Shown here: positions 1 through 52,898 of the stretch, piece by piece
How the letters are laid out: the number at the start of each line of letters is the position of its first letter
Numbering within the stretch: position 1 is the first letter of the stretch
IMG/VR virus record: IMGVR_UViG_3300025671_010533
Coordinates: 1 to 52,898 of that record
DNA from: a virus
Direction: 5' to 3' (one strand)
Length of the DNA: 52,898 bases
Made by a program: the position numbers and the translations under genes
Notes under the pieces: generated by a model
The model's database searches: none
What the model was told of the DNA's origin: nothing
The model's input: the letters and a program-made list of their open reading frames with translations, nothing else

Positions 1-1133
1 TAGGTGATACTTACCAATCAGTAGACACAACAGATACTAATAACCCATATGTTAAAGTAAATGGTGAGTATCCGAATGCTAGTCGTTACGTTTATGTTTC
101 AGCAGTAAACACCCCAACTCCAAATTATTTTGATAATAGCGGAAATGCTAAAGCAGAATATACTTCATCAATTCCTGTAGTACATGATGGGGTTTTCGCA
201 GGAGGTACTGGTGATATTTTAACAGGAGCTGGTAAGTATTTTGACAATATTGATAATACTGATACCCAAGGATTAGTAGCAGGTAATTACTCACAAGCTA
301 TTAACTTATTAAAGAGTAAAGATGATTATCAATACAATGTAATTACTGCTCCTGGTTTGATCCATAGCTTAAGCAGTCACACATCTGTTTTAAATACTTT
401 GATTGCAAATACTCAAGAAAGAGGAGATGCACTTGTAGTATTGGATATTGAAGATTATGGAGCTACAATTTTACAAGCCTCTAACGCAGCAGGAAATCTT
501 AACTCAAGCTATGCAGCTACTTACTGGCCTTGGGTACAAGTACAAAACCCAGACACTGGTAAATTAAACTGGGTCCCAGCATCAACATTAATCCCAGGTG
601 TATATGCCTTTAATGATAATGCTTCTGAACCATGGTTTGCCCCAGCAGGTATCAACAGAGGTGGATTAAGCACAGTAGTAAGACCAGAAAGAAAATTAAC
701 AAGAGCTAATAGAGATACTTTATATGAAGCTAATGTAAACCCAATTGCTAACTTCCCTGCAAACGGAACTGTAGTATTTGGTCAAAAGACATTACAAAAG
801 AAAGCATCAGCACTCGATCGTGTAAATGTTAGAAGATTGTTAATTGCTCTTAAGAGCCACATTGGTCAAGTTGCTAATAACTTAGTGTTTGAACAAAACA
901 CTGCAGCTACAAGAAATAGCTTTTTAGCTCAAGTAAACCCATACATGGAAAGCGTACAACAAAGACAAGGTGTTTATGCGTTTAAAGTGGTAATGGACGA
1001 CTCAAACAACACACCAGATGTAATCGATAGAAATCAATTGGTAGGTCAGATATTCTTACAACCAACAAGAACAGCTGAATTTATTATCTTAGATTTCAAC
1101 GTGTTACCAACTGGAGCTGAATTCCCAGCATAA
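1..1133 (+). CDS. gp18: Contractile tail sheath protein, C-terminal part (5' truncated)
   Basis: The reading frame is open from base 3, so the window starts inside the gene. About 376 C-terminal residues are present. The sheath polymerises around the tail tube and contracts to drive the tube through the host envelope. The sequence looks like the C-terminal half of T4-type sheaths: PGL after a YNVI strand, an ARG-like 'VLDIEDYG' segment, then 'SEPWFAPAGINRGGL', which resembles the conserved WxAPAGxxRG block, and 'LVRR'-like 'RVNVRRLLIALKSHI' near the end. This last region is typical of the domain that packs against the tube. A TTG at 357 is internal and is not a real start. The gene is followed 43 bp later by the tube gene, the T4 order 18-19. 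Assignment is by motif recognition and gene order. Confidence 0.9.
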   Translation, partial: GDTYQSVDTTDTNNPYVKVNGEYPNASRYVYVSAVNTPTPNYFDNSGNAKAEYTSSIPVVHDGVFAGGTGDILTGAGKYFDNIDNTDTQGLVAGNYSQAINLLKSKDDYQYNVITAPGLIHSLSSHTSVLNTLIANTQERGDALVVLDIEDYGATILQASNAAGNLNSSYAATYWPWVQVQNPDTGKLNWVPASTLIPGVYAFNDNASEPWFAPAGINRGGLSTVVRPERKLTRANRDTLYEANVNPIANFPANGTVVFGQKTLQKKASALDRVNVRRLLIALKSHIGQVANNLVFEQNTAATRNSFLAQVNPYMESVQQRQGVYAFKVVMDDSNNTPDVIDRNQLVGQIFLQPTRTAEFIILDFNVLPTGAEFPA

Positions 1134-1150
1134 TAAAAATTAGAGATAGT

Positions 1151-1161
1151 AATATTTATAA
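1151..1161 (+). promoter_or_regulatory. AATATTTATAA motif, putative late promoter
   Basis: The motif lies 16 bp before the ATG of the tube gene. The same core recurs before most structural genes in this window. No TTG is present at the -33 position, unlike the host-type promoters further right. A late-promoter role is inferred. Confidence 0.45.
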
Positions 1162-1176
1162 TAAACGCAAAATAAA

Positions 1177-1662
1177 ATGGCAGTATTAGATCCAAACGAA
1201 ATATTTTTCACCCCATTTGAACCAAAACAACAAAATAGATTTGTTTTGTATGTAGATGGATTCCCCGCTTACCTTATTAAGGGAATGGGTGCAGTAACAG
1301 TATCACAAGGAACTGTAAACTTGAACCACATTAATATTCAAAGAAATATTAAAGGCAAAACTACTTGGGGCACTATATCAATGACATTATTTGATGCTAT
1401 CACTCCTTCAGGTGCTCAAGCAGTAATGGAATGGGTAAGATTACACCACGAATCAGTAACGGGTAGAGATGGTTACTCAGATTTCTACAAGAAAGACTTA
1501 ACAGTGAATGTTTTGGGTCCTGTAGGTGATGTAGTTTCTGAGTGGATTATCAAAGGTGCATTTATTACTGAAGCAGGATTTGGTGAATACAATTACGATA
1601 ATGAGGGTGCTGTTGAAATTTCAATGACAGTACAACCTGATTATTGTGTATTGAACTTCTAA
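1177..1662 (+). CDS. gp19: Tail tube protein, T4 gp19 family
   Basis: This 161-residue protein has the size and sequence character of T4 gp19, which stacks as hexameric rings to form the rigid inner tube. Visible features are an N-terminal 'PKQQNRFVLYVDG' strand, a central 'WGTISMTLFDAI' segment and a C-terminal 'GAFITEAGFGEYNYDNEG' block followed by a beta strand ending in 'VQPDYCVLNF'. These match the usual layout of T4-type tube proteins (NRF at the start, a G-[AC]-[FW] strand, a polar 'DN.G' turn near the end). The gene sits between sheath and tape-measure chaperone. It is followed by a strong intrinsic terminator, suggesting the sheath and tube messages end here. Confidence 0.9.
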   Translation: MAVLDPNEIFFTPFEPKQQNRFVLYVDGFPAYLIKGMGAVTVSQGTVNLNHINIQRNIKGKTTWGTISMTLFDAITPSGAQAVMEWVRLHHESVTGRDGYSDFYKKDLTVNVLGPVGDVVSEWIIKGAFITEAGFGEYNYDNEGAVEISMTVQPDYCVLNF

Positions 1663-1685
1663 TACAAGCTAAATATTATAAAAGA

Positions 1686-1718
1686 AAGGCGTACTTCGGT
1701 ACGCCTTCCTTATTTTTT
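1686..1718 (+). terminator. Rho-independent terminator after tail tube gene
   Basis: A perfect 9-bp stem (1686-1694 with 1699-1707) closes a UUCG tetraloop and is followed by a T-rich run that ends in six T's at 1713-1718. It is the clearest terminator in the window. Confidence 0.92.
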
Positions 1719-1719
1719 A

Positions 1720-1730
1720 GATATTTATAT
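1720..1730 (+). promoter_or_regulatory. GATATTTATAT motif, putative late promoter
   Basis: This copy of the recurrent ATATTTATA core lies just after the terminator at 1686-1718 and 24 bp before the gp26-like start. The position suits re-initiation of transcription for the downstream baseplate genes. Confidence 0.45.
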
Positions 1731-1753
1731 TAAACAAATAAAGTTATTTTTAA

Positions 1754-2476
1754 ATGAGTGAATTTACATTACCTACCGAAATGGTAGAATTACCTTCAAA
1801 AGGTTTAGTTTATCCTGAAGGTCATCCTTTAAGAGAAGGAAAAGTTGAAATTAAGTATATGACCGCTAAAGAGGAAGATATACTTACAAACCAATCTTAC
1901 ATAGAACGAGGCATAGTATTAGATGAATTACTTAAATCTGTAGTAGTTAGTAAAATTAATATTAAGGATTTAATTATAGGAGACAAAAATGCTGTATTAA
2001 TTGCTACTCGTATTTTGGGATATGGTAAAGATTACTCATTCTCATACATGGGGGAATCCTATGATGTAGACCTATCTACTTTAGAAAACAAAGAAATAGA
2101 TGAATCTACCCTTTCAGAAGGTAACAATTTTTCTTATACCTTACCTCATAGCGGTATAGATATTACTTTTAAGATTTTAAATGGACACGATGAAACTAAA
2201 ATCGAAAAAGAAGTACAAGGTTTAAAAAAGATAAACAAATCAGCTTCCCCAGAATTATCAACAAGATTAAAATATATTATTACTTCTGTAAATGGTGATA
2301 CTGAAACTAAAACAGTTCGTAATTTTGTAGATAATGGTTTATTAGCTAGGGATTCCCGTGCTTTAAGAAATCATATTAAAGAAGTCCAACCAGATGTAGA
2401 TTTAACCTATATCACAACTGGTAATGAGGAGATTACCATCCCTATAGGGATTAGCTTTTTTTGGCCTGACTTCTGA
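1754..2476 (+). CDS. gp26: Baseplate/tape-measure chaperone, T4 gp26-like
   Basis: This 240-residue protein opens with 'PTEMVELPSKGLVYPEGHPL', then 'KVEIKYMTAKEEDILTNQSYI' and 'LDELLKSVV'. That pattern is typical of the T4 baseplate gp26 family. Near its end it carries a run of seven T's (2456-2462) just before the stop. A second conserved-looking frame continues in the +1 direction into the 2502 gene. In many tailed phages a frameshifted chaperone pair lies directly upstream of the tape measure, exactly as here. Its likely job is to keep the tape measure soluble and start hub and tube assembly. The family call is from sequence pattern; the chaperone role is from family knowledge and position. 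Confidence 0.7.
   Translation: MSEFTLPTEMVELPSKGLVYPEGHPLREGKVEIKYMTAKEEDILTNQSYIERGIVLDELLKSVVVSKINIKDLIIGDKNAVLIATRILGYGKDYSFSYMGESYDVDLSTLENKEIDESTLSEGNNFSYTLPHSGIDITFKILNGHDETKIEKEVQGLKKINKSASPELSTRLKYIITSVNGDTETKTVRNFVDNGLLARDSRALRNHIKEVQPDVDLTYITTGNEEITIPIGISFFWPDF
2456..2464 (+). other. Candidate +1 programmed ribosomal frameshift site
   Basis: A T7GG slippery sequence lies 12 bases before the gp26-like stop codon. The 0 frame reads TTT TTT TGG. Skipping one T enters a frame that is open from 2448 to 2756 and contains the gp51-like sequence. A -1 shift would meet TGA within three codons, so only +1 (or -2) is productive. The joined protein would be about 333 residues. Confidence 0.5.
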
Positions 2477-2501
2477 TATAGTTCCTCAAGTAAGACGTAA
2501 T

Positions 2502-2756
2502 ATGTTCAAACAGATCCATGAAATAGTATTTCATGGTAAGGGGGGATATTCTTGGAATGATGTATATAATATGCCTATTTGGTTAAGGCGATTTACTTTT
2601 AAAGAAATTCAAGAATTTTATGAAAAAGAAAAAGCTGAATATGATAAAGCTAACAAAAAAGGAACCAGTACACTAATCGATTCATCAGGAAAGGTAAATA
2701 AACCTCAATTTGCTGATGCTTCTCCTAAAAGATCTTCATTTAGAACTAAGCCATAA
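2502..2756 (+). CDS. gp51: gp51-like tape-measure chaperone extension
   Basis: This 84-residue frame contains 'FKQIHEIVFHGKGGYSWNDV' followed by 'YNMPIWLRRFTF'. The pattern is often seen in phage chaperone extensions: a helix, then HG-GG, then a MP-x-x-x-R helix, then a charged tail. Similarity continues upstream of the first ATG, because codons 2463-2501 read GLTSDIVPQVRRN. This favours expression as a +1 frameshift extension of the gp26-like gene. Independent initiation at the ATG 25 bases after the upstream stop is also possible. The C-terminus is basic and disordered. It precedes the tape measure by 29 bp. Confidence 0.6.
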   Translation: MFKQIHEIVFHGKGGYSWNDVYNMPIWLRRFTFKEIQEFYEKEKAEYDKANKKGTSTLIDSSGKVNKPQFADASPKRSSFRTKP

Positions 2757-2772
2757 TAAAATTAAATTTTTG

Positions 2773-2782
2773 AATATTTATT
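2773..2782 (+). promoter_or_regulatory. AATATTTATT motif before the tape measure
   Basis: The motif ends 3 bases before the tape-measure ATG. If it is a -10/-7 element, transcription would begin at or very near the start codon, giving a leaderless mRNA. A translation-initiation role cannot be excluded. Confidence 0.4.
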
Positions 2783-2785
2783 AAC

Positions 2786-5698
2786 ATGGCTAAACCCGAA
2801 GAAATTCAAAAGCTATTAGAAAATATCCAAAAGCAATATGATCGCTTAGGGAAAATAAATCCATTTGCTAATTTTGATACTTCTAAATTTGATGATATTA
2901 ATAAAGCAGTTGCTATTCTTGAGGTAGGTCTTAGAGATGCAAGAAAGGAAGTCCAACAAATAGACTCAGATGTAAGTGGTTTAGTAAGTGGTTTTGACAC
3001 CATGGTTGATTCTATAAAAAACTCAACTAGTGGGGTAAGAAATACTACTAAAGCATTCGAGGGAATGAGGGGTATAGCTCAAAAGATATTCTATGATCAA
3101 CAAGGTATATCTAAATTAAATGGGAAACAACTTAAACAAATTCAAACTCAATTTAAGCAAAAATCAAAAGACTTAGAATTAAGTAAAAGTCTTTTACAAA
3201 TTGAGATAGATGAATTAAAAAATAAAGGTGTACTAGATGCAAAACAAACAAAAGCATTAAAACAAAAAGAACATGCCTTAAATGCTATTAATGAACAATC
3301 AGCAGATGAAGCATCTAATCAAAAAGAATTAGAAAGACGAATAGAAGCTAGAATAAAACTAGAAGAACAATATACTGAAAAACTAGGACTAAGTGGAGCT
3401 GTAATAGGTTCTATGAAAGGAGCTTTAGACCAGCTAGGAATGAGCAGCCTTGCTAATAAATTAGGTTTTGATGCTGCTTTAACTGAAATGGAGGAGCTTA
3501 GTCAAGAAATTGTAGATCTTGAAAACGATATATCAACTTTAAACACCAATAACCTCTCAGAAACAGACATTTTAGCAGGTAAAGGAGGAGAACACCTTAA
3601 AATCCTCCAAGAACAAAGAAATGCCTTAGGAGGTGCAAACTCTCAACTCACAAATTTAAAAAAAGGTTTTAGTTCTATGGGGGATTCCCTCATAGAAAAC
3701 CTTAAAGATCCTTTATCAGCGGGATTATTTGTTGTTACTCAATTAGTAAAAGCCCTTCAATCTACAGATAAACTAACAGGGGAAACAGCTAAAAACCTAG
3801 GCATGAGTTATAAAGAAGCCAATAATATGGTTTCTGATATGACTGATATAGCTAATCTATCAGGTGATACCCACGTTAATACTGAAGGTTTAGTTAAATC
3901 CCAATTAGCATTAAGTAAAGCTTTAGGTACTAACTCTCAAATTAGTGGAGAATTACTTATAGGTTTTACTAAGTTAACGGAACAAGCAGGATTTAGTGCT
4001 GATGCTATGACTAATCTTACTAAAATCAACCAGGGTACAGGTAAGTCACTAGAAGAAAATACAGCTGAATTATTAGGACAAGCTAAAGCTTTTAACATTA
4101 ATAATGGATTAGCATTAAATGAAAAAGAATTAGTTGAAGAAATAGCAAATACAAGTGCTGCTACTGTTTTAACTCTTGGTAAATCATCTAAAGAATTAGT
4201 AGCAAACGTTGCTGCAGCCAAGCAGTTTGGTATTAATATGCAACAAGCTGAAAATATAGCAAGTAGTTTACTTAACTTCCAATCTTCTATTGAAAGTGAA
4301 ATGGAAGCTGAGTTATTAACTGGTAAACAACTCAATTTAGAACAAGCAAGAATGCTTGCTTTAAAAGGAGAAACTGGTAAAGCAGCAGCTGAAGTACTTA
4401 AACAAGTAGGAAGCTCGGCTGAATTCTCTGAAATGAATGTTATGGCCCAAGAGTCATTAGCTAAAGCTATGGGTATGACACGTGAAGAACTAGCTAAATC
4501 TTTAATTGAAAGAGAAGCATTAGCTAACATAGGTATGGAAGATTTAAGTGCTCAACAAGCTTATAATGAATTAAAAAAGCAAGGACTATCAGATGATGAA
4601 ATTGCTGTAAAATTAGGCAATGAACAATTAGCTAATCAACTTAAATCTGGATCTGCCCAAGAACGTATTGCTGCTATAACCGCTAAACTTCAAGATTTAT
4701 TTATAGGGATAGCTGAACCTATTATGGCTATAGTTGATCCTTTATTAAATTTAGTTACAGCTGTGTTACCCGCTATAAATTTTTTACTCCAACCCATCAA
4801 AACTACATTTGATGGTATTAGTAAAATTCTAACAGGCGATTTCGAAAACCTATCAGGGATGGAAGCAGTATTAGGAGGGATGGCTGTTACTATGGGGACC
4901 TTAATAGGTTTAGCTAAAGTTAAACAAGCTTTAGATGAAGCGCAAAAACTTGCTGGGATGGATGAATTAGATAGAATGGGTCAAATGTTAGCTATGATGG
5001 GTCTTGAAAATTTAGCTTTAGATTACCAAATAGCAAAAGAAGAAGGAAAAACAGTTTTCCAATCTTTAGGCATTGCTCTAGGGAAAACTGAATTAGGGCA
5101 AATGATAACCAAATCAGGTATTTTGACTGCTAATAATTTAAAAGAAAAAATATCACTTGGACTAAAAGCTGCAGCTGCTGCTATGGAAAAATCTAAATTA
5201 GGAGCAATGATAGCTCAAGGTGCTCAATTTGCTTATGCTATTGCTAAAGAAACAGTTTTATTAGGTATTAAAGTAGCACAAGCAGCCGCCGCTATGGTTG
5301 GAGTTTCAGCAGCTACTTTAGGTATAGGTACAGCTATAGCATTAGCTGCAGCTGCAGGAGGTATAGCATACTTATATAGTATATCTAAACCCAAAAAAGC
5401 AGGAGATATGCTATCCCCAGCAGACGGAAAAACCCAAATTTCTACTAAAGAAGGGGGATTATTTGAATTATCTAAAAATGATGATCTTATAGCTGCCCCC
5501 GGAGCTGCGAAAGCTTTAGAAGGTGGTGAAGGAGGAGAAGCGGCCACTTCTAGTGGAATTAACATAGCACCTTTAGTAGCCCAAATGACTCAAATGAATG
5601 CTACGTTACAAGCTATCTTAGCTAAAGAAGGTACAGTTACATTAGATGGTACAAAAGTTGGTACAGCTTTAACAGTAGCAAGTTCAAAATTACAATAA
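2786..5698 (+). CDS. gp29: Tail tape measure protein
   Basis: This 970-residue protein is rich in long amphipathic helices and coiled coils (roughly residues 1-300 and 400-640). Hydrophobic stretches lie near residues 645-675, 690-712 and 834-866, the last very Ala/Gly-rich. This is the standard composition of tape measures, which set tail length during assembly and may reach the host membrane during infection. The C-terminus ('LVAQMTQMNATLQAILAKEG', then 'GTKVGTALTVASS') resembles C-termini of tape measures in environmental myophages. At the usual 1.5 angstrom per residue it would specify a tail of roughly 145 nm. It follows the chaperone pair directly. The T4 gp29 equivalence is positional. 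Confidence 0.8.
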   Translation: MAKPEEIQKLLENIQKQYDRLGKINPFANFDTSKFDDINKAVAILEVGLRDARKEVQQIDSDVSGLVSGFDTMVDSIKNSTSGVRNTTKAFEGMRGIAQKIFYDQQGISKLNGKQLKQIQTQFKQKSKDLELSKSLLQIEIDELKNKGVLDAKQTKALKQKEHALNAINEQSADEASNQKELERRIEARIKLEEQYTEKLGLSGAVIGSMKGALDQLGMSSLANKLGFDAALTEMEELSQEIVDLENDISTLNTNNLSETDILAGKGGEHLKILQEQRNALGGANSQLTNLKKGFSSMGDSLIENLKDPLSAGLFVVTQLVKALQSTDKLTGETAKNLGMSYKEANNMVSDMTDIANLSGDTHVNTEGLVKSQLALSKALGTNSQISGELLIGFTKLTEQAGFSADAMTNLTKINQGTGKSLEENTAELLGQAKAFNINNGLALNEKELVEEIANTSAATVLTLGKSSKELVANVAAAKQFGINMQQAENIASSLLNFQSSIESEMEAELLTGKQLNLEQARMLALKGETGKAAAEVLKQVGSSAEFSEMNVMAQESLAKAMGMTREELAKSLIEREALANIGMEDLSAQQAYNELKKQGLSDDEIAVKLGNEQLANQLKSGSAQERIAAITAKLQDLFIGIAEPIMAIVDPLLNLVTAVLPAINFLLQPIKTTFDGISKILTGDFENLSGMEAVLGGMAVTMGTLIGLAKVKQALDEAQKLAGMDELDRMGQMLAMMGLENLALDYQIAKEEGKTVFQSLGIALGKTELGQMITKSGILTANNLKEKISLGLKAAAAAMEKSKLGAMIAQGAQFAYAIAKETVLLGIKVAQAAAAMVGVSAATLGIGTAIALAAAAGGIAYLYSISKPKKAGDMLSPADGKTQISTKEGGLFELSKNDDLIAAPGAAKALEGGEGGEAATSSGINIAPLVAQMTQMNATLQAILAKEGTVTLDGTKVGTALTVASSKLQ

Positions 5699-5703
5699 TT
5701 TTT

Positions 5704-5714
5704 AATATTTATAA
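5704..5714 (+). promoter_or_regulatory. AATATTTATAA motif, putative late promoter
   Basis: The motif lies 9 bp before the next ATG (5724) and 4 bp after the tape-measure stop. It is an exact copy of the motif found before the tube and giant-fibre genes. Confidence 0.45.
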
Positions 5715-5723
5715 TCAAAAACT

Positions 5724-5948
5724 ATGGCATTATTAGACAAATACAACCAAAACACTTCTACATTATCGGGTCCTAAATCTCCCAAAACTCCTGTAGGAGC
5801 AACTGCTGAATCTAAATTACATGATCAATATTCTTTAAATGGTAAACCAAATCAAAAGAATAAACCATCACCTTCAATTTTAGATTTAAATGGAGTTACC
5901 CCAAGTAATAATTATAAAGATAACGCACCTGAAGGAGCCTCATTTTAA
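5724..5948 (+). CDS. Small Pro/Asn/Lys-rich virion-region protein, function unknown
   Basis: I do not recognise this 74-residue protein. It is polar and low in hydrophobic residues, with many P, N, K and S, and probably largely disordered. It begins 'MALLDKYNQNTSTLSGPKSP' and includes 'PSPSILDLNG'. It stands between the tape measure and the tube-initiator-like gene and is separated from the latter by only 3 bases, so the two are probably co-translated. A small linker or assembly factor of the tail is possible but not shown by sequence. Confidence 0.6.
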   Translation: MALLDKYNQNTSTLSGPKSPKTPVGATAESKLHDQYSLNGKPNQKNKPSPSILDLNGVTPSNNYKDNAPEGASF

Positions 5949-5951
5949 TAA

Positions 5952-7805
5952 ATGGGTTTAATTGATCTTAAAACAGATCTTAAGTCCTTAAAATATGGGC
6001 TTGACAGACGTGGTATGGGAAGTAGTAAAGAACCCTTTATTACTAAGTCTATACCCGAAGGGGAAACCCCTGGAGCTTCAAGAGATGTTTTACTAAGACA
6101 AGGATCAATTGTATCTAGTGCAAACGATGTTTCTAGATTATTTCAATTATTTACTACTACTAGAGGTTTAACTTTTATAGCTAACCAAAACCTCCTCTCA
6201 AGAGGATCAGTTAAAACAGAAGCTACTTTAGGTCCTGCTTATGGTGGGGGTAATGTAAACCAAGGTATTTATTCACCTACTTCTACATTAGCACAAGCTG
6301 GAGTAGGATTTACAGGCACTCACTTAAATTTATTAGGTTTAGACCCATCGTCACCTATAGCAGGTGTTGTAGAAGGAGGATTATTTCCTGGAGGAGGTTT
6401 AATTAGATATGAACAAGCAGTTTTTGATTTTAATAAAAACGGATTAAATAGATTAGTCAAGCTTAAAGAAGATAAAATAGATCTAGATCCTAATTCTACA
6501 GAATTATTATCTTATGGAGGAGGCCCTAACTCAGTATTAGGAATAGGAAAAACTAGAATTAAACGTACTTCTAATACTACAGGAATTAATCCTTATGGTA
6601 ACCCTGATGGAGGTTTTAAATCTGTTTCTTTTAATAAAGTAAATAATTCAAAATCAAATTTAGATTTAGGCAACTCATTAGGTGCTTCTTATGAGTATTT
6701 TACTTATTCTGAAATCAGTGGATTAGAAATCCCAGATCCAGATGCTGAACTTTTAGGTATAAATCCTGAAGATGGGTCTCAATTAAAAAGATTTGGCCCT
6801 CAAGATGATAATAAAACTCTAAGTACTTTAGAAGATAGTAATGCTCTTATTACATCTGCTAAAAATATACCCCCAACAAAGGTAGCAGCTTCTAAAACTT
6901 ATTTTAACGACAACTCTCCCTCAGGTTCTATCTCAGAAATTACATATGGTGTGGGTAGTGATAATATTTTAGTATTATCTTCATCTGTACAATCTGCTGA
7001 AGAAAGATCTAAAGTTAAAGTAGCTGAAGCTAAAACTTATTTTAATGATAATTCTCTATCTGGTTCTATATCTGATGTAATTTATGGTACTGTAGCAGAT
7101 AATAAAGTAGTAACACTTAAATCCGCTTATATAAAAGGTACTAATGCATCACTTAAACAAAAAGGATTAGCAGACCCTAAGTATAAAACTACAAACTATG
7201 AAGCAGGTAATGATATTACAGGAGATAAATTTAATAAAGCAACAACTAAAAAATTAAATACTTCTACAGAAAATATTAAACCCGATAATGATCAATTAAT
7301 TAAATTTTATTTAAATTTTATTGATCCTGATAATCCTGGAATTGATAATTATTTATACTGGCAAGCTTATGTAGATAACTTTAATGATCAAATTGGAGCT
7401 GAATATGATTCTTACAATTATGTAGGTAGAGGATATCCTTTATACAAATACAAAGGGTTTACAAGAAAAATAGGATTAGATTTTACTATTGCTGCCGGAG
7501 ATGAAAATCAATTAATTGCTATATACCAAAAACTAAACACATTTATACAACGTTTAGCACCAAATTATAGTAATGAGGGTTATTTACGTGGGAGTTTTGT
7601 TAAATTAACATTTGGAGATTACCTTAACAACGTTCCTGGAATTTTAGAGGGCATTTCATTATCCCCAATATTTGACGCTGGTTTTGATGTAACAAATGGT
7701 CGTCAACTACCTAAAGCAATTAAAGTAAGTGGATTTAATTTTACTCCAATCGCGGATAATAATAACCAATTAATTAGTAATAAATCAACCTTTATCTCAG
7801 TATGA
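5952..7805 (+). CDS. Probable baseplate/tail-tube initiator protein (gp48/gp54-like C-terminus)
   Basis: The protein has 617 residues. The last ~180 residues ('YWQAYVDNFNDQIGAEYDSY', 'GRGYPLYKYKGFTRKIGLDF', then 'IYQKLNTFIQRLAP' and 'LTFGDYLNNVPGILEGISLS') follow the pattern seen in tube-like baseplate proteins that nucleate tube polymerisation, such as T4 gp48 and gp54. The middle third is polar. It contains two copies of a short motif, 'SKTYFNDNSPSGSISEITYG' at ~residues 314-333 and 'AKTYFNDNSLSGSISDVIYG' at ~358-377, an internal duplication. It overlaps the next gene by 4 bases (ATGA), so the two are translationally coupled. The name is inferred from the C-terminal domain and position after the tape measure. 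Confidence 0.5.
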   Translation: MGLIDLKTDLKSLKYGLDRRGMGSSKEPFITKSIPEGETPGASRDVLLRQGSIVSSANDVSRLFQLFTTTRGLTFIANQNLLSRGSVKTEATLGPAYGGGNVNQGIYSPTSTLAQAGVGFTGTHLNLLGLDPSSPIAGVVEGGLFPGGGLIRYEQAVFDFNKNGLNRLVKLKEDKIDLDPNSTELLSYGGGPNSVLGIGKTRIKRTSNTTGINPYGNPDGGFKSVSFNKVNNSKSNLDLGNSLGASYEYFTYSEISGLEIPDPDAELLGINPEDGSQLKRFGPQDDNKTLSTLEDSNALITSAKNIPPTKVAASKTYFNDNSPSGSISEITYGVGSDNILVLSSSVQSAEERSKVKVAEAKTYFNDNSLSGSISDVIYGTVADNKVVTLKSAYIKGTNASLKQKGLADPKYKTTNYEAGNDITGDKFNKATTKKLNTSTENIKPDNDQLIKFYLNFIDPDNPGIDNYLYWQAYVDNFNDQIGAEYDSYNYVGRGYPLYKYKGFTRKIGLDFTIAAGDENQLIAIYQKLNTFIQRLAPNYSNEGYLRGSFVKLTFGDYLNNVPGILEGISLSPIFDAGFDVTNGRQLPKAIKVSGFNFTPIADNNNQLISNKSTFISV

Positions 7806-8101
7806 ACCGTTACCGTAACATTCCTGTTTTTAAAACTCCTAAAGGTAGAAGATATTATGCTAATGTAAAATATCCTGATATTCCTTATAGAGATAGTGAC
7901 ATTTATGTTATAGCCCAAAAAGGAGATAGATTTGATCTACTTGCGCATCAATACTATAAGGATTCTACTTTATGGTGGATAATCCCTTCAGCAAACCCAA
8001 GATTTAAACCAAATAGTTTATACCCTACTTTAGGACATCAAATAAGAATTCCAACCGATATAGCAAGTATTATAACAGATTTTAAAAAATTAAATAAATA
8101 A
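7802..8101 (+). CDS. gp53: LysM-like baseplate wedge protein (gp53-like)
   Basis: This 99-residue protein contains a LysM-like core: 'DIYVIAQKGDRFDLLAHQYY', then 'DSTLWWIIPSANP', then 'GHQIRIP'. In contractile tails such proteins (T4 gp53 and relatives) sit in the inner baseplate and contact wedge and hub components. It is shorter than T4 gp53 (about 200 residues) and lacks the flanking extensions. The gene starts inside the last codons of the previous gene and ends 3 bases before the hub gene, so all three probably form one translational unit. The LysM-like pattern is visible; the gp53 equivalence is inferred. Confidence 0.6.
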   Translation: MNRYRNIPVFKTPKGRRYYANVKYPDIPYRDSDIYVIAQKGDRFDLLAHQYYKDSTLWWIIPSANPRFKPNSLYPTLGHQIRIPTDIASIITDFKKLNK

Positions 8102-8104
8102 GTT

Positions 8105-10945
8105 ATGGGAAAAATAATAGGAGAAAGTTTTGATCCATATGTTGATTTACAAATAAAAACACGTCAAAAAAAATTAGGGCAAACTAATAGAGATAACGAA
8201 CTACTTACCTATTTAACTTCTAAAAATTCTTGGTTAAGATTAGCTTCTTCAGTTGACATAGACAAATCAAAAGCAACAGAAATAGGTACTAATCAAATTG
8301 GTAGTTTATTAGCAAAAAATAATATATTACAAGGGGGGGTATTAAGAACTACTTCTGATCGTTCTCCTAGGGGAGGTATTGTAGAGGCATATGGAAATGA
8401 TCCTACTCAAGCTTATGGGTTTAATTCTAAAGCAGAATTTGGCCTTATTCCAATCCCCTCAGTAGAATCTTTTGAAATAACTCCTAAAAATAATGGATCT
8501 TTAACTCAAGCTAAAGTTAAAGTAAAATGTTTTAGCAAACAACAATTTAAAATTCTTGAAACTCTTTATTTAAGATTAGGATACCATTTACTTTTAGAAT
8601 GGGGTCACTCAGTCTATTTTACTAATGATGGAACATTACAATCTAATCCTATCCACTCAGACGCTTTAGATTATATATTTAAGGATGGGGGTAACGTGAG
8701 TGAGTTAAATTCCCTTATACAAAAAGAGAGAAAAGCATCTAATGGTAATTATGATGGTATGATAGGTAGAGTTACCAATTTTGATTGGAACGTAACCGCA
8801 GACGGACATTATGAAGTGGTCATATCAATTACTTCTACTGGGGATGTAGTAGAATCTTTAGTTATATCAAAACCTCTTCCAACTAAATTAACCGAAGAAT
8901 CATCTTCTGATGATAGTGAAGATGATGAAGAAAAAACATCAGATGCTATTGATAAAACACCTTTAGGAAAAATTTTAGATTATATTAAGAGATGTTTATA
9001 TCGTCCTTATCTTTCTGCTCCATTTTATTTAGGAATACAAGGTAGTAGAACTAATGTAGATTGGTCTCCAACAACAAGTTATACGGTTTTTGGTAAAGAA
9101 GCTTTAACTAATGATAGAATAAAAAGATTAGTACAGTTAAATGATGTAACCCCTTATAAGAGTCCATTCCCTCTTGCTGATAGAGAAATAGTATACATTA
9201 ATGGTGAAGGATTTTCTTCTGATTGGGATTTTTATTATATAAAATTAGGTGCTCTTTTAAGAATAATTCAAAATTTTCTTTTAGTCTACAACAAAGAACC
9301 AGGAAATGATACTCCTAAAGAGCCCATTACTTTTATAGATCATAGTTATAAGGATAGATACAATAAGTGTTATTTACCTTATCCCATCTTTTCAGTAGAC
9401 CCTAGAGTGTGTGCCATACCTTCAAAAATAAAAGTAGAGCGTAAAAGAAAATTTATTGATTTAAAAACTTTAAATAATGCATTAGGAACAGATTTTTATG
9501 ATTCAAAAGATGATTTTGTATATAATTTTATGCATATTCATATGAACATAGATTTTGTAAGACAATGCTTAATAGATAGTATAAATAATGAAGGTGATAT
9601 TTTACTTTTAGATCTTATAACAAAATTATGTGATGGTATAAATACAAGTTTATGTAATTATGTTCAGTTAGAACCATTCCATGACAAAGATGACAATACT
9701 TTATATATTGTAAACAAATCTAACTCAGATAAACTCCTCAAAGATGCTCCCCCACCAACCAGATTTAGGGTAGGATTATTACCCCAAGGAGAGAGTAGTT
9801 TTGTAAGAGAAGTTTCAATTTCTTCTACTATTCCTGCTGATTTTGCTACTCAAATAGCAATTGGAGCCCAAGCTAACGATAAAGAAAGATCTTCCAACTC
9901 AACTCCTTTTTCAAATTGGAATAAGGGATTAGAAGATCGAATTTTTAAAGAAAAAAAGACAGCAGCTAATGCTGTAGATACAACTAAAACGGATGCCGAA
10001 AGAAAAAAACAAGAAGACGAACGATTTGAGGAGTTAACCCGAGCAGTAGCTGATACCGTTCATTACTACTCAGATTTTGATATAGATGATGATTTATTTG
10101 AATTAGAAATAGCTGTAAAAGATTTTTTCAAATCAAAACTTAACGAAATTGAAAAAGAAGGAAAAGCAATTACACCTATAATAATTCCTATATCCCTTAA
10201 TCTAACAATAGATGGCCTTTCAGGAATTAAAATATTCCAAAAATATACAATAACCGAAGATTTTCTTCCTGATAATTATCAAAATGCTGTTGAATTTATA
10301 GTAAAAGGAATTTCTCATACTATAGATAACGGAGGATGGGTTACTAAAATAGAAGGACAATGTATACCTAAAATTCAAGACCCCGTAATCTTTGGAAAAG
10401 CTGTAGGTCCTGTTTTACCTTCTTCAGAATCCTATCAATCCAAACCCTTTCCACCTACTAAAAATACACCAAATGCTAATGCTTTACGTTTGGTTTTAAA
10501 TAAACTAGGATATAGAGAAAAAGGAGAAGAAATCTCAAATGGAGGAGATATTAGTCTTCAACTTGCTAGCTACTCAATTTCTGTATTTACTGAAATAAAA
10601 ACCCAATTTCCAAATTTACAACTTACAGTAACTGGAGGAAACGATAAATACCATCAAAAACTTTCTTACAATTCTGCTCATAAAAGAGGAGATGGTTTAG
10701 ATTTCGTGATTTCTCCATCTGATCCCATTACATTACAAAAGGTAGATTTACTCCTCCAAGGATTTGCAGCTGGAAATAGAAGTCCTGCTGTTTCATTTAT
10801 AAATGAATACGATAATCCTACAAAAGCTGCTAGTGGAAAACATTTCCACATTAGAATAGGAAGAGATAAATCTGGTTATGATAAAATTCAAAATGCTTAT
10901 GCACTAGCTGACAGGGGACAACTAACGACATATACTATAGCTTAA
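8105..10945 (+). CDS. Baseplate hub protein with C-terminal M15-type peptidase domain
   Basis: The protein has 946 residues. The N-terminal ~750 residues are beta-rich. Recognisable hub-type segments include 'GRVTNFDWNVTADGHYEVVI', typical of gp27-like hub domains, and 'PISLNLTIDGLSGIKIFQKY'. A charged insert lies near residues 620-650. The last ~170 residues form a D,D-carboxypeptidase-like domain. The SxHxxGxxxD motif is SAHKRGDGLD, with H859 and D866 as expected zinc ligands. A later GKHFHIRI supplies H913 and H915. It would open peptidoglycan during DNA entry, the job done in T4 by the lysozyme domain of gp5. Hub and enzyme are fused here rather than carried by separate proteins. The peptidase call is firm; the hub call rests on position and pattern. 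Confidence 0.75.
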   Translation: MGKIIGESFDPYVDLQIKTRQKKLGQTNRDNELLTYLTSKNSWLRLASSVDIDKSKATEIGTNQIGSLLAKNNILQGGVLRTTSDRSPRGGIVEAYGNDPTQAYGFNSKAEFGLIPIPSVESFEITPKNNGSLTQAKVKVKCFSKQQFKILETLYLRLGYHLLLEWGHSVYFTNDGTLQSNPIHSDALDYIFKDGGNVSELNSLIQKERKASNGNYDGMIGRVTNFDWNVTADGHYEVVISITSTGDVVESLVISKPLPTKLTEESSSDDSEDDEEKTSDAIDKTPLGKILDYIKRCLYRPYLSAPFYLGIQGSRTNVDWSPTTSYTVFGKEALTNDRIKRLVQLNDVTPYKSPFPLADREIVYINGEGFSSDWDFYYIKLGALLRIIQNFLLVYNKEPGNDTPKEPITFIDHSYKDRYNKCYLPYPIFSVDPRVCAIPSKIKVERKRKFIDLKTLNNALGTDFYDSKDDFVYNFMHIHMNIDFVRQCLIDSINNEGDILLLDLITKLCDGINTSLCNYVQLEPFHDKDDNTLYIVNKSNSDKLLKDAPPPTRFRVGLLPQGESSFVREVSISSTIPADFATQIAIGAQANDKERSSNSTPFSNWNKGLEDRIFKEKKTAANAVDTTKTDAERKKQEDERFEELTRAVADTVHYYSDFDIDDDLFELEIAVKDFFKSKLNEIEKEGKAITPIIIPISLNLTIDGLSGIKIFQKYTITEDFLPDNYQNAVEFIVKGISHTIDNGGWVTKIEGQCIPKIQDPVIFGKAVGPVLPSSESYQSKPFPPTKNTPNANALRLVLNKLGYREKGEEISNGGDISLQLASYSISVFTEIKTQFPNLQLTVTGGNDKYHQKLSYNSAHKRGDGLDFVISPSDPITLQKVDLLLQGFAAGNRSPAVSFINEYDNPTKAASGKHFHIRIGRDKSGYDKIQNAYALADRGQLTTYTIA

Positions 10946-10949
10946 TACA

Positions 10950-11555
10950 ATGCCTTATATTCCTAAAAATAGAATTCAACCAAACCTCTACACAGCAGGA
11001 GGAGAATTTTATATTCCTGGAGTTAATTCTGATTATATAGGTTATTATTATAAAATTTATACTGGTAAAAATTATACAGGTAGAACACCTAATGATAAAC
11101 CTAATTACTTATTAGTTCCTATTGAAGAATATAATGTTGATGTTGAAGATAATTCAATAAAAGTAGAGGTATTAAATAGTTATGAATCTCTTATTTATAA
11201 TGAAATAAGAAATTTAGCTGACTCTCCTACAATTTTTGTCCCTCAATTATTTTACACTCAACCTACTGAAGATGATTATAAATTAGGTGAATTCCAAAGA
11301 TTTTTTTGTAAAAAAAGAAACGAATTTATTTATTTAGAAATTTCTAAATCCGATTATGATAAATTATCTCAAAGAAATTCTAGTATAGATTTCAAAAATT
11401 GGGAACCTTTTAATATACCTTGGACTTTAACAGGTGATAGAACTACAGTATATAAAGTTAATCGCAATGTAGTTTTATTAGAAGAAAAAAACAATAAATT
11501 TTATGGTTTTGAAAAGTATCTTCGAGAAGACTATTTAAGATACTATCAATCTTGA
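10950..11555 (+). CDS. Conserved-looking virion protein of unknown function
   Basis: I do not recognise this 201-residue protein. It is Tyr-rich and probably globular, with no signal peptide or membrane segment. It begins 'MPYIPKNRIQPNLYTAGGEF' and contains 'YTGKNYTGRTPNDKP' near residue 38, which reads like a beta-hairpin. The stop of the hub gene is 4 bases upstream. The giant fibre follows after a 27-bp gap that holds a late-type motif. Its place between hub and fibre suggests a baseplate or fibre-attachment component, by position only. Confidence 0.55.
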   Translation: MPYIPKNRIQPNLYTAGGEFYIPGVNSDYIGYYYKIYTGKNYTGRTPNDKPNYLLVPIEEYNVDVEDNSIKVEVLNSYESLIYNEIRNLADSPTIFVPQLFYTQPTEDDYKLGEFQRFFCKKRNEFIYLEISKSDYDKLSQRNSSIDFKNWEPFNIPWTLTGDRTTVYKVNRNVVLLEEKNNKFYGFEKYLREDYLRYYQS

Positions 11556-11565
11556 ATATTTATAA
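11555..11565 (+). promoter_or_regulatory. AATATTTATAA motif before the giant fibre
   Basis: This exact copy of the late-type motif lies 17 bp before the fibre ATG at 11583. No TTG is found 20 bp upstream. The separate promoter would let the 8.7-kb fibre gene be transcribed independently. Confidence 0.45.
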
Positions 11566-11582
11566 CGAAGAACCACTAGTTT

Positions 11583-14500
11583 ATGGCACAAGAATTTTTA
11601 GCAGATAGGGATTTAGGGGCATTTTGCATACCTTATAAAGTAGCAGGCAACTCTATTATCCCCCCTACAGGCCATTTAAGCTTTTATAACAAATTAGACG
11701 TTCGTTATGTAACAAGAGTCGACATTCATAAAAACGACTTTAATAACAACAATATATTAAGGTATTTAACGGGAAGTAATAAAGGAAATCTAACGATTTC
11801 ATCCAAAAATTTTCCAACTTCATACGCAGTTTTTTCTTATACAGAAATAACTTCTAATTCAAATTATGTAACCTTTACTTTAGATACAGGTGCTGTAGCC
11901 TCATCTGCAAATTTGCCTTTTACAACAGGAGAAGAAGTTTGTATTAAGTTAGATTATAATGATGGTGAGGGGGGTACTGGGGGAGTTGCTGGCACTAACG
12001 GCACCTCGGGTACTTCTGGGATAGGAGGAGTAACTACGGGAGGAGATGACATTGAAGTAACTGGAGCAGGCACCGAAAGTGATCCTTATGTAATTAATTA
12101 TACTGGTAGTTCCTCATCTGGCACTTCAGGCACTTCTGGCACTTCTGGCACTTCTGGCACTTCGGGTACTTCAGGCACTTCAGGCACTTCAGGCACTTCA
12201 GGTACTAGTGGTTCATCAGGCACTTCAGGTTCATCAGGTACTTCGGGTTCTTCAGGCACAAGTGGTTCAAGTGGCACTTCAGGTTCTTCGGGTACCAGTG
12301 GCACTTCAGGTACTAGTGGTTCTTCAGGTACTTCAGGTATAGATGGTTCTTCAGGTACTAGTGGCTCTTCAGGCACTTCAGGTATAGATGGTTCTTCAGG
12401 TACTAGTGGTACTACAGGCACTTCAGGCACTTCAGGCACTTCAGGTGAAACTGGTCCTACAGGTCCTTTAGGTCCTGAAGGTTCATCTGGTACTAGTGGT
12501 TCATCAGGTATTTCTGGCACTTCTGGCACTTCTGGTACTTCGGGTGCTGATGGAGATACTTACTCAAATTGTAGTACCCAAAATTTATCAACCCCTACCC
12601 CAGGCACCCAAATCACTATTACAATAGCAACTGGGTTAGCTTATACTCCGGGTCAAAGTGTAATTCTAGCCCAACAATCTACTCCTAGTAATTATATTGA
12701 AGGTACAGTAAACAATTATACTTCTGGAACAGGATCTATAACAATTGATGTAACTGCTGTAGGGGGTAGTTTTAGTGGACCTACAACATGGTGTATTAAC
12801 CTAGCAGGTGCTACAGGACAAGCAGGATCCTCTGGTACTTCAGGTACTACGGGTACTTCAGGAACCTCAGGTATAGATGGTTCTTCAGGCACTGCGGGTA
12901 CATCCGGATCATCTGGTCTTACAGGTCTAACAGGCACTTCAGGTTCATCCGGCACTTCAGGCTCATCAGGCACTTCAGGTTCATCTGGTACTAGTGGCTC
13001 TTCCGGCACTTCAGGTTCATCAGGTACTTCAGGTTCATCAGGCACTTCAGGCACTTCAGGCACTTCAGGTTCATCAGGCACTTCAGGTATAGATGGCTCT
13101 TCAGGTACTTCGGGTGAAGATGGCTCTTCAGGTACTAGTGGCTCTTCAGGTACTAACGGTTCTTCAGGTACTAGTGGTTTTTCGGGTACTTCAGGTACTA
13201 ACGGTTCTTCAGGTACTAGTGGTACTACAGGTACTTCAGGCACTTCAGGTGAAACTGGTCCTACAGGTCCTTTAGGTCCTGAAGGTTCATCTGGTACTAG
13301 TGGTACTTCAGGTACCTCAGGAGGTATAGGTCCTATAGGTCCCGAAGGTTCCTCAGGTACTTCAGGTTCTTCTGGTACTTCAGGTTCATCAGGTGTTTCA
13401 GGTTCATCAGGTACTTCAGGCGTAGATGGTTCATCAGGCACTTCAGGTGAAACTGGTCCTATAGGTCCTATAGGCCCTATAGGTCCTACAGGTCCTTCAG
13501 GTGATAATGGTTCATCAGGTACTTCAGGTTCATCAGGTACTTCAGGTTCATCAGGCACGTCAGGTATTTCAGGTTCTTCTGGTACTTCAGGCATAGACGG
13601 TTCTTCAGGCACTTCAGGTGGTACTGGTCCTATAGGACCTATAGGTCCTGAAGGTTCTTCAGGTACTAGTGGCTCTTCAGGTACTAGTGGTTCATCAGGT
13701 CTTACAGGTCTAACAGGTACTTCTGGTTCATCAGGTACTTCTGGTTCATCAGGTACTTCAGGTTCTTCAGGTACTTCAGGTACTTCAGGTTCATCAGGTT
13801 CTTCAGGCACTTCAGGATCTTCAGGCCTTTCAGGTTTAACAGGCACTTCAGGATCTTCTGGCACTTCGGGTTCATCTGGTACTTCAGGCTCATCAGGTAC
13901 CTCAGGTTCTTCAGGTACTTCAGGTTCATCTGGTACTAGTGGTTCATCTGGTACTTCAGGATCTTCTGGCACTTCGGGTTCATCTGGTACTTCAGGTTCA
14001 TCAGGTACTAGTGGTTCTTCAGGTACTAGTGGTTCTTCAGGTACTAGTGGTTCATCTGGTACTTCAGGCTTTTCAGGTACTAGTGGTTCTTCAGGTACTA
14101 GTGGTTCTTCAGGTACTAGTGGTTCATCTGGTACTTCAGGCTCATCAGGTACTAGTGGTTCTTCAGGTACTAGTGGTTCTTCAGGTACTAGTGGTTCATC
14201 TGGTACTTCAGGTTCATCAGGTACTAGTGGTTCTTCAGGTACTAGTGGTTCTTCAGGTACTAGTGGTTCATCTGGCACTTCAGGCTCATCAGGTACTAGT
14301 GGTTCTTCAGGTACTAGTGGTTCTTCAGGTACTAGTGGTTCATCTGGTACTTCAGGCTCTTCAGGTACTAGTGGTTCTTCAGGTACTAGTGGTTCTTCAG
14401 GCACTAGTGGTTCATCTGGTACTTCAGGCTCATCAGGTACTAGTGGCTCCTCAGGCACTTCAGGTTCTTCTGGTACTTCTGGTTCATCAGGTACTTCTGG

Positions 14501-17500
14501 TTCATCAGGCACTTCAGGTTCTTCTGGTACTAGTGGCTCCTCAGGCACTTCAGGTACTTCAGGTGAGACAGGTCCTTCAGGCTCCCCAGGTGAAGAAGGT
14601 TCATCGGGTACTTCAGGTTCATCAGGTCTTTCAGGTTTAACAGGTACTAGTGGCTCTTCAGGTACTTCAGGTTCATCAGGTACTTCAGGATCATCAGGTA
14701 CTTCAGGTACTTCAGGTACTTCAGGTACTTCAGGTGCAGATGGTTCTTCAGGCACTTCAGGAGCAAGTGGAGATATCTATGCTAATTGTACTCCACAAAC
14801 TATTACTTCCCCAGCAACGGGTACTTTATTTCTTACTATAGGTACTGGCTTAGCTTATACTGCAGGTCAAAGTGTAATATTATCTATTAGTGCTACCCAA
14901 TATATAGAAGGAATAATATCTTTTTATAATTCAAATAGTGGAAATGTAGCTATAACTGTTACATCATCTAATGGTACTTTTGGAGGTTCAAATCCATGGT
15001 GTATTAACTTAGCAGGTGCTACAGGTGCTTCTGGATCTTCAGGTACTAGTGGTACTTCAGGTTCGTCAGGCACTTCTGGCATAGATGGTTCTTCGGGTAC
15101 ATCAGGTTCTTCAGGCACTTCAGGTACTTCAGGTACTTCAGGCACCTCAGGTACTTCAGGTGAGACAGGTCCTTCAGGCCCCCCAGGTGAAGAAGGTTCA
15201 TCGGGTACTTCAGGTTCATCAGGTCTTTCAGGTTTAACAGGTACTAGTGGCTCTTCAGGTACTTCAGGTTCATCAGGTACTAGTGGTTCATCTGGTACTT
15301 CGGGCTCATCAGGCACTAGTGGTTCTTCAGGTACCAGTGGTTCATCAGGTACTTCAGGATCTTCAGGTACTAGTGGTTCATCAGGTCTTACAGGCTTGAC
15401 AGGTACATCAGGTTCATCTGGTACTTCAGGTTCATCAGGTACTAGTGGTTCATCAGGTACTTCAGGATTATCAGGTTCCTCAGGCACTTCAGGATCATCT
15501 GGCACTTCAGGTTCATCAGGTCTTACAGGTTTAACGGGTACTTCAGGTTCATCTGGTACTTCAGGTACTTCTGGTGCCGAATATTATAGATGTGTTCAAT
15601 CTAATACTCTTCCTTCTCCTCCTACTATAGGACAAACTTACCAACAATTCATTGGAACTAGTTTAGCGTGGTCAACGGGAATGTATGTAGTACTAGAAGC
15701 TAATAATGGAGCTAGTATTATAATAGGACAAGTAGTAACGTATAGTTCTGTTACAGGATTCATAGAATTTGAAGTTCTTTCTTATCAAGGAACTTGGAGT
15801 AATATTACTCATTGGTGCTACAATATATCAGGTGCTCCTGGAGAAGATGGATCATCCGGTACTTCAGGCTCATCAGGTACTTCAGGTTCATCGGGCACTT
15901 CAGGTTCATCAGGTACTTCAGGTACTTCAGGTGATACAGGCCCTACAGGTCTTCCAGGTTTAGATGGCTCTTCAGGTACTAGTGGTTCATCAGGTACTTC
16001 AGGCTCTTCAGGTTCTTCAGGATCTTCAGGTACTTCAGGCTCTTCAGGTACTTCTGGGGTATATTCTTATTGTGGGTTTACTGGAATTGGTGTCCCACCA
16101 CCTCCATCTCAATTTTCTATAACTATAGGAACTTATTTATCGTTTACTGCTGGTCAAAGTGTAATTATATATCAACAAAATAATGCTACCAAGTATATTT
16201 TAGGAACGGTAAATAGCTATACTCCAAGCACTGGAGTTATGGTGGTTGATTATATATCCCATAATGGTAATTGGAGTGCGGGTCAAACTTGGTGTATCAA
16301 TTTATCGGGTCAACCCGGGGAAGATGGTTCATCAGGCACCTCAGGTTCATCAGGCACTTCAGGTTCTTCAGGCACTTCAGGTTCATCAGGTACTAGTGGT
16401 TCTTCAGGCACTTCAGGTATAGATGGTTCTTCAGGTACTTCAGGATCTTCAGGTACTAGTGGCTCATCAGGTACTTCAGGTTCTTCAGGCACTTCAGGAT
16501 CTTCAGGTACTTCAGGATCATCAGGTACTTCAGGTTCTTCAGGTACTTCAGGTTCATCAGGTACCTCAGGTTCTTCTGGTACTTCTGGTTCATCAGGTAC
16601 TTCTGGTTCATCAGGCACTTCAGGTTCTTCAGGTACCAGTGGTTCATCCGGTCTTACAGGTTTAACAGGTACTTCAGGTTCTTCAGGTACTTCAGGATCA
16701 TCAGGTGAATCCGGTTCATCAGGTACTTCGGGATCATCAGGTACTAGTGGTATTTCAGGATCATCAGGCACTTCAGGTTCATCAGGCACTTCAGGTTCAT
16801 CAGGCACCTCGGGTTCTTCAGGTCTTACAGGTTTAACGGGTACTAGCGGTTCTTCAGGTACTAGTGGTTCTTCAGGCACTTCAGGTTCATCTGGTACTAG
16901 TGGAAGCCCAGGTGAACCCGGTTTAGATGGTTCTTCAGGTACTAGTGGTTCTTCAGGTACTTCAGGTTCATCAGGTACTTCAGGATCATCAGGTACTTCA
17001 GGTACTTCAGGTTCATCAGGCACCTCGGGTTCTTCAGGTCTTACAGGTTTAACAGGTACTAGCGGCTCTTCAGGTACTAGCGGTTCTTCAGGCACTTCAG
17101 GTTCATCTGGTACTAGTGGTTCTTCAGGTACTTCAGGTTCATCAGGCACTTCAGGTTCATCAGGTACCTCGGGTTCTTCAGGTCTTACAGGTTTAACGGG
17201 TACTAGCGGTTCTTCAGGTACTAGTGGTTCTTCAGGCACTTCAGGTTCATCTGGTACTTCAGGATCATCAGGAACTAGTGGTTCTTCAGGCACCTCAGGT
17301 TCATCAGGCACTTCAGGTTCTTCAGGCACTTCAGGATCATCAGGCACTTCAGGCTCATCAGGCACTTCAGGTTCATCCGGTACTAGTGGTTCATCAGGTA
17401 CTTCAGGCTCTTCAGGTACTTCAGGATCATCAGGCACTTCAGGTATAGATGGTGACATTTATGCTAATTGTACTGACCAAACTATTGCTTCTTCCCCAAC

Positions 17501-20255
17501 AACCATTTCTATTCAAATAGGAGCAGGTTTAGCATATACAGCTGGACAAAATGTTATATTTGCTATTGATGCTAATAATTTTATAGAAGGAACTGTAAAT
17601 AGTTATGATCCCAATAATGGGAATATAACTATAAATGTTACTAGTTTTACAGGGAGTTGGAGTGGTACAAATGAATGGTGTATTAACTTAGCAGGCGCCC
17701 CAGGTGCATCAGGTTCATCAGGTACTTCAGGTACTAGTGGCTCATCAGGTACTTCAGGATCATCAGGTACTTCAGGTTCTTCAGGTACTTCAGGTATAGA
17801 TGGTTCTTCAGGCACTTCAGGTTCATCAGGCACTTCAGGTTCATCCGGTACTAGTGGTTCATCTGGTACTTCAGGATCTTCTGGCACTTCGGGTTCATCT
17901 GGTACTTCAGGTTCATCAGGTACTTCGGGTTCTTCAGGTACTTCAGGTATAGACGGCTCTTCAGGCACCTCAGGTTCTTCAGGTACTTCAGGATCTTCAG
18001 GTACTAGTGGTTCATCAGGTACTTCAGGTATAGATGGCTCATCAGGCACTTCAGGGTCTTCAGGCACTTCAGGTTCATCTGGTACTAGTGGTATTTCAGG
18101 TTCTTCAGGTACTAGTGGCTCATCAGGCACTTCAGGTTCTTCAGGCACTTCAGGATCTTCAGGCACTTCAGGATCATCAGGTACTTCAGGATCTTCAGGT
18201 ACTTCAGGTTCATCAGGCACTTCGGGATCATCAGGCACCTCAGGATCATCAGGTACTTCAGGTTCATCAGGTACTTCAGGATCATCAGGTACTTCAGGTA
18301 CTTCAGGTTCATCAGGTACCTCGGGTTCTTCAGGTCTTACAGGTTTAACAGGCACTAGCGGTTCCTCAGGTACTTCAGGTATAGATGGTTCTTCAGGCAC
18401 TTCAGGATCATCAGGCACTTCAGGTTCATCAGGCACTTCAGGTTCATCAGGTACCTCGGGTTCTTCAGGTCTTACAGGTTTAACGGGTACTAGCGGTTCT
18501 TCAGGTACTAGTGGTTCTTCAGGCACTTCAGGTTCATCAGGTACTAGTGGTTCTTCAGGCACTTCAGGTTCATCAGGTACTAGTGGTTCTTCAGGCACTT
18601 CAGGTATAGATGGTTCTTCAGGCACTTCAGGTACTTCTGGTTCTTCAGGCACTTCAGGTATAGATGGTTCTTCAGGTACTAGCGGTTCTTCAGGTACTAG
18701 TGGTTCTTCAGGCACTTCAGGTTCATCAGGTACTAGTGGTTCTTCAGGCACTTCAGGTATAGATGGTTCTTCAGGTACTTCAGGATCTTCAGGTACTTCT
18801 GGTTCTTCAGGTACTTCAGGTATAGATGGCTCATCAGGCACTTCAGGGTCTTCAGGCACCTCAGGTTCATCTGGCACTAGTGGTATTTCAGGTTCTTCAG
18901 GTACTAGTGGCTCATCAGGCACTTCAGGTTCTTCAGGCACTTCAGGATCTTCAGGTACTTCAGGATCATCAGGTACTTCAGGTTCTTCAGGTACTTCAGG
19001 TATAGATGGCTCATCAGGCACTTCAGGGTCTTCAGGCACCTCAGGTTCATCTGGTACTAGTGGTATTTCAGGTTCTTCAGGTACTAGTGGCTCATCAGGC
19101 ACTTCAGGTATAGATGGCTCATCAGGCACTTCAGGGTCTTCAGGCACCTCAGGTTCATCTGGTACTAGTGGTACTTCTGGTTCTTCAGGCACTAGCGGTT
19201 CTTCAGGCACTTCAGGTTCATCAGGTCTTTCAGGTACACCAAGTACTAGTGGTTCATCTGGTACTTCAGGTTCATCAGGTACTAATGGTTCTTCAGGTAC
19301 TTCAGGTTCATCAGGTACTTCGGGTACAAACGGTTCTTCAGGAACTTCAGGCTCATCAGGTCTTTCAGGTACACCTAGCACTAGTGGCTCGTCAGGTACT
19401 AGTGGTTTATCAGGTACTAATGGCACCTCAGGTACTTCAGGTGTTTCCATCACAGGACCTACAGGTCCTCAAGGTATTAATGGTATTAGAGGAGGGGTTG
19501 AATATAAATCAGGATCAGGTCCAGGAAAGGTTGCATGGAGTAGTACAATAAATGCCCTCACTATATCACGTTATGATGATCAGGGTAATGATGTTTATGA
19601 TTGGATTAATAGCTGGGATGATGTTAATAATGCACAAAATAAAGGTCAGGTTACAATATATTCCGATGATGGTAATGAACTTCTTATAGGAACAATTAAT
19701 ACTTTAGTTTTTATTCCAAACCAATTTTTAATTACATTAGAATATCCTCTTGTTGACCAATATTCTCCTACTACTAATGAAACAGTTTTAGTTTCATTTT
19801 CTCCTAGAGGAGCAACAGGTCCCGGATTTATTGAGACATGGTCGGGTGCTCAAACTGTATTAGCAAATGATTCGGATACTTTTAACGTAGGTGTTAACTT
19901 AGGAACAAATGATGTAGTAGAATTTGATGGAAGAATAATCCTTAAAGGAAATAATGGAATTTCTCCATTAGAATCAGTAGGCATTACTATAAAATATACC
20001 GGAACACTCATAGCCCTTCCTGGTGGACAACATTATCTTTCAGATTTAACAATTTTGGATACTAGTGGAACTATTACTACTAATACTGCAGGTGTTATTT
20101 CTACCTCAGATGTAAATTTGTATAAAGTATGGTTATCATATATCGATTCACTTTCTACTCTTCCAAACGTTTTAACTCTTGAAGTTAATAATGAATTTGC
20201 ATATAGTTTACAATATAAATATTTTACAACAATACGCTATTTTAATACTTTATAA
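11583..20255 (+). CDS. Giant collagen-like tail fibre protein with five inserted Cys domains
   Basis: The protein has 2,890 residues. Residues 1-170 are non-repetitive. Residues ~175-2,620 are almost unbroken Gly-X-Y triplets, mostly GTS and GSS, with short collagen-like stretches such as [16 protein letters not shown] and markers GIDGSS and GLTGLTG. Five related ~85-residue domains interrupt the repeats at about 12,550-12,830, 14,770-15,025, 15,577-15,840, 16,058-16,318 and 17,452-17,705. Each has an early Cys, a 'G[QM]xV' strand and a closing W-C-[IY]-N. The last ~270 residues are a non-repetitive beta-rich tip. Collagen-like triplets form trimeric rods in other phage fibres, so a long trimeric fibre is expected. 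Nearly every X and Y is Ser or Thr, giving a huge set of potential O-glycosylation sites. The ends are clear. Confidence 0.85.
12105..19445 (+). repeat. Coding tandem repeat array (GTS/GSS triplets; 9- and 18-bp units)
   Basis: About 7.3 kb is built from 9-bp units coding for Gly-Thr-Ser or Gly-Ser-Ser, usually paired as an 18-bp GTSGSS unit. Synonymous codons vary (ACT/ACA/ACC, AGT/TCA/TCT/TCC, GGT/GGC/GGA), so protein repetition is stricter than DNA repetition. Five non-repetitive ~250-bp inserts break the array. Codon phase is kept throughout, which shows selection on the protein. Confidence 0.95.
13977..14480 (+). repeat. 72-bp higher-order tandem repeat inside the fibre gene
   Basis: The block starting GGTTCATCTGG recurs at 13977, 14049, 14121, 14193, 14265, 14337 and 14409, exactly 72 bp apart. 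Six units are nearly identical and the seventh diverges after its first third. Each unit encodes 24 residues (eight triplets). The near-identity points to recent unequal exchange or slippage. Confidence 0.9.
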
Positions 20256-20264
20256 TATTTATAA
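20254..20264 (+). promoter_or_regulatory. AATATTTATAA motif overlapping the fibre stop codon
   Basis: The motif overlaps the fibre TAA and ends 2 bases before the ATG at 20267. With standard promoter geometry the transcript would start at about the ATG itself. Confidence 0.4.
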
Positions 20265-20266
20265 AC

Positions 20267-20725
20267 ATGCCAGCATTGAATCAAAATTTTATAATACATG
20301 ATTTAGATTATTTTCAAGTAAGATTTAATATTACTGATGCTGTAAACCCCCTAGATAATTCAACTGCACGTTGTTGGTGGGGAGTAGCTGAAGATAGTAG
20401 TGATGGCTCTTCAGGTACTTATCTTCTTATTGAAAGAAGTAATAATACTTGGACTAATACTGGTGTAGGTGATACTGTTAACTTTGGTAGTACTACACTA
20501 CTTACAATAGAACCTACTTATGTGGATATAATAGTAGGAGTACAAAATATAACAGCTGGTGGTAAAGGTGGTTCTTATAACCTGACTCCTACTTCCTTTC
20601 CTGGTGTATACTACCATGAATGTATATATAGCGGCACCGGTGCCCAAACAAATTCAACAGCAATAGCAACAGGACAAATAACAGTTCTTCAATCACTATT
20701 TACAGAACAAGGATATAGAGCTTAA
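20267..20725 (+). CDS. BppU-like/fibre-associated protein, copy 1
   Basis: This 152-residue beta-rich protein begins 'MPALNQNF', as does the next gene. Both share the layout of small N-terminal domains in phage baseplate upper/fibre proteins: a D-x-x-x-x-F-T/N-x-T-D strand, a 'WWGV' core, a 'GVYYHE' or 'GTYYHE' strand and a closing 'TGQITVLQSLFT' or 'SGFITVENSIFT'. No enzymatic motif is seen. It probably caps or links fibres, or is a small receptor-binding or decoration protein. The relation to BppU is a fold-level impression and not established. Confidence 0.55.
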   Translation: MPALNQNFIIHDLDYFQVRFNITDAVNPLDNSTARCWWGVAEDSSDGSSGTYLLIERSNNTWTNTGVGDTVNFGSTTLLTIEPTYVDIIVGVQNITAGGKGGSYNLTPTSFPGVYYHECIYSGTGAQTNSTAIATGQITVLQSLFTEQGYRA

Positions 20726-20745
20726 GTAAAAAACACAAAAAAACA

Positions 20746-21225
20746 ATGCCCGCACTAAATCAAAATTTTACAAGATTAGAAAGTGATAGTTATGTATTAG
20801 AATTTACTCCTACAGATGGAACAGTTTCACTACTTACATATGCTGGTTGGTGGGGAGTATCCAATACAGATACAGCTGCAGGTTCATTATTATTAGAGGG
20901 GTGGACAAACAATTCAAATGGTTCAATCTCACTTAATGGGTATAATGCTACTGGTGGTTGTCAAAATACCCCATCCCAACCCGCCTTTCCTATCGATGGA
21001 ACAGGTGCTGCTGTTAATGTTAGAATTTTCAACTTCGAAAACAAAATCCGAATTGTAATGGACCAATCAATACAGGATCTTATTACTCCTAATGGAACTT
21101 ATTATCATGAATTAGTATTAATGAAGGTAGCAGCTAATACAGCATATCAATGTATATCTCATGTAGCAGCATCTGGATTTATAACTGTCGAAAATTCTAT
21201 ATTTACTAATAGAACTTATAGATAA
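20746..21225 (+). CDS. BppU-like/fibre-associated protein, copy 2
   Basis: This 159-residue protein is a clear tandem paralog of the preceding gene. The first eight residues are identical, and the WWGV and YYHE strands and the C-terminal 'FITVENSIFTNRTYR' correspond to 'QITVLQSLFTEQGYR' in copy 1. The middle has diverged and includes two extra cysteines (in 'GGCQN' and 'YQCIS'). The A-rich leader (AAAAAACACAAAAAAACA) has no Shine-Dalgarno sequence, as expected for Bacteroidota-type initiation. Divergence in the middle with conserved ends would suit different binding faces on one scaffold. Confidence 0.55.
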   Translation: MPALNQNFTRLESDSYVLEFTPTDGTVSLLTYAGWWGVSNTDTAAGSLLLEGWTNNSNGSISLNGYNATGGCQNTPSQPAFPIDGTGAAVNVRIFNFENKIRIVMDQSIQDLITPNGTYYHELVLMKVAANTAYQCISHVAASGFITVENSIFTNRTYR

Positions 21226-21524
21226 TGTCTTGTGGTCCTTTAAATGGTCTTTTAACAAGTAGTATTAACTCACAGCTTTTAGGGCCTTCTCTAGAAGGAT
21301 TATATAACAATAGTTGGAACCCAAAATTTGCAGGTGTACCCTTAAATTTAAATTTATCATCATCCTATCAAAATGGACTTTTAACTTCAAGTTTACAATG
21401 TTCTAATTTTATATTATACTTTGGAGAAGATAAAACTATTAGTACATATGGTTATAATTTACAAGCAGAACTTTCTTCTTCAATGCCCCTACAATTATGT
21501 CGCCCTCGTTTTACTTTTGAATAA
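21225..21524 (+). CDS. Small virion-region protein, function unknown
   Basis: I do not recognise this 99-residue protein. Its ATG overlaps the stop of the upstream paralog (TAATG), so it is probably translated by re-initiation. It contains an internal repeat-like pair, 'NGLLTSSINSQLLGPSL' near the start and 'NGLLTSSLQCSNFILYF' in the middle. There is no signal peptide or obvious membrane segment. Position between fibre proteins suggests a small structural part of the fibre network. Confidence 0.5.
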   Translation: MSCGPLNGLLTSSINSQLLGPSLEGLYNNSWNPKFAGVPLNLNLSSSYQNGLLTSSLQCSNFILYFGEDKTISTYGYNLQAELSSSMPLQLCRPRFTFE

Positions 21525-21562
21525 ATTTTAATTTTATAATTAAAAAATAGTTACAATTAAAA

Positions 21563-21573
21563 CATATTTATAA
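21563..21573 (+). promoter_or_regulatory. CATATTTATAA motif, putative late promoter
   Basis: The motif ends 2 bases before the ATG of the S74 fibre gene, in the same geometry as the copy at 20254. It lies in a 51-bp gap that holds no other visible element. Confidence 0.4.
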
Positions 21574-21575
21574 CC

Positions 21576-22874
21576 ATGCCTCATAATGATCAAATAAATT
21601 ATAGTGTTAAAGTTAGGTTAGATCCCAACATCGACCCAGATGCAAGTGTAGTATGGAATAGTACTAATAAAAAATTTGAATTAGGAACGGGTACGGGTAT
21701 TACTATTATTAACCCCGATGATCATAATATGATCACAGCTAATGGAACCACAGACTCTATAACTGGTGAAGATTATTTTAGATATGTTGGTGGGGGTTCT
21801 AGTGGAACTAGTGTAGGAAGAGTAGCTATAGGACAATATGACAATGCCACTCCCTACACTATGCTTGATATAGGAAGAAATATTACAAACAACACCACTA
21901 GTGGCTTCCCAGAAGCAATATTTTATTCTACTAATACAAGTTTTAATTTTGGTTTAAGACTAGGTCTTCACCAATTATCGTGGGATCAAGGTAGTGGTAC
22001 CTATAAGTCACTAGAGGCTACAATAGGAACAGCAGATAAAGCAGGATCCCCTGATACAGATATATATGTTGGAAAATATTCTAGTTTAGGTGTGGGTACT
22101 TTTACTCCTATAGCAGCATTTGGTATTCCTCGTGAAAGTTTTGGAATTGGAAAATCAGAAAAAGCATTAATTGCTTATAGTGAAACTCCTACTTTAACTC
22201 CAATTCAAGCTACTCAACTTAATTCAACTTTTTATGTGGGGGAGGATGTTGATGCTAGTAGTGAAATTACTTCTGCTAAAGATTCTGTAGCTGAAATTAC
22301 TAATTTTAACACTTCTGGAAATCAATACAATACTGCCTTAATAATTAATTTAGCAGCAACAAGTGGTCAAAACCAACAAGATTGGGTAGGAAGTTCTGGA
22401 TCCCCAGACGATAACTGTAGATTTATTTCATTTAGACGTAGAGCAACTATTAATGAACATAACAACTCATATCCTTCATTCATAGAATGTGGTAAAATAG
22501 TTTTAAATGGAGCAGAAGCTGCTGCACCTAGTGGAGAAATATTTCCAGGTGTTCTTTATCTTAATACATCTGATAAACGATTTAAAAATAATATTAAGCC
22601 CCTTTCAGTAGGATTAAATGAACTTTTAAAAATCCAACCTAGTGAATATAATTGGAACCAATCCCCTATTGTAAGTAAAGGATTTATTGCTCAAGATTTG
22701 TATAAGATTTATCCTGATGCTGTATATAAACCTAAAGATGAAACGGATTTATCTGATCCTTGGTCTGTAGATTATGGTAAATTAACTCCTTTACTTGTAA
22801 AAGCAATTCAAGATCAACAAAAGATTATTGAGGGGCTAAAAGAAAGAATTATTAAACTTGAAAACTCTATTTAA
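21576..22874 (+). CDS. Tail fibre/spike with C-terminal S74 intramolecular chaperone
   Basis: The protein has 432 residues. The C-terminal ~100 residues are an S74 (endosialidase-type) chaperone. 'SDKRFKNNIKPL' starts at residue 332, followed by 'LLKIQPSEYNW', 'KGFIAQDLYKIYPDAV' and a terminal helix 'LVKAIQDQQKIIEGLKERII'. In this family the chaperone trimerises the fibre and then cuts itself off N-terminal to the catalytic Ser (here S332). The mature fibre would therefore be ~331 residues with a ~101-residue released chaperone. The N-terminal part is beta-rich with G-rich turns and probably carries the attachment and receptor-binding regions. It is separated by only 3 bases from the next fibre gene. 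Confidence 0.8.
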   Translation: MPHNDQINYSVKVRLDPNIDPDASVVWNSTNKKFELGTGTGITIINPDDHNMITANGTTDSITGEDYFRYVGGGSSGTSVGRVAIGQYDNATPYTMLDIGRNITNNTTSGFPEAIFYSTNTSFNFGLRLGLHQLSWDQGSGTYKSLEATIGTADKAGSPDTDIYVGKYSSLGVGTFTPIAAFGIPRESFGIGKSEKALIAYSETPTLTPIQATQLNSTFYVGEDVDASSEITSAKDSVAEITNFNTSGNQYNTALIINLAATSGQNQQDWVGSSGSPDDNCRFISFRRRATINEHNNSYPSFIECGKIVLNGAEAAAPSGEIFPGVLYLNTSDKRFKNNIKPLSVGLNELLKIQPSEYNWNQSPIVSKGFIAQDLYKIYPDAVYKPKDETDLSDPWSVDYGKLTPLLVKAIQDQQKIIEGLKERIIKLENSI

Positions 22875-22877
22875 CAA

Positions 22878-25412
22878 ATGCCTATTTCTTATATTTACGG
22901 TGATGGAATTTCTATACAGAGTTCTTCATTAAATTCTAGTGGATCTATAGCATCTTCTTATACTCAATTCAGAATTGAAGCTACAGGATCTAAAGGAAAT
23001 AAATTTCAAATCCTTATCCCCTCCCAATCAACTGGTGAAAATGAAGATACTATAGCTTTATTTATTACAAGTTCTGGTAAAGATGCTAATGTAGGAATAG
23101 GTACTAAAAGTCCTAAATCCTTATTTGAAATAAGATCTTCCCAATCATCTTCAAAATCTACCCCCGATTTTATATTAGCAACTCCTAGCAGTTCTCTTAT
23201 TACAGGAGGTGAATCAGCAAGACTTTCTTTTGTCATAGAAGATACTATTCTTTCAGGCAGTGAATTCGCAATTTCAGGAAGCACAGGAGCTATATATTCT
23301 AGGGTTCTTTCAGACCCTTCAACTACAGGTTACCAATATGGGTCTTTAGTATTTGAAGTAGATGGACCTAATGATATTACTAAAGATACTAAAGGCTTAG
23401 AAATAGGATATGGTTTAAATCCCTTTTTACCAACCACCATTGCTTCAGTATTTACAGGAAGTATTGTTATAGGAGCAGGAGATGTCAACCCTATACCAGG
23501 TATGTATGTACGTAATTATCTAGGTAACGATGTAGTATATATAGGCCAAGATATTTTTTCACCATTAGATCTTGATGCTGGACAATTAATACTTTATGAA
23601 AATAATTCTCCAAAAATTAATCTCCAAACAGACCCAGGTGAAGATAGTTATATTAATACTACAGGTAATTTTGGAATAGGAACATCTTCTCCTAACGCAA
23701 AACTTGAAGTAGTAGGAAACACAATACTCTCAGGTTCATTAGCAGTTTCTCAATCATTTACAGCTTCAGGTTTATATTATCCTGATACTGATGGTACTGA
23801 TGGTCAATTTTTAGCTACAGATGGAGCAGGTAACTTAAGTTTTCAAACAATAGAAGATGTTTATGTTACCGTAAAAAATGTTTCTGGGGGTACTTTATAT
23901 AAAGGTACTCCGGTACATGCTACTTCCTCAGTTGCTGCGGGTAATGCTACTCCTGTTATAGCAGCTTCTGCTTCTAATGCTCTTACAATGCCTGCTACTT
24001 TTGTTTTAAATGAACAAATAGATGATGAAGCAGAAGGCCAAGCATTACTTTCAGGATTTATCCAAGGAGTAAATACTTCATTATTTGAAGTAGGTGAAGT
24101 AGTTTATGTAGGAGAAAATGGAGGATTTACAAATATTAAACCTACAGGTTCTAATAATTTAATCCAAAACTTAGGTATTGTTACTAAAATTCACCCATCC
24201 AATGGTAGTGGGTGGGTATATGGTTCTGGAAGATCTAATGATGTACCCAACTTACCTACAGGAAAAATATGGGTTGGTAGTGATACTTACTCAGTAACTT
24301 CATCTGTAATTTCATTAGATGAAGCTAATAAGTATGTATCTGGCTCAGAAAGTGCTAAATTCCAATTAGGTACTTACGCTTTTGGATATAATACTTTCCC
24401 AGGGTTTGGATTTGACATAACAGGCTCAGGTATAATAGTTAGTAGTTCTTTACCTTCTTTACATTATCCTATGGTAAAAATAGGAGAAACAGAATTACTA
24501 GATTTAACTACATCTACTGCTTTAGCAGATCATACTTTTACTATCCATAATGTAGATAATTTCCAAGTTACTTCTGGGAGTGAACCCACAGATGTTTCTA
24601 CTAATAAATTATTTGAACATATTGGGGATACTTTTAAAGTTTATAGTAAAGGAAATTCAACCCCTGTATTTACAGCATCAAGTAGTTCTATTGCTTTACA
24701 AGGAAAAAATGTTAGTATTTTACCTTCATCAGGAGTTCCTTATATAAAAACTCCTAATGCATCTTCCTCTCCCCAATATGTGCCTGTATTTGATGCTTTA
24801 CCTGACAACATATCAGGAAGAGAATTAAAATATATAACATCTTCTACTTTTATAGGAGGAGGATTAAGTACCCCTTATAGTTTAGGTACTTTTGGTGGGA
24901 AATATCAGTGGGGTACTACTGATGGAGGTAAAACTGTGGTTCATGGTTTTGTTAATGGACCTACTGCAGGGGCCACACAAAACTCAGATCATTGGATAGA
25001 TAGTGCTGTCTACACCCCTGATTCTACTACTTATAGTATGAGTACCTATAAAATGCAATATGCTGCTTTATACTCCCCAGTAGGAGGAATCCCCCATATT
25101 AAGGGTTGGGGAAGAACTTCAGATTCAGATTTTACTACAAATCATTCCATGTCAATTTCTCTTTGGTCCCTAGATACAGAACCTGCAAACCTTGCTGCGG
25201 GTAGTCAAACTTTAACTCTTAGAGCTCAATCTGAATTTTTAACATTTAATGCTGGTACCATTAACTACCTAGGAAACGGATGGGAAGCTTCAGGAAGTAG
25301 TGTTCGCCCTGCAGGTACTTTTTATTTTGTTACTTGGGATTTAGGTGGTCCTAATCCTTCTTCAACTGCTGATTTATCAGCAAACTTTACAATTTGGGTT
25401 GAACCCTCATAA
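22878..25412 (+). CDS. Large tail fibre protein
   Basis: This 844-residue beta-structured, Ser/Gly-rich protein contains two copies of the fibre-type motif GIGT-x-S-P ('NVGIGTKSPKSLFEI' near residue 74 and 'NFGIGTSSPNAKLEV' near 264), which commonly introduces triple-beta-helix shaft segments. 'GQFLATDGAGNLSFQ' near residue 314 is another common shaft motif. The C-terminal ~200 residues look like a separate globular receptor-binding domain. There is no S74 chaperone. The product may be trimerised by another protein, possibly the small ORF that follows. Confidence 0.7.
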   Translation: MPISYIYGDGISIQSSSLNSSGSIASSYTQFRIEATGSKGNKFQILIPSQSTGENEDTIALFITSSGKDANVGIGTKSPKSLFEIRSSQSSSKSTPDFILATPSSSLITGGESARLSFVIEDTILSGSEFAISGSTGAIYSRVLSDPSTTGYQYGSLVFEVDGPNDITKDTKGLEIGYGLNPFLPTTIASVFTGSIVIGAGDVNPIPGMYVRNYLGNDVVYIGQDIFSPLDLDAGQLILYENNSPKINLQTDPGEDSYINTTGNFGIGTSSPNAKLEVVGNTILSGSLAVSQSFTASGLYYPDTDGTDGQFLATDGAGNLSFQTIEDVYVTVKNVSGGTLYKGTPVHATSSVAAGNATPVIAASASNALTMPATFVLNEQIDDEAEGQALLSGFIQGVNTSLFEVGEVVYVGENGGFTNIKPTGSNNLIQNLGIVTKIHPSNGSGWVYGSGRSNDVPNLPTGKIWVGSDTYSVTSSVISLDEANKYVSGSESAKFQLGTYAFGYNTFPGFGFDITGSGIIVSSSLPSLHYPMVKIGETELLDLTTSTALADHTFTIHNVDNFQVTSGSEPTDVSTNKLFEHIGDTFKVYSKGNSTPVFTASSSSIALQGKNVSILPSSGVPYIKTPNASSSPQYVPVFDALPDNISGRELKYITSSTFIGGGLSTPYSLGTFGGKYQWGTTDGGKTVVHGFVNGPTAGATQNSDHWIDSAVYTPDSTTYSMSTYKMQYAALYSPVGGIPHIKGWGRTSDSDFTTNHSMSISLWSLDTEPANLAAGSQTLTLRAQSEFLTFNAGTINYLGNGWEASGSSVRPAGTFYFVTWDLGGPNPSSTADLSANFTIWVEPS

Positions 25413-25422
25413 TTAATATAAA

Positions 25423-25557
25423 ATGCATACCCCTACTCATACCCCTTTTCCTAAATTATCCACTACTTCTAGTTTAGCTGACGTAGTAAGTGAATACAAT
25501 AATTTAGCAGAATTTTTAAACCAACAAAACTTCCCAAATCCTGATTTAGAAAAGTAA
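25423..25557 (+). CDS. Small 44-residue ORF after the fibre gene
   Basis: ATG at 25423 to TAA at 25555-25557 gives 44 residues beginning MHTPTHTPFPK and ending FPNPDLEK. A central amphipathic helix (~residues 18-36) is flanked by Pro-rich ends. It starts 10 bp after the fibre stop and fills the gap before the glycosyltransferase promoter. I do not recognise it. A small assembly or chaperone factor for the fibre is possible from position alone. Confidence 0.45.
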   Translation: MHTPTHTPFPKLSTTSSLADVVSEYNNLAEFLNQQNFPNPDLEK

Positions 25558-25563
25558 AATAAC

Positions 25564-25594
25564 TTGTTTTTCTAAATTTAATTTGTTATATTAA
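25564..25594 (+). promoter_or_regulatory. Host-type promoter (TTG - 20 bp - TATATTAA)
   Basis: TTG at 25564-25566 and TATATTAA at 25587-25594 fit the Bacteroidota primary-sigma pattern TTG-N19-21-TAnnTTTG. The first T of the -7 box is 13 bases before the glycosyltransferase ATG, so the mRNA may be leaderless. Confidence 0.55.
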
Positions 25595-25599
25595 TTGTT

Positions 25600-27897
25600 A
25601 TGTCTACACCTAAATTAAAGGTCCATTGTTCTTATATAGGAACGACAGGATACAACCATCATTCTAGAGATTTTTTTAGAAAATTATCTGAAAAAATTGA
25701 TTTAAAAATTCGCAATTTTACTATAGGTAAAAATTGGAATTGGCCTAATAATGAACCCCATAATGGGGAATCTTATTTAAATAGTTTAGATAAACACCTT
25801 TTAACAGAACAAACTTTATGGGTTAATGAAACTGATAGAGAAGAATTTTCTATATATTCTAAACATGTAAATGAATTTGAACATAATATTGATTTAGTTT
25901 TAAATGAAACTAACCACTATTATTTTTACGATTCATATGACAAGCCTAAAATTGCTTATAATGTTTGGGAATCTACACTTCAACCCCCTCAGTTTTTTGA
26001 TAAATTATTAGAATATGATCAAATATGGGTGCCTTCACAATGGCAAGCAGACTGTACTATTAATCAAGGAGCAGATCCCTATAAAGTAAAAGTTGTACCT
26101 GAAGGTGTAGATGTTAACACTTTTTATCCTGAAGACCCTAAAACAGTTCTAGATTATGTAGATGGTAGATTTAAATTTATAGTATTTGGAAGATGGGATT
26201 ATAGAAAATCTACTAAGGAAATCATAGAAACATTCCTTAAAGAATTTGACCCTTCAGAACCTGTAGACTTAATTGTTTCTATTGACAATCCCTTTTCAGG
26301 AGATGGACATGAAACTACTGAAAAACGTTTAGAACATTATGGTTTTACTGATAAACGTATTAAAATAAAGCATTTCCCTTCCAGAGAAGATTATATTACT
26401 TATTTAAAAAATGGTCATGTATTTGTATCTTGTGCTCGAAGTGAAGGATGGAATTTACCTTTAATTGAAGCAATGGCTTGTGGTACCCCTTCAATTTATT
26501 CTGCTTGTAGTGGGCAAATGGAATTTGCTGAAGGAAAAGGATTACCTGTAAAAATATTAGGTGAAAAACCAGTTATGGATGCTGATTATAACCATTTTAA
26601 CTCTTCAGTAGGTAATTATTATGAACCTGATTTTAAAGATTTGGCTCGTGTAATGAGAGATGCTTATAAAAATTATACAGACCATAAAAAACGAGCTATA
26701 GAGGAAGCTAAATTAATTCATAGAGATTTTAATTGGGATAAAGTAGCAGAAATAGGAATTAATACTTTAAAAAATTTTATGACAAATTTAAAGAATGAAA
26801 TTATTATTAGTTTTGTAGATGGAGCTAGATGTGAAATTAAAGGGCCTTTAGATCAAGATTACCAAGTTAAATTTTATAATGATGTTACTAATGAATTAGT
26901 TTGGGAAGATACTATTAAAAATAATATGTGGACTGCTCCTAATTATAAATCTTTTATAAAATGGAGAATTGAGATTTGGGAAGGTAATAATAAAATTTAT
27001 GAGCATATTTTAGATTTAACAAATAAAAAAGTTTATATTCATTTGGATAGTAAATCTATAGGTGATACTTTAGCTTGGTTCCCCTATGTAGAAGAATTTA
27101 GAAAAAAACATAACTGTAAAGTAATATGTTCTACATTCCATAATGATTGGTTTAAATCTCAATACCCTGAAATCCAATTTGTAGGACCTGGTACATCTGT
27201 AAGTGATTTATATTCATCCTATGGTATAGGGTGGTACTATGATGAAGATATTTATAGAAAATCTAATCATCCTTATGATTTTAAATTTCAACCTCTACAA
27301 AAAACAGCAAGTGATATTTTGGGATTAGAATTTAAAGAACTTATTCCTAAAATTAAAAAATTACCTTCTTCCCCTATAACAGAAAAATATATAACTATTT
27401 CTATTCAATCTACTTGTCAAGCTAAATATTGGAATCACCCAACGGGATGGGAGCAAGTAGTAAAACACCTCCAAAATAAAGGATATAAGGTAGCAGTTGT
27501 AGACCAACATAGAACTTTTGGCACCCAAGGATTTATGAACACCTCTCCCCAATCAGATTACCACTTCCATAATAAATCCCTAGAAGAAGTTATGTCTGTA
27601 ATTAATGGAGCCCAACTTCATATTGGTATAGGATCAGGATTATCCTGGATAGCATGGGCTTTAAAAACCCCTATAATGTTAATCTCTTCATTTTCTAGAC
27701 CTTGGTGTGAATTCCAAACTAATTGTTCTAGAATTTATATAGATTCTCCTACATCAGGGTATTTTAATACCCATAAAATGGATCCTTCAAATTGGAATTG
27801 GTACCCTTTTAAAGAGATAAAATCAATGGAGGATTGGTATGAGATAGAAACTATCACTCCTGATTTGGTAATTCAAGAAATCGATCGTATATTGTAA
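25600..27897 (+). CDS. Two-domain glycosyltransferase: GT4-like + autotransporter O-heptosyltransferase-like
   Basis: The protein has 765 residues. Residues ~1-400 are a GT-B, GT4-like glycosyltransferase. 'VPEGVDVNTFYP' is followed by 'FIVFGRWDYRKS' and by the EX7E motif EGWNLPLIE (E282, E290). Residues ~476-765 resemble bacterial autotransporter heptosyltransferases (TibC/BAHT type). These include 'IHLDSKSIGDTLAWFPYVEE', 'PLQKTASDILGL', 'STCQAKYWNHPTGW' and the diagnostic 'IGIGSGLSWIAWAL' (~675-688). That family adds sugars to Ser/Thr of repetitive surface proteins. The family's iron-binding cysteine region (CxxC...WCP) reads 'SPTSGYFN...NWYPF' here, so the cysteines are lost. A beta-sandwich-like linker joins the halves. 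The nearest obvious substrate is the Ser/Thr-rich giant fibre 5.3 kb upstream. The sugar donor is unknown. Confidence 0.75.
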   Translation: MSTPKLKVHCSYIGTTGYNHHSRDFFRKLSEKIDLKIRNFTIGKNWNWPNNEPHNGESYLNSLDKHLLTEQTLWVNETDREEFSIYSKHVNEFEHNIDLVLNETNHYYFYDSYDKPKIAYNVWESTLQPPQFFDKLLEYDQIWVPSQWQADCTINQGADPYKVKVVPEGVDVNTFYPEDPKTVLDYVDGRFKFIVFGRWDYRKSTKEIIETFLKEFDPSEPVDLIVSIDNPFSGDGHETTEKRLEHYGFTDKRIKIKHFPSREDYITYLKNGHVFVSCARSEGWNLPLIEAMACGTPSIYSACSGQMEFAEGKGLPVKILGEKPVMDADYNHFNSSVGNYYEPDFKDLARVMRDAYKNYTDHKKRAIEEAKLIHRDFNWDKVAEIGINTLKNFMTNLKNEIIISFVDGARCEIKGPLDQDYQVKFYNDVTNELVWEDTIKNNMWTAPNYKSFIKWRIEIWEGNNKIYEHILDLTNKKVYIHLDSKSIGDTLAWFPYVEEFRKKHNCKVICSTFHNDWFKSQYPEIQFVGPGTSVSDLYSSYGIGWYYDEDIYRKSNHPYDFKFQPLQKTASDILGLEFKELIPKIKKLPSSPITEKYITISIQSTCQAKYWNHPTGWEQVVKHLQNKGYKVAVVDQHRTFGTQGFMNTSPQSDYHFHNKSLEEVMSVINGAQLHIGIGSGLSWIAWALKTPIMLISSFSRPWCEFQTNCSRIYIDSPTSGYFNTHKMDPSNWNWYPFKEIKSMEDWYEIETITPDLVIQEIDRIL

Positions 27898-27898
27898 T

Positions 27899-29146
27899 GT
27901 GTTTTGGCTTATAGAAAATAAAGAACAATTACAAGAATTTAGGGAAAAGAAGTTCAAGAAAGTATTCATTGAACCTCTTTTTTCTAATGATAACATACAC
28001 CCCCACTTAAGGGGGATAGTAGGATTCTATATTAGAGAAATTAATTATAGAAAAGGATTTATTATTAATATAAACCATAGTGAGGCAACAAGTTGTGAAT
28101 TAGATGAAGTATTAAACCTAATAGGAGAATTTAAAGAAATATTTGTAAGAGATAAGAAAGAATTTTTACACATAATCCCACTTAAGCAGCTTAGTGACAC
28201 CCATTTCATCTCTCCTACAGATATCCCAGACTCATTTCCTTGTCATGATTTTTTCTATAGGAAATACCCCCAAATAGCCAATATAGGTAGCATAATTCCA
28301 ATTGTAAAGCATTATGAACGTTGTGAAACGATATTTCACGCGGTTAAACATGTGTTTACTATGGAGAAACCACCACACTTTGAGTTCTATAATAACAGAG
28401 CTACAAATGTGTTTTATTGGATCGAATCGGAGGGACTTAAAGTAGATCCTAAGTTATTTGAGGAACACTTTGGGGTAGAACGAGATTGGACTTACTCACA
28501 ATTTAATTTAAAAACTACTACTACGAGACCTTCAAACTCATTTGGGGGAATTAATTATGCTGCTTTAGATAAAAAATCGGGTTGTAGAGAAGCGTTTATT
28601 CCCGATAATGATTTCCTAATGGAGATTGATATTAGCGCTTATCATCCTACTTTGGCTGCTCAACTTGTAGATTATGAGTTTGAGCATGAGGACATACACC
28701 AAGCATTTGCTGATATGTACGGAGTAGATTATAAGAAAGCTAAGGAGCTTACGTTCAAACAATTATATGGAGGAGTATTTAAGGAGTATAAGAATTTAGA
28801 ATTCTTTAAACGAGTAGAAAAATATATAGATGATATAAGTAGTAAGGAAGAACACGTTTGTAAGTCTGGATATGTTTTTAAAACAGATATGAAAAAACAG
28901 AAGTTGTTTAATTACATACTTCAAAATACGGAAACGTATTATAATGTACTTATTCTAGAGAAGATAATCCGTATACTTAAAAACAGTAAAACTAGGATTA
29001 TACACTATACTTATGATTCGTTTTTGTTAGATGTAGATAAAGGTGAACGAGATGTAGTTGAATTAATAATAGATATTTTTAAGGGATATAACTTTAATAC
29101 TAAAGTAGAGGTGGGACATAACTATGACGCTTTAGAGAAAGTGTAA
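27899..29146 (+). CDS. Compact family A (Pol I-type) DNA polymerase-like protein
   Basis: This 415-residue protein uses GTG at 27899; the ATG two bases earlier is in a frame that stops after six codons. The C-terminal half has the three palm/finger motifs of family A polymerases. Motif A is EIDISAYHPTLAAQL with D244. Motif B is KAKELTFKQLYGG with K282, F286 and Y290 at family spacing. Motif C is HYTYDSFLLDV. The N-terminal ~170 residues resemble a degraded exonuclease domain ('KVFIEPLFSN', 'GIVGFYI', 'EIFVRDKKEFL') without clear catalytic acids. It is half the size of Pol I. The phage also encodes a family B polymerase, so this may be a repair, primer-processing or accessory polymerase. Activity is not certain. 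Confidence 0.6.
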   Translation: MFWLIENKEQLQEFREKKFKKVFIEPLFSNDNIHPHLRGIVGFYIREINYRKGFIININHSEATSCELDEVLNLIGEFKEIFVRDKKEFLHIIPLKQLSDTHFISPTDIPDSFPCHDFFYRKYPQIANIGSIIPIVKHYERCETIFHAVKHVFTMEKPPHFEFYNNRATNVFYWIESEGLKVDPKLFEEHFGVERDWTYSQFNLKTTTTRPSNSFGGINYAALDKKSGCREAFIPDNDFLMEIDISAYHPTLAAQLVDYEFEHEDIHQAFADMYGVDYKKAKELTFKQLYGGVFKEYKNLEFFKRVEKYIDDISSKEEHVCKSGYVFKTDMKKQKLFNYILQNTETYYNVLILEKIIRILKNSKTRIIHYTYDSFLLDVDKGERDVVELIIDIFKGYNFNTKVEVGHNYDALEKV

Positions 29147-29154
29147 TATTTATA
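29145..29154 (+). promoter_or_regulatory. AATATTTATA motif, putative late-type promoter
   Basis: The motif overlaps the stop codon of the Pol I-like gene and lies 14 bp before the ATG at 29169. There is no TTG 20 bp upstream, so it belongs to the late-type class. It is the one late-type copy in front of a non-structural-looking gene. Confidence 0.35.
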
Positions 29155-29168
29155 TCCAAACCTAGCAC

Positions 29169-29555
29169 ATGAAAAATAAGCTATTTTGTACCTTTACTTC
29201 TTTGGAAGATTTGGAGAGAACGCTGGTAGAGGTAAAGTCTAGCTACGATATACTCTATAAAAAAATATTTGTTTTATATATAAAAAGTAGTGATGAGTAC
29301 GTTTGTACTTATAACGTAGAGCCGTCAAGCGTAGAGGAGATTTTACCCAATACTATCTTAGTTCATAGAAAAAAAGAATCAAACACATTATACACTATAA
29401 ATGCTCTTAACGAGCTTATAAAATTGCTGAATAGTGGAGTAGTTGATGTACGATATAAAGTTAACTGGCAACACTATCGTAACACTATTTTACTTACCCA
29501 GCACAATGAATTGAAACAATTAAAGACAAAGATTCATCAGATTCTTGAGCTTTAA
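29169..29555 (+). CDS. Conserved-looking protein of unknown function upstream of gp32
   Basis: I do not recognise this 128-residue protein. It is predicted mixed alpha/beta. It begins 'MKNKLFCTFTSLEDLERTLV', has a central beta-hairpin ('IFVLYIKSSDEYVCTYNVEP') and then 'TLYTINALNELIKLLNSGVV', which reads like a helical unit ending in a Trp-Tyr motif ('VNWQHYRNTILL'). It has no membrane segment or enzymatic motif. Placement between the Pol I-like gene and gp32 suggests DNA metabolism or regulation, by position only. Confidence 0.5.
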   Translation: MKNKLFCTFTSLEDLERTLVEVKSSYDILYKKIFVLYIKSSDEYVCTYNVEPSSVEEILPNTILVHRKKESNTLYTINALNELIKLLNSGVVDVRYKVNWQHYRNTILLTQHNELKQLKTKIHQILEL

Positions 29556-29556
29556 T

Positions 29557-29587
29557 TTGGGATCCTGAGATAGGGTTCTTATATTTA
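29557..29587 (+). promoter_or_regulatory. Host-type promoter for the replication operon
   Basis: TTG at 29557-29559 and TATATTTA at 29580-29587 are spaced by 20 bp, exactly as in the other host-type promoters here. The predicted leader to the gp32 ATG (29620) is about 28 nt. It would drive gp32 through nrdA. Confidence 0.65.
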
Positions 29588-29619
29588 TCAAAAAGTTTTA
29601 TTTTTAAATTAGTTACATT

Positions 29620-30402
29620 ATGGATTTAAATGCTATTCGTAGTAAGCTGAACTCCTTGCAGCAAACAAACAAAGGAGGAAATCAAAACAGCACTAGCTTG
29701 TTTTGGAAACCGAGTGTTGGGAAACAGGTAATTCGTATCGTTCCCAATAAGTTTAACAAAGCTAACCCTTTTACAGAAGTGTATTTCCACTATGGAATTG
29801 GTGAGCGCACAATGATTTCACCTATTAATTATGGTGAAAAAGATCCAATTGCTGAGTTTGCGAAGCAGCTTCGTACAACTAGTGATAAGGAAAATTGGCG
29901 TTTGGCAAAGCAGCTCGATCCTAAGATGCGAGTGTTTGTTCCTGTAATTGTGCGTGGTGAAGAGGACCAAGGTGTTAAACTTTGGCAGTTTGGTAAGAAT
30001 ACTTACCTCGAATTCCTTTCACTTGCTGATGATGATGATATTGGTGATTACACTGACATCCATCAGGGACGTGACATTACAGTAGACACAGTTGGTCCTG
30101 ACGTTACAGGTACTGCTTATAACAAGTCTTCTGTACGTGTTAAGACTAAGCAAACACCACTTGGTGAAGCTGATCAAATTCAAAAATGGTTAGATGAACA
30201 AGCTAACCCACTTGAAGTATTTAAGCGTTATTCATTTGAAGAAATGAAAGACAACCTTCAGAAGTTCTTGACTCCTGAAGATACTCAAGAAGAAGAAAGC
30301 GACGATCTCCCTTTTGATAAAGGGGAGTCCCAAAACAATTACGCTCTTAAGACTCCCCAAAAAGAGAGCAAGGTTGATAAATTCGATGAATTGTTTAGCT
30401 AA
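29620..30402 (+). CDS. gp32: Single-stranded DNA-binding protein, T4 gp32-like
   Basis: This 260-residue protein has the T4 gp32 layout: a short basic N-terminal helix for cooperative binding (IRSKLNSLQ), an OB-fold core beginning 'SLFWKPSVGKQVIRIVPNKF' and an acidic C-terminus ending KVDKFDELFS. The 'TPLGEADQIQKWLDEQANPL' segment matches the region after the core in T4-like SSBs. The zinc-binding His-Cys3 region of T4 gp32 is replaced by 'ISPINYGEKDPIAEF', and the whole protein has no Cys, so it must fold without zinc. It coats ssDNA and recruits UvsX, helicase and polymerase. Its stop overlaps the uvsX ATG. Confidence 0.88.
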   Translation: MDLNAIRSKLNSLQQTNKGGNQNSTSLFWKPSVGKQVIRIVPNKFNKANPFTEVYFHYGIGERTMISPINYGEKDPIAEFAKQLRTTSDKENWRLAKQLDPKMRVFVPVIVRGEEDQGVKLWQFGKNTYLEFLSLADDDDIGDYTDIHQGRDITVDTVGPDVTGTAYNKSSVRVKTKQTPLGEADQIQKWLDEQANPLEVFKRYSFEEMKDNLQKFLTPEDTQEEESDDLPFDKGESQNNYALKTPQKESKVDKFDELFS

Positions 30403-31481
30403 TGCCTAGAGGAAAGAAAGCATCATTAACGGAGGCTGTCTCTAAGGAACTTAAGGCAAATTTTGATTTGTCTAAGTTTAAGGAGAAAAAAATGCTTAAT
30501 GCTAATGCTAAGTTTAAGCCCCAACAATGGATTCCACTTTCCCAAGCATTCCAGGATGTAACTTCAATCCCTGGCATACCTGCAGGACATATTGTTTTGC
30601 TAAGAGGCCATTCTGATACCGGTAAGACAACCGCCTTAATTGAGGCGGCTGTCTCCGGTCAGAAAAGGGGTATTCTCCCTGTGTTTATTATCACAGAGAT
30701 GAAATGGAGTTGGGAACATGCTAAAATGATGGGTCTTGAAATCAATGAAATAGTTGATGAAGAGACAGGTGAAATTACGGACTATAATGGTAACTTTATT
30801 TATGTAGATAGAGAAACTATTAATTCTATTGAAGACGTAGCAGCGTTTATTTTAGATTTGATTGATGAACAAAAGAAAGGTAACCTACCTTATGACTTAT
30901 TGTTCTTGTGGGATTCAATTGGTTCAGTACCATGCGAAATGTCACTCAAATCAAACAAAAATAATAATGAATGGAATGCTGGCGCTATGTCTACCCAATT
31001 TGGTAATAATGTAAATCAGCGTATTGTTCTCTCGCGTAAAGAAAGCAGTCCATACACTAATACACTAGTGTGTATTAATAAGGTGTGGACACTTAAACCT
31101 GAATCACCTATGGGTCAACCCAAGTTGATGAATAAAGGTGGATACGCTATGTGGTTTGATTCAACATTTGTAGTAACATTTGGTAATGTAATGTCTGCAG
31201 GTACATCTAAAATTAAAGCAATTAAAGATGGTAAACAGGTAGAATTTGCTAAACGCACTAATGTTCAGATTGATAAAAACCACATTAATGGAGTTACTAC
31301 CAGAGGTAAAATTGTTATGACACCTCATGGGTTTATTAATGATAATGATAAAGAAATTAAAACCTACAAAGATGCCCATGCAGAAGCTTGGAGAGATATC
31401 TTAGGAGGTATTGATTTTGATATCATGGAAGAAGATCAAGAAGTACAAGACATTACTTCATTCGAAAAAGAACCTGAATAA
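30402..31481 (+). CDS. uvsX: UvsX/RecA-like recombinase
   Basis: This 359-residue ATPase has Walker A GHSDTGKTT at residues 69-77 and Walker B 'LLFLWDSIGSVP' near 165-176. 'FKPQQWIPLSQAFQDV' precedes the ATPase core, and 'STQFGNNVNQRIVLSRKESS' and 'NKGGYAMWFDSTFVVTFG' follow, matching T4 UvsX rather than bacterial RecA. It forms filaments on ssDNA for strand exchange and recombination-dependent replication. The C-terminus is acidic. It overlaps gp32 by one base and the rnh gene by one base (both TAATG), so the three are coupled. Confidence 0.9.
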   Translation: MPRGKKASLTEAVSKELKANFDLSKFKEKKMLNANAKFKPQQWIPLSQAFQDVTSIPGIPAGHIVLLRGHSDTGKTTALIEAAVSGQKRGILPVFIITEMKWSWEHAKMMGLEINEIVDEETGEITDYNGNFIYVDRETINSIEDVAAFILDLIDEQKKGNLPYDLLFLWDSIGSVPCEMSLKSNKNNNEWNAGAMSTQFGNNVNQRIVLSRKESSPYTNTLVCINKVWTLKPESPMGQPKLMNKGGYAMWFDSTFVVTFGNVMSAGTSKIKAIKDGKQVEFAKRTNVQIDKNHINGVTTRGKIVMTPHGFINDNDKEIKTYKDAHAEAWRDILGGIDFDIMEEDQEVQDITSFEKEPE

Positions 31482-32512
31482 TGATTAAGAAAGATTATCT
31501 AAAGATGCTCAATAACCTTGAGCAAGGGGAAAGTTCAACTAAACCTGGGCAACACGAAAGAGTTATTTTTATAGATGGCCTTAACCTGTTTTTACGAAAC
31601 TTTGCTATATTAAATTTTGTTAATGGAAGTGGTAATCACATTGGGGGTTTAGCTGGCTTTCTCCGTTCTTTAGGTGCTTTAATAAATCAAATACAACCAA
31701 CCTCAATATATATCGTGTTCGACGGAGTGGGTGCCTCCACTAACAGGAGGTACCTACTTCCCGAATACAAAACAGGTAGGAATATAAACCGAATTACAAA
31801 TTGGGATATTTTTGAAAATGTTGATGACGAAAATGACGCTAAAGTAGATCAAATTATTCGTCTAATTCAATACCTAAAATGTCTCCCAGTTAAAGTAGTA
31901 TCAATAGACAAAGTAGAAGCAGATGACATTATAGCCTATATGTCTAAGGATATGACTAAACGTTTTAATACAAAGTCGTATATTGTTTCTAGTGACAGGG
32001 ATTTCCTCCAATTGGTAGATGATAACATTACTGTTTATCGTCCAATAGAAAGGGAATTTTACGACATTGCTACTGTAAAACAAAAATTTGGTATTGTCCC
32101 TGAAAACTTTATTCATTATAAAGTATTATTAGGGGATGCTTCCGATAAAGTACCTGGTATTAAAGGGTTAGGTAAAAAGGGTGTACTTAAACGATTTCCT
32201 GAACTAGCAGATGGTCCTATGCCATTTGATAGATTATTTGATTTAAGTGAGGAACGACTCAAGGAAAGTGTAGTATATGCACGAGTAATTCAAGATTGGG
32301 ACAAGCTTCTAAATACTAAAAAAATTATGGATTTGGAAATTCCAATGGTATCAGAAGAAGAAAAGGAATACCTTTCACAATTACCCTTGGAACAACTCAA
32401 TGAATTACGTATCTTGGAGTTTATGAGTTTATATAGTGAAGATGGGTTAAACCATCTCATTAAGAATACAGAGTTTTGGTTAAAAGATACATTCACACGA
32501 TTAATATATTAA
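31481..32512 (+). CDS. rnh: RNase H / 5'-3' exonuclease, T4 Rnh-like
   Basis: The protein has 343 residues. It carries the 5'-nuclease superfamily acidic motifs: 'IFIDGLNLFLRNFA', 'IYIVFDGVGA', 'KVEADDIIAYMS' and 'IVSSDRDFLQLVDDNI', followed by a helix-hairpin-helix-type 'GDASDKVPGIKGLGKKG'. T4 RNase H removes RNA primers and short adjacent DNA from Okazaki fragments. Its place between uvsX and the helicase gene fits a replisome operon. The N-terminal ~25 residues are extra relative to the core. All catalytic acids expected for the family can be seen. Confidence 0.88.
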   Translation: MIKKDYLKMLNNLEQGESSTKPGQHERVIFIDGLNLFLRNFAILNFVNGSGNHIGGLAGFLRSLGALINQIQPTSIYIVFDGVGASTNRRYLLPEYKTGRNINRITNWDIFENVDDENDAKVDQIIRLIQYLKCLPVKVVSIDKVEADDIIAYMSKDMTKRFNTKSYIVSSDRDFLQLVDDNITVYRPIEREFYDIATVKQKFGIVPENFIHYKVLLGDASDKVPGIKGLGKKGVLKRFPELADGPMPFDRLFDLSEERLKESVVYARVIQDWDKLLNTKKIMDLEIPMVSEEEKEYLSQLPLEQLNELRILEFMSLYSEDGLNHLIKNTEFWLKDTFTRLIY

Positions 32513-32516
32513 GGTT

Positions 32517-33878
32517 TTGACGTTAAATTCTCTTGCGACATACGGTACATCATTTCAAATAAAAGTATTATCATCACTCCTTACACATAAGGAGTTTCTT
32601 CAAAATATACATGATGTATTAAGTGAAGAATATTTTGATAATAATGCCCATAAGTGGATTATTGGGCAAATTCTAGATTATTATGAAAAATACCATACAA
32701 CACCAACAATGGAGGTGTTGAAGGTAGAAATGAAAAAGGTTGAAAATGAAGTACTTCAACTTTCAATCAAAGAACAACTTAGAGAGGCCTACCAGGCATC
32801 TAATGAAGATTTAGAATATGTTGAAAAGGAATTTTCTTCATTTTGTAAAAATCAACAATTAAAAAAAGCCCTACTTAACTCAGTAGACTTACTCAACTCA
32901 GGTGATTTTGAATCTATTAGAGGATTAATTGATAATGCTTTAAAAGCAGGTGCTGAAAAAAATATAGGACATGAATATATTAAAGATACAGAAGCTCGTT
33001 ACCGAGAAGAAGCAAGAACTATTGTACCAACCCCTTGGGGTAAATTTAATGATCTTATGCAGGGGGGTCTGGGTAACGGAGATTTTGGTCTTATATTTGG
33101 TAACCCTGGAGGTGGTAAGTCGTGGACTTTGGTCGCGCTTGGCGGGTATGCTGTAAAGATGGGTTATAATGTAGTGCACTATACTTTAGAACTTGGCGAA
33201 GATTATGTAGGGCGACGCTACGATGCATTTTTCACAGGTAAGCCAGTAGATACACTATTTAAAAATAGAGAACGAATTGAAGAAATAGTTAAAGAACTCC
33301 CAGGCCAACTTATTATTAAGGAATATGCTCCAGGACAAGCAACTATTAATACACTTCGTTCACACTTACAAAAATGTGAAGACTTAACCTTCAAACCTGA
33401 TTTAGTTATTATTGATTATGTAGATCTTCTTTCATCAAAGAAACGAGTTAATGATAGAAAAGGAGAAATAGATGATATTTATCTAAGCACTAAAGGTCTT
33501 GCTAAAGAGTTACAATTGCCTGTTTGGTCTGTTTCCCAAGTAAATAGAGCAGGGGCAAAAGATGACGTAATTGAAGGTGATAAAGCTGCTGGCAGTTATG
33601 ACAAAATCATGATTACCGACATAGCGATATCTCTTTCACGTAAAAAAGAGGATAAAGTAAATGGCACAGGTAGATTCCACATTATGAAAAATAGATACGG
33701 AATGGATGGAATGACATTCTCAGTAGTAGCAGACACATCTACTGGCCATTTTGAAGTTACGGATCACCATTTTGACGATAGTGATAGTCCTCGTCCTGTT
33801 CAACAGATTGAAGGTACAAATTTAACTACTTTAGATCGAGACGTTTTAGCGCAACAATTTTTTCAATTAAACACTTAA
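32517..33878 (+). CDS. gp41: Replicative DNA helicase, T4 gp41/DnaB-like
   Basis: The protein has 453 residues. The N-terminal domain ('SFQIKVLSSLLTHKEFLQNI', 'DNNAHKWIIGQILDYYEKY') is DnaB/gp41-like. The ATPase core has Walker A GNPGGGKS near residues 195-202, Walker B 'LVIIDYVDLLSS' near 297 and the sensor 'LPVWSVSQVNRAG'. The arginine-finger-like 'FHIMKNRYGMDGMTF' follows. The start is TTG at 32517; the first in-frame ATG is ~57 codons in and would delete the conserved N-terminal helices. The gene begins 4 bases after rnh. It unwinds the lagging strand and recruits primase, which is not in this window. Confidence 0.88.
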   Translation: MTLNSLATYGTSFQIKVLSSLLTHKEFLQNIHDVLSEEYFDNNAHKWIIGQILDYYEKYHTTPTMEVLKVEMKKVENEVLQLSIKEQLREAYQASNEDLEYVEKEFSSFCKNQQLKKALLNSVDLLNSGDFESIRGLIDNALKAGAEKNIGHEYIKDTEARYREEARTIVPTPWGKFNDLMQGGLGNGDFGLIFGNPGGGKSWTLVALGGYAVKMGYNVVHYTLELGEDYVGRRYDAFFTGKPVDTLFKNRERIEEIVKELPGQLIIKEYAPGQATINTLRSHLQKCEDLTFKPDLVIIDYVDLLSSKKRVNDRKGEIDDIYLSTKGLAKELQLPVWSVSQVNRAGAKDDVIEGDKAAGSYDKIMITDIAISLSRKKEDKVNGTGRFHIMKNRYGMDGMTFSVVADTSTGHFEVTDHHFDDSDSPRPVQQIEGTNLTTLDRDVLAQQFFQLNT

Positions 33879-33894
33879 AAACAATAAACTGAGA

Positions 33895-34878
33895 ATGTCT
33901 AAAAGTAATTTACTTACGGAAAGGGTCGTCTATAAACCCTTTGAATACCCAAAAGCCCATGAATATTGGCTTAAACAACAACAAGCGCACTGGTTACATA
34001 CTGAGGTGCCTATGATGAGTGATATTAATGATTGGAAACAAAACTTAAACGAAACTGAAAAAAATATTATTGGCTCTATCCTAAAGGGATTTGCCCAAAC
34101 TGAAACAGTAGTAAATGATTACTGGAGTGGTTTGGTAACTAAATGGTTTCGAAAGCCTGAAATAATAATGATGGCAACTACATTTGGTGCCTTTGAAACA
34201 ATACATGCTGAAGCATACTCACTATTAAATGAAGAACTTGGACTCGACGACTTTAGCGAATTTCTCGAAGACGAAACTACAATGGCAAAGATTGAAAACC
34301 TTATGTCAGTTAGGGATAGTTTTAATGGCGAAAAGGATTGGCACGAAATTGCCAAATCACTCGCAATATTCTCAGCATTCACAGAAGGAGTTAACCTCTT
34401 TTCATCTTTCGCCATACTACTCTCTTTTAAGATGCGAAACAAACTTAAGGGAGTGGGTCAAATTGTTGAATGGAGTATTAGAGACGAAAGTATGCACTCC
34501 GAAGCGGGATGTTGGTTATTTAGAACACTTATCGAGGAAAACCCGGAGCTCAACACTCCAGAGCTCAAAACCGCGATAACAGAAGCAGCCCTTCTTTCAT
34601 TACAACTTGAATTAGACTTTATTGAAAAAGTTTATGAGTTAGGTGACCTTGAAGGATGTGCTAAAGAAGATTTAATTTCATTTATTAAAAATCGAGTCAA
34701 TACAAAAATGAGTGACTTAGGTTACGAAGGAGTAGTTAATGGAATTGATCCTAATGCTCTTAAGAGAATGAAATGGTTTGATTCTTTATCAGCAGGAAAA
34801 CAACATACCGACTTCTTTGCATCAAGGGTAACTAATTATTCTAAGGGAACAAAACAGTGGGATGAATCAATATTTTAA
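33895..34878 (+). CDS. nrdB: Class I ribonucleotide reductase, beta subunit
   Basis: This 327-residue protein has the diiron ligands in order: E70 (QTETVV, where E replaces the Asp of E. coli NrdB), E101 and H104 in FETIHAEAY, a Glu in 'SAFTEGVNLF', and Glu/His in 'RDESMHSEAG'. The radical Tyr position is filled by Y108, four residues after H104 as in E. coli. It generates the radical needed by NrdA to make dNTPs. It is 3 bases upstream of nrdA, in the order nrdB-nrdA. There is no intron or homing endonuclease, which often occur here in T4-like phages. Confidence 0.9.
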   Translation: MSKSNLLTERVVYKPFEYPKAHEYWLKQQQAHWLHTEVPMMSDINDWKQNLNETEKNIIGSILKGFAQTETVVNDYWSGLVTKWFRKPEIIMMATTFGAFETIHAEAYSLLNEELGLDDFSEFLEDETTMAKIENLMSVRDSFNGEKDWHEIAKSLAIFSAFTEGVNLFSSFAILLSFKMRNKLKGVGQIVEWSIRDESMHSEAGCWLFRTLIEENPELNTPELKTAITEAALLSLQLELDFIEKVYELGDLEGCAKEDLISFIKNRVNTKMSDLGYEGVVNGIDPNALKRMKWFDSLSAGKQHTDFFASRVTNYSKGTKQWDESIF

Positions 34879-34881
34879 ATT

Positions 34882-36591
34882 ATGGACGGAAACATTATAG
34901 CAGATACAACAAATTGGGTAAAAGGTAAAGATTACCCTGAATGGATGGATGAGGTAGGCGTAGCAACTATCTCAAAAGGATATTTACTCCCAGATGAAAC
35001 ACCTAGAAAAGCATATAGAAGGGTTGCCAAAGCAATCGCGGAAAGAATACGTAAGCCAGAACTTGAAGGCAAGTTTTTTAAGTACATTTGGAATGGTTGG
35101 ATTGGTCTTGCTAGCCCCGTATTATCTAACACCGGTACCGACCGTGGTTTACCTATATCTTGCTTTGGGATTGATACCCCTGATTCGATTCGTGGGATTG
35201 GTCTTACTAATGCGGAACTTATGAAATTAACTGCCCTGGGGGGTGGTGTTGGAATTTCGGTAAGTAGAATCCGCCCTAGGGGTACAAATATTACAGGTAA
35301 CGGTAAATCCGAAGGAGTAGTACCATGGTGTAAAATCTACGATTCAGCAATTATCGCAACTAACCAAGGCTCAGTTCGTAGAGGTGCTGCATCTGTAAAT
35401 TTAGATATTAATCATCCTGACATTAAAGAATTTATGCAAATTCGAAGACCAAAGGGTGATCCAAATAGACAATGTCTTAATCTTCACCAATGTGTAGTTG
35501 TAGATGATGCTTTTATGCGTCGTTTACAAGACCGAGATAGTGAGGCAATGGAAATTTGGCTTGAAATTTTAAAAACCCGTGTAGAAACAGGTGAACCTTA
35601 CATCATGTTTAAGGATAATGTTAACAAAAATAATCCGTTAGCATATGCTATGAACAATCTTGATGTAAGTATGACTAACATATGCACAGAAATAACATTA
35701 CATACCGATGAAGAACATTCCTTTATCTGCTGTCTTAGCTCCCTCAATCTTGCGAAGTATGATGAGTGGAAAGACACAGACGTCGTTGAAACCTCGATCA
35801 GGTTCCTCGACGGAGTCATGCAAGAATTTATAGATAAATCAAATGGTAAAGATTCATTAATCCGAACCCATCGTCATGCCCAAAAGGGTAGAGCATTGGG
35901 TTTAGGTGTAATGGGTTGGCACTCATTCCTCCAAAAGAAAAACTTACCATTTAACTCTATTGCTTCAACTGCTTGGACCCATACTATTTTTAGTGATATT
36001 AGACAAAAAGCTGAAGCTACTTCAAGAGCATTAGCCCAAGAATATGGTGAGCCTACTTGGTGTAAAGGTACAGGTATGAGAAACACTCATTTACTTGCTA
36101 TTGCACCTACAGTATCTAATTCTAGACTTAATAATTGTTCTGCTGGTATTGAACCAATCCCAGCTAACATTTATACTTTTAATGGGGCTAAAGGAACATT
36201 TATTGTAAAAAATAAAGAATTAGAATGTTTGCTTGAAGGTAAAGGACATAACACTGAAAAAGTATGGGATGCTATTTTAGCAGACAATGGATCAGTACAA
36301 AACCTTCCACATGATGTTCTTACTGAAGAAGAAAAAGAAGTATTTTTGACATTTAGTGAAGTCAATCAACTTGAATTGGTTAGACAAGCTGCTACTAGAC
36401 AAAAGTATATTGACCAAACACAATCTTTAAATCTTTCATTTGACCCTACTGACTCCCCTAGATGGATTAATCAGGTTCATATGGAAGCTCACAAGTTGGG
36501 AGTTAAAACACTCTATTATCTTCGCACGGACAGCGTTATAAAGGGCGATTTGGGCTCTAGAACTTCTGATTGCGTAAGTTGCGACGGATAA
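34882..36591 (+). CDS. nrdA: Class I ribonucleotide reductase, alpha subunit (short form)
   Basis: The protein has 569 residues, shorter than the ~700-760 of bacterial NrdA/NrdE. The N-terminal ATP-cone is absent, so dATP inhibition through that domain is not expected. Catalytic features are present: Cys in 'LPISCFGIDT', the NxCxE motif NICTE, the following Cys in 'FICCLSSLNLAKY', and the radical Tyr pair in 'GVKTLYYLRTDS'. The C-terminal redox pair is CVSC in the last six residues. Thioredoxin encoded at 47,451 would be a natural reductant. It converts NDPs to dNDPs. It ends the replication operon. Confidence 0.9.
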   Translation: MDGNIIADTTNWVKGKDYPEWMDEVGVATISKGYLLPDETPRKAYRRVAKAIAERIRKPELEGKFFKYIWNGWIGLASPVLSNTGTDRGLPISCFGIDTPDSIRGIGLTNAELMKLTALGGGVGISVSRIRPRGTNITGNGKSEGVVPWCKIYDSAIIATNQGSVRRGAASVNLDINHPDIKEFMQIRRPKGDPNRQCLNLHQCVVVDDAFMRRLQDRDSEAMEIWLEILKTRVETGEPYIMFKDNVNKNNPLAYAMNNLDVSMTNICTEITLHTDEEHSFICCLSSLNLAKYDEWKDTDVVETSIRFLDGVMQEFIDKSNGKDSLIRTHRHAQKGRALGLGVMGWHSFLQKKNLPFNSIASTAWTHTIFSDIRQKAEATSRALAQEYGEPTWCKGTGMRNTHLLAIAPTVSNSRLNNCSAGIEPIPANIYTFNGAKGTFIVKNKELECLLEGKGHNTEKVWDAILADNGSVQNLPHDVLTEEEKEVFLTFSEVNQLELVRQAATRQKYIDQTQSLNLSFDPTDSPRWINQVHMEAHKLGVKTLYYLRTDSVIKGDLGSRTSDCVSCDG

Positions 36592-36635
36592 GAAAAGTGT
36601 AATATGTATAACAAACCTATAAAATTTTAAATATT

Positions 36636-36818
36636 ATGAAAGAAAAAACATTAGGAATTATTAGACACGCCTTGACGTTTGTTGGGGGTGTGTTGGTAAC
36701 ACAAGGCGTTATCGATGACGCTTTATTTGCTGAATTATTTGGTGCTGTAATGACAATCGTTGGTGGTGTCTGGTCAGTAGTAGATAAAAACAAAGCAACG
36801 TCCGAAGCAGAAGCTTAA
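36636..36818 (+). CDS. Putative holin (two-TM, Pam3-gp28/r1t-like)
   Basis: This 60-residue protein has two hydrophobic helices (about 11-26 and 30-49) joined by a short DD turn, with an N-terminal 'LGIIRH' and a charged C-terminal tail. The pattern 'RHALTFVGGVLVTQGVIDD' followed by 'LFGAVMTIVGGVWSVVDK' is that of small class II-like phage holins. It would permeabilise the inner membrane to release or activate the endolysin. It starts the lysis cluster and is followed by a terminator, then by the spanin genes. Confidence 0.7.
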   Translation: MKEKTLGIIRHALTFVGGVLVTQGVIDDALFAELFGAVMTIVGGVWSVVDKNKATSEAEA

Positions 36819-36835
36819 GATATCTTTAACCAAAC

Positions 36836-36884
36836 TTAGGGGTCTAATCAGTTATAAAATGCTGGTTAGGCCCCTAATAATTTT
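36836..36884 (+). terminator. Long-stem rho-independent terminator
   Basis: A 16-bp stem (36836-36851 with 36862-36877; two G-U pairs in RNA) encloses a 10-base loop and is followed by TAATTTT. It lies between the holin and the spanins. Confidence 0.85.
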
Positions 36885-36893
36885 ATATAAAAT

Positions 36894-37160
36894 ATGAAGG
36901 CACCCATAAGCTTTGAGCAGTTTACTAAAAACCCTGTTGCAGCAATAGCATTTGCCGCATTGATTGTAATAGGATATTTGTACATGGATATGATGAATAT
37001 TCATGAAGCACAATTAAAAAATTTAGAATCTTCTTGTATTCAAAGAATTGATGATCACAAAGAAAGAATTGAATCTTTAGAAACTACTATTGTTAGATAC
37101 GAAGATAAGTTAGAATTAATTAACGAAAAGTTACTAGAATGTTTAGGTACCAACGATTAA
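36894..37160 (+). CDS. Inner-membrane spanin (Rz-like i-spanin)
   Basis: This 88-residue protein has one N-terminal transmembrane helix (~residues 11-31, 'NPVAAIAFAALIVIGYLYMD') followed by a periplasmic coiled coil ('RIESLETTIVRYEDKLELI'). This is the topology of i-spanins. Its 3' end overlaps the next gene, a lipoprotein in another frame, by 22 bases. The combination of topology, overlap and position after a holin identifies the pair. It would span the periplasm and fuse inner and outer membranes at lysis. Sequence identity to known Rz proteins is not needed for the call and not claimed. Confidence 0.7.
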   Translation: MKAPISFEQFTKNPVAAIAFAALIVIGYLYMDMMNIHEAQLKNLESSCIQRIDDHKERIESLETTIVRYEDKLELINEKLLECLGTND

Positions 37161-37675
37161 TCCCTCTTTTATTTATGATGGGTTGTGGTTTAACTTCACC
37201 ACCCCCTAGTCTTACTACTACTACTATTAAACCTATTTCTGATACTGTAGTTGTAATTTCACCTTCCCCACTTCTTGATAATATAGAATCTACTTTAGAA
37301 ATGGCTGATGAAGTTATGAGTAAACGAGAAAAAGAACAAAATCTTCTTAATAGAAAAATTTATGATTTAGTAAATACTGTCTCTCAAGAAGAAGAATTAA
37401 TTGCTGAATTACAAAGAAAATTAGTTGTTAAAGATAGTATTATCAAAAATAAAAGTATTCAACTTGAAGCTACTTTAGAAAAATTAGAATCAACTCAATA
37501 TCAAGTAGAAAACACTGAAGAAATAATTCAAAGATATATATTATCTTATAATGTGTTATTAGAAGAAAACAGTATCCTCCAATCAGAGTTAGATAAAACT
37601 TACTCTCAAGTAGAATACTTAGATTCTTTAATTTTTACTAATAAAAAACTTACTAAAGTTTACGAATCAAATTAA
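37139..37675 (+). CDS. Outer-membrane lipoprotein spanin (o-spanin-like)
   Basis: The protein has 178 residues. A short signal ('RYQRLIPLLFMMG') ends in a lipobox-like LFMMGC, with Cys16 as the predicted acylated residue. A Pro/Thr-rich linker follows, then a coiled coil of ~110 residues from about residue 60. No acidic residues follow the Cys, so the Bacteroidota surface-export signal for lipoproteins is absent and periplasmic orientation is expected, as an o-spanin needs. It is much longer than lambda Rz1 (60 residues). The start lies within the i-spanin gene. Confidence 0.65.
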   Translation: MFRYQRLIPLLFMMGCGLTSPPPSLTTTTIKPISDTVVVISPSPLLDNIESTLEMADEVMSKREKEQNLLNRKIYDLVNTVSQEEELIAELQRKLVVKDSIIKNKSIQLEATLEKLESTQYQVENTEEIIQRYILSYNVLLEENSILQSELDKTYSQVEYLDSLIFTNKKLTKVYESN

Positions 37676-37678
37676 TCA

Positions 37679-37981
37679 ATGAAAGAATTTTTACTAGGAA
37701 TAGGAATCAATGTTGGGTTAGCAGTATCTGGCTTTTTTGGAAGTTTATTACTAGTAGGACAACAAAAAGATTTAAACCTTAAAGAACAAATCATTTCTAT
37801 TATTGGTGGTACTATGTCCGCTAATTATCTCACCCCAATAGTAATTGATGCTATGGGTTCTGATAATGAGTCCCTCCATTTTGGAATGGCTTTCGTAATT
37901 GGATTTGGAGGTTTAAAAGTAGTAGAACATTTTTATCACAAATGGTTTAATAAAAAAGAAAATGACTCTAGTAATAATTAA
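37679..37981 (+). CDS. Small membrane protein of the lysis cluster
   Basis: This 100-residue protein has two or three hydrophobic segments (about 5-27, 39-59 and 68-85) and a charged C-terminus. I do not recognise the family. The size, membrane topology and neighbours (spanins upstream, another small membrane protein overlapping by 20 bases downstream) make it a second holin, an antiholin or a lysis regulator candidate. That role is inferred from context. Confidence 0.5.
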   Translation: MKEFLLGIGINVGLAVSGFFGSLLLVGQQKDLNLKEQIISIIGGTMSANYLTPIVIDAMGSDNESLHFGMAFVIGFGGLKVVEHFYHKWFNKKENDSSNN

Positions 37982-38264
37982 CTTAATTTGTAATATAGTA
38001 CTTTGCGCTGCAGGTACTTTATTTTTTTTAGCTTTATTTGCTCATAAATCTAGTATTGTTCATAAATGGAAAGCATTACATCATTGGACTTTAAAAACTG
38101 GGCTTAGTGCTTTCATAGCAGGTTCTTTATTTAATGTTTTAACCTTATCATCTCCTCCCTGGAGTGAAGTAGTATTAAATATAGGATTAGCTTTAATTTT
38201 TACTTGGGCTTCTTACTTTCATTACAAATTTTTTTACCCTAGTAAAAAATACCAAAACAAATAA
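37962..38264 (+). CDS. Small three-TM membrane protein
   Basis: This 100-residue protein has three hydrophobic segments (about 3-27, 44-62 and 69-88). The loop between the first two is rich in His, Lys and Trp ('HKSSIVHKWKALHHWTLKTG'), and the C-terminus is basic ('YHYKFFYPSKKYQNK' region). It overlaps the upstream membrane protein by 20 bases and touches the nuclease gene by one base, so translation is coupled. Its function is unknown; participation in lysis or membrane remodelling is possible. Confidence 0.5.
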   Translation: MTLVIINLICNIVLCAAGTLFFLALFAHKSSIVHKWKALHHWTLKTGLSAFIAGSLFNVLTLSSPPWSEVVLNIGLALIFTWASYFHYKFFYPSKKYQNK

Positions 38265-38629
38265 TGTTTTTATATTGTTATAATGCTAAACTCGATAGAG
38301 TAGTTGACGGAGACACCATAGATGCTATGGTAGATTTAGGATTTAGTACTTGGAAACACGTTAGAATTAGACTAAACGGAATAGATGCTTACGAATCCAG
38401 AACTAAAGATTTAGAGGAAAAGGAAAAAGGATTAAAAGCAAAAGCTAGAGTAGAAGAATTATTAGCTTCAACTAATGGTAATTTTATTTTATATTCTAAA
38501 GGAGTAGGAAAATATGGTAGGTGTTTAGGCGAAATAAAAATAGAACGTAGCATACACGATACTGTCAATTTAAACGAATTACTCATTAATGAAGGTTTAG
38601 CAGTCCCTTATGAGGGAGGCGCAAGATAA
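38264..38629 (+). CDS. Staphylococcal nuclease-fold (thermonuclease) protein
   Basis: This 121-residue single-domain protein carries the SNase motifs: 'VVDGDTIDAMVDLGF', 'RIRLNGIDAYESRT' with the catalytic Arg and Glu, 'GLKAKARVEELL', and 'GKYGRCLGEI' with the second Arg, ending 'LINEGLAVPYEGG'. The domain is complete but has no signal peptide, so it acts in the cytoplasm. Likely roles are degradation of host nucleic acid for nucleotide salvage or DNA processing. It follows the membrane-protein genes and is the last gene before the promoter of the deazaguanine unit. Confidence 0.8.
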   Translation: MFLYCYNAKLDRVVDGDTIDAMVDLGFSTWKHVRIRLNGIDAYESRTKDLEEKEKGLKAKARVEELLASTNGNFILYSKGVGKYGRCLGEIKIERSIHDTVNLNELLINEGLAVPYEGGAR

Positions 38630-38631
38630 AT

Positions 38632-38662
38632 TTGGAAACTTGAACCTTTGTATGTATATTTA
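38632..38662 (+). promoter_or_regulatory. Host-type promoter of the 7-deazaguanine unit
   Basis: TTG at 38632-38634 and TATATTTA at 38655-38662 are spaced by 20 bp. The first T of the -7 box is 12 bases before the ATG at 38667, so the message may be leaderless. It would drive the genes up to the terminator at 42024. Confidence 0.65.
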
Positions 38663-38666
38663 ATAC

Positions 38667-39185
38667 ATGCATTCAATTGAGGTTATCGAAAAGAATTTGT
38701 CAAAGCTTCAAAAGCTGAATTACAATCAATTTTTCTGGTGGCGTCGCTGGACTCGTATGGGTAAAGCACTCCACAAATACTCTCCATTGCTCGATAAAAT
38801 CGAAAATGGTGATTACAATGATAGTCCCTACCGTTGGCAGATATATTACTGCGATTGGGAAATCGAACAAAAACGTGCCAAATTCACTGATGTGAGGGAA
38901 TTTGCCACTGAAACCACAATTGATCGCAACCGCAGACGCCGTTTGCGTGAAGACCATGAAAAATATGAAAAGGAAAATCTCGATCAATTGCAACGTGATT
39001 TCCTCAACACATTCCAAATGACTCGAGAAGAGTACATGGATGAGCTACTTGAATTTGATGGCACCATAAGGGAGTTTTATATTCATTGTCAATCAAAATA
39101 CCATCAATTTAATCGTGTCACTACAAAACCACGTCGTGGCCGTCCACCTAAAATAAAAATAGATAATCCTGATTCACCATTTTAA
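38667..39185 (+). CDS. AT-hook-containing protein of unknown function
   Basis: This 172-residue, highly charged, helix-rich protein has many aromatic residues ('NQFFWWRRWTRMGKAL' near residue 20). Near the C-terminus 'KPRRGRPPKIKI' is a good AT-hook (RGRP core with basic flanks), which binds the minor groove of AT-rich DNA. I do not recognise the rest. As first gene of the unit that also holds the TGT-like and que genes, it could be a DNA-binding partner of base modification or a regulator. It overlaps the next gene by one base. Confidence 0.55.
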   Translation: MHSIEVIEKNLSKLQKLNYNQFFWWRRWTRMGKALHKYSPLLDKIENGDYNDSPYRWQIYYCDWEIEQKRAKFTDVREFATETTIDRNRRRRLREDHEKYEKENLDQLQRDFLNTFQMTREEYMDELLEFDGTIREFYIHCQSKYHQFNRVTTKPRRGRPPKIKIDNPDSPF

Positions 39186-39967
39186 TGAAAGTATCACACG
39201 AAGTACCTATTGCCTATTTAGAGTCTAGTATTGAATATAATAACTATGACTACCTCCTCCCTCACTTATATGATGAGTATGAAGGGTATAGGGAATTTTT
39301 TAACACAAATAAGGACAGATATGTTATAATGGATAATTCCCTTCATGAGCTAGGTGTACCTTACTCAAAAGGCAGAATGATCTCTATTATTGAAGATATA
39401 CTCCCAAATGAATTTATAGTACCAGATGCTTGGGAAGACTCTATTAAATCAATGCGTAATGCTAAGGAATGGAGTTTTATTGAATTACCAGATAGTGTAA
39501 CTAAAGTTGCGGTTGTACAAGGTAAATCGTTTAGTGAGGTAGTAAAGTGTTATCAAACGTATAAATTTCTAGGTTATACGAAGATAGCATTCTCATATGG
39601 GGCTAGCTATTACAACGATATATTCCCGCATCCTAATAAAGATATTGGTAAAGCATTAGGTCGCCAATTAGTAATCAGTAAAATGATTGAAATGGGACTT
39701 ATAGGAAATTCTGATAGAATTCACCTTTTAGGTTGTTCTTTACCACAGGAGTTTTTATATTATAATGATATAAAACAAATTGAAAGTATTGATACCTCCA
39801 ATCCTATTATGGCAGCATTTGATGGAACAACCTATGCAAATTGGGGGTTAGACAGTAAACCAAAAACTAAAATTGATGAAGTTATAAACTCAGAATTCAA
39901 TTCTGATGTGTTTAATAGAATCAAACATAACACAACATTTTTTAAATACATAAATAATATTACATGA
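39185..39967 (+). CDS. dpdA: DpdA-like DNA tRNA-guanine-transglycosylase family protein
   Basis: This 260-residue protein follows the TGT barrel plan. 'YVIMDNSLHELG' supplies D50 where TGTs have DSGG(F/Y). 'VAVVQGKSFSEVVKCYQTYK' matches the TGT VQG strand. 'IHLLGCSLPQEF' matches the LxGxGxP strand. 'IMAAFDGTTYANWG' supplies D213 as the likely nucleophile. It lacks the zinc domain of tRNA-specific TGT. DpdA proteins exchange guanine in DNA for a 7-deazaguanine. The direct coupling to queC (overlap of 4 bases) and to queD and queE makes DNA the likely substrate. Assignment is from motif order and context; similarity to characterised DpdA appears low. Confidence 0.65.
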   Translation: MKVSHEVPIAYLESSIEYNNYDYLLPHLYDEYEGYREFFNTNKDRYVIMDNSLHELGVPYSKGRMISIIEDILPNEFIVPDAWEDSIKSMRNAKEWSFIELPDSVTKVAVVQGKSFSEVVKCYQTYKFLGYTKIAFSYGASYYNDIFPHPNKDIGKALGRQLVISKMIEMGLIGNSDRIHLLGCSLPQEFLYYNDIKQIESIDTSNPIMAAFDGTTYANWGLDSKPKTKIDEVINSEFNSDVFNRIKHNTTFFKYINNIT

Positions 39968-40758
39968 AACAAGCAGTATTGTCACTAAGTGGAGGTATGG
40001 ACAGCTCCACAGTGTTACTTCATCTACTCGCCAATGGCTATGAAGTGACAGCACTGTCTTTTGATTACGGACAAAAACATAGAGTAGAACTTGAACGTGC
40101 TCAAGCATTAGTAGATTTTCTTAATGATAGTGGTCAAAAAGTAAAATATGGAGTTATTAAACTTGATGGTTTAGCTCCTATGCTTAATAGTGCTCTCGTA
40201 GAAGGGGGTGATGAAGTACCTGAAGGTCACTATGAGCAAGAAAATATGAAGGAAACAGTAGTTCCTAATCGAAACAAAATCTTTTCATCAATTATTCAAG
40301 CAGTAGCACTATCAATCGCCAATGAAAAAAATACTGAAGTTCGTATTGCAATGGGTATTCATGCAGGTGATCACGCGATCTATCCTGATTGTAGACAAGA
40401 ATTCCGCGATGCGGATTATATTGCCTTCACCGAAGGTAACTGGGACGCTGACCGCGTTAGCTACATTACCCCTTACCTCAATGGGGATAAGTACGATATA
40501 CTTAAGGATGGTGTCGAATGTTGTGATAAGCTCGGATTGGACTTTGACACAGTTTATGCAAATACAAACACTAGCTATAAGCCCATTAATATTGATGGTA
40601 ATTGGTACAGTGATTATAAATCAGCGTCTTCGGTTGAAAGGGTTGAAGCATTTATTAAATTGGGCCGACCTGACCCTGTTACCTATGCAGAGGGAGATAG
40701 GGTGGTTTCATGGAATCATGTTAAAACAGAAGTTGAAAAAGTCTTAAACGCAGTATAA
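39964..40758 (+). CDS. queC: QueC-like 7-cyano-7-deazaguanine synthase, lacking the zinc cysteines
   Basis: This 264-residue protein has a PP-loop SGGMDSS (residues 9-15), 'SFDYGQKHRVELE', 'VPNRNKIFSSI' and 'GDHAIYPDCRQEF', all typical of QueC, which uses ATP and ammonia to turn CDG into preQ0. The C-terminal zinc region of normal QueC (TCY...CGxCxxC) reads TSYKPINIDGNWYSDYKSAS (203-222) here. No Cys occurs after residue 188. The zinc site is therefore absent, which could change stability or stop the reaction at another product. The gene is coupled on both sides (ATGA overlaps at 39964 and TAATG at 40758). Confidence 0.85.
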   Translation: MKQAVLSLSGGMDSSTVLLHLLANGYEVTALSFDYGQKHRVELERAQALVDFLNDSGQKVKYGVIKLDGLAPMLNSALVEGGDEVPEGHYEQENMKETVVPNRNKIFSSIIQAVALSIANEKNTEVRIAMGIHAGDHAIYPDCRQEFRDADYIAFTEGNWDADRVSYITPYLNGDKYDILKDGVECCDKLGLDFDTVYANTNTSYKPINIDGNWYSDYKSASSVERVEAFIKLGRPDPVTYAEGDRVVSWNHVKTEVEKVLNAV

Positions 40759-41231
40759 TGTATATTTCAACAAAATTATTTGACGGATTTAGTTGTGTGT
40801 TTCGTCAATGGAAAGCAGAAGGCACACACTGCCGATTTCTTCATGGTTATGGAGTAAGTTTTAGAGTATGGTTTCAAGGTGAGTTAGATGAACGTAATTG
40901 GGTTTGGGATTTTGGAGGTATGAAACGAGCTAAAACCCAAATTGATGGTATGAATCCTAAAGCATGGATGGATTATATGTTTGACCACACTTTAATTATA
41001 GCTGAAGATGATCCTATGTTGGAATCATTTAAGCGAATGGATGAAGCCGGTGTAGCTCAAGTACGAATTGTACCTGCTACAGGAGCAGAACGTTTTGCTC
41101 GTTTTGTATTTGAAAAAATTGATTCATTTGTAAAAGAGGAAACAGAAGGACGAGTTAAAGTATTAAAAGTAGAGTTTATGGAGCATGGAAAAAATAGTGC
41201 TATATTTACTCGTGAAATGCCTGATAAATGA
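40758..41231 (+). CDS. queD: QueD-like 6-carboxytetrahydropterin synthase, variant metal site
   Basis: This 157-residue protein aligns with QueD. 'GTHCRFLHGYGVSF' corresponds to 'GHKCGRLHGHSF' of E. coli, and 'NWVWDFGGMK' to 'GWIIDFAELK'. 'MFDHTLII' supplies the catalytic Asp-His. The catalytic Cys (C25) is kept. Two of the three zinc His are not: the first (AAH) is replaced in 'SCVFRQW', and the HGH motif is HGY (Y31). It would convert dihydroneopterin triphosphate to CPH4, the second step after FolE. It overlaps queE by 4 bases. Activity with the altered site is uncertain, although marine-phage QueD-like proteins may share this form. Confidence 0.78.
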   Translation: MYISTKLFDGFSCVFRQWKAEGTHCRFLHGYGVSFRVWFQGELDERNWVWDFGGMKRAKTQIDGMNPKAWMDYMFDHTLIIAEDDPMLESFKRMDEAGVAQVRIVPATGAERFARFVFEKIDSFVKEETEGRVKVLKVEFMEHGKNSAIFTREMPDK

Positions 41232-42001
41232 ATAAAAGAATAGAAGATTATAATAAAGTACTCCCAGTACTAGAAGTATATAGGTGTGTTCAAAGTGAGG
41301 GTTCTCGCTTTGGACGCCCTACTATTGCAATTAGAACAACGGGTTGTACTCACCGTTGTTGGTTTGGTGAAGGCGGGTGGTGCGACTCTTGGTATACTTC
41401 AATTCATCCTGAAAAAGGTACATTTACATTCAATGATATAATTGATATTTATGATAAGAACCCACAGGTGAAGGAAATGATGCTAACCGGTGGAAGTCCA
41501 AGTATGCATGCTGCACTAGTAAATGAATTAACACATTTTGCTGATGAACGAGGAATCCTTATTACAATCGAAACAGAAGGATCACATTTTGTACCGACCG
41601 ATCATCCTATTGGTCTCATATCTCTTAGTCCTAAGTTTTCTAATTCCCGTCCTCGTGTTGGTATTACTACTCCCGGTGGTAAGGTGGTTGATGAAAAATT
41701 TGTCGCGCAGCATGAGAAGTTTAGACTCAATTATGAGGCTATAGAAAAAATGCTCCAATTTCATGATGACTATCACTACAAACCAGTATGGGATGGTACT
41801 GAGGAAAACCTAGCTGAAATTGAGGCATTTAGAGTTAAAATGGGTATTCCTAAAGATAAAACTTTTGTAATGCCCGCGGGTGATTCTAGGGAAACACTTA
41901 TTGAAATGTATCCTAAGGTGTTTGAAATGGTAGCTGAACATGGTTATAACATGACGGGCCGAGATCATATTATAGCCTATGATACTGAACGAGGAGTGTA
42001 A
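41228..42001 (+). CDS. queE: QueE-like 7-carboxy-7-deazaguanine synthase (radical SAM)
   Basis: The protein has 257 residues. The N-terminus 'VLEVYRCVQSEGSRFGRPTI' and 'AIRTTGC' match QueE. The cluster cysteines are C40, C44 and C52 (C-x3-C-x7-C), so the loop before the last Cys is five residues longer than the common C-x3-C-x2-C. 'MLTGGSPSMH' is the SAM-binding GG-containing strand, and 'ITIETEGSH' and 'ISLSPKFSNS' follow as in QueE. It converts CPH4 to CDG. It closes the operon, with a terminator 23 bases after the stop. Confidence 0.85.
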   Translation: MNKRIEDYNKVLPVLEVYRCVQSEGSRFGRPTIAIRTTGCTHRCWFGEGGWCDSWYTSIHPEKGTFTFNDIIDIYDKNPQVKEMMLTGGSPSMHAALVNELTHFADERGILITIETEGSHFVPTDHPIGLISLSPKFSNSRPRVGITTPGGKVVDEKFVAQHEKFRLNYEAIEKMLQFHDDYHYKPVWDGTEENLAEIEAFRVKMGIPKDKTFVMPAGDSRETLIEMYPKVFEMVAEHGYNMTGRDHIIAYDTERGV

Positions 42002-42023
42002 ATACAACAACATATTAAACTTT

Positions 42024-42054
42024 AAAAGGGGACGTATTATCGCGTCCCCTTTTT
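42024..42054 (+). terminator. Rho-independent terminator after queE
   Basis: An 11-bp stem (42024-42034 with 42043-42053; AAAAGGGGACG and its complement) encloses an 8-base loop and ends in a T run. The T run merges with a late-type motif, so termination and the next promoter adjoin. Confidence 0.88.
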
Positions 42055-42064
42055 ATATTTATAA
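42054..42064 (+). promoter_or_regulatory. TATATTTATAA motif, putative promoter of the secreted-protein gene
   Basis: The recurrent core lies directly behind the terminator at 42024-42054. The ATG at 42122 is 57 bases further on, giving the longest leader among these motifs. No TTG lies 20 bp upstream. Confidence 0.4.
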
Positions 42065-42121
42065 TTGTAACTAGGTTATCACCAAAGGTTTTTATAAAGG
42101 TAAACTTTAATAAAAAACTTA

Positions 42122-44179
42122 ATGAAATATTTCTACTCACTAATTTTTTTGCTTTTAAGCATAGTGGGGACGGCTCAGTGTGATGTTTATATAGTTCCTG
42201 GTTCTTCTCAAGTAATTGATTTAGATCCTGGAATTGCTTTTGCTTTTGAGATTCAAAATAATAGTGATGCTCCTTATATAGGAGGAACTCTTCATATAGA
42301 TTGGGCATTAAGTAATGGGGCTGTTTGGGATTTTGGATTTAATGGATTTGGAATTCTCTTACCTGGGCAAAGTAGATATATCTCTACCCCTCCCCTTGAC
42401 ATACCCCTACCAGAAAACGTACCTGGGAATTGGGTTCCTTATGGGGGGTGGGCAGGTGCTAATTTTTTCCCTCCTGGTTGGAAATTATTTTTAAATGATG
42501 AGTACGACTGTTTTGATTGGGTTTTAGACGATACCCAACCTAATGGATACTTTAATAATCCTTCAAGTGATGGGTGTTATAACCCTGATGGAGATATTTT
42601 TTGTGATGATCAATGTAATATTGAGTTAGTTAATTTTAATTTAGAAACTGCTGAATTAACTATAATTCCCTATTCTACTTACTGTCCTAATTTAAATTCT
42701 TCAAACTGGGCTAATCAATATCCTTTTGATAACCCTTATGCTTTTGGATTTAGTTTAAACTTTAATTGGGGTATAGGCCAATTAAACGTTTCTATTGGTG
42801 GACAACAAATTTATGAATCAGATGAACCTATAGTAATAAATTTAGGCACCTCACTTTCAGGTAATCTTGCTTACCAAAACATGTTAGAGTCTATAGAAAA
42901 TGGTGAATTTTGTGAATTTAACCTAACTCTATATAATATTAATAATACAGGACAACCAATTTGGGAAGCTCCAGATAACCAAGTTATTGAATTACTAAAT
43001 TTATGTCCTAATGAAACTGTAAATGCAACTTTAGATACAATGTTGTATATTATGGGGTGTGAATTCGATGGGGTAGAGCCTGAACCTGTACCTTATTGGT
43101 CTCCTTCACTTTATATTACTAATAATGGTGATGTTCCTATTACTGAATATTGTATTAAATTAGATATTCTTTCAACCCCTGAAATAGATACAATATGTTT
43201 TAATAATATTAATATACTACCAGGTGAAACTTTTATACAAAACTGGCCTAATATGTATGATTGGGGAGTTGTTAGTATTCATATACTTCATGTAAATGGT
43301 GAAGTAGCAGGTGCTCAATTTGGACTTGAAAATGCCTTTACTGTAGCTGATAACATGTATGTTCAAATTGTTAACTACAATGGTGAATGTGAACCCGAAG
43401 AAATTCCTGGTTGTACAATTGTTCAAGCTTGCAACTACAACCCTTTAGCTACATTAAATGATGGTAGTTGTGATTTTGAAAGTTGTGTAGGTTGCACAGA
43501 CCCCGAAGCTATAAATTATGACCCTGATGCTACAGAAGATGATGGTAGTTGTATAGATCCTATATATGGTTGTACAGATCCTACAGCATTTAATTATAAT
43601 CCTTTAGCAAATACAGATGATGGTAGTTGTGAAGAAATTATTGTGGGGTGTATGATACCTGAAGCTTTAAATTATAACCCTGATGCTAATATTACTTGTA
43701 TTCCTATAGATGAATGTTGTGAATTTTTAGCAGGATGTACTGACCCGTTTGCTTCTAATTATAATCCACTTGCTGTTATAGATGATGGCTCATGTATTCT
43801 TATTTTAGCAGGGTGTACTGACCCTTTAGCTATTAATTATAACCCTAATGCTAGTGAGGATGATGGAAGTTGTGTTTATGATGCTTGTGAAGGAGAATAC
43901 TTTGCCCCAAATACATTTACTCCTAACAACGATGGTTTAAATGATGGGTGGGCTATAATAACAGATTCTGAATGTTGGTTAGAATGGCAAGTCCTAATTT
44001 ATGATAGATGGGGGAGGTTAGTTTGGGAATCAAATATTCCAAATGATGTGTGGGTTGGTTCAAATCAAAATGGGAATTATTATGTTGCAGATGGAGTTTA
44101 TGTTTATATAGTAAAAGGAATAGGTTATAACCCTGCAAACACATTCCAAACTTCAGGAACTATAACAATTTTTAGATAA
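42122..44179 (+). CDS. Secreted protein with GCTDP repeats and T9SS gliding-type C-terminal domain
   Basis: The protein has 685 residues. It has a signal peptide (hydrophobic ~4-17, probable cut near TAQC), then a ~400-residue beta-rich, Asn/Gly/Trp-rich region with Ig-like stretches. Six repeats follow of the form GCTDPxAxNYNPxAxxDDGSC (~430-584). The last ~90 residues ('FAPNTFTPNNDGLND', 'VLIYDRWGRLVWES', 'GVYVYIVKG', closing 'SGTITIFR') match the gliding-motility-type C-terminal domain, a sorting signal of the Bacteroidota type IX system. Host SecYEG would take it to the periplasm and T9SS to the surface or medium. A phage gene with this signal implies delivery by host machinery. Possible roles are surface alteration, adhesion or superinfection blocking; none is shown. 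Confidence 0.8.
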   Translation: MKYFYSLIFLLLSIVGTAQCDVYIVPGSSQVIDLDPGIAFAFEIQNNSDAPYIGGTLHIDWALSNGAVWDFGFNGFGILLPGQSRYISTPPLDIPLPENVPGNWVPYGGWAGANFFPPGWKLFLNDEYDCFDWVLDDTQPNGYFNNPSSDGCYNPDGDIFCDDQCNIELVNFNLETAELTIIPYSTYCPNLNSSNWANQYPFDNPYAFGFSLNFNWGIGQLNVSIGGQQIYESDEPIVINLGTSLSGNLAYQNMLESIENGEFCEFNLTLYNINNTGQPIWEAPDNQVIELLNLCPNETVNATLDTMLYIMGCEFDGVEPEPVPYWSPSLYITNNGDVPITEYCIKLDILSTPEIDTICFNNINILPGETFIQNWPNMYDWGVVSIHILHVNGEVAGAQFGLENAFTVADNMYVQIVNYNGECEPEEIPGCTIVQACNYNPLATLNDGSCDFESCVGCTDPEAINYDPDATEDDGSCIDPIYGCTDPTAFNYNPLANTDDGSCEEIIVGCMIPEALNYNPDANITCIPIDECCEFLAGCTDPFASNYNPLAVIDDGSCILILAGCTDPLAINYNPNASEDDGSCVYDACEGEYFAPNTFTPNNDGLNDGWAIITDSECWLEWQVLIYDRWGRLVWESNIPNDVWVGSNQNGNYYVADGVYVYIVKGIGYNPANTFQTSGTITIFR
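43409..43873 (+). repeat. Six tandem GCTDPxAxNYNP repeats (coding)
   Basis: Six ~24-residue units each start G-C, contain NY[ND]P, and mostly end DDGSC; the fourth is divergent ('ITCIPIDECC'). The paired Cys and Asp-rich DDGSC suggest disulfide-bonded, perhaps Ca-binding, modules. The array separates the N-terminal region from the sorting domain. Confidence 0.9.
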
Positions 44180-44181
44180 AC

Positions 44182-44212
44182 TTGGATATTTAACATATAG
44201 GTTGTATTTTTA
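44182..44212 (+). promoter_or_regulatory. Host-type promoter (TTG - 20 bp - TATTTTTA)
   Basis: TTG at 44182-44184 and TATTTTTA at 44205-44212 have the same 20-bp spacer as the other host-type promoters. The ATG at 44217 is 12 bases after the first T of the -7 box. It would drive thyX through the polymerase genes. Confidence 0.55.
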
Positions 44213-44216
44213 TCTT

Positions 44217-44339
44217 ATGAGTAAAGAAGAAATAGAAAATCTAAGTAAACAAATCGTAGAAGCAATTAACACAACCACAAATAACTACGATGCTTTAGAC
44301 CAAGTTAGAAATATATTAAAGAGTTATAAAACCAAATGA
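44217..44339 (+). CDS. Small 40-residue helical ORF upstream of thyX
   Basis: ATG at 44217 to TGA at 44337-44339 gives 40 residues, starting MSKEEIENLSKQIVEAI. It is a single charged helix-turn-helix-like peptide ending KSYKTK. It overlaps the thyX ATG by 4 bases (ATGA) and follows the promoter at 12 bases, so it is the first codon block of the operon. It may be a leader ORF coupling translation to thyX or a small protein in its own right. I do not recognise it. Confidence 0.5.
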   Translation: MSKEEIENLSKQIVEAINTTTNNYDALDQVRNILKSYKTK

Positions 44340-44992
44340 AAGTTACTTTATTAAATGTTACTCCAAACGCTGAAGACCACATTGTGGAGGTTGCACGTGT
44401 ATCTAGTTCACGTAAGAATAAGAAAGATAAACCAGAAGGCCTTTTATCATACTTGGTACGTCACAAGCACTGGTCACCGTTTGAGCACGGGCACGCGACC
44501 TTCGAGATTGAAACTTCCAAAGCCATCGGAATCCAACTTATCCGTCACCGTTCCTTTTCTTTTCAAGAGTTTAGTCAACGATATCAAGATGTTAATCGTT
44601 TGGACACTATATTTGAACCCATCGAATTACGCTCGCAATGTGAAGACAACCGACAAAGTTCAGTTGAAGTAATTGATCCTAAAATTCCTGTAGAAGGAGG
44701 TTCATTACTTGCTAGTGATATGATTAATACCTTTTTAGGTAGTGCTCATAAACTTTATAACCAACTCTTAGAAGCAGGTGTTGCCCGTGAACAAGCTCGT
44801 ATGGTTCTCCCACTTGCTACAACTACTAAAATTCATATGACTGGAAGTATTCGTAGTTGGATTCATTTCCTTGAATTAAGGGATGATGAGCATGCACAAA
44901 AAGAAATCCAAATGGTTGCAAAAGAGATTAAAAAACATTTTGTAAAACAATTCCCAATAATTTCAAAAGCATTAGAATATGAAACTAAGTAA
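44336..44992 (+). CDS. thyX: Flavin-dependent thymidylate synthase
   Basis: This 218-residue protein contains the ThyX signature RHRSFSFQEFSQRY (family RHRxxSxNExSxRY, with Q replacing N). 'SPFEHGHATFEIETSKAI' precedes it, and 'GVAREQARMVLPLATTTKI' and 'WIHFLELRDDEHAQKEI' follow. It makes dTMP from dUMP using FAD and methylene-THF. It is complete and of normal length. It overlaps the downstream peptidase gene by 14 bases. With nrdAB and the nucleotide genes it supports dNTP supply. Confidence 0.92.
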   Translation: MKVTLLNVTPNAEDHIVEVARVSSSRKNKKDKPEGLLSYLVRHKHWSPFEHGHATFEIETSKAIGIQLIRHRSFSFQEFSQRYQDVNRLDTIFEPIELRSQCEDNRQSSVEVIDPKIPVEGGSLLASDMINTFLGSAHKLYNQLLEAGVAREQARMVLPLATTTKIHMTGSIRSWIHFLELRDDEHAQKEIQMVAKEIKKHFVKQFPIISKALEYETK

Positions 44993-45446
44993 AAATCTGT
45001 CTTTAGACGAGGTAATTTATTCACAAACGGCGTTACGTAGAGATATTGATAATACTCCTACTAAAGAACATATTGAAAATTTAAAATATGTTGCTGAAAA
45101 AATATTCCAACCAATTAGAGAACATTTTGGAGTTCCTATTTATGTTTCAAGTGGATATCGAAGCAAAGACCTAAATGAAGCTATTGGAGGTTCACCTCGT
45201 AGTTTTCATTCTCATGGAATGGCACTTGATTTAGACCAAGATGGAAGAAATAAAGGAGTATCTAATGCTGATGTATTTTACTTCATTAAGGATAATCTCC
45301 AATTTACAGAGTTAATCTGGGAATTTGGAGATGATAATAACCCAAATTGGGTACATGTAGCTATTGCCCCCGGTAGAGAAGAAGAAAAAAATACTAAGAT
45401 TGCTAAAAAAGTAAATAATAAAACGGTTTATGAAAAGTGGGGTTAA
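44979..45446 (+). CDS. M15-family peptidase, probable endolysin
   Basis: This 155-residue protein has the M15 (DUF882-like) pattern. 'IYVSSGYRSKDLNEAIGG', then 'SFHSHGMALDLDQ' (SxHxxGxAxD variant) supply His and Asp, and 'NWVHVAI' supplies the second His. No signal peptide is present, so it needs the holin to reach the periplasm, where it would cut peptide bonds in peptidoglycan. It is a separate enzyme from the peptidase domain on the hub protein, with little visible similarity beyond the motifs. It lies ~8 kb from the holin and spanins, within the nucleotide-metabolism operon. Confidence 0.8.
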   Translation: MKLSKNLSLDEVIYSQTALRRDIDNTPTKEHIENLKYVAEKIFQPIREHFGVPIYVSSGYRSKDLNEAIGGSPRSFHSHGMALDLDQDGRNKGVSNADVFYFIKDNLQFTELIWEFGDDNNPNWVHVAIAPGREEEKNTKIAKKVNNKTVYEKWG

Positions 45447-45447
45447 T

Positions 45448-45960
45448 ATGGAAAAAGCTATAAGTGAAAAAGAGTTAGATATTCAAATTAAAATTCTAGC
45501 TAAGAAAATAAATGATGAACATAGAAATGATCCTACACCTGTAGTACTTGTTTGTATTTTAAATGGTGGATTTATGTTCTTTAGTGATTTGGTAAAACAA
45601 ATTAACATTCCTATTGAAATCGACTTTATCCGCTGTAAGTCATACTTAGGTAGAAAACAAGGTGATTTAGTTGTCACTAAAGATCTAGAAACCAAAATCA
45701 AAAACAAACACGTTTATTTAGTAGATGATATTTTGGACTCAGGTAATACTATGAAAGCAGTTACAAAATTCCTCTCAGTAAAAGAACCAAAATCAGTAAC
45801 TCCTGTTGTAGCAATTTATAAGGAAAGCGGGGATTTTGATAAAGTCCTTCATATCTTGTACCAACCAACTGATTCGATGTTTGATCCTTGGTATATAGGA
45901 TACGGCATGGATGATGAAAATGGACATAATAGAAATTTAGGAACAATTTATACAATTTAA
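45448..45960 (+). CDS. hpt: Hypoxanthine/guanine phosphoribosyltransferase-like protein
   Basis: The type I PRTase fold is clear. 'VVLVCILNGGFMFFSDLVKQ' is the PPi loop region, 'IDFIRCKSYLGR' follows, and the PRPP motif is VYLVDDILDSGNTM. 'PWYIGYGMDD' near the end is as in bacterial Hpt. I chose ATG at 45448 (171 residues), 1 base after the upstream stop, over ATG at 45430, which lies inside the peptidase gene and would add MKSGVN. It salvages hypoxanthine or guanine with PRPP to IMP or GMP. In a phage that makes deazaguanine from GTP, guanine recycling is useful, because DNA transglycosylation releases free guanine. Confidence 0.82.
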   Translation: MEKAISEKELDIQIKILAKKINDEHRNDPTPVVLVCILNGGFMFFSDLVKQINIPIEIDFIRCKSYLGRKQGDLVVTKDLETKIKNKHVYLVDDILDSGNTMKAVTKFLSVKEPKSVTPVVAIYKESGDFDKVLHILYQPTDSMFDPWYIGYGMDDENGHNRNLGTIYTI

Positions 45961-46656
45961 ATGGAAAATAAAAGAAGAAAGCAACACACTGATATTGAGT
46001 GTGTCCCTTTAGGTTATGCAAATGGTTCTGCTAAAGATCGTCCTTTGACTGATAAAGAAAAGGCAAAAATGATTAATAAAGCAGAAAAAGCATATGGTCA
46101 ATTTCTTGATGCACTTGAATGTGATTGGAGAAATGATCCTAATTCAATGGAAACACCACGCAGAGTGGCTAAAGCATATGTAAATGATTTATGGGCAGGA
46201 AGATATAATGGATTTACTGATATTACGTCTTTTCCTTCTGATGGTTATGATGGTATTATCATTGAAAGGAATATTCCTCTTACTAGTATGTGCAGCCATC
46301 ATCACCAAACTATTCGTGGCGTTGTGCATATTGGTTATATCGCCGGAGCCGAAGGCAGAGTTATTGGACTTTCTAAACTTAACAGAATTGTTGAACACTT
46401 CGGACGTAGAGGAGCAATCCAAGAACAACTAACAGCTGCTATCCACCAAGGAGTAGATAAAGTATGTGAAGGTAATTTAGGAGTTATCGTTACAGTAGTT
46501 GCTACACATAATTGTGTAAGTTGTAGAGGTATTAAACATGCTGGTGCCGCTATGGTTACTACAAAAGCAACAGGTGCATTTAGAGATGATTCAAATCAAG
46601 CACGTAAAGAGTTTTTTGATAGTTTAAAAATTAATAATGGAGGACATCAAATTTAA
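45961..46656 (+). CDS. folE: GTP cyclohydrolase I
   Basis: The protein has 231 residues. Family motifs are present: 'METPRRVAKAYVNDLW', 'IPLTSMCSHHHQTIRGVVHI' with the zinc Cys and His, 'IGLSKLNRIVEHFGRRG', 'IQEQLTAAI' and 'ATHNCVSCRGIKHAG' with the last Cys ligand. It converts GTP to dihydroneopterin triphosphate, the entry step to folate and to 7-deazaguanine. Given queC, queD, queE and the DpdA-like gene nearby, the latter use is likely. The gene starts directly after the phosphoribosyltransferase stop with no spacer. Confidence 0.93.
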   Translation: MENKRRKQHTDIECVPLGYANGSAKDRPLTDKEKAKMINKAEKAYGQFLDALECDWRNDPNSMETPRRVAKAYVNDLWAGRYNGFTDITSFPSDGYDGIIIERNIPLTSMCSHHHQTIRGVVHIGYIAGAEGRVIGLSKLNRIVEHFGRRGAIQEQLTAAIHQGVDKVCEGNLGVIVTVVATHNCVSCRGIKHAGAAMVTTKATGAFRDDSNQARKEFFDSLKINNGGHQI

Positions 46657-46661
46657 TAAGC

Positions 46662-47243
46662 ATGAGTAAACCAACAGATATTTATACCCAACCTCAAGGG
46701 ACACCCCATTATGATCCCTATCAGTTAGAAATGTTTACAGATATGAAGGTTAACTTACCAGTTCCGTTTGTAAGTGAAGTAGAAGAGTTTAATGACTTAA
46801 TGAACAAACCTAACAATTATGAGCCTACAATACCCGAAAAGAAAGAATGGGAGTTTGTATACAACTTCGTCTTGGAAGAACTTGAGGAATATAGAGAGGC
46901 ATGTGAACGAGGTGACATCGTTGAGGTTTTGGACGCTTTGTGTGATATTACTTACGTCTCGTTGGGGAATGGGGCTATGCTACATGGTCTTAAGGATAAA
47001 ATTTGGCCAGCCTATCAAGAAGTACAAGCCTCTAACTTATCAAAAGCTTGCCAAAGCGAGGAAGAAGCTAAAGAAACAGTCACCCTTCGATCCAAGGAGC
47101 AAGGTGAGCCGTGCCATTATGAGGAAGTCGGTGATAGGTATATTGTTTACCGCTCATCAGATCGTAAAGTGATGAAATCAATCAACTACTTTAGACCCAA
47201 CTTAAAGCAATTCTTTACAGAAAAAGAACTAAAAAATGTCTGA
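46662..47243 (+). CDS. MazG/HisE-like nucleotide pyrophosphohydrolase
   Basis: The protein has 193 residues. The core 'FVLEELEEYREACERGDIVE' and 'VLDALCDITYVSLGNGAMLH' has the EExxE...ExxD metal-binding pattern of the all-alpha NTP pyrophosphatases, followed by 'YQEVQASNLSKA'. The C-terminal ~45 residues ('YIVYRSSDRKVMKSINYFRP') are an extension. Such phage enzymes hydrolyse NTPs or dNTPs, or regulate (p)ppGpp, to clean or balance nucleotide pools. It overlaps the next gene by 8 bases. Confidence 0.65.
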   Translation: MSKPTDIYTQPQGTPHYDPYQLEMFTDMKVNLPVPFVSEVEEFNDLMNKPNNYEPTIPEKKEWEFVYNFVLEELEEYREACERGDIVEVLDALCDITYVSLGNGAMLHGLKDKIWPAYQEVQASNLSKACQSEEEAKETVTLRSKEQGEPCHYEEVGDRYIVYRSSDRKVMKSINYFRPNLKQFFTEKELKNV

Positions 47244-47454
47244 TGGGTTAACAGAAGCCCTTAGAGGCACTTATTTTAATAAAAATATGAAAAATCTAGA
47301 CCAAATGCCAGACCAAAAATGGCATCGTAGGATTTCATTTTTGAAATCTGGAATTAGAATAGTGGGTTACATATTTATACCCCTCAATTTAATAACTGCT
47401 ACTACTTTGCTTGTTGTAAGTGAAGCAGTAGGTATAATCGAAGAATTAGTATGA
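47236..47454 (+). CDS. Small protein with one C-terminal membrane helix, unknown function
   Basis: This 72-residue protein has a polar, basic N-terminal half (KWHRR around residue 29) and a hydrophobic segment (~40-66, from 'IVGYIFIPLNLITATTLLVV'). I do not recognise it. It overlaps its neighbours on both sides (8 and 4 bases), so it is part of a coupled string between the MazG-like and thioredoxin genes. Confidence 0.5.
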   Translation: MSDGLTEALRGTYFNKNMKNLDQMPDQKWHRRISFLKSGIRIVGYIFIPLNLITATTLLVVSEAVGIIEELV

Positions 47455-47705
47455 AAAAATTATTATACTTTAGCGCGGCGTGGTGCCAACCCTGTCGCCA
47501 AATGGTAGGTCCTATTATGGAGGAACTCCAAGCAGAAGGATATCCTATCCAAAAAATCGACGTAGACTCTAATCCTGAAATTTCCCAACAATTTGGAATT
47601 CGTAATATTCCCACTGTAGTACTTACAGTAGATGGAGCAGAAGTAGGACGAAAAGTAGGAGCAGCATCAAAATTGATGTATCTCGATATGTATAATCAAA
47701 ACTAA
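47451..47705 (+). CDS. Thioredoxin
   Basis: This 84-residue protein has the active site WCQPC at residues 11-15 (C12, C15) and the cis-Pro loop 'IRNIPTVVL'. It is a minimal thioredoxin fold without the N-terminal strand. The most likely partner is the phage ribonucleotide reductase, whose C-terminus has a CVSC redox pair. It could also keep other phage enzymes reduced. Overlaps link it to both neighbours. Confidence 0.9.
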   Translation: MKKLLYFSAAWCQPCRQMVGPIMEELQAEGYPIQKIDVDSNPEISQQFGIRNIPTVVLTVDGAEVGRKVGAASKLMYLDMYNQN

Positions 47706-48685
47706 TGCTTAAGAAGCTACAAGATAGAATATTCCCTTTTATCATAGCCTTAAGTGCTCTATCAGTTTCAGCATCAGCAGCATTTTATTCAGTTACAGGA
47801 TTGAGTAAATTGTTTGCTGGTGCCTCAACTGAGGTACTTATAATGGCGGGTTCATTGGAAATTTCTAAACTTGTAATAGCTTCTTTACTTTACCAATATT
47901 GGGATTCTATAAATAAAGTACTTAGAACTTATCTAAGTGTAGCATGTATAGTCCTTGTATTAATAACTTCAGCTGGTATTTATGGGTTTTTATCTGCTGC
48001 TTATCAAGAAACAGCAGCATTAGCAGGAAGTGTTGATGCTCAAATTGCTCTTATAGAAACTAAAAGAGACAACGTAAAAGAACAACTTGCTGTATACAAT
48101 GAGGAAAAAACTTCTATTAATAGTGCTGTGGCTTCGTTGCGAGATGGCTTATCTAACAATGTAATACAGTATAAGGACCCTGAAACTGGTGAAATAATAA
48201 CAACCACTTCAAGTTCAACTCGTAGAGCATTAGAAAAACAGTTAGACCAAGCTATTGAAAGGCAAACTGAAATTAACACTAGAGTAGATAATTTAAATCA
48301 ACAACTATTTGAATACGAAACTGAAATAGTAGAAGTTCAAACAAATAGTGAAATTGGAAGTGAATTAGGTCCTCTTAAATACTTAGCTGGTTTAACTGGT
48401 TTAGGTATGGATAAAATAATAAATTATCTTCTTTTGATAATAATTTTTGTTTTCGATCCTTTAGCCATATCTTTAGTAGTAGCTGCGAACTTTGCTTTTG
48501 CTAAGTTACGCCCTGAAACTAAAGAAGAAGTTAAAATTGTAGAAAAAATAGTTGAGGTGCCTGTAGAAAAAATTGTTGAGGTAGAAAAAATAGTAGAAGT
48601 TGAAAAACCTTTAGAGGTATATGGTGAAACCCCACCCCCTCAAAAAAAAAGCAAACCCCCAAGTCTGACAAAACCTCAACTTTAA
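47705..48685 (+). CDS. Polytopic membrane protein with central coiled coil, function unknown
   Basis: The protein has 326 residues. Hydrophobic segments lie at about 10-30, 44-64 and 76-98. A coiled coil of ~110 residues follows ('ETKRDNVKEQLAVYNEEKTS', 'LEKQLDQAIERQTEINTRVD'), then a fourth membrane segment at about 237-262. The tail has a tandem EKIVEV motif (three or four copies near 277-300) and a Pro/Lys-rich end. It has no enzyme signature. Possible roles are membrane anchoring of replication, host membrane takeover or superinfection exclusion; the sequence does not decide. Confidence 0.6.
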   Translation: MLKKLQDRIFPFIIALSALSVSASAAFYSVTGLSKLFAGASTEVLIMAGSLEISKLVIASLLYQYWDSINKVLRTYLSVACIVLVLITSAGIYGFLSAAYQETAALAGSVDAQIALIETKRDNVKEQLAVYNEEKTSINSAVASLRDGLSNNVIQYKDPETGEIITTTSSSTRRALEKQLDQAIERQTEINTRVDNLNQQLFEYETEIVEVQTNSEIGSELGPLKYLAGLTGLGMDKIINYLLLIIIFVFDPLAISLVVAANFAFAKLRPETKEEVKIVEKIVEVPVEKIVEVEKIVEVEKPLEVYGETPPPQKKSKPPSLTKPQL

Positions 48686-48709
48686 CAATAACCTATAATT
48701 AAAAAAGTT

Positions 48710-50392
48710 TTGTTTAAAAAATGTTACGCTGAATATGCTGGTAAAAACCAGTATAAGATACACTTATGGGAAGAGTCAGGTTACTCAATAGTTCCTTACC
48801 GAGTTCCTGCTTATATAGAATGTTCTGAACGTGAAGCAGAATATCAAGGACTAAAAGGTGAGTGGTTAAAGAAAACCTATGATTGGGATAAAGATAATCC
48901 TAGACTTCACTTTCATGATATGCCTGCATATCAAAAATTCCTTATTGAAAAATATGGTACTGATGATAGTGTATCTAAGGGACACCGTGAAGTATTTTTT
49001 GATATTGAGATTGAAATGGGAGGGGCACTTACTGAAGAATACATTCAAGAAGCTCCTAAACCAGTAACTTCAATTGCTTGGTATGATAAAACTCCTGATG
49101 AGTGGGTTATTCTTATTTTAGATAAAAAAGGACAAATCAAACATACTAAAGGACATAAAGAAATTATTCCTTGTGCTACTGAAGAAGAATTATTAGGTAA
49201 GTTTATTGAAAAATTTAGAGAAATAAATCCTGATATTCTTGTAGGGTGGAATAGTGATTACTTTGATATTCCTTACCTATATTTTAGAATCAGTAGAGTA
49301 TTAGGGGAAGAATTTGCCAATGCTTTATCTCCTATAGACGTTGTAAAAGACGAAAGTGCTTGGAACCGCAACGGGTGGTTAAATATTGCTGGAGTTGAAT
49401 CACTAGACTATATGAAATTACACAAAAAGTTTAGTTTTCGTGATGAACCCTCTATGCGATTAGATGCTATTGGAGAAAAGTATGTTGACTTAGGTAAAAT
49501 TGAGTATGATGGAAATTTAGATCGCTTATTTGAAGATGACATCCAGAAATTTATTAAATATAACTTTCGAGACGTAGAAATTCTTAAAGCACTAGATGAA
49601 AAATTTGAGTATATTGGTTTAGTAAAAAACCTATCACATAAAGGAAAACACAATTACGGGGAAGTGTATGCTAACACTAAAACTCAAGACGGAGCAATTT
49701 CAGCTTATTTATTAAGCCAAAATATTGTACCTCCTTCTAGGGATAGAAACCCAATTTATAAAAAAGGGTATGCTGGTGGTTATCTGTTTTGCCCCCAAGC
49801 AGGACTTTATAAGTATATGTTTGATGAGGATTTAACTTCACTATATCCTTCTATTATTATGTCTCTAAACATAGGTAAAGAAACACTTATGGCTCGTATT
49901 ATAGACAGTGATGATAGAAATAATCGTTTAGGATTAAATGATTTAAAGGAACGTAATGGAGACGAAGAATTACTAATTGAAAACCCAGAACGTAAACAAA
50001 CTTACATTAAAGTAAGTAAACTTATTGAATTTATAGAAAACAATAACTTTGCTATTTCTGCAAATGGCGTTATATTCCGTACTGATAAACGTTCAGTACT
50101 AGCCACTATTTTGGATAAGTGGTTTGATGAACGAGTAGAATATAAAGGCTATATGAAAAAAGCATATAAAGCAGGAGATAAAGAAAAAGGAGCATTTTGG
50201 CACCAACGTCAACATACAATGAAAATTTTGTTAAATAGTTTATATGGTGCTACTGCTTTGGGTTCATTTAGATATGGCAATGTAATATTAAGTGAAGCTA
50301 TAACGCTTAGTGGTCAGCGCATCATTCAAGAAAGTGCACTATGTGCTAATCGTCATATGAACAAAGTAATAAAAGGACAATTAACATTATGA
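48710..50392 (+). CDS. gp43A: DNA polymerase family B, N-terminal part (gp43A)
   Basis: The protein has 560 residues. Exonuclease motifs are all present: FFDIEIE, GWNSDYFDIPY and YNFRDVEIL. Polymerase motif A is DLTSLYPSI (374-382). Motif B is KILLNSLYGA (N509-G513). The frame then stops soon after, before motif C. The start is TTG at 48710; the N-terminal strand would be lost with later starts. It must combine with the product of 50652-51578 to give a working replicative polymerase. The stop overlaps the next ATG (ATGA), so synthesis is coupled. Confidence 0.9.
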   Translation: MFKKCYAEYAGKNQYKIHLWEESGYSIVPYRVPAYIECSEREAEYQGLKGEWLKKTYDWDKDNPRLHFHDMPAYQKFLIEKYGTDDSVSKGHREVFFDIEIEMGGALTEEYIQEAPKPVTSIAWYDKTPDEWVILILDKKGQIKHTKGHKEIIPCATEEELLGKFIEKFREINPDILVGWNSDYFDIPYLYFRISRVLGEEFANALSPIDVVKDESAWNRNGWLNIAGVESLDYMKLHKKFSFRDEPSMRLDAIGEKYVDLGKIEYDGNLDRLFEDDIQKFIKYNFRDVEILKALDEKFEYIGLVKNLSHKGKHNYGEVYANTKTQDGAISAYLLSQNIVPPSRDRNPIYKKGYAGGYLFCPQAGLYKYMFDEDLTSLYPSIIMSLNIGKETLMARIIDSDDRNNRLGLNDLKERNGDEELLIENPERKQTYIKVSKLIEFIENNNFAISANGVIFRTDKRSVLATILDKWFDERVEYKGYMKKAYKAGDKEKGAFWHQRQHTMKILLNSLYGATALGSFRYGNVILSEAITLSGQRIIQESALCANRHMNKVIKGQLTL

Positions 50393-50652
50393 AACTAACC
50401 CCACAATCAATTAGAAATAACGTAAAAATTACTTGGAATGGAGAACCTGTCTCTAAACAAGAAATTATAGATATGAGTGCTCTTTGGAGCGAAAAGCAAA
50501 TTGTTTACTTTAAAAAAATGGTTAAACAAGGAGGCACTGTTAAAATAGATAACAATAAATTTAAAATTACTGTTGATGAACCTGTTTTAACTTCACGGGG
50601 AACTAAAGATGGAGGTATTATTCAAATCCCTGATCCTGACGCTAGATTTTAA
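50389..50652 (+). CDS. Small protein encoded between the two polymerase fragments
   Basis: This 87-residue protein begins MKLTPQSIRNNVKITW and continues 'GEPVSKQEIIDMSALWSEKQ'. It is mixed alpha/beta with a C-terminal 'IQIPDPDARF'. It shows no HNH, GIY-YIG or LAGLIDADG motif, so it is not a recognisable homing endonuclease. It is coupled at both ends: ATGA with gp43A and TAATG with gp43B. The tight fit suggests it is maintained as part of the set, perhaps as a polymerase subunit or a remnant of the element that split the gene. I do not recognise the family. Confidence 0.55.
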   Translation: MKLTPQSIRNNVKITWNGEPVSKQEIIDMSALWSEKQIVYFKKMVKQGGTVKIDNNKFKITVDEPVLTSRGTKDGGIIQIPDPDARF

Positions 50653-51578
50653 TGAAACATTTAGAAGATACTCCCTGGTGGATTTGTGATGAAGGTGATT
50701 ATAATTTCTGTGCTTACGTAGACACAGATTCTAATTATTTTAATGCTGAACCCCTACTTAAACATCTCTACCCTGATTTTGAATCTAAACCAGATGAGGA
50801 AAAAGATGATTTACTTGAACAAGTAGCACTTAAGTATCAAGACATTATTACAGCTGACTATGATAGATTAGCACGTGATTGCTTTAATGTTTCCGAACAT
50901 AGACTTGAGATGAAAACGGAATGTGTTATACGTTCAGCTTATTTTAGAGCTACTCGTAGATATGCTCAATGGATTACTAAACAGGAAGGTATTGCTAAAG
51001 AATCACTTGATATTAAAGGTCTTGAATTTAGGAAAGCTAATTTTCCTCCTGTATTTGGAAAGTTTTTTAATGACATCCTTGAAATGATTTTGAAGGGTGC
51101 TGAACAAAAGGAAATTGATGATTTGATTCTTAAATTTAGAGACAAAATTATGTCTAAAGATACAGACATTACTTTATTAGGTAATCCTACTTCAGTTAAA
51201 ACTCTAAATGAGTATATGGGGCGTAAACCTAGAGCAGGTGAAGTAATGACTGAAATTAAAAAAGGTGCACCTGTAAATGTTAAAGCAGCTATTGTATATA
51301 ATGACCTACTTAATTTTTGGAACATTAAAGGACATAGTCAAATAGTACAAGGTGATAAAATTAAATGGGTTTATTTAATTGATAACCCCTATAAAATTGA
51401 AGTAATTGGCTTCCTTAGCTTTGATCTACCAGATAAAATGCGTACATTTCTAAACGACTATGCAGATAGAAAAAAATCATTTGAAACCATTTTACAATCC
51501 AAACTTGAAAACTTCTATAATGATTTAGGATGGACTTTAAATTTAAACCCAAACATTAATAAATTCTTTAGCTTCTAA
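50652..51578 (+). CDS. gp43B: DNA polymerase family B, C-terminal part (gp43B)
   Basis: The protein has 308 residues. Motif C is YVDTDS (D24, D26), close to the N-terminus. 'KTECVIRSAYFRATRRYAQW' and 'LDIKGLEFRKANFPPVFGKF' match the palm-thumb region of T4-like polymerases. The last residues, 'NINKFFSF', resemble the sliding-clamp-binding tail of T4 gp43 (LDFLFG). Together with gp43A all canonical motifs of a family B polymerase are present, and the break falls between motif B helix and motif C. The clamp gene lies 378 bases downstream. Confidence 0.9.
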   Translation: MKHLEDTPWWICDEGDYNFCAYVDTDSNYFNAEPLLKHLYPDFESKPDEEKDDLLEQVALKYQDIITADYDRLARDCFNVSEHRLEMKTECVIRSAYFRATRRYAQWITKQEGIAKESLDIKGLEFRKANFPPVFGKFFNDILEMILKGAEQKEIDDLILKFRDKIMSKDTDITLLGNPTSVKTLNEYMGRKPRAGEVMTEIKKGAPVNVKAAIVYNDLLNFWNIKGHSQIVQGDKIKWVYLIDNPYKIEVIGFLSFDLPDKMRTFLNDYADRKKSFETILQSKLENFYNDLGWTLNLNPNINKFFSF

Positions 51579-51787
51579 TGAAAACTTTAAGTAAAAAAAG
51601 ACATATTGCTAAAACTATTACCTGGAGGATAATAGCATCTTTAGATACCCTATTATTAGGTTGGTTACTTACTGGAAATATTAAATTAGGAGCGTCACTA
51701 ATGAGTTTGGAAGTTTTAACTAAAACATTTTTATATTACCTCCATGAACGCACATGGTACAAATTAAAATTTGGAATAAATGAATAA
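51578..51787 (+). CDS. DUF2061-like membrane protein
   Basis: This 69-residue protein contains 'KTITWRIIASLDTLLLGWLL', then 'SLEVLTKTFLYYLHERTWYK', the pattern of DUF2061 proteins. There are two membrane helices (about 17-33 and 38-55) with the TWR and HER-W signature residues. Function is unknown in the family. It overlaps gp43B by one base (TAATG) and the next small ORF by 8 bases. Confidence 0.75.
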   Translation: MKTLSKKRHIAKTITWRIIASLDTLLLGWLLTGNIKLGASLMSLEVLTKTFLYYLHERTWYKLKFGINE

Positions 51788-51959
51788 AACAATTCAATTA
51801 AAAATTAAAAAATTAGAAGATACAAATCGAGAACTAAAAGTAGTAATTGATACTTTACAAACAGCTTTAAGAAGTTGTGATAAAACCCTTAAAGATCATC
51901 CTCAATATGATAGCATTTTTACCACTAGTGCTAAATGGTCTATGAATTTTAAACAATGA
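51780..51959 (+). CDS. Small 59-residue coiled-coil ORF upstream of the clamp
   Basis: ATG at 51780 to TGA at 51957-51959. The N-terminal ~35 residues form a strong coiled coil (IQLKIKKLEDTNRELKVVI). A polar C-terminus ends SMNFKQ. It overlaps DUF2061 by 8 bases and the clamp ATG by 4 bases. It could assist clamp loading or be a local oligomerisation factor; I do not recognise it. Confidence 0.55.
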   Translation: MNKTIQLKIKKLEDTNRELKVVIDTLQTALRSCDKTLKDHPQYDSIFTTSAKWSMNFKQ

Positions 51960-52708
51960 TAGCAAAAAATACACTTCAATCAATTATCTCTAAGTATTAT
52001 CTTGGAGGTAAAGTAGAATCCGTCAAATGGAAAGTTAAAAACGGAAAACTAGATATTGACTTTATGGCACCTACTAAGGATATGATTGGTAGGTTATCAT
52101 GTGATAAATTCCCTATGGTTAATGAGGGTGAAATGGCTATTTTTAATACAACACAACTTAATAGGTTGTTAAATGTATTAGCTGGTGATTTGATGCTTGA
52201 TGCTTCTAAAACTAATAAAGTATTAACCAAATTAACCATCCAGGATGCTAAGGCATCTATTAATTATTCACTTGCTGATCCTCTTATGATTCAAAAAGTA
52301 GGTGAAGTAGATGAAAATATAGAATGGAAAGTACAAGCGACACTTGAAAACGAAGATTTTCATACATTTGTTAAAGCAGCATCTGCAATCCAAGGAAATG
52401 AAATAGTAACACTAGCTGCTACTAGAGATACAATTGATACTCCTATTATTAAATTTGTATTTGGGGAGCGAATGGAATTTTCAAATAAAGTAGAATTTTA
52501 TGTAAATGCTAAATTTGGAGATGATGTTAGAGAAGACAATAAAATTCCCTTTAACAGCGAAATGCTTAGAGAAATCTTTAATGCAAACAAAACATCAGAC
52601 ACATGTCATTTGAGTTTTGTAGATGATGGTTTACTTCGTCTTACATTTATAGCAGAAGAAGAAGGCATAAATACTACATACTTTGTTGTAAGAAAAGCTG
52701 ATTACTAA
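51956..52708 (+). CDS. gp45: Sliding clamp (DNA polymerase processivity factor), gp45-like
   Basis: This 250-residue protein matches T4 gp45 in length (228) and pattern. Two repeated domains are each built of strands with 'LNVLAGDLMLDA', 'INYSLADPLMI', 'LENEDFHTFVKAASAIQGNE' and 'IPFNSEMLREIFNANKTS'; the C-terminal 'LRLTFIAEEEGINTTYFVVR' closes the second domain. It forms the ring that tethers gp43 to DNA, and in T4 it also activates late transcription with gp33/gp55. That link would fit the late-type promoter motif found in this window. Clamp loader genes are not within the window. Confidence 0.88.
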   Translation: MIAKNTLQSIISKYYLGGKVESVKWKVKNGKLDIDFMAPTKDMIGRLSCDKFPMVNEGEMAIFNTTQLNRLLNVLAGDLMLDASKTNKVLTKLTIQDAKASINYSLADPLMIQKVGEVDENIEWKVQATLENEDFHTFVKAASAIQGNEIVTLAATRDTIDTPIIKFVFGERMEFSNKVEFYVNAKFGDDVREDNKIPFNSEMLREIFNANKTSDTCHLSFVDDGLLRLTFIAEEEGINTTYFVVRKADY

Positions 52709-52709
52709 T

Positions 52710-52740
52710 TTGGAATCAAGGGATTCTTTTCGTATATTTA
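52710..52740 (+). promoter_or_regulatory. Host-type promoter (TTG - 20 bp - TATATTTA)
   Basis: TTG at 52710-52712 and TATATTTA at 52733-52740 match the spacing of the other host-type promoters. The predicted leader to the ATG at 52825 is about 80 nt and can form alternative short hairpins. Confidence 0.6.
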
Positions 52741-52824
52741 TGGAAAACAAGGGCATACTTCAGGGCGCCTGAGTTATAAAATTTATTAACCCGAGTAGCT
52801 TAGGCACTCACAAACTAAAATGAT

Positions 52825-52898
52825 ATGAGTACATTATTTAATGAACACACCCCATTCGATATTCTATATCGAAACTTTTTTAAAGCAGACGAAGCATT
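52825..52898 (+). CDS. Start of a gene cut by the right edge (possibly Hsp20-like)
   Basis: ATG at 52825 opens a frame running off the window end, 24 codons long. The visible part starts MSTLFNEHTPFDILYRNFF. An N-terminus with '[PY]-x-D-[IV]-L-[YF]-R-[DN]-F-F' occurs in small heat-shock-type proteins of marine T4-like phages, so an Hsp20-like chaperone is possible. The fragment is too short to decide. Confidence 0.3.
   Translation, partial: MSTLFNEHTPFDILYRNFFKADEA

Follow-up and report, generated by a model that had tools for sequence, protein, structure and literature searches.

A phage locus encoding a Ser/Thr-rich collagen-like tail fibre and a TibC-like glycosyltransferase, a putative fibre O-glycosylation module

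The sequence analysed was IMG/VR record IMGVR_UViG_3300025671_010533, positions 1 to 52,898, and this whole stretch is called the window below. All features described here lie on its plus strand. Directly 3' of the baseplate/peptidase region, in a T4-like tail module, an ORF at 11583..20255 encodes a collagen-like fibre of 2,890 aa, which is the proposed acceptor substrate. A triplet count on the translated ORF gave 684 Gly-X-Y (GXY) triplets in 12 tracts, the longest run having 172 triplets, whereas in 200 shuffled versions of the protein it had 7. The X positions contain 308 Thr and 259 Ser and the Y positions 577 Ser and 40 Thr, that is, Ser or Thr at 1,184 of 1,368 X/Y positions (87%); Pro occupies only 32 of them, and because of this scarcity the stability of the triple helix of the unmodified fibre appears doubtful. 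These counts bear out the initial annotation, which had described a fibre of this length with Ser or Thr at nearly all X and Y positions (about a thousand candidate acceptors) and had placed both the fibre and the enzyme ORFs exactly. Long unbroken Gly-X-Y repeats, the hallmark of collagen-like proteins in Pfam Collagen (PF01391), are found in the fibre with a score of 845 bits. The repeat is written in a mixture of codons, six for Ser and four for Thr, so it is not one copied DNA unit. The same fibre also occurs in other IMG/VR records, with an identical C-terminus in L001 and L259 and related fibres of 3,117 aa in G004 and G005; together with the shuffles and the mixed codons, this rules out chance or an artefact as the source of the repeat.

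Five Cys-containing domains of ~80 aa are interspersed among the collagen tracts, at aa 327-408 (12561..12806), 1066-1144 (14778..15014), 1334-1416 (15582..15830), 1495-1575 (16065..16307), and 1960-2037 (17460..17693). The fibre starts with a non-collagenous N-terminal domain (aa 1-133, 11583..11981) that shows 61% identity to the N-terminus of the L249 fibre and ends with a non-collagenous C-terminal domain (aa 2637-2890, 19491..20252), for which structure prediction gave no usable fold (pLDDT 34). Its neighbours are a tail fibre protein with a C-terminal S74 chaperone domain (21576..22874) and an 844-aa protein (22878..25412) with 24% Ser/Thr, a possible alternative acceptor. Part of the latter shows 52% identity to a "putative tail fiber-like protein" annotated in the isolated phage immuto. 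Immuto is syntenic with the window, and neither the enzyme nor the fibre was found within the ~97 kb of it that was read, in keeping with a pairing of the two. The window also encodes 7-deazaguanine-type genes, and related phages carry sugar islands close to their tail genes.

The ORF at 25600..27897 encodes a fused glycosyltransferase of 765 aa. Its N-terminal half (aa 1-395, 25600..26784) is of GT4 type, with a Glycos_transf_1 match at residues 189-310 (4e-12), a match to the glycosyltransferase PHROG 2170 (5e-29), and a modelled fold that resembles MshA and HepE. The C-terminal half (aa 398-764, 26791..27891) matches TIGR04414 (hepto_Aah_TibC) with 263 bits at a curated cut-off of 200, and a phmmer comparison of the enzyme with TibC (4rap) gave E = 8e-51. 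In Foldseek comparison the AlphaFold2 model superposes on TibC with a TM (target) of 0.83-0.85 and 2.4-2.6 A over ~375 columns, and it shows both parts of the TibC fold, an N-terminal beta-barrel and a GT-B-like catalytic domain. The two-domain organisation with a TibC/BAHT-type C-terminal half, for which the initial annotation had suggested just such a structural comparison, is thus confirmed by the curated HMM, the structure, and the active-site residues. Heptosyl transfer to protein Ser is the predicted activity of this half, and HldE-like neighbours in a sister clade (see below) lend it indirect support.

Among the key residues, D489 (27064..27066) corresponds to the TibC catalytic base D110 and is predicted to have the same role; T605 and K609 (27412..27426) are equivalent to the phosphate-contacting T226 and K230, and W683 (27646..27648) to the heptose-contacting W305. 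TibC requires R286, which contacts adenine; V664 (27589..27591) stands in its place in the window enzyme, which makes the nucleotide donor uncertain. R286 is kept in 61 of 67 domains from bacterial loci, in 9 of 108 other phage domains, and in none of the 18 domains of the window clade. The segment that matches the four-Cys iron finger of TibC and of most phage relatives (27700..27894) has none of the four Cys; the finger is present in 106 of 108 other phage enzymes and 64 of 67 bacterial-locus enzymes, compared with 0 of 18 in the window clade. These Cys are required for TibC oligomerisation and activity (PMC4358343). With all four of them absent, the window clade must form a different oligomer and perhaps also handle its acceptor differently; for the window enzyme, the missing finger argues against a ring dodecamer of the TibC type. 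In the thumb region there are 28 residues between the equivalents of TibC 254 and 283 versus 29 in TibC, so that a beta-hairpin is present judged by length alone; a Phe near its tip is kept.

The association of the enzyme with Ser/Thr-rich fibres is strong in phage genomes. Contigs were chosen blindly, among the longer ones, by tandem G-[ST]-[ST] (48 contigs) or tandem G-P-X (44 contigs) and were then scored for a TibC-like gene: 23 of 48 in the first set carried one versus 0 of 44 in the second (p = 1e-8). The association remained with contigs limited to 150 kb (p = 3e-7). The two sets differ in GC content (median 0.39 versus 0.49), but GC bias as the sole cause of the pairing is ruled out, since at GC < 0.45 the counts are still 17/42 versus 0/15 (p = 0.0025). 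Among UvsX-related phage contigs, GXY proteins are present in 6 of 10 with the enzyme versus 1 of 27 without it (p = 6e-4), and the pairing is seen across different enzyme architectures. G164, a contig of this UvsX-related group, carries the fibre but no enzyme. The cultured Microcystis phage Mel-JY01 encodes both a related fused enzyme and a Ser/Thr-rich GXY ORF. L409 was the single stretch selected by G-P-X that had a TibC-like gene; it also holds Ser/Thr-rich GXY proteins and was set aside.

The same pairing is found in bacteria. In one bacterial family, that of Methylobacter, genes for signal-peptide GTSGTSG proteins lie next to 7 of 8 divergent TibC-like genes and a degenerate GTSGTSG copy lies next to the eighth (Methylobacter luteus has a divergent TibC-like gene with a neighbouring GTS protein), whereas none of five canonical TibC-like genes of that family has a GXY neighbour (0/5); in the three canonical neighbourhoods that were read, AIDA-like autotransporters of ~2,300 aa are encoded beside the TibC-like gene. 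The divergent enzymes of this family have lost R286 and carry Gly at position 300, in common with the phage enzymes. On the enzyme tree, the phage enzymes group with those of the Methylobacter and Polaromonas GTS pairs, away from TibC. The enzyme-substrate pairing proposed in the initial annotation, which had called for a search for co-occurrence in other phages, is therefore supported by the contig sets, the UvsX-related phages, and the bacterial gene pairs.

The best reading of these data is that the locus probably encodes a phage O-glycosylation module for the Ser/Thr-rich collagen-like tail fibre. The phage would produce a very long, nearly proline-free collagen-like fibre and would itself encode the O-glycosyltransferase that acts on this fibre. 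The TibC-like half most likely transfers ADP-activated heptose or a close relative, supplied by the host, and the acceptors would be the side chains of Ser (possibly Thr) in GTS/GSS triplets; TibC modified Ser, not Thr, in the peptides studied. Transfer would take place in the cytoplasm, while the fibre is being assembled or earlier, and the GT4 half probably extends the product by a second sugar. Densely glycosylated in this way, the rod would be hydrated, and its triple helix may gain stability without proline; as the initial annotation proposed, the coat might also act as a sheath or mask receptor specificity. Thr glycosylation is named as a collagen-stabilising mechanism in a passage of PMC3368898 (citing Bann 2000).

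The most serious alternative accepts that the fibre is glycosylated and places the change at the donor: the adenine-contacting Arg would have been lost as a different nucleotide sugar came into use, one that may vary from phage to phage. The contrast in R286 between bacterial-locus and phage enzymes favours this, as does an NTP_transferase encoded near the fused enzyme in a sugar island of the relative L499. In a sister clade of phages that also lacks R286, however, HldE-domain-II-like and HldE-domain-I-like genes (adenylyltransferase and kinase) lie immediately 3' of the TibC-like gene in 12 of 19 loci, which supports an ADP-heptose-type donor, and the equivalents of T226, K230, and W305 are retained in the window enzyme; we regard a donor other than ADP-heptose as possible but unlikely. 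Two HldE domain models found no heptose gene in the 74-kb sister contig of the window.

The acceptor may also be another virion protein, such as the 844-aa neighbour, the inter-collagen domains, or another fibre, the collagen tracts not being the main target. The 844-aa protein is Ser/Thr-rich and encoded closer to the enzyme than the fibre is, and large non-GXY proteins are encoded near the standalone enzyme in many phages. The initial annotation had stated that occurrence of the enzyme in related phages without any Ser/Thr-rich repeat fibre would refute the pairing, and some such cases were found: the 58.7-kb contig L026 combines the fused enzyme with visible GXY proteins that are Ser/Thr-poor, L027 has no Ser/Thr-rich GXY protein in 32 kb, and none was seen within the contigs of many phages with a standalone enzyme. 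All of these are fragments, and false negatives do arise from contig edges (L259 stops short of the enzyme). Two further apparent cases, L012 and L013, were dropped because each whole contig shows a Ser/Thr-rich GXY ORF elsewhere. Against a different acceptor, the bacterial partner, outside any phage context, is the short GTSGTSG protein itself, and the contig association is specific to Ser/Thr-rich GXY proteins with none for G-P-X collagens; we consider this alternative improbable.

Still less probable is a role of the enzyme in altering LPS or capsule on the host cell (superinfection exclusion) or in modifying phage DNA, its location being due to an accessory-rich tail neighbourhood. There are known phage glycosyltransferases that act in these ways (PMC12619734), and the 7-deazaguanine-type genes and the sugar islands of relatives would fit, but the 7-deazaguanine genes explain DNA modification without sugar, protein O-glycosylation is what defines the family (TIGR04414, PMC4358343), and the same neighbour logic holds in bacteria for the GTS pairs and for the canonical pairs with autotransporters. 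That the pairing is a side effect of common descent or of living in the same habitat, AT-rich Bacteroidota phages happening to own both genes, is already disfavoured and very improbable: the GC difference between the contig sets and the clustering of the GXY label on the enzyme tree would agree with it, but the pairing persists at low GC, holds inside one phage lineage and across enzyme architectures, and recurs in gammaproteobacterial and betaproteobacterial loci.

Beyond the fibre module itself, we put forward tentatively a wider scenario. A whole TibC-type branch may have given up autotransporters as substrates in favour of Ser/Thr-rich collagen-like proteins, with sugar replacing proline/hydroxyproline in stabilising the helix; such glycan-dependent collagen would be used both in phage fibres and on bacterial surfaces, some phages would bring their own genes for an ADP-heptose-type donor, and the enzyme of the window clade would have been remodelled without the iron finger.

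Phage fibres determine host range and virion stability, and to our knowledge their glycosylation has hardly been described. Among collagen-like proteins, the BclA system relies on different enzymes, belongs to sporulating Firmicutes, and has repeats of Gly-Pro-Thr type. BclA of the Bacillus exosporium is a glycosylated bacterial collagen-like protein (PMC8968730). Mimivirus collagen is glycosylated by the virus enzymes L230 and a separate glucosyltransferase (PMC9546862), but there the sugars are linked to hydroxylysine, the enzymes are unrelated, and the virus is a giant virus of amoebae. EPclA, a prophage fibre of E. coli O157, has a GXY tract like the window fibre; it is proline-rich (GPK, GPQ, GPA) whereas the window fibre is nearly proline-free, and recombinant EPclA was found without glycosylation (PMC3368898). 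In mycobacteriophages, glycans occur on virion structural proteins (Freeman et al. 2023, as cited in PMC12619734), and according to that account it is the C-termini of capsid and tail-tube proteins that are glycosylated, as opposed to the collagen-like fibre and TibC-type enzyme proposed here. The closest known system is TibC/AAH (BAHT; TIGR04414), which shares with the window enzyme the curated family, fold, catalytic base, and three of four sugar-binding residues, and which acts on Ser of repetitive surface proteins whose genes lie close by, as the window enzyme is predicted to do. The window enzyme differs in being phage-encoded and fused to GT4, in having no iron-finger Cys, and in carrying V for R286 and G for P300; the acceptor of TibC/AAH is a beta-helical autotransporter, that proposed here a collagen-like fibre.

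A literature search, mostly outside subscription journals, found no report tying TibC-type enzymes to phages or collagen-like proteins, and the recurrence of the gene pair in phages and bacteria points to a widespread, so far undescribed sugar-coating of collagen-like proteins. Should the pairing be real, many phages of diverse kinds would use one enzyme family to put sugar on their collagen-like fibres, and small secreted proteins would be treated likewise in several bacteria. It would then be a natural example of substrate switching among enzymes of a known family and could point the way to collagen-like materials that are free of proline and stabilised by glycans. The substrate rule offered is G-S/T-S/T repeats beside a TibC-like gene, usually with a residue other than Arg at position 286. 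In one scan, at least 568 viral stretches encoded a TibC-like domain.

The 2,890-aa fibre (ORF 11583-20255, plus strand) is encoded in the tail module, after its baseplate/peptidase region, and contains 684 Gly-X-Y (GXY) collagen triplets in 12 tracts, with five inter-collagen domains of ~80 aa each and non-collagenous sequence at both ends. Its X and Y positions hold 1,184 Ser/Thr residues (836 Ser, 348 Thr) and 32 Pro. Glycans might take over the helix-stabilising role of proline; a collagen-stabilising effect of Thr glycosylation is cited in one source (PMC3368898). The 765-aa product of ORF 25600-27897 (plus strand) consists of a GT4-type half, whose closest folds in a structure search with the model are MshA and HepE and which may extend the first sugar, and a TibC/Aah-type C-terminal half. 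The latter scores 263 bits against TIGR04414, the curated TibC/Aah O-heptosyltransferase equivalog (cut-off 200), and the AlphaFold2 model of the enzyme (pLDDT 83.7) superimposes on TibC with a TM-score of 0.83-0.85. These results confirm the initial annotation as to the Ser/Thr-rich fibre and the two-domain glycosyltransferase.

In TibC, the catalytic base is D110, T226 and K230 bind the phosphate, and R286 and W305 contact adenine and heptose, respectively; four cysteines bind iron, and both dodecamer formation and activity depend on them; the residues modified in the mapped peptides are Ser, not Thr (PMC4358343). The window enzyme retains the equivalents of D110, T226, K230 and W305, but it has V664 at R286 and G678 at P300, and it lacks all four cysteines of the iron finger. 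Across the full set of collected domains, the iron finger occurs in 64/67 from bacterial loci, 106/108 from other phages and 0/18 from the window clade (phages with an enzyme like that of the window); the corresponding counts for R286 are 61/67, 9/108 and 0/18. Score, fold and catalytic residues place the C-terminal half in the TIGR04414 family, within a divergent subfamily in which two TibC features, R286 and the iron finger, are missing. Related architectures include a 1,017-aa phage ORF in G180 (L426) with one strong and one weak TIGR04414-like domain in tandem, and a fused enzyme in the cultured cyanophage Microcystis phage Mel-JY01 (PP395634.1, L039), annotated as methyltransferase FkbM, with ~480 extra residues between its halves. 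Upstream of the latter is a 1,016-aa Ser/Thr-rich GXY ORF, for the most part annotated in the record as opposite-strand genes (ORF and enzyme at L039:2-3049 and L039:4750-8430).

The initial annotation had also proposed that the fibre is the substrate of this enzyme. IMG/VR was scanned, blind to the enzyme, with two DNA patterns, one of eight tandem G-[ST]-[ST] codons, the other of seven tandem G-P-X codons. Among the matches listed, TIGR04414 was found on 23/48 G-[ST]-[ST] contigs (median 45 kb) versus 0/44 G-P-X contigs (median 38 kb; Fisher p = 1e-8). The difference held for contigs with GC below 0.45 (17/42 vs 0/15, p = 0.0025) and for those up to 150 kb (19/44 vs 0/43, p = 3e-7). In the reverse test, five tandem G-[ST]-[ST] codons occurred on 24/48 enzyme-bearing contigs among the matches listed, and further ones (e.g. 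L096, L126, L151) carry Ser/Thr at X, not always at Y. Within the phage lineage, 37 contigs with a close UvsX showed Collagen (GXY) on 6/10 with the enzyme versus 1/27 without (p = 6e-4); of the four contigs with the enzyme and without GXY, three break off near the enzyme gene and the remaining one is only 10 kb. An exception is G164, in which a Ser/Thr-rich fibre and a methyltransferase were found and no TibC-like gene.

Since every phage association rests on contig fragments, a gene missing from a contig says little, whichever of the two it is: the L259 contig, for example, stops before the enzyme gene. On the fragments available, the visible GXY proteins of enzyme-bearing L026 are Ser/Thr-poor, and no Ser/Thr-rich GXY protein is in view in L027 or in much of the sister clade with standalone enzymes; the enzyme may therefore act on other acceptors.

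Bacterial loci provided a second comparison. A search of 201 genomes from Methylobacter's family gave 13 TIGR04414 genes of full length. Five of these are canonical (654-663 bits); they retain R286 and have no GXY neighbour, and AIDA-like autotransporters of ~2,300 aa adjoin all three whose surroundings were read. By contrast, 7/8 divergent genes (303-327 bits) directly adjoin, in several orientations, a signal-peptide GTSGTSG protein, and the eighth adjoins a homologous protein with a degenerated or frameshifted repeat; the divergent enzymes resemble most phage enzymes in that residue 286 is I, M or V and residue 300 is G. The neighbour rule therefore recovers the known substrate type of the canonical enzymes, and it points to Ser/Thr-rich GXY proteins as substrates of the divergent ones. 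Similar enzyme-GTS pairs are present in Polaromonas, gammaproteobacterial and Arenicellales MAGs. In a quick-method tree with SH-aLRT support only, the phage enzymes cluster with those of the Methylobacter and Polaromonas pairs, separately from TibC and the autotransporter type; enzymes of the gammaproteobacterial and Arenicellales pairs branch at the base of the opposite side. Taken with the phage counts, this comparative evidence supports the fibre as the probable substrate. The bacterial loci L512-L515, L517-L519, L542, L047, L056 and L084 each pair a divergent TibC-like gene with a GTSGTSG protein that is small and either secreted or lipoprotein-like.

Neither HldE domain model picked up an HldE-type gene in the 74-kb sister record of the window, which would leave supply of the sugar donor to the host. 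In the sister clade of phages with standalone enzymes, two overlapping genes lie directly downstream in 12/19 loci, by motif (L107, L111, L119, L120, L122, L130, L131, L133, L142, L143, L150 and L160, each with the three genes consecutive and overlapping). In the loci scanned, the best NCBIfam match of the first is HldE domain II (adenylyltransferase; ~100 bits, below the cut-off of 181.5) and that of the second is HldE domain I (kinase; 102-122 bits, cut-off 345). These loci are candidates for a phage-borne ADP-heptose-type donor cassette; they support an ADP-heptose-type donor for the family without proving heptose itself.

The phage is T4-like: tail sheath, tail tube, portal, terminase and major head protein were recognised in the 74-kb overlapping record G001, and a baseplate hub protein within the window. 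Among isolated phages, the closest relative found by UvsX is Flavobacterium phage immuto (65% identity), which keeps the tail gene order, with three tail proteins 27-31% identical; neither a TibC-like enzyme nor a collagen-like fibre was found in the ~97 kb read. The gene at 42122-44179 codes for a protein with a CHU_C domain, a type IX secretion signal, at its C-terminus, which implies that a Bacteroidota host exports it. Given this protein and the relationship to immuto, the host is most likely a Bacteroidota.

Several other genes were observed. In related phages L498, L499, L500 and L501, a variable sugar island between the Ser/Thr-rich GXY fibre and the tail sheath holds FkbM methyltransferases, an NTP_transferase, a hexapeptide transferase and several glycosyltransferases. 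A 2OG-Fe(II) oxygenase gene (L500:5949-6533) between the collagen-like fibres and the fused enzyme possibly encodes a hydroxylase of collagen-like protein. QueC, PTPS/QueD-like and radical SAM (QueE-like) genes within 39185-42001 are preceded by a possible DpdA-like gene (39185-39967, no Pfam match); this gene and a possible FolE gene (45961-46656) are suggested by immuto gene content. Together, these genes point to 7-deazaguanine DNA modification. The family B DNA polymerase (48710-51578) is apparently split into three ORFs (48710-50392, 50389-50652 and 50652-51578), for which a frameshift, an intein/intron or a true split are candidate causes. Right after the enzyme, a 415-aa ORF (27899-29146) kept beside it in the window clade weakly matches phage DNA polymerase (PHROG 17, 2e-8); immuto has a full family A polymerase annotated at another place. 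Between the fibre and the S74 protein, two adjacent ~155-aa proteins (20267-21225) are diverged duplicates with 31% identity.
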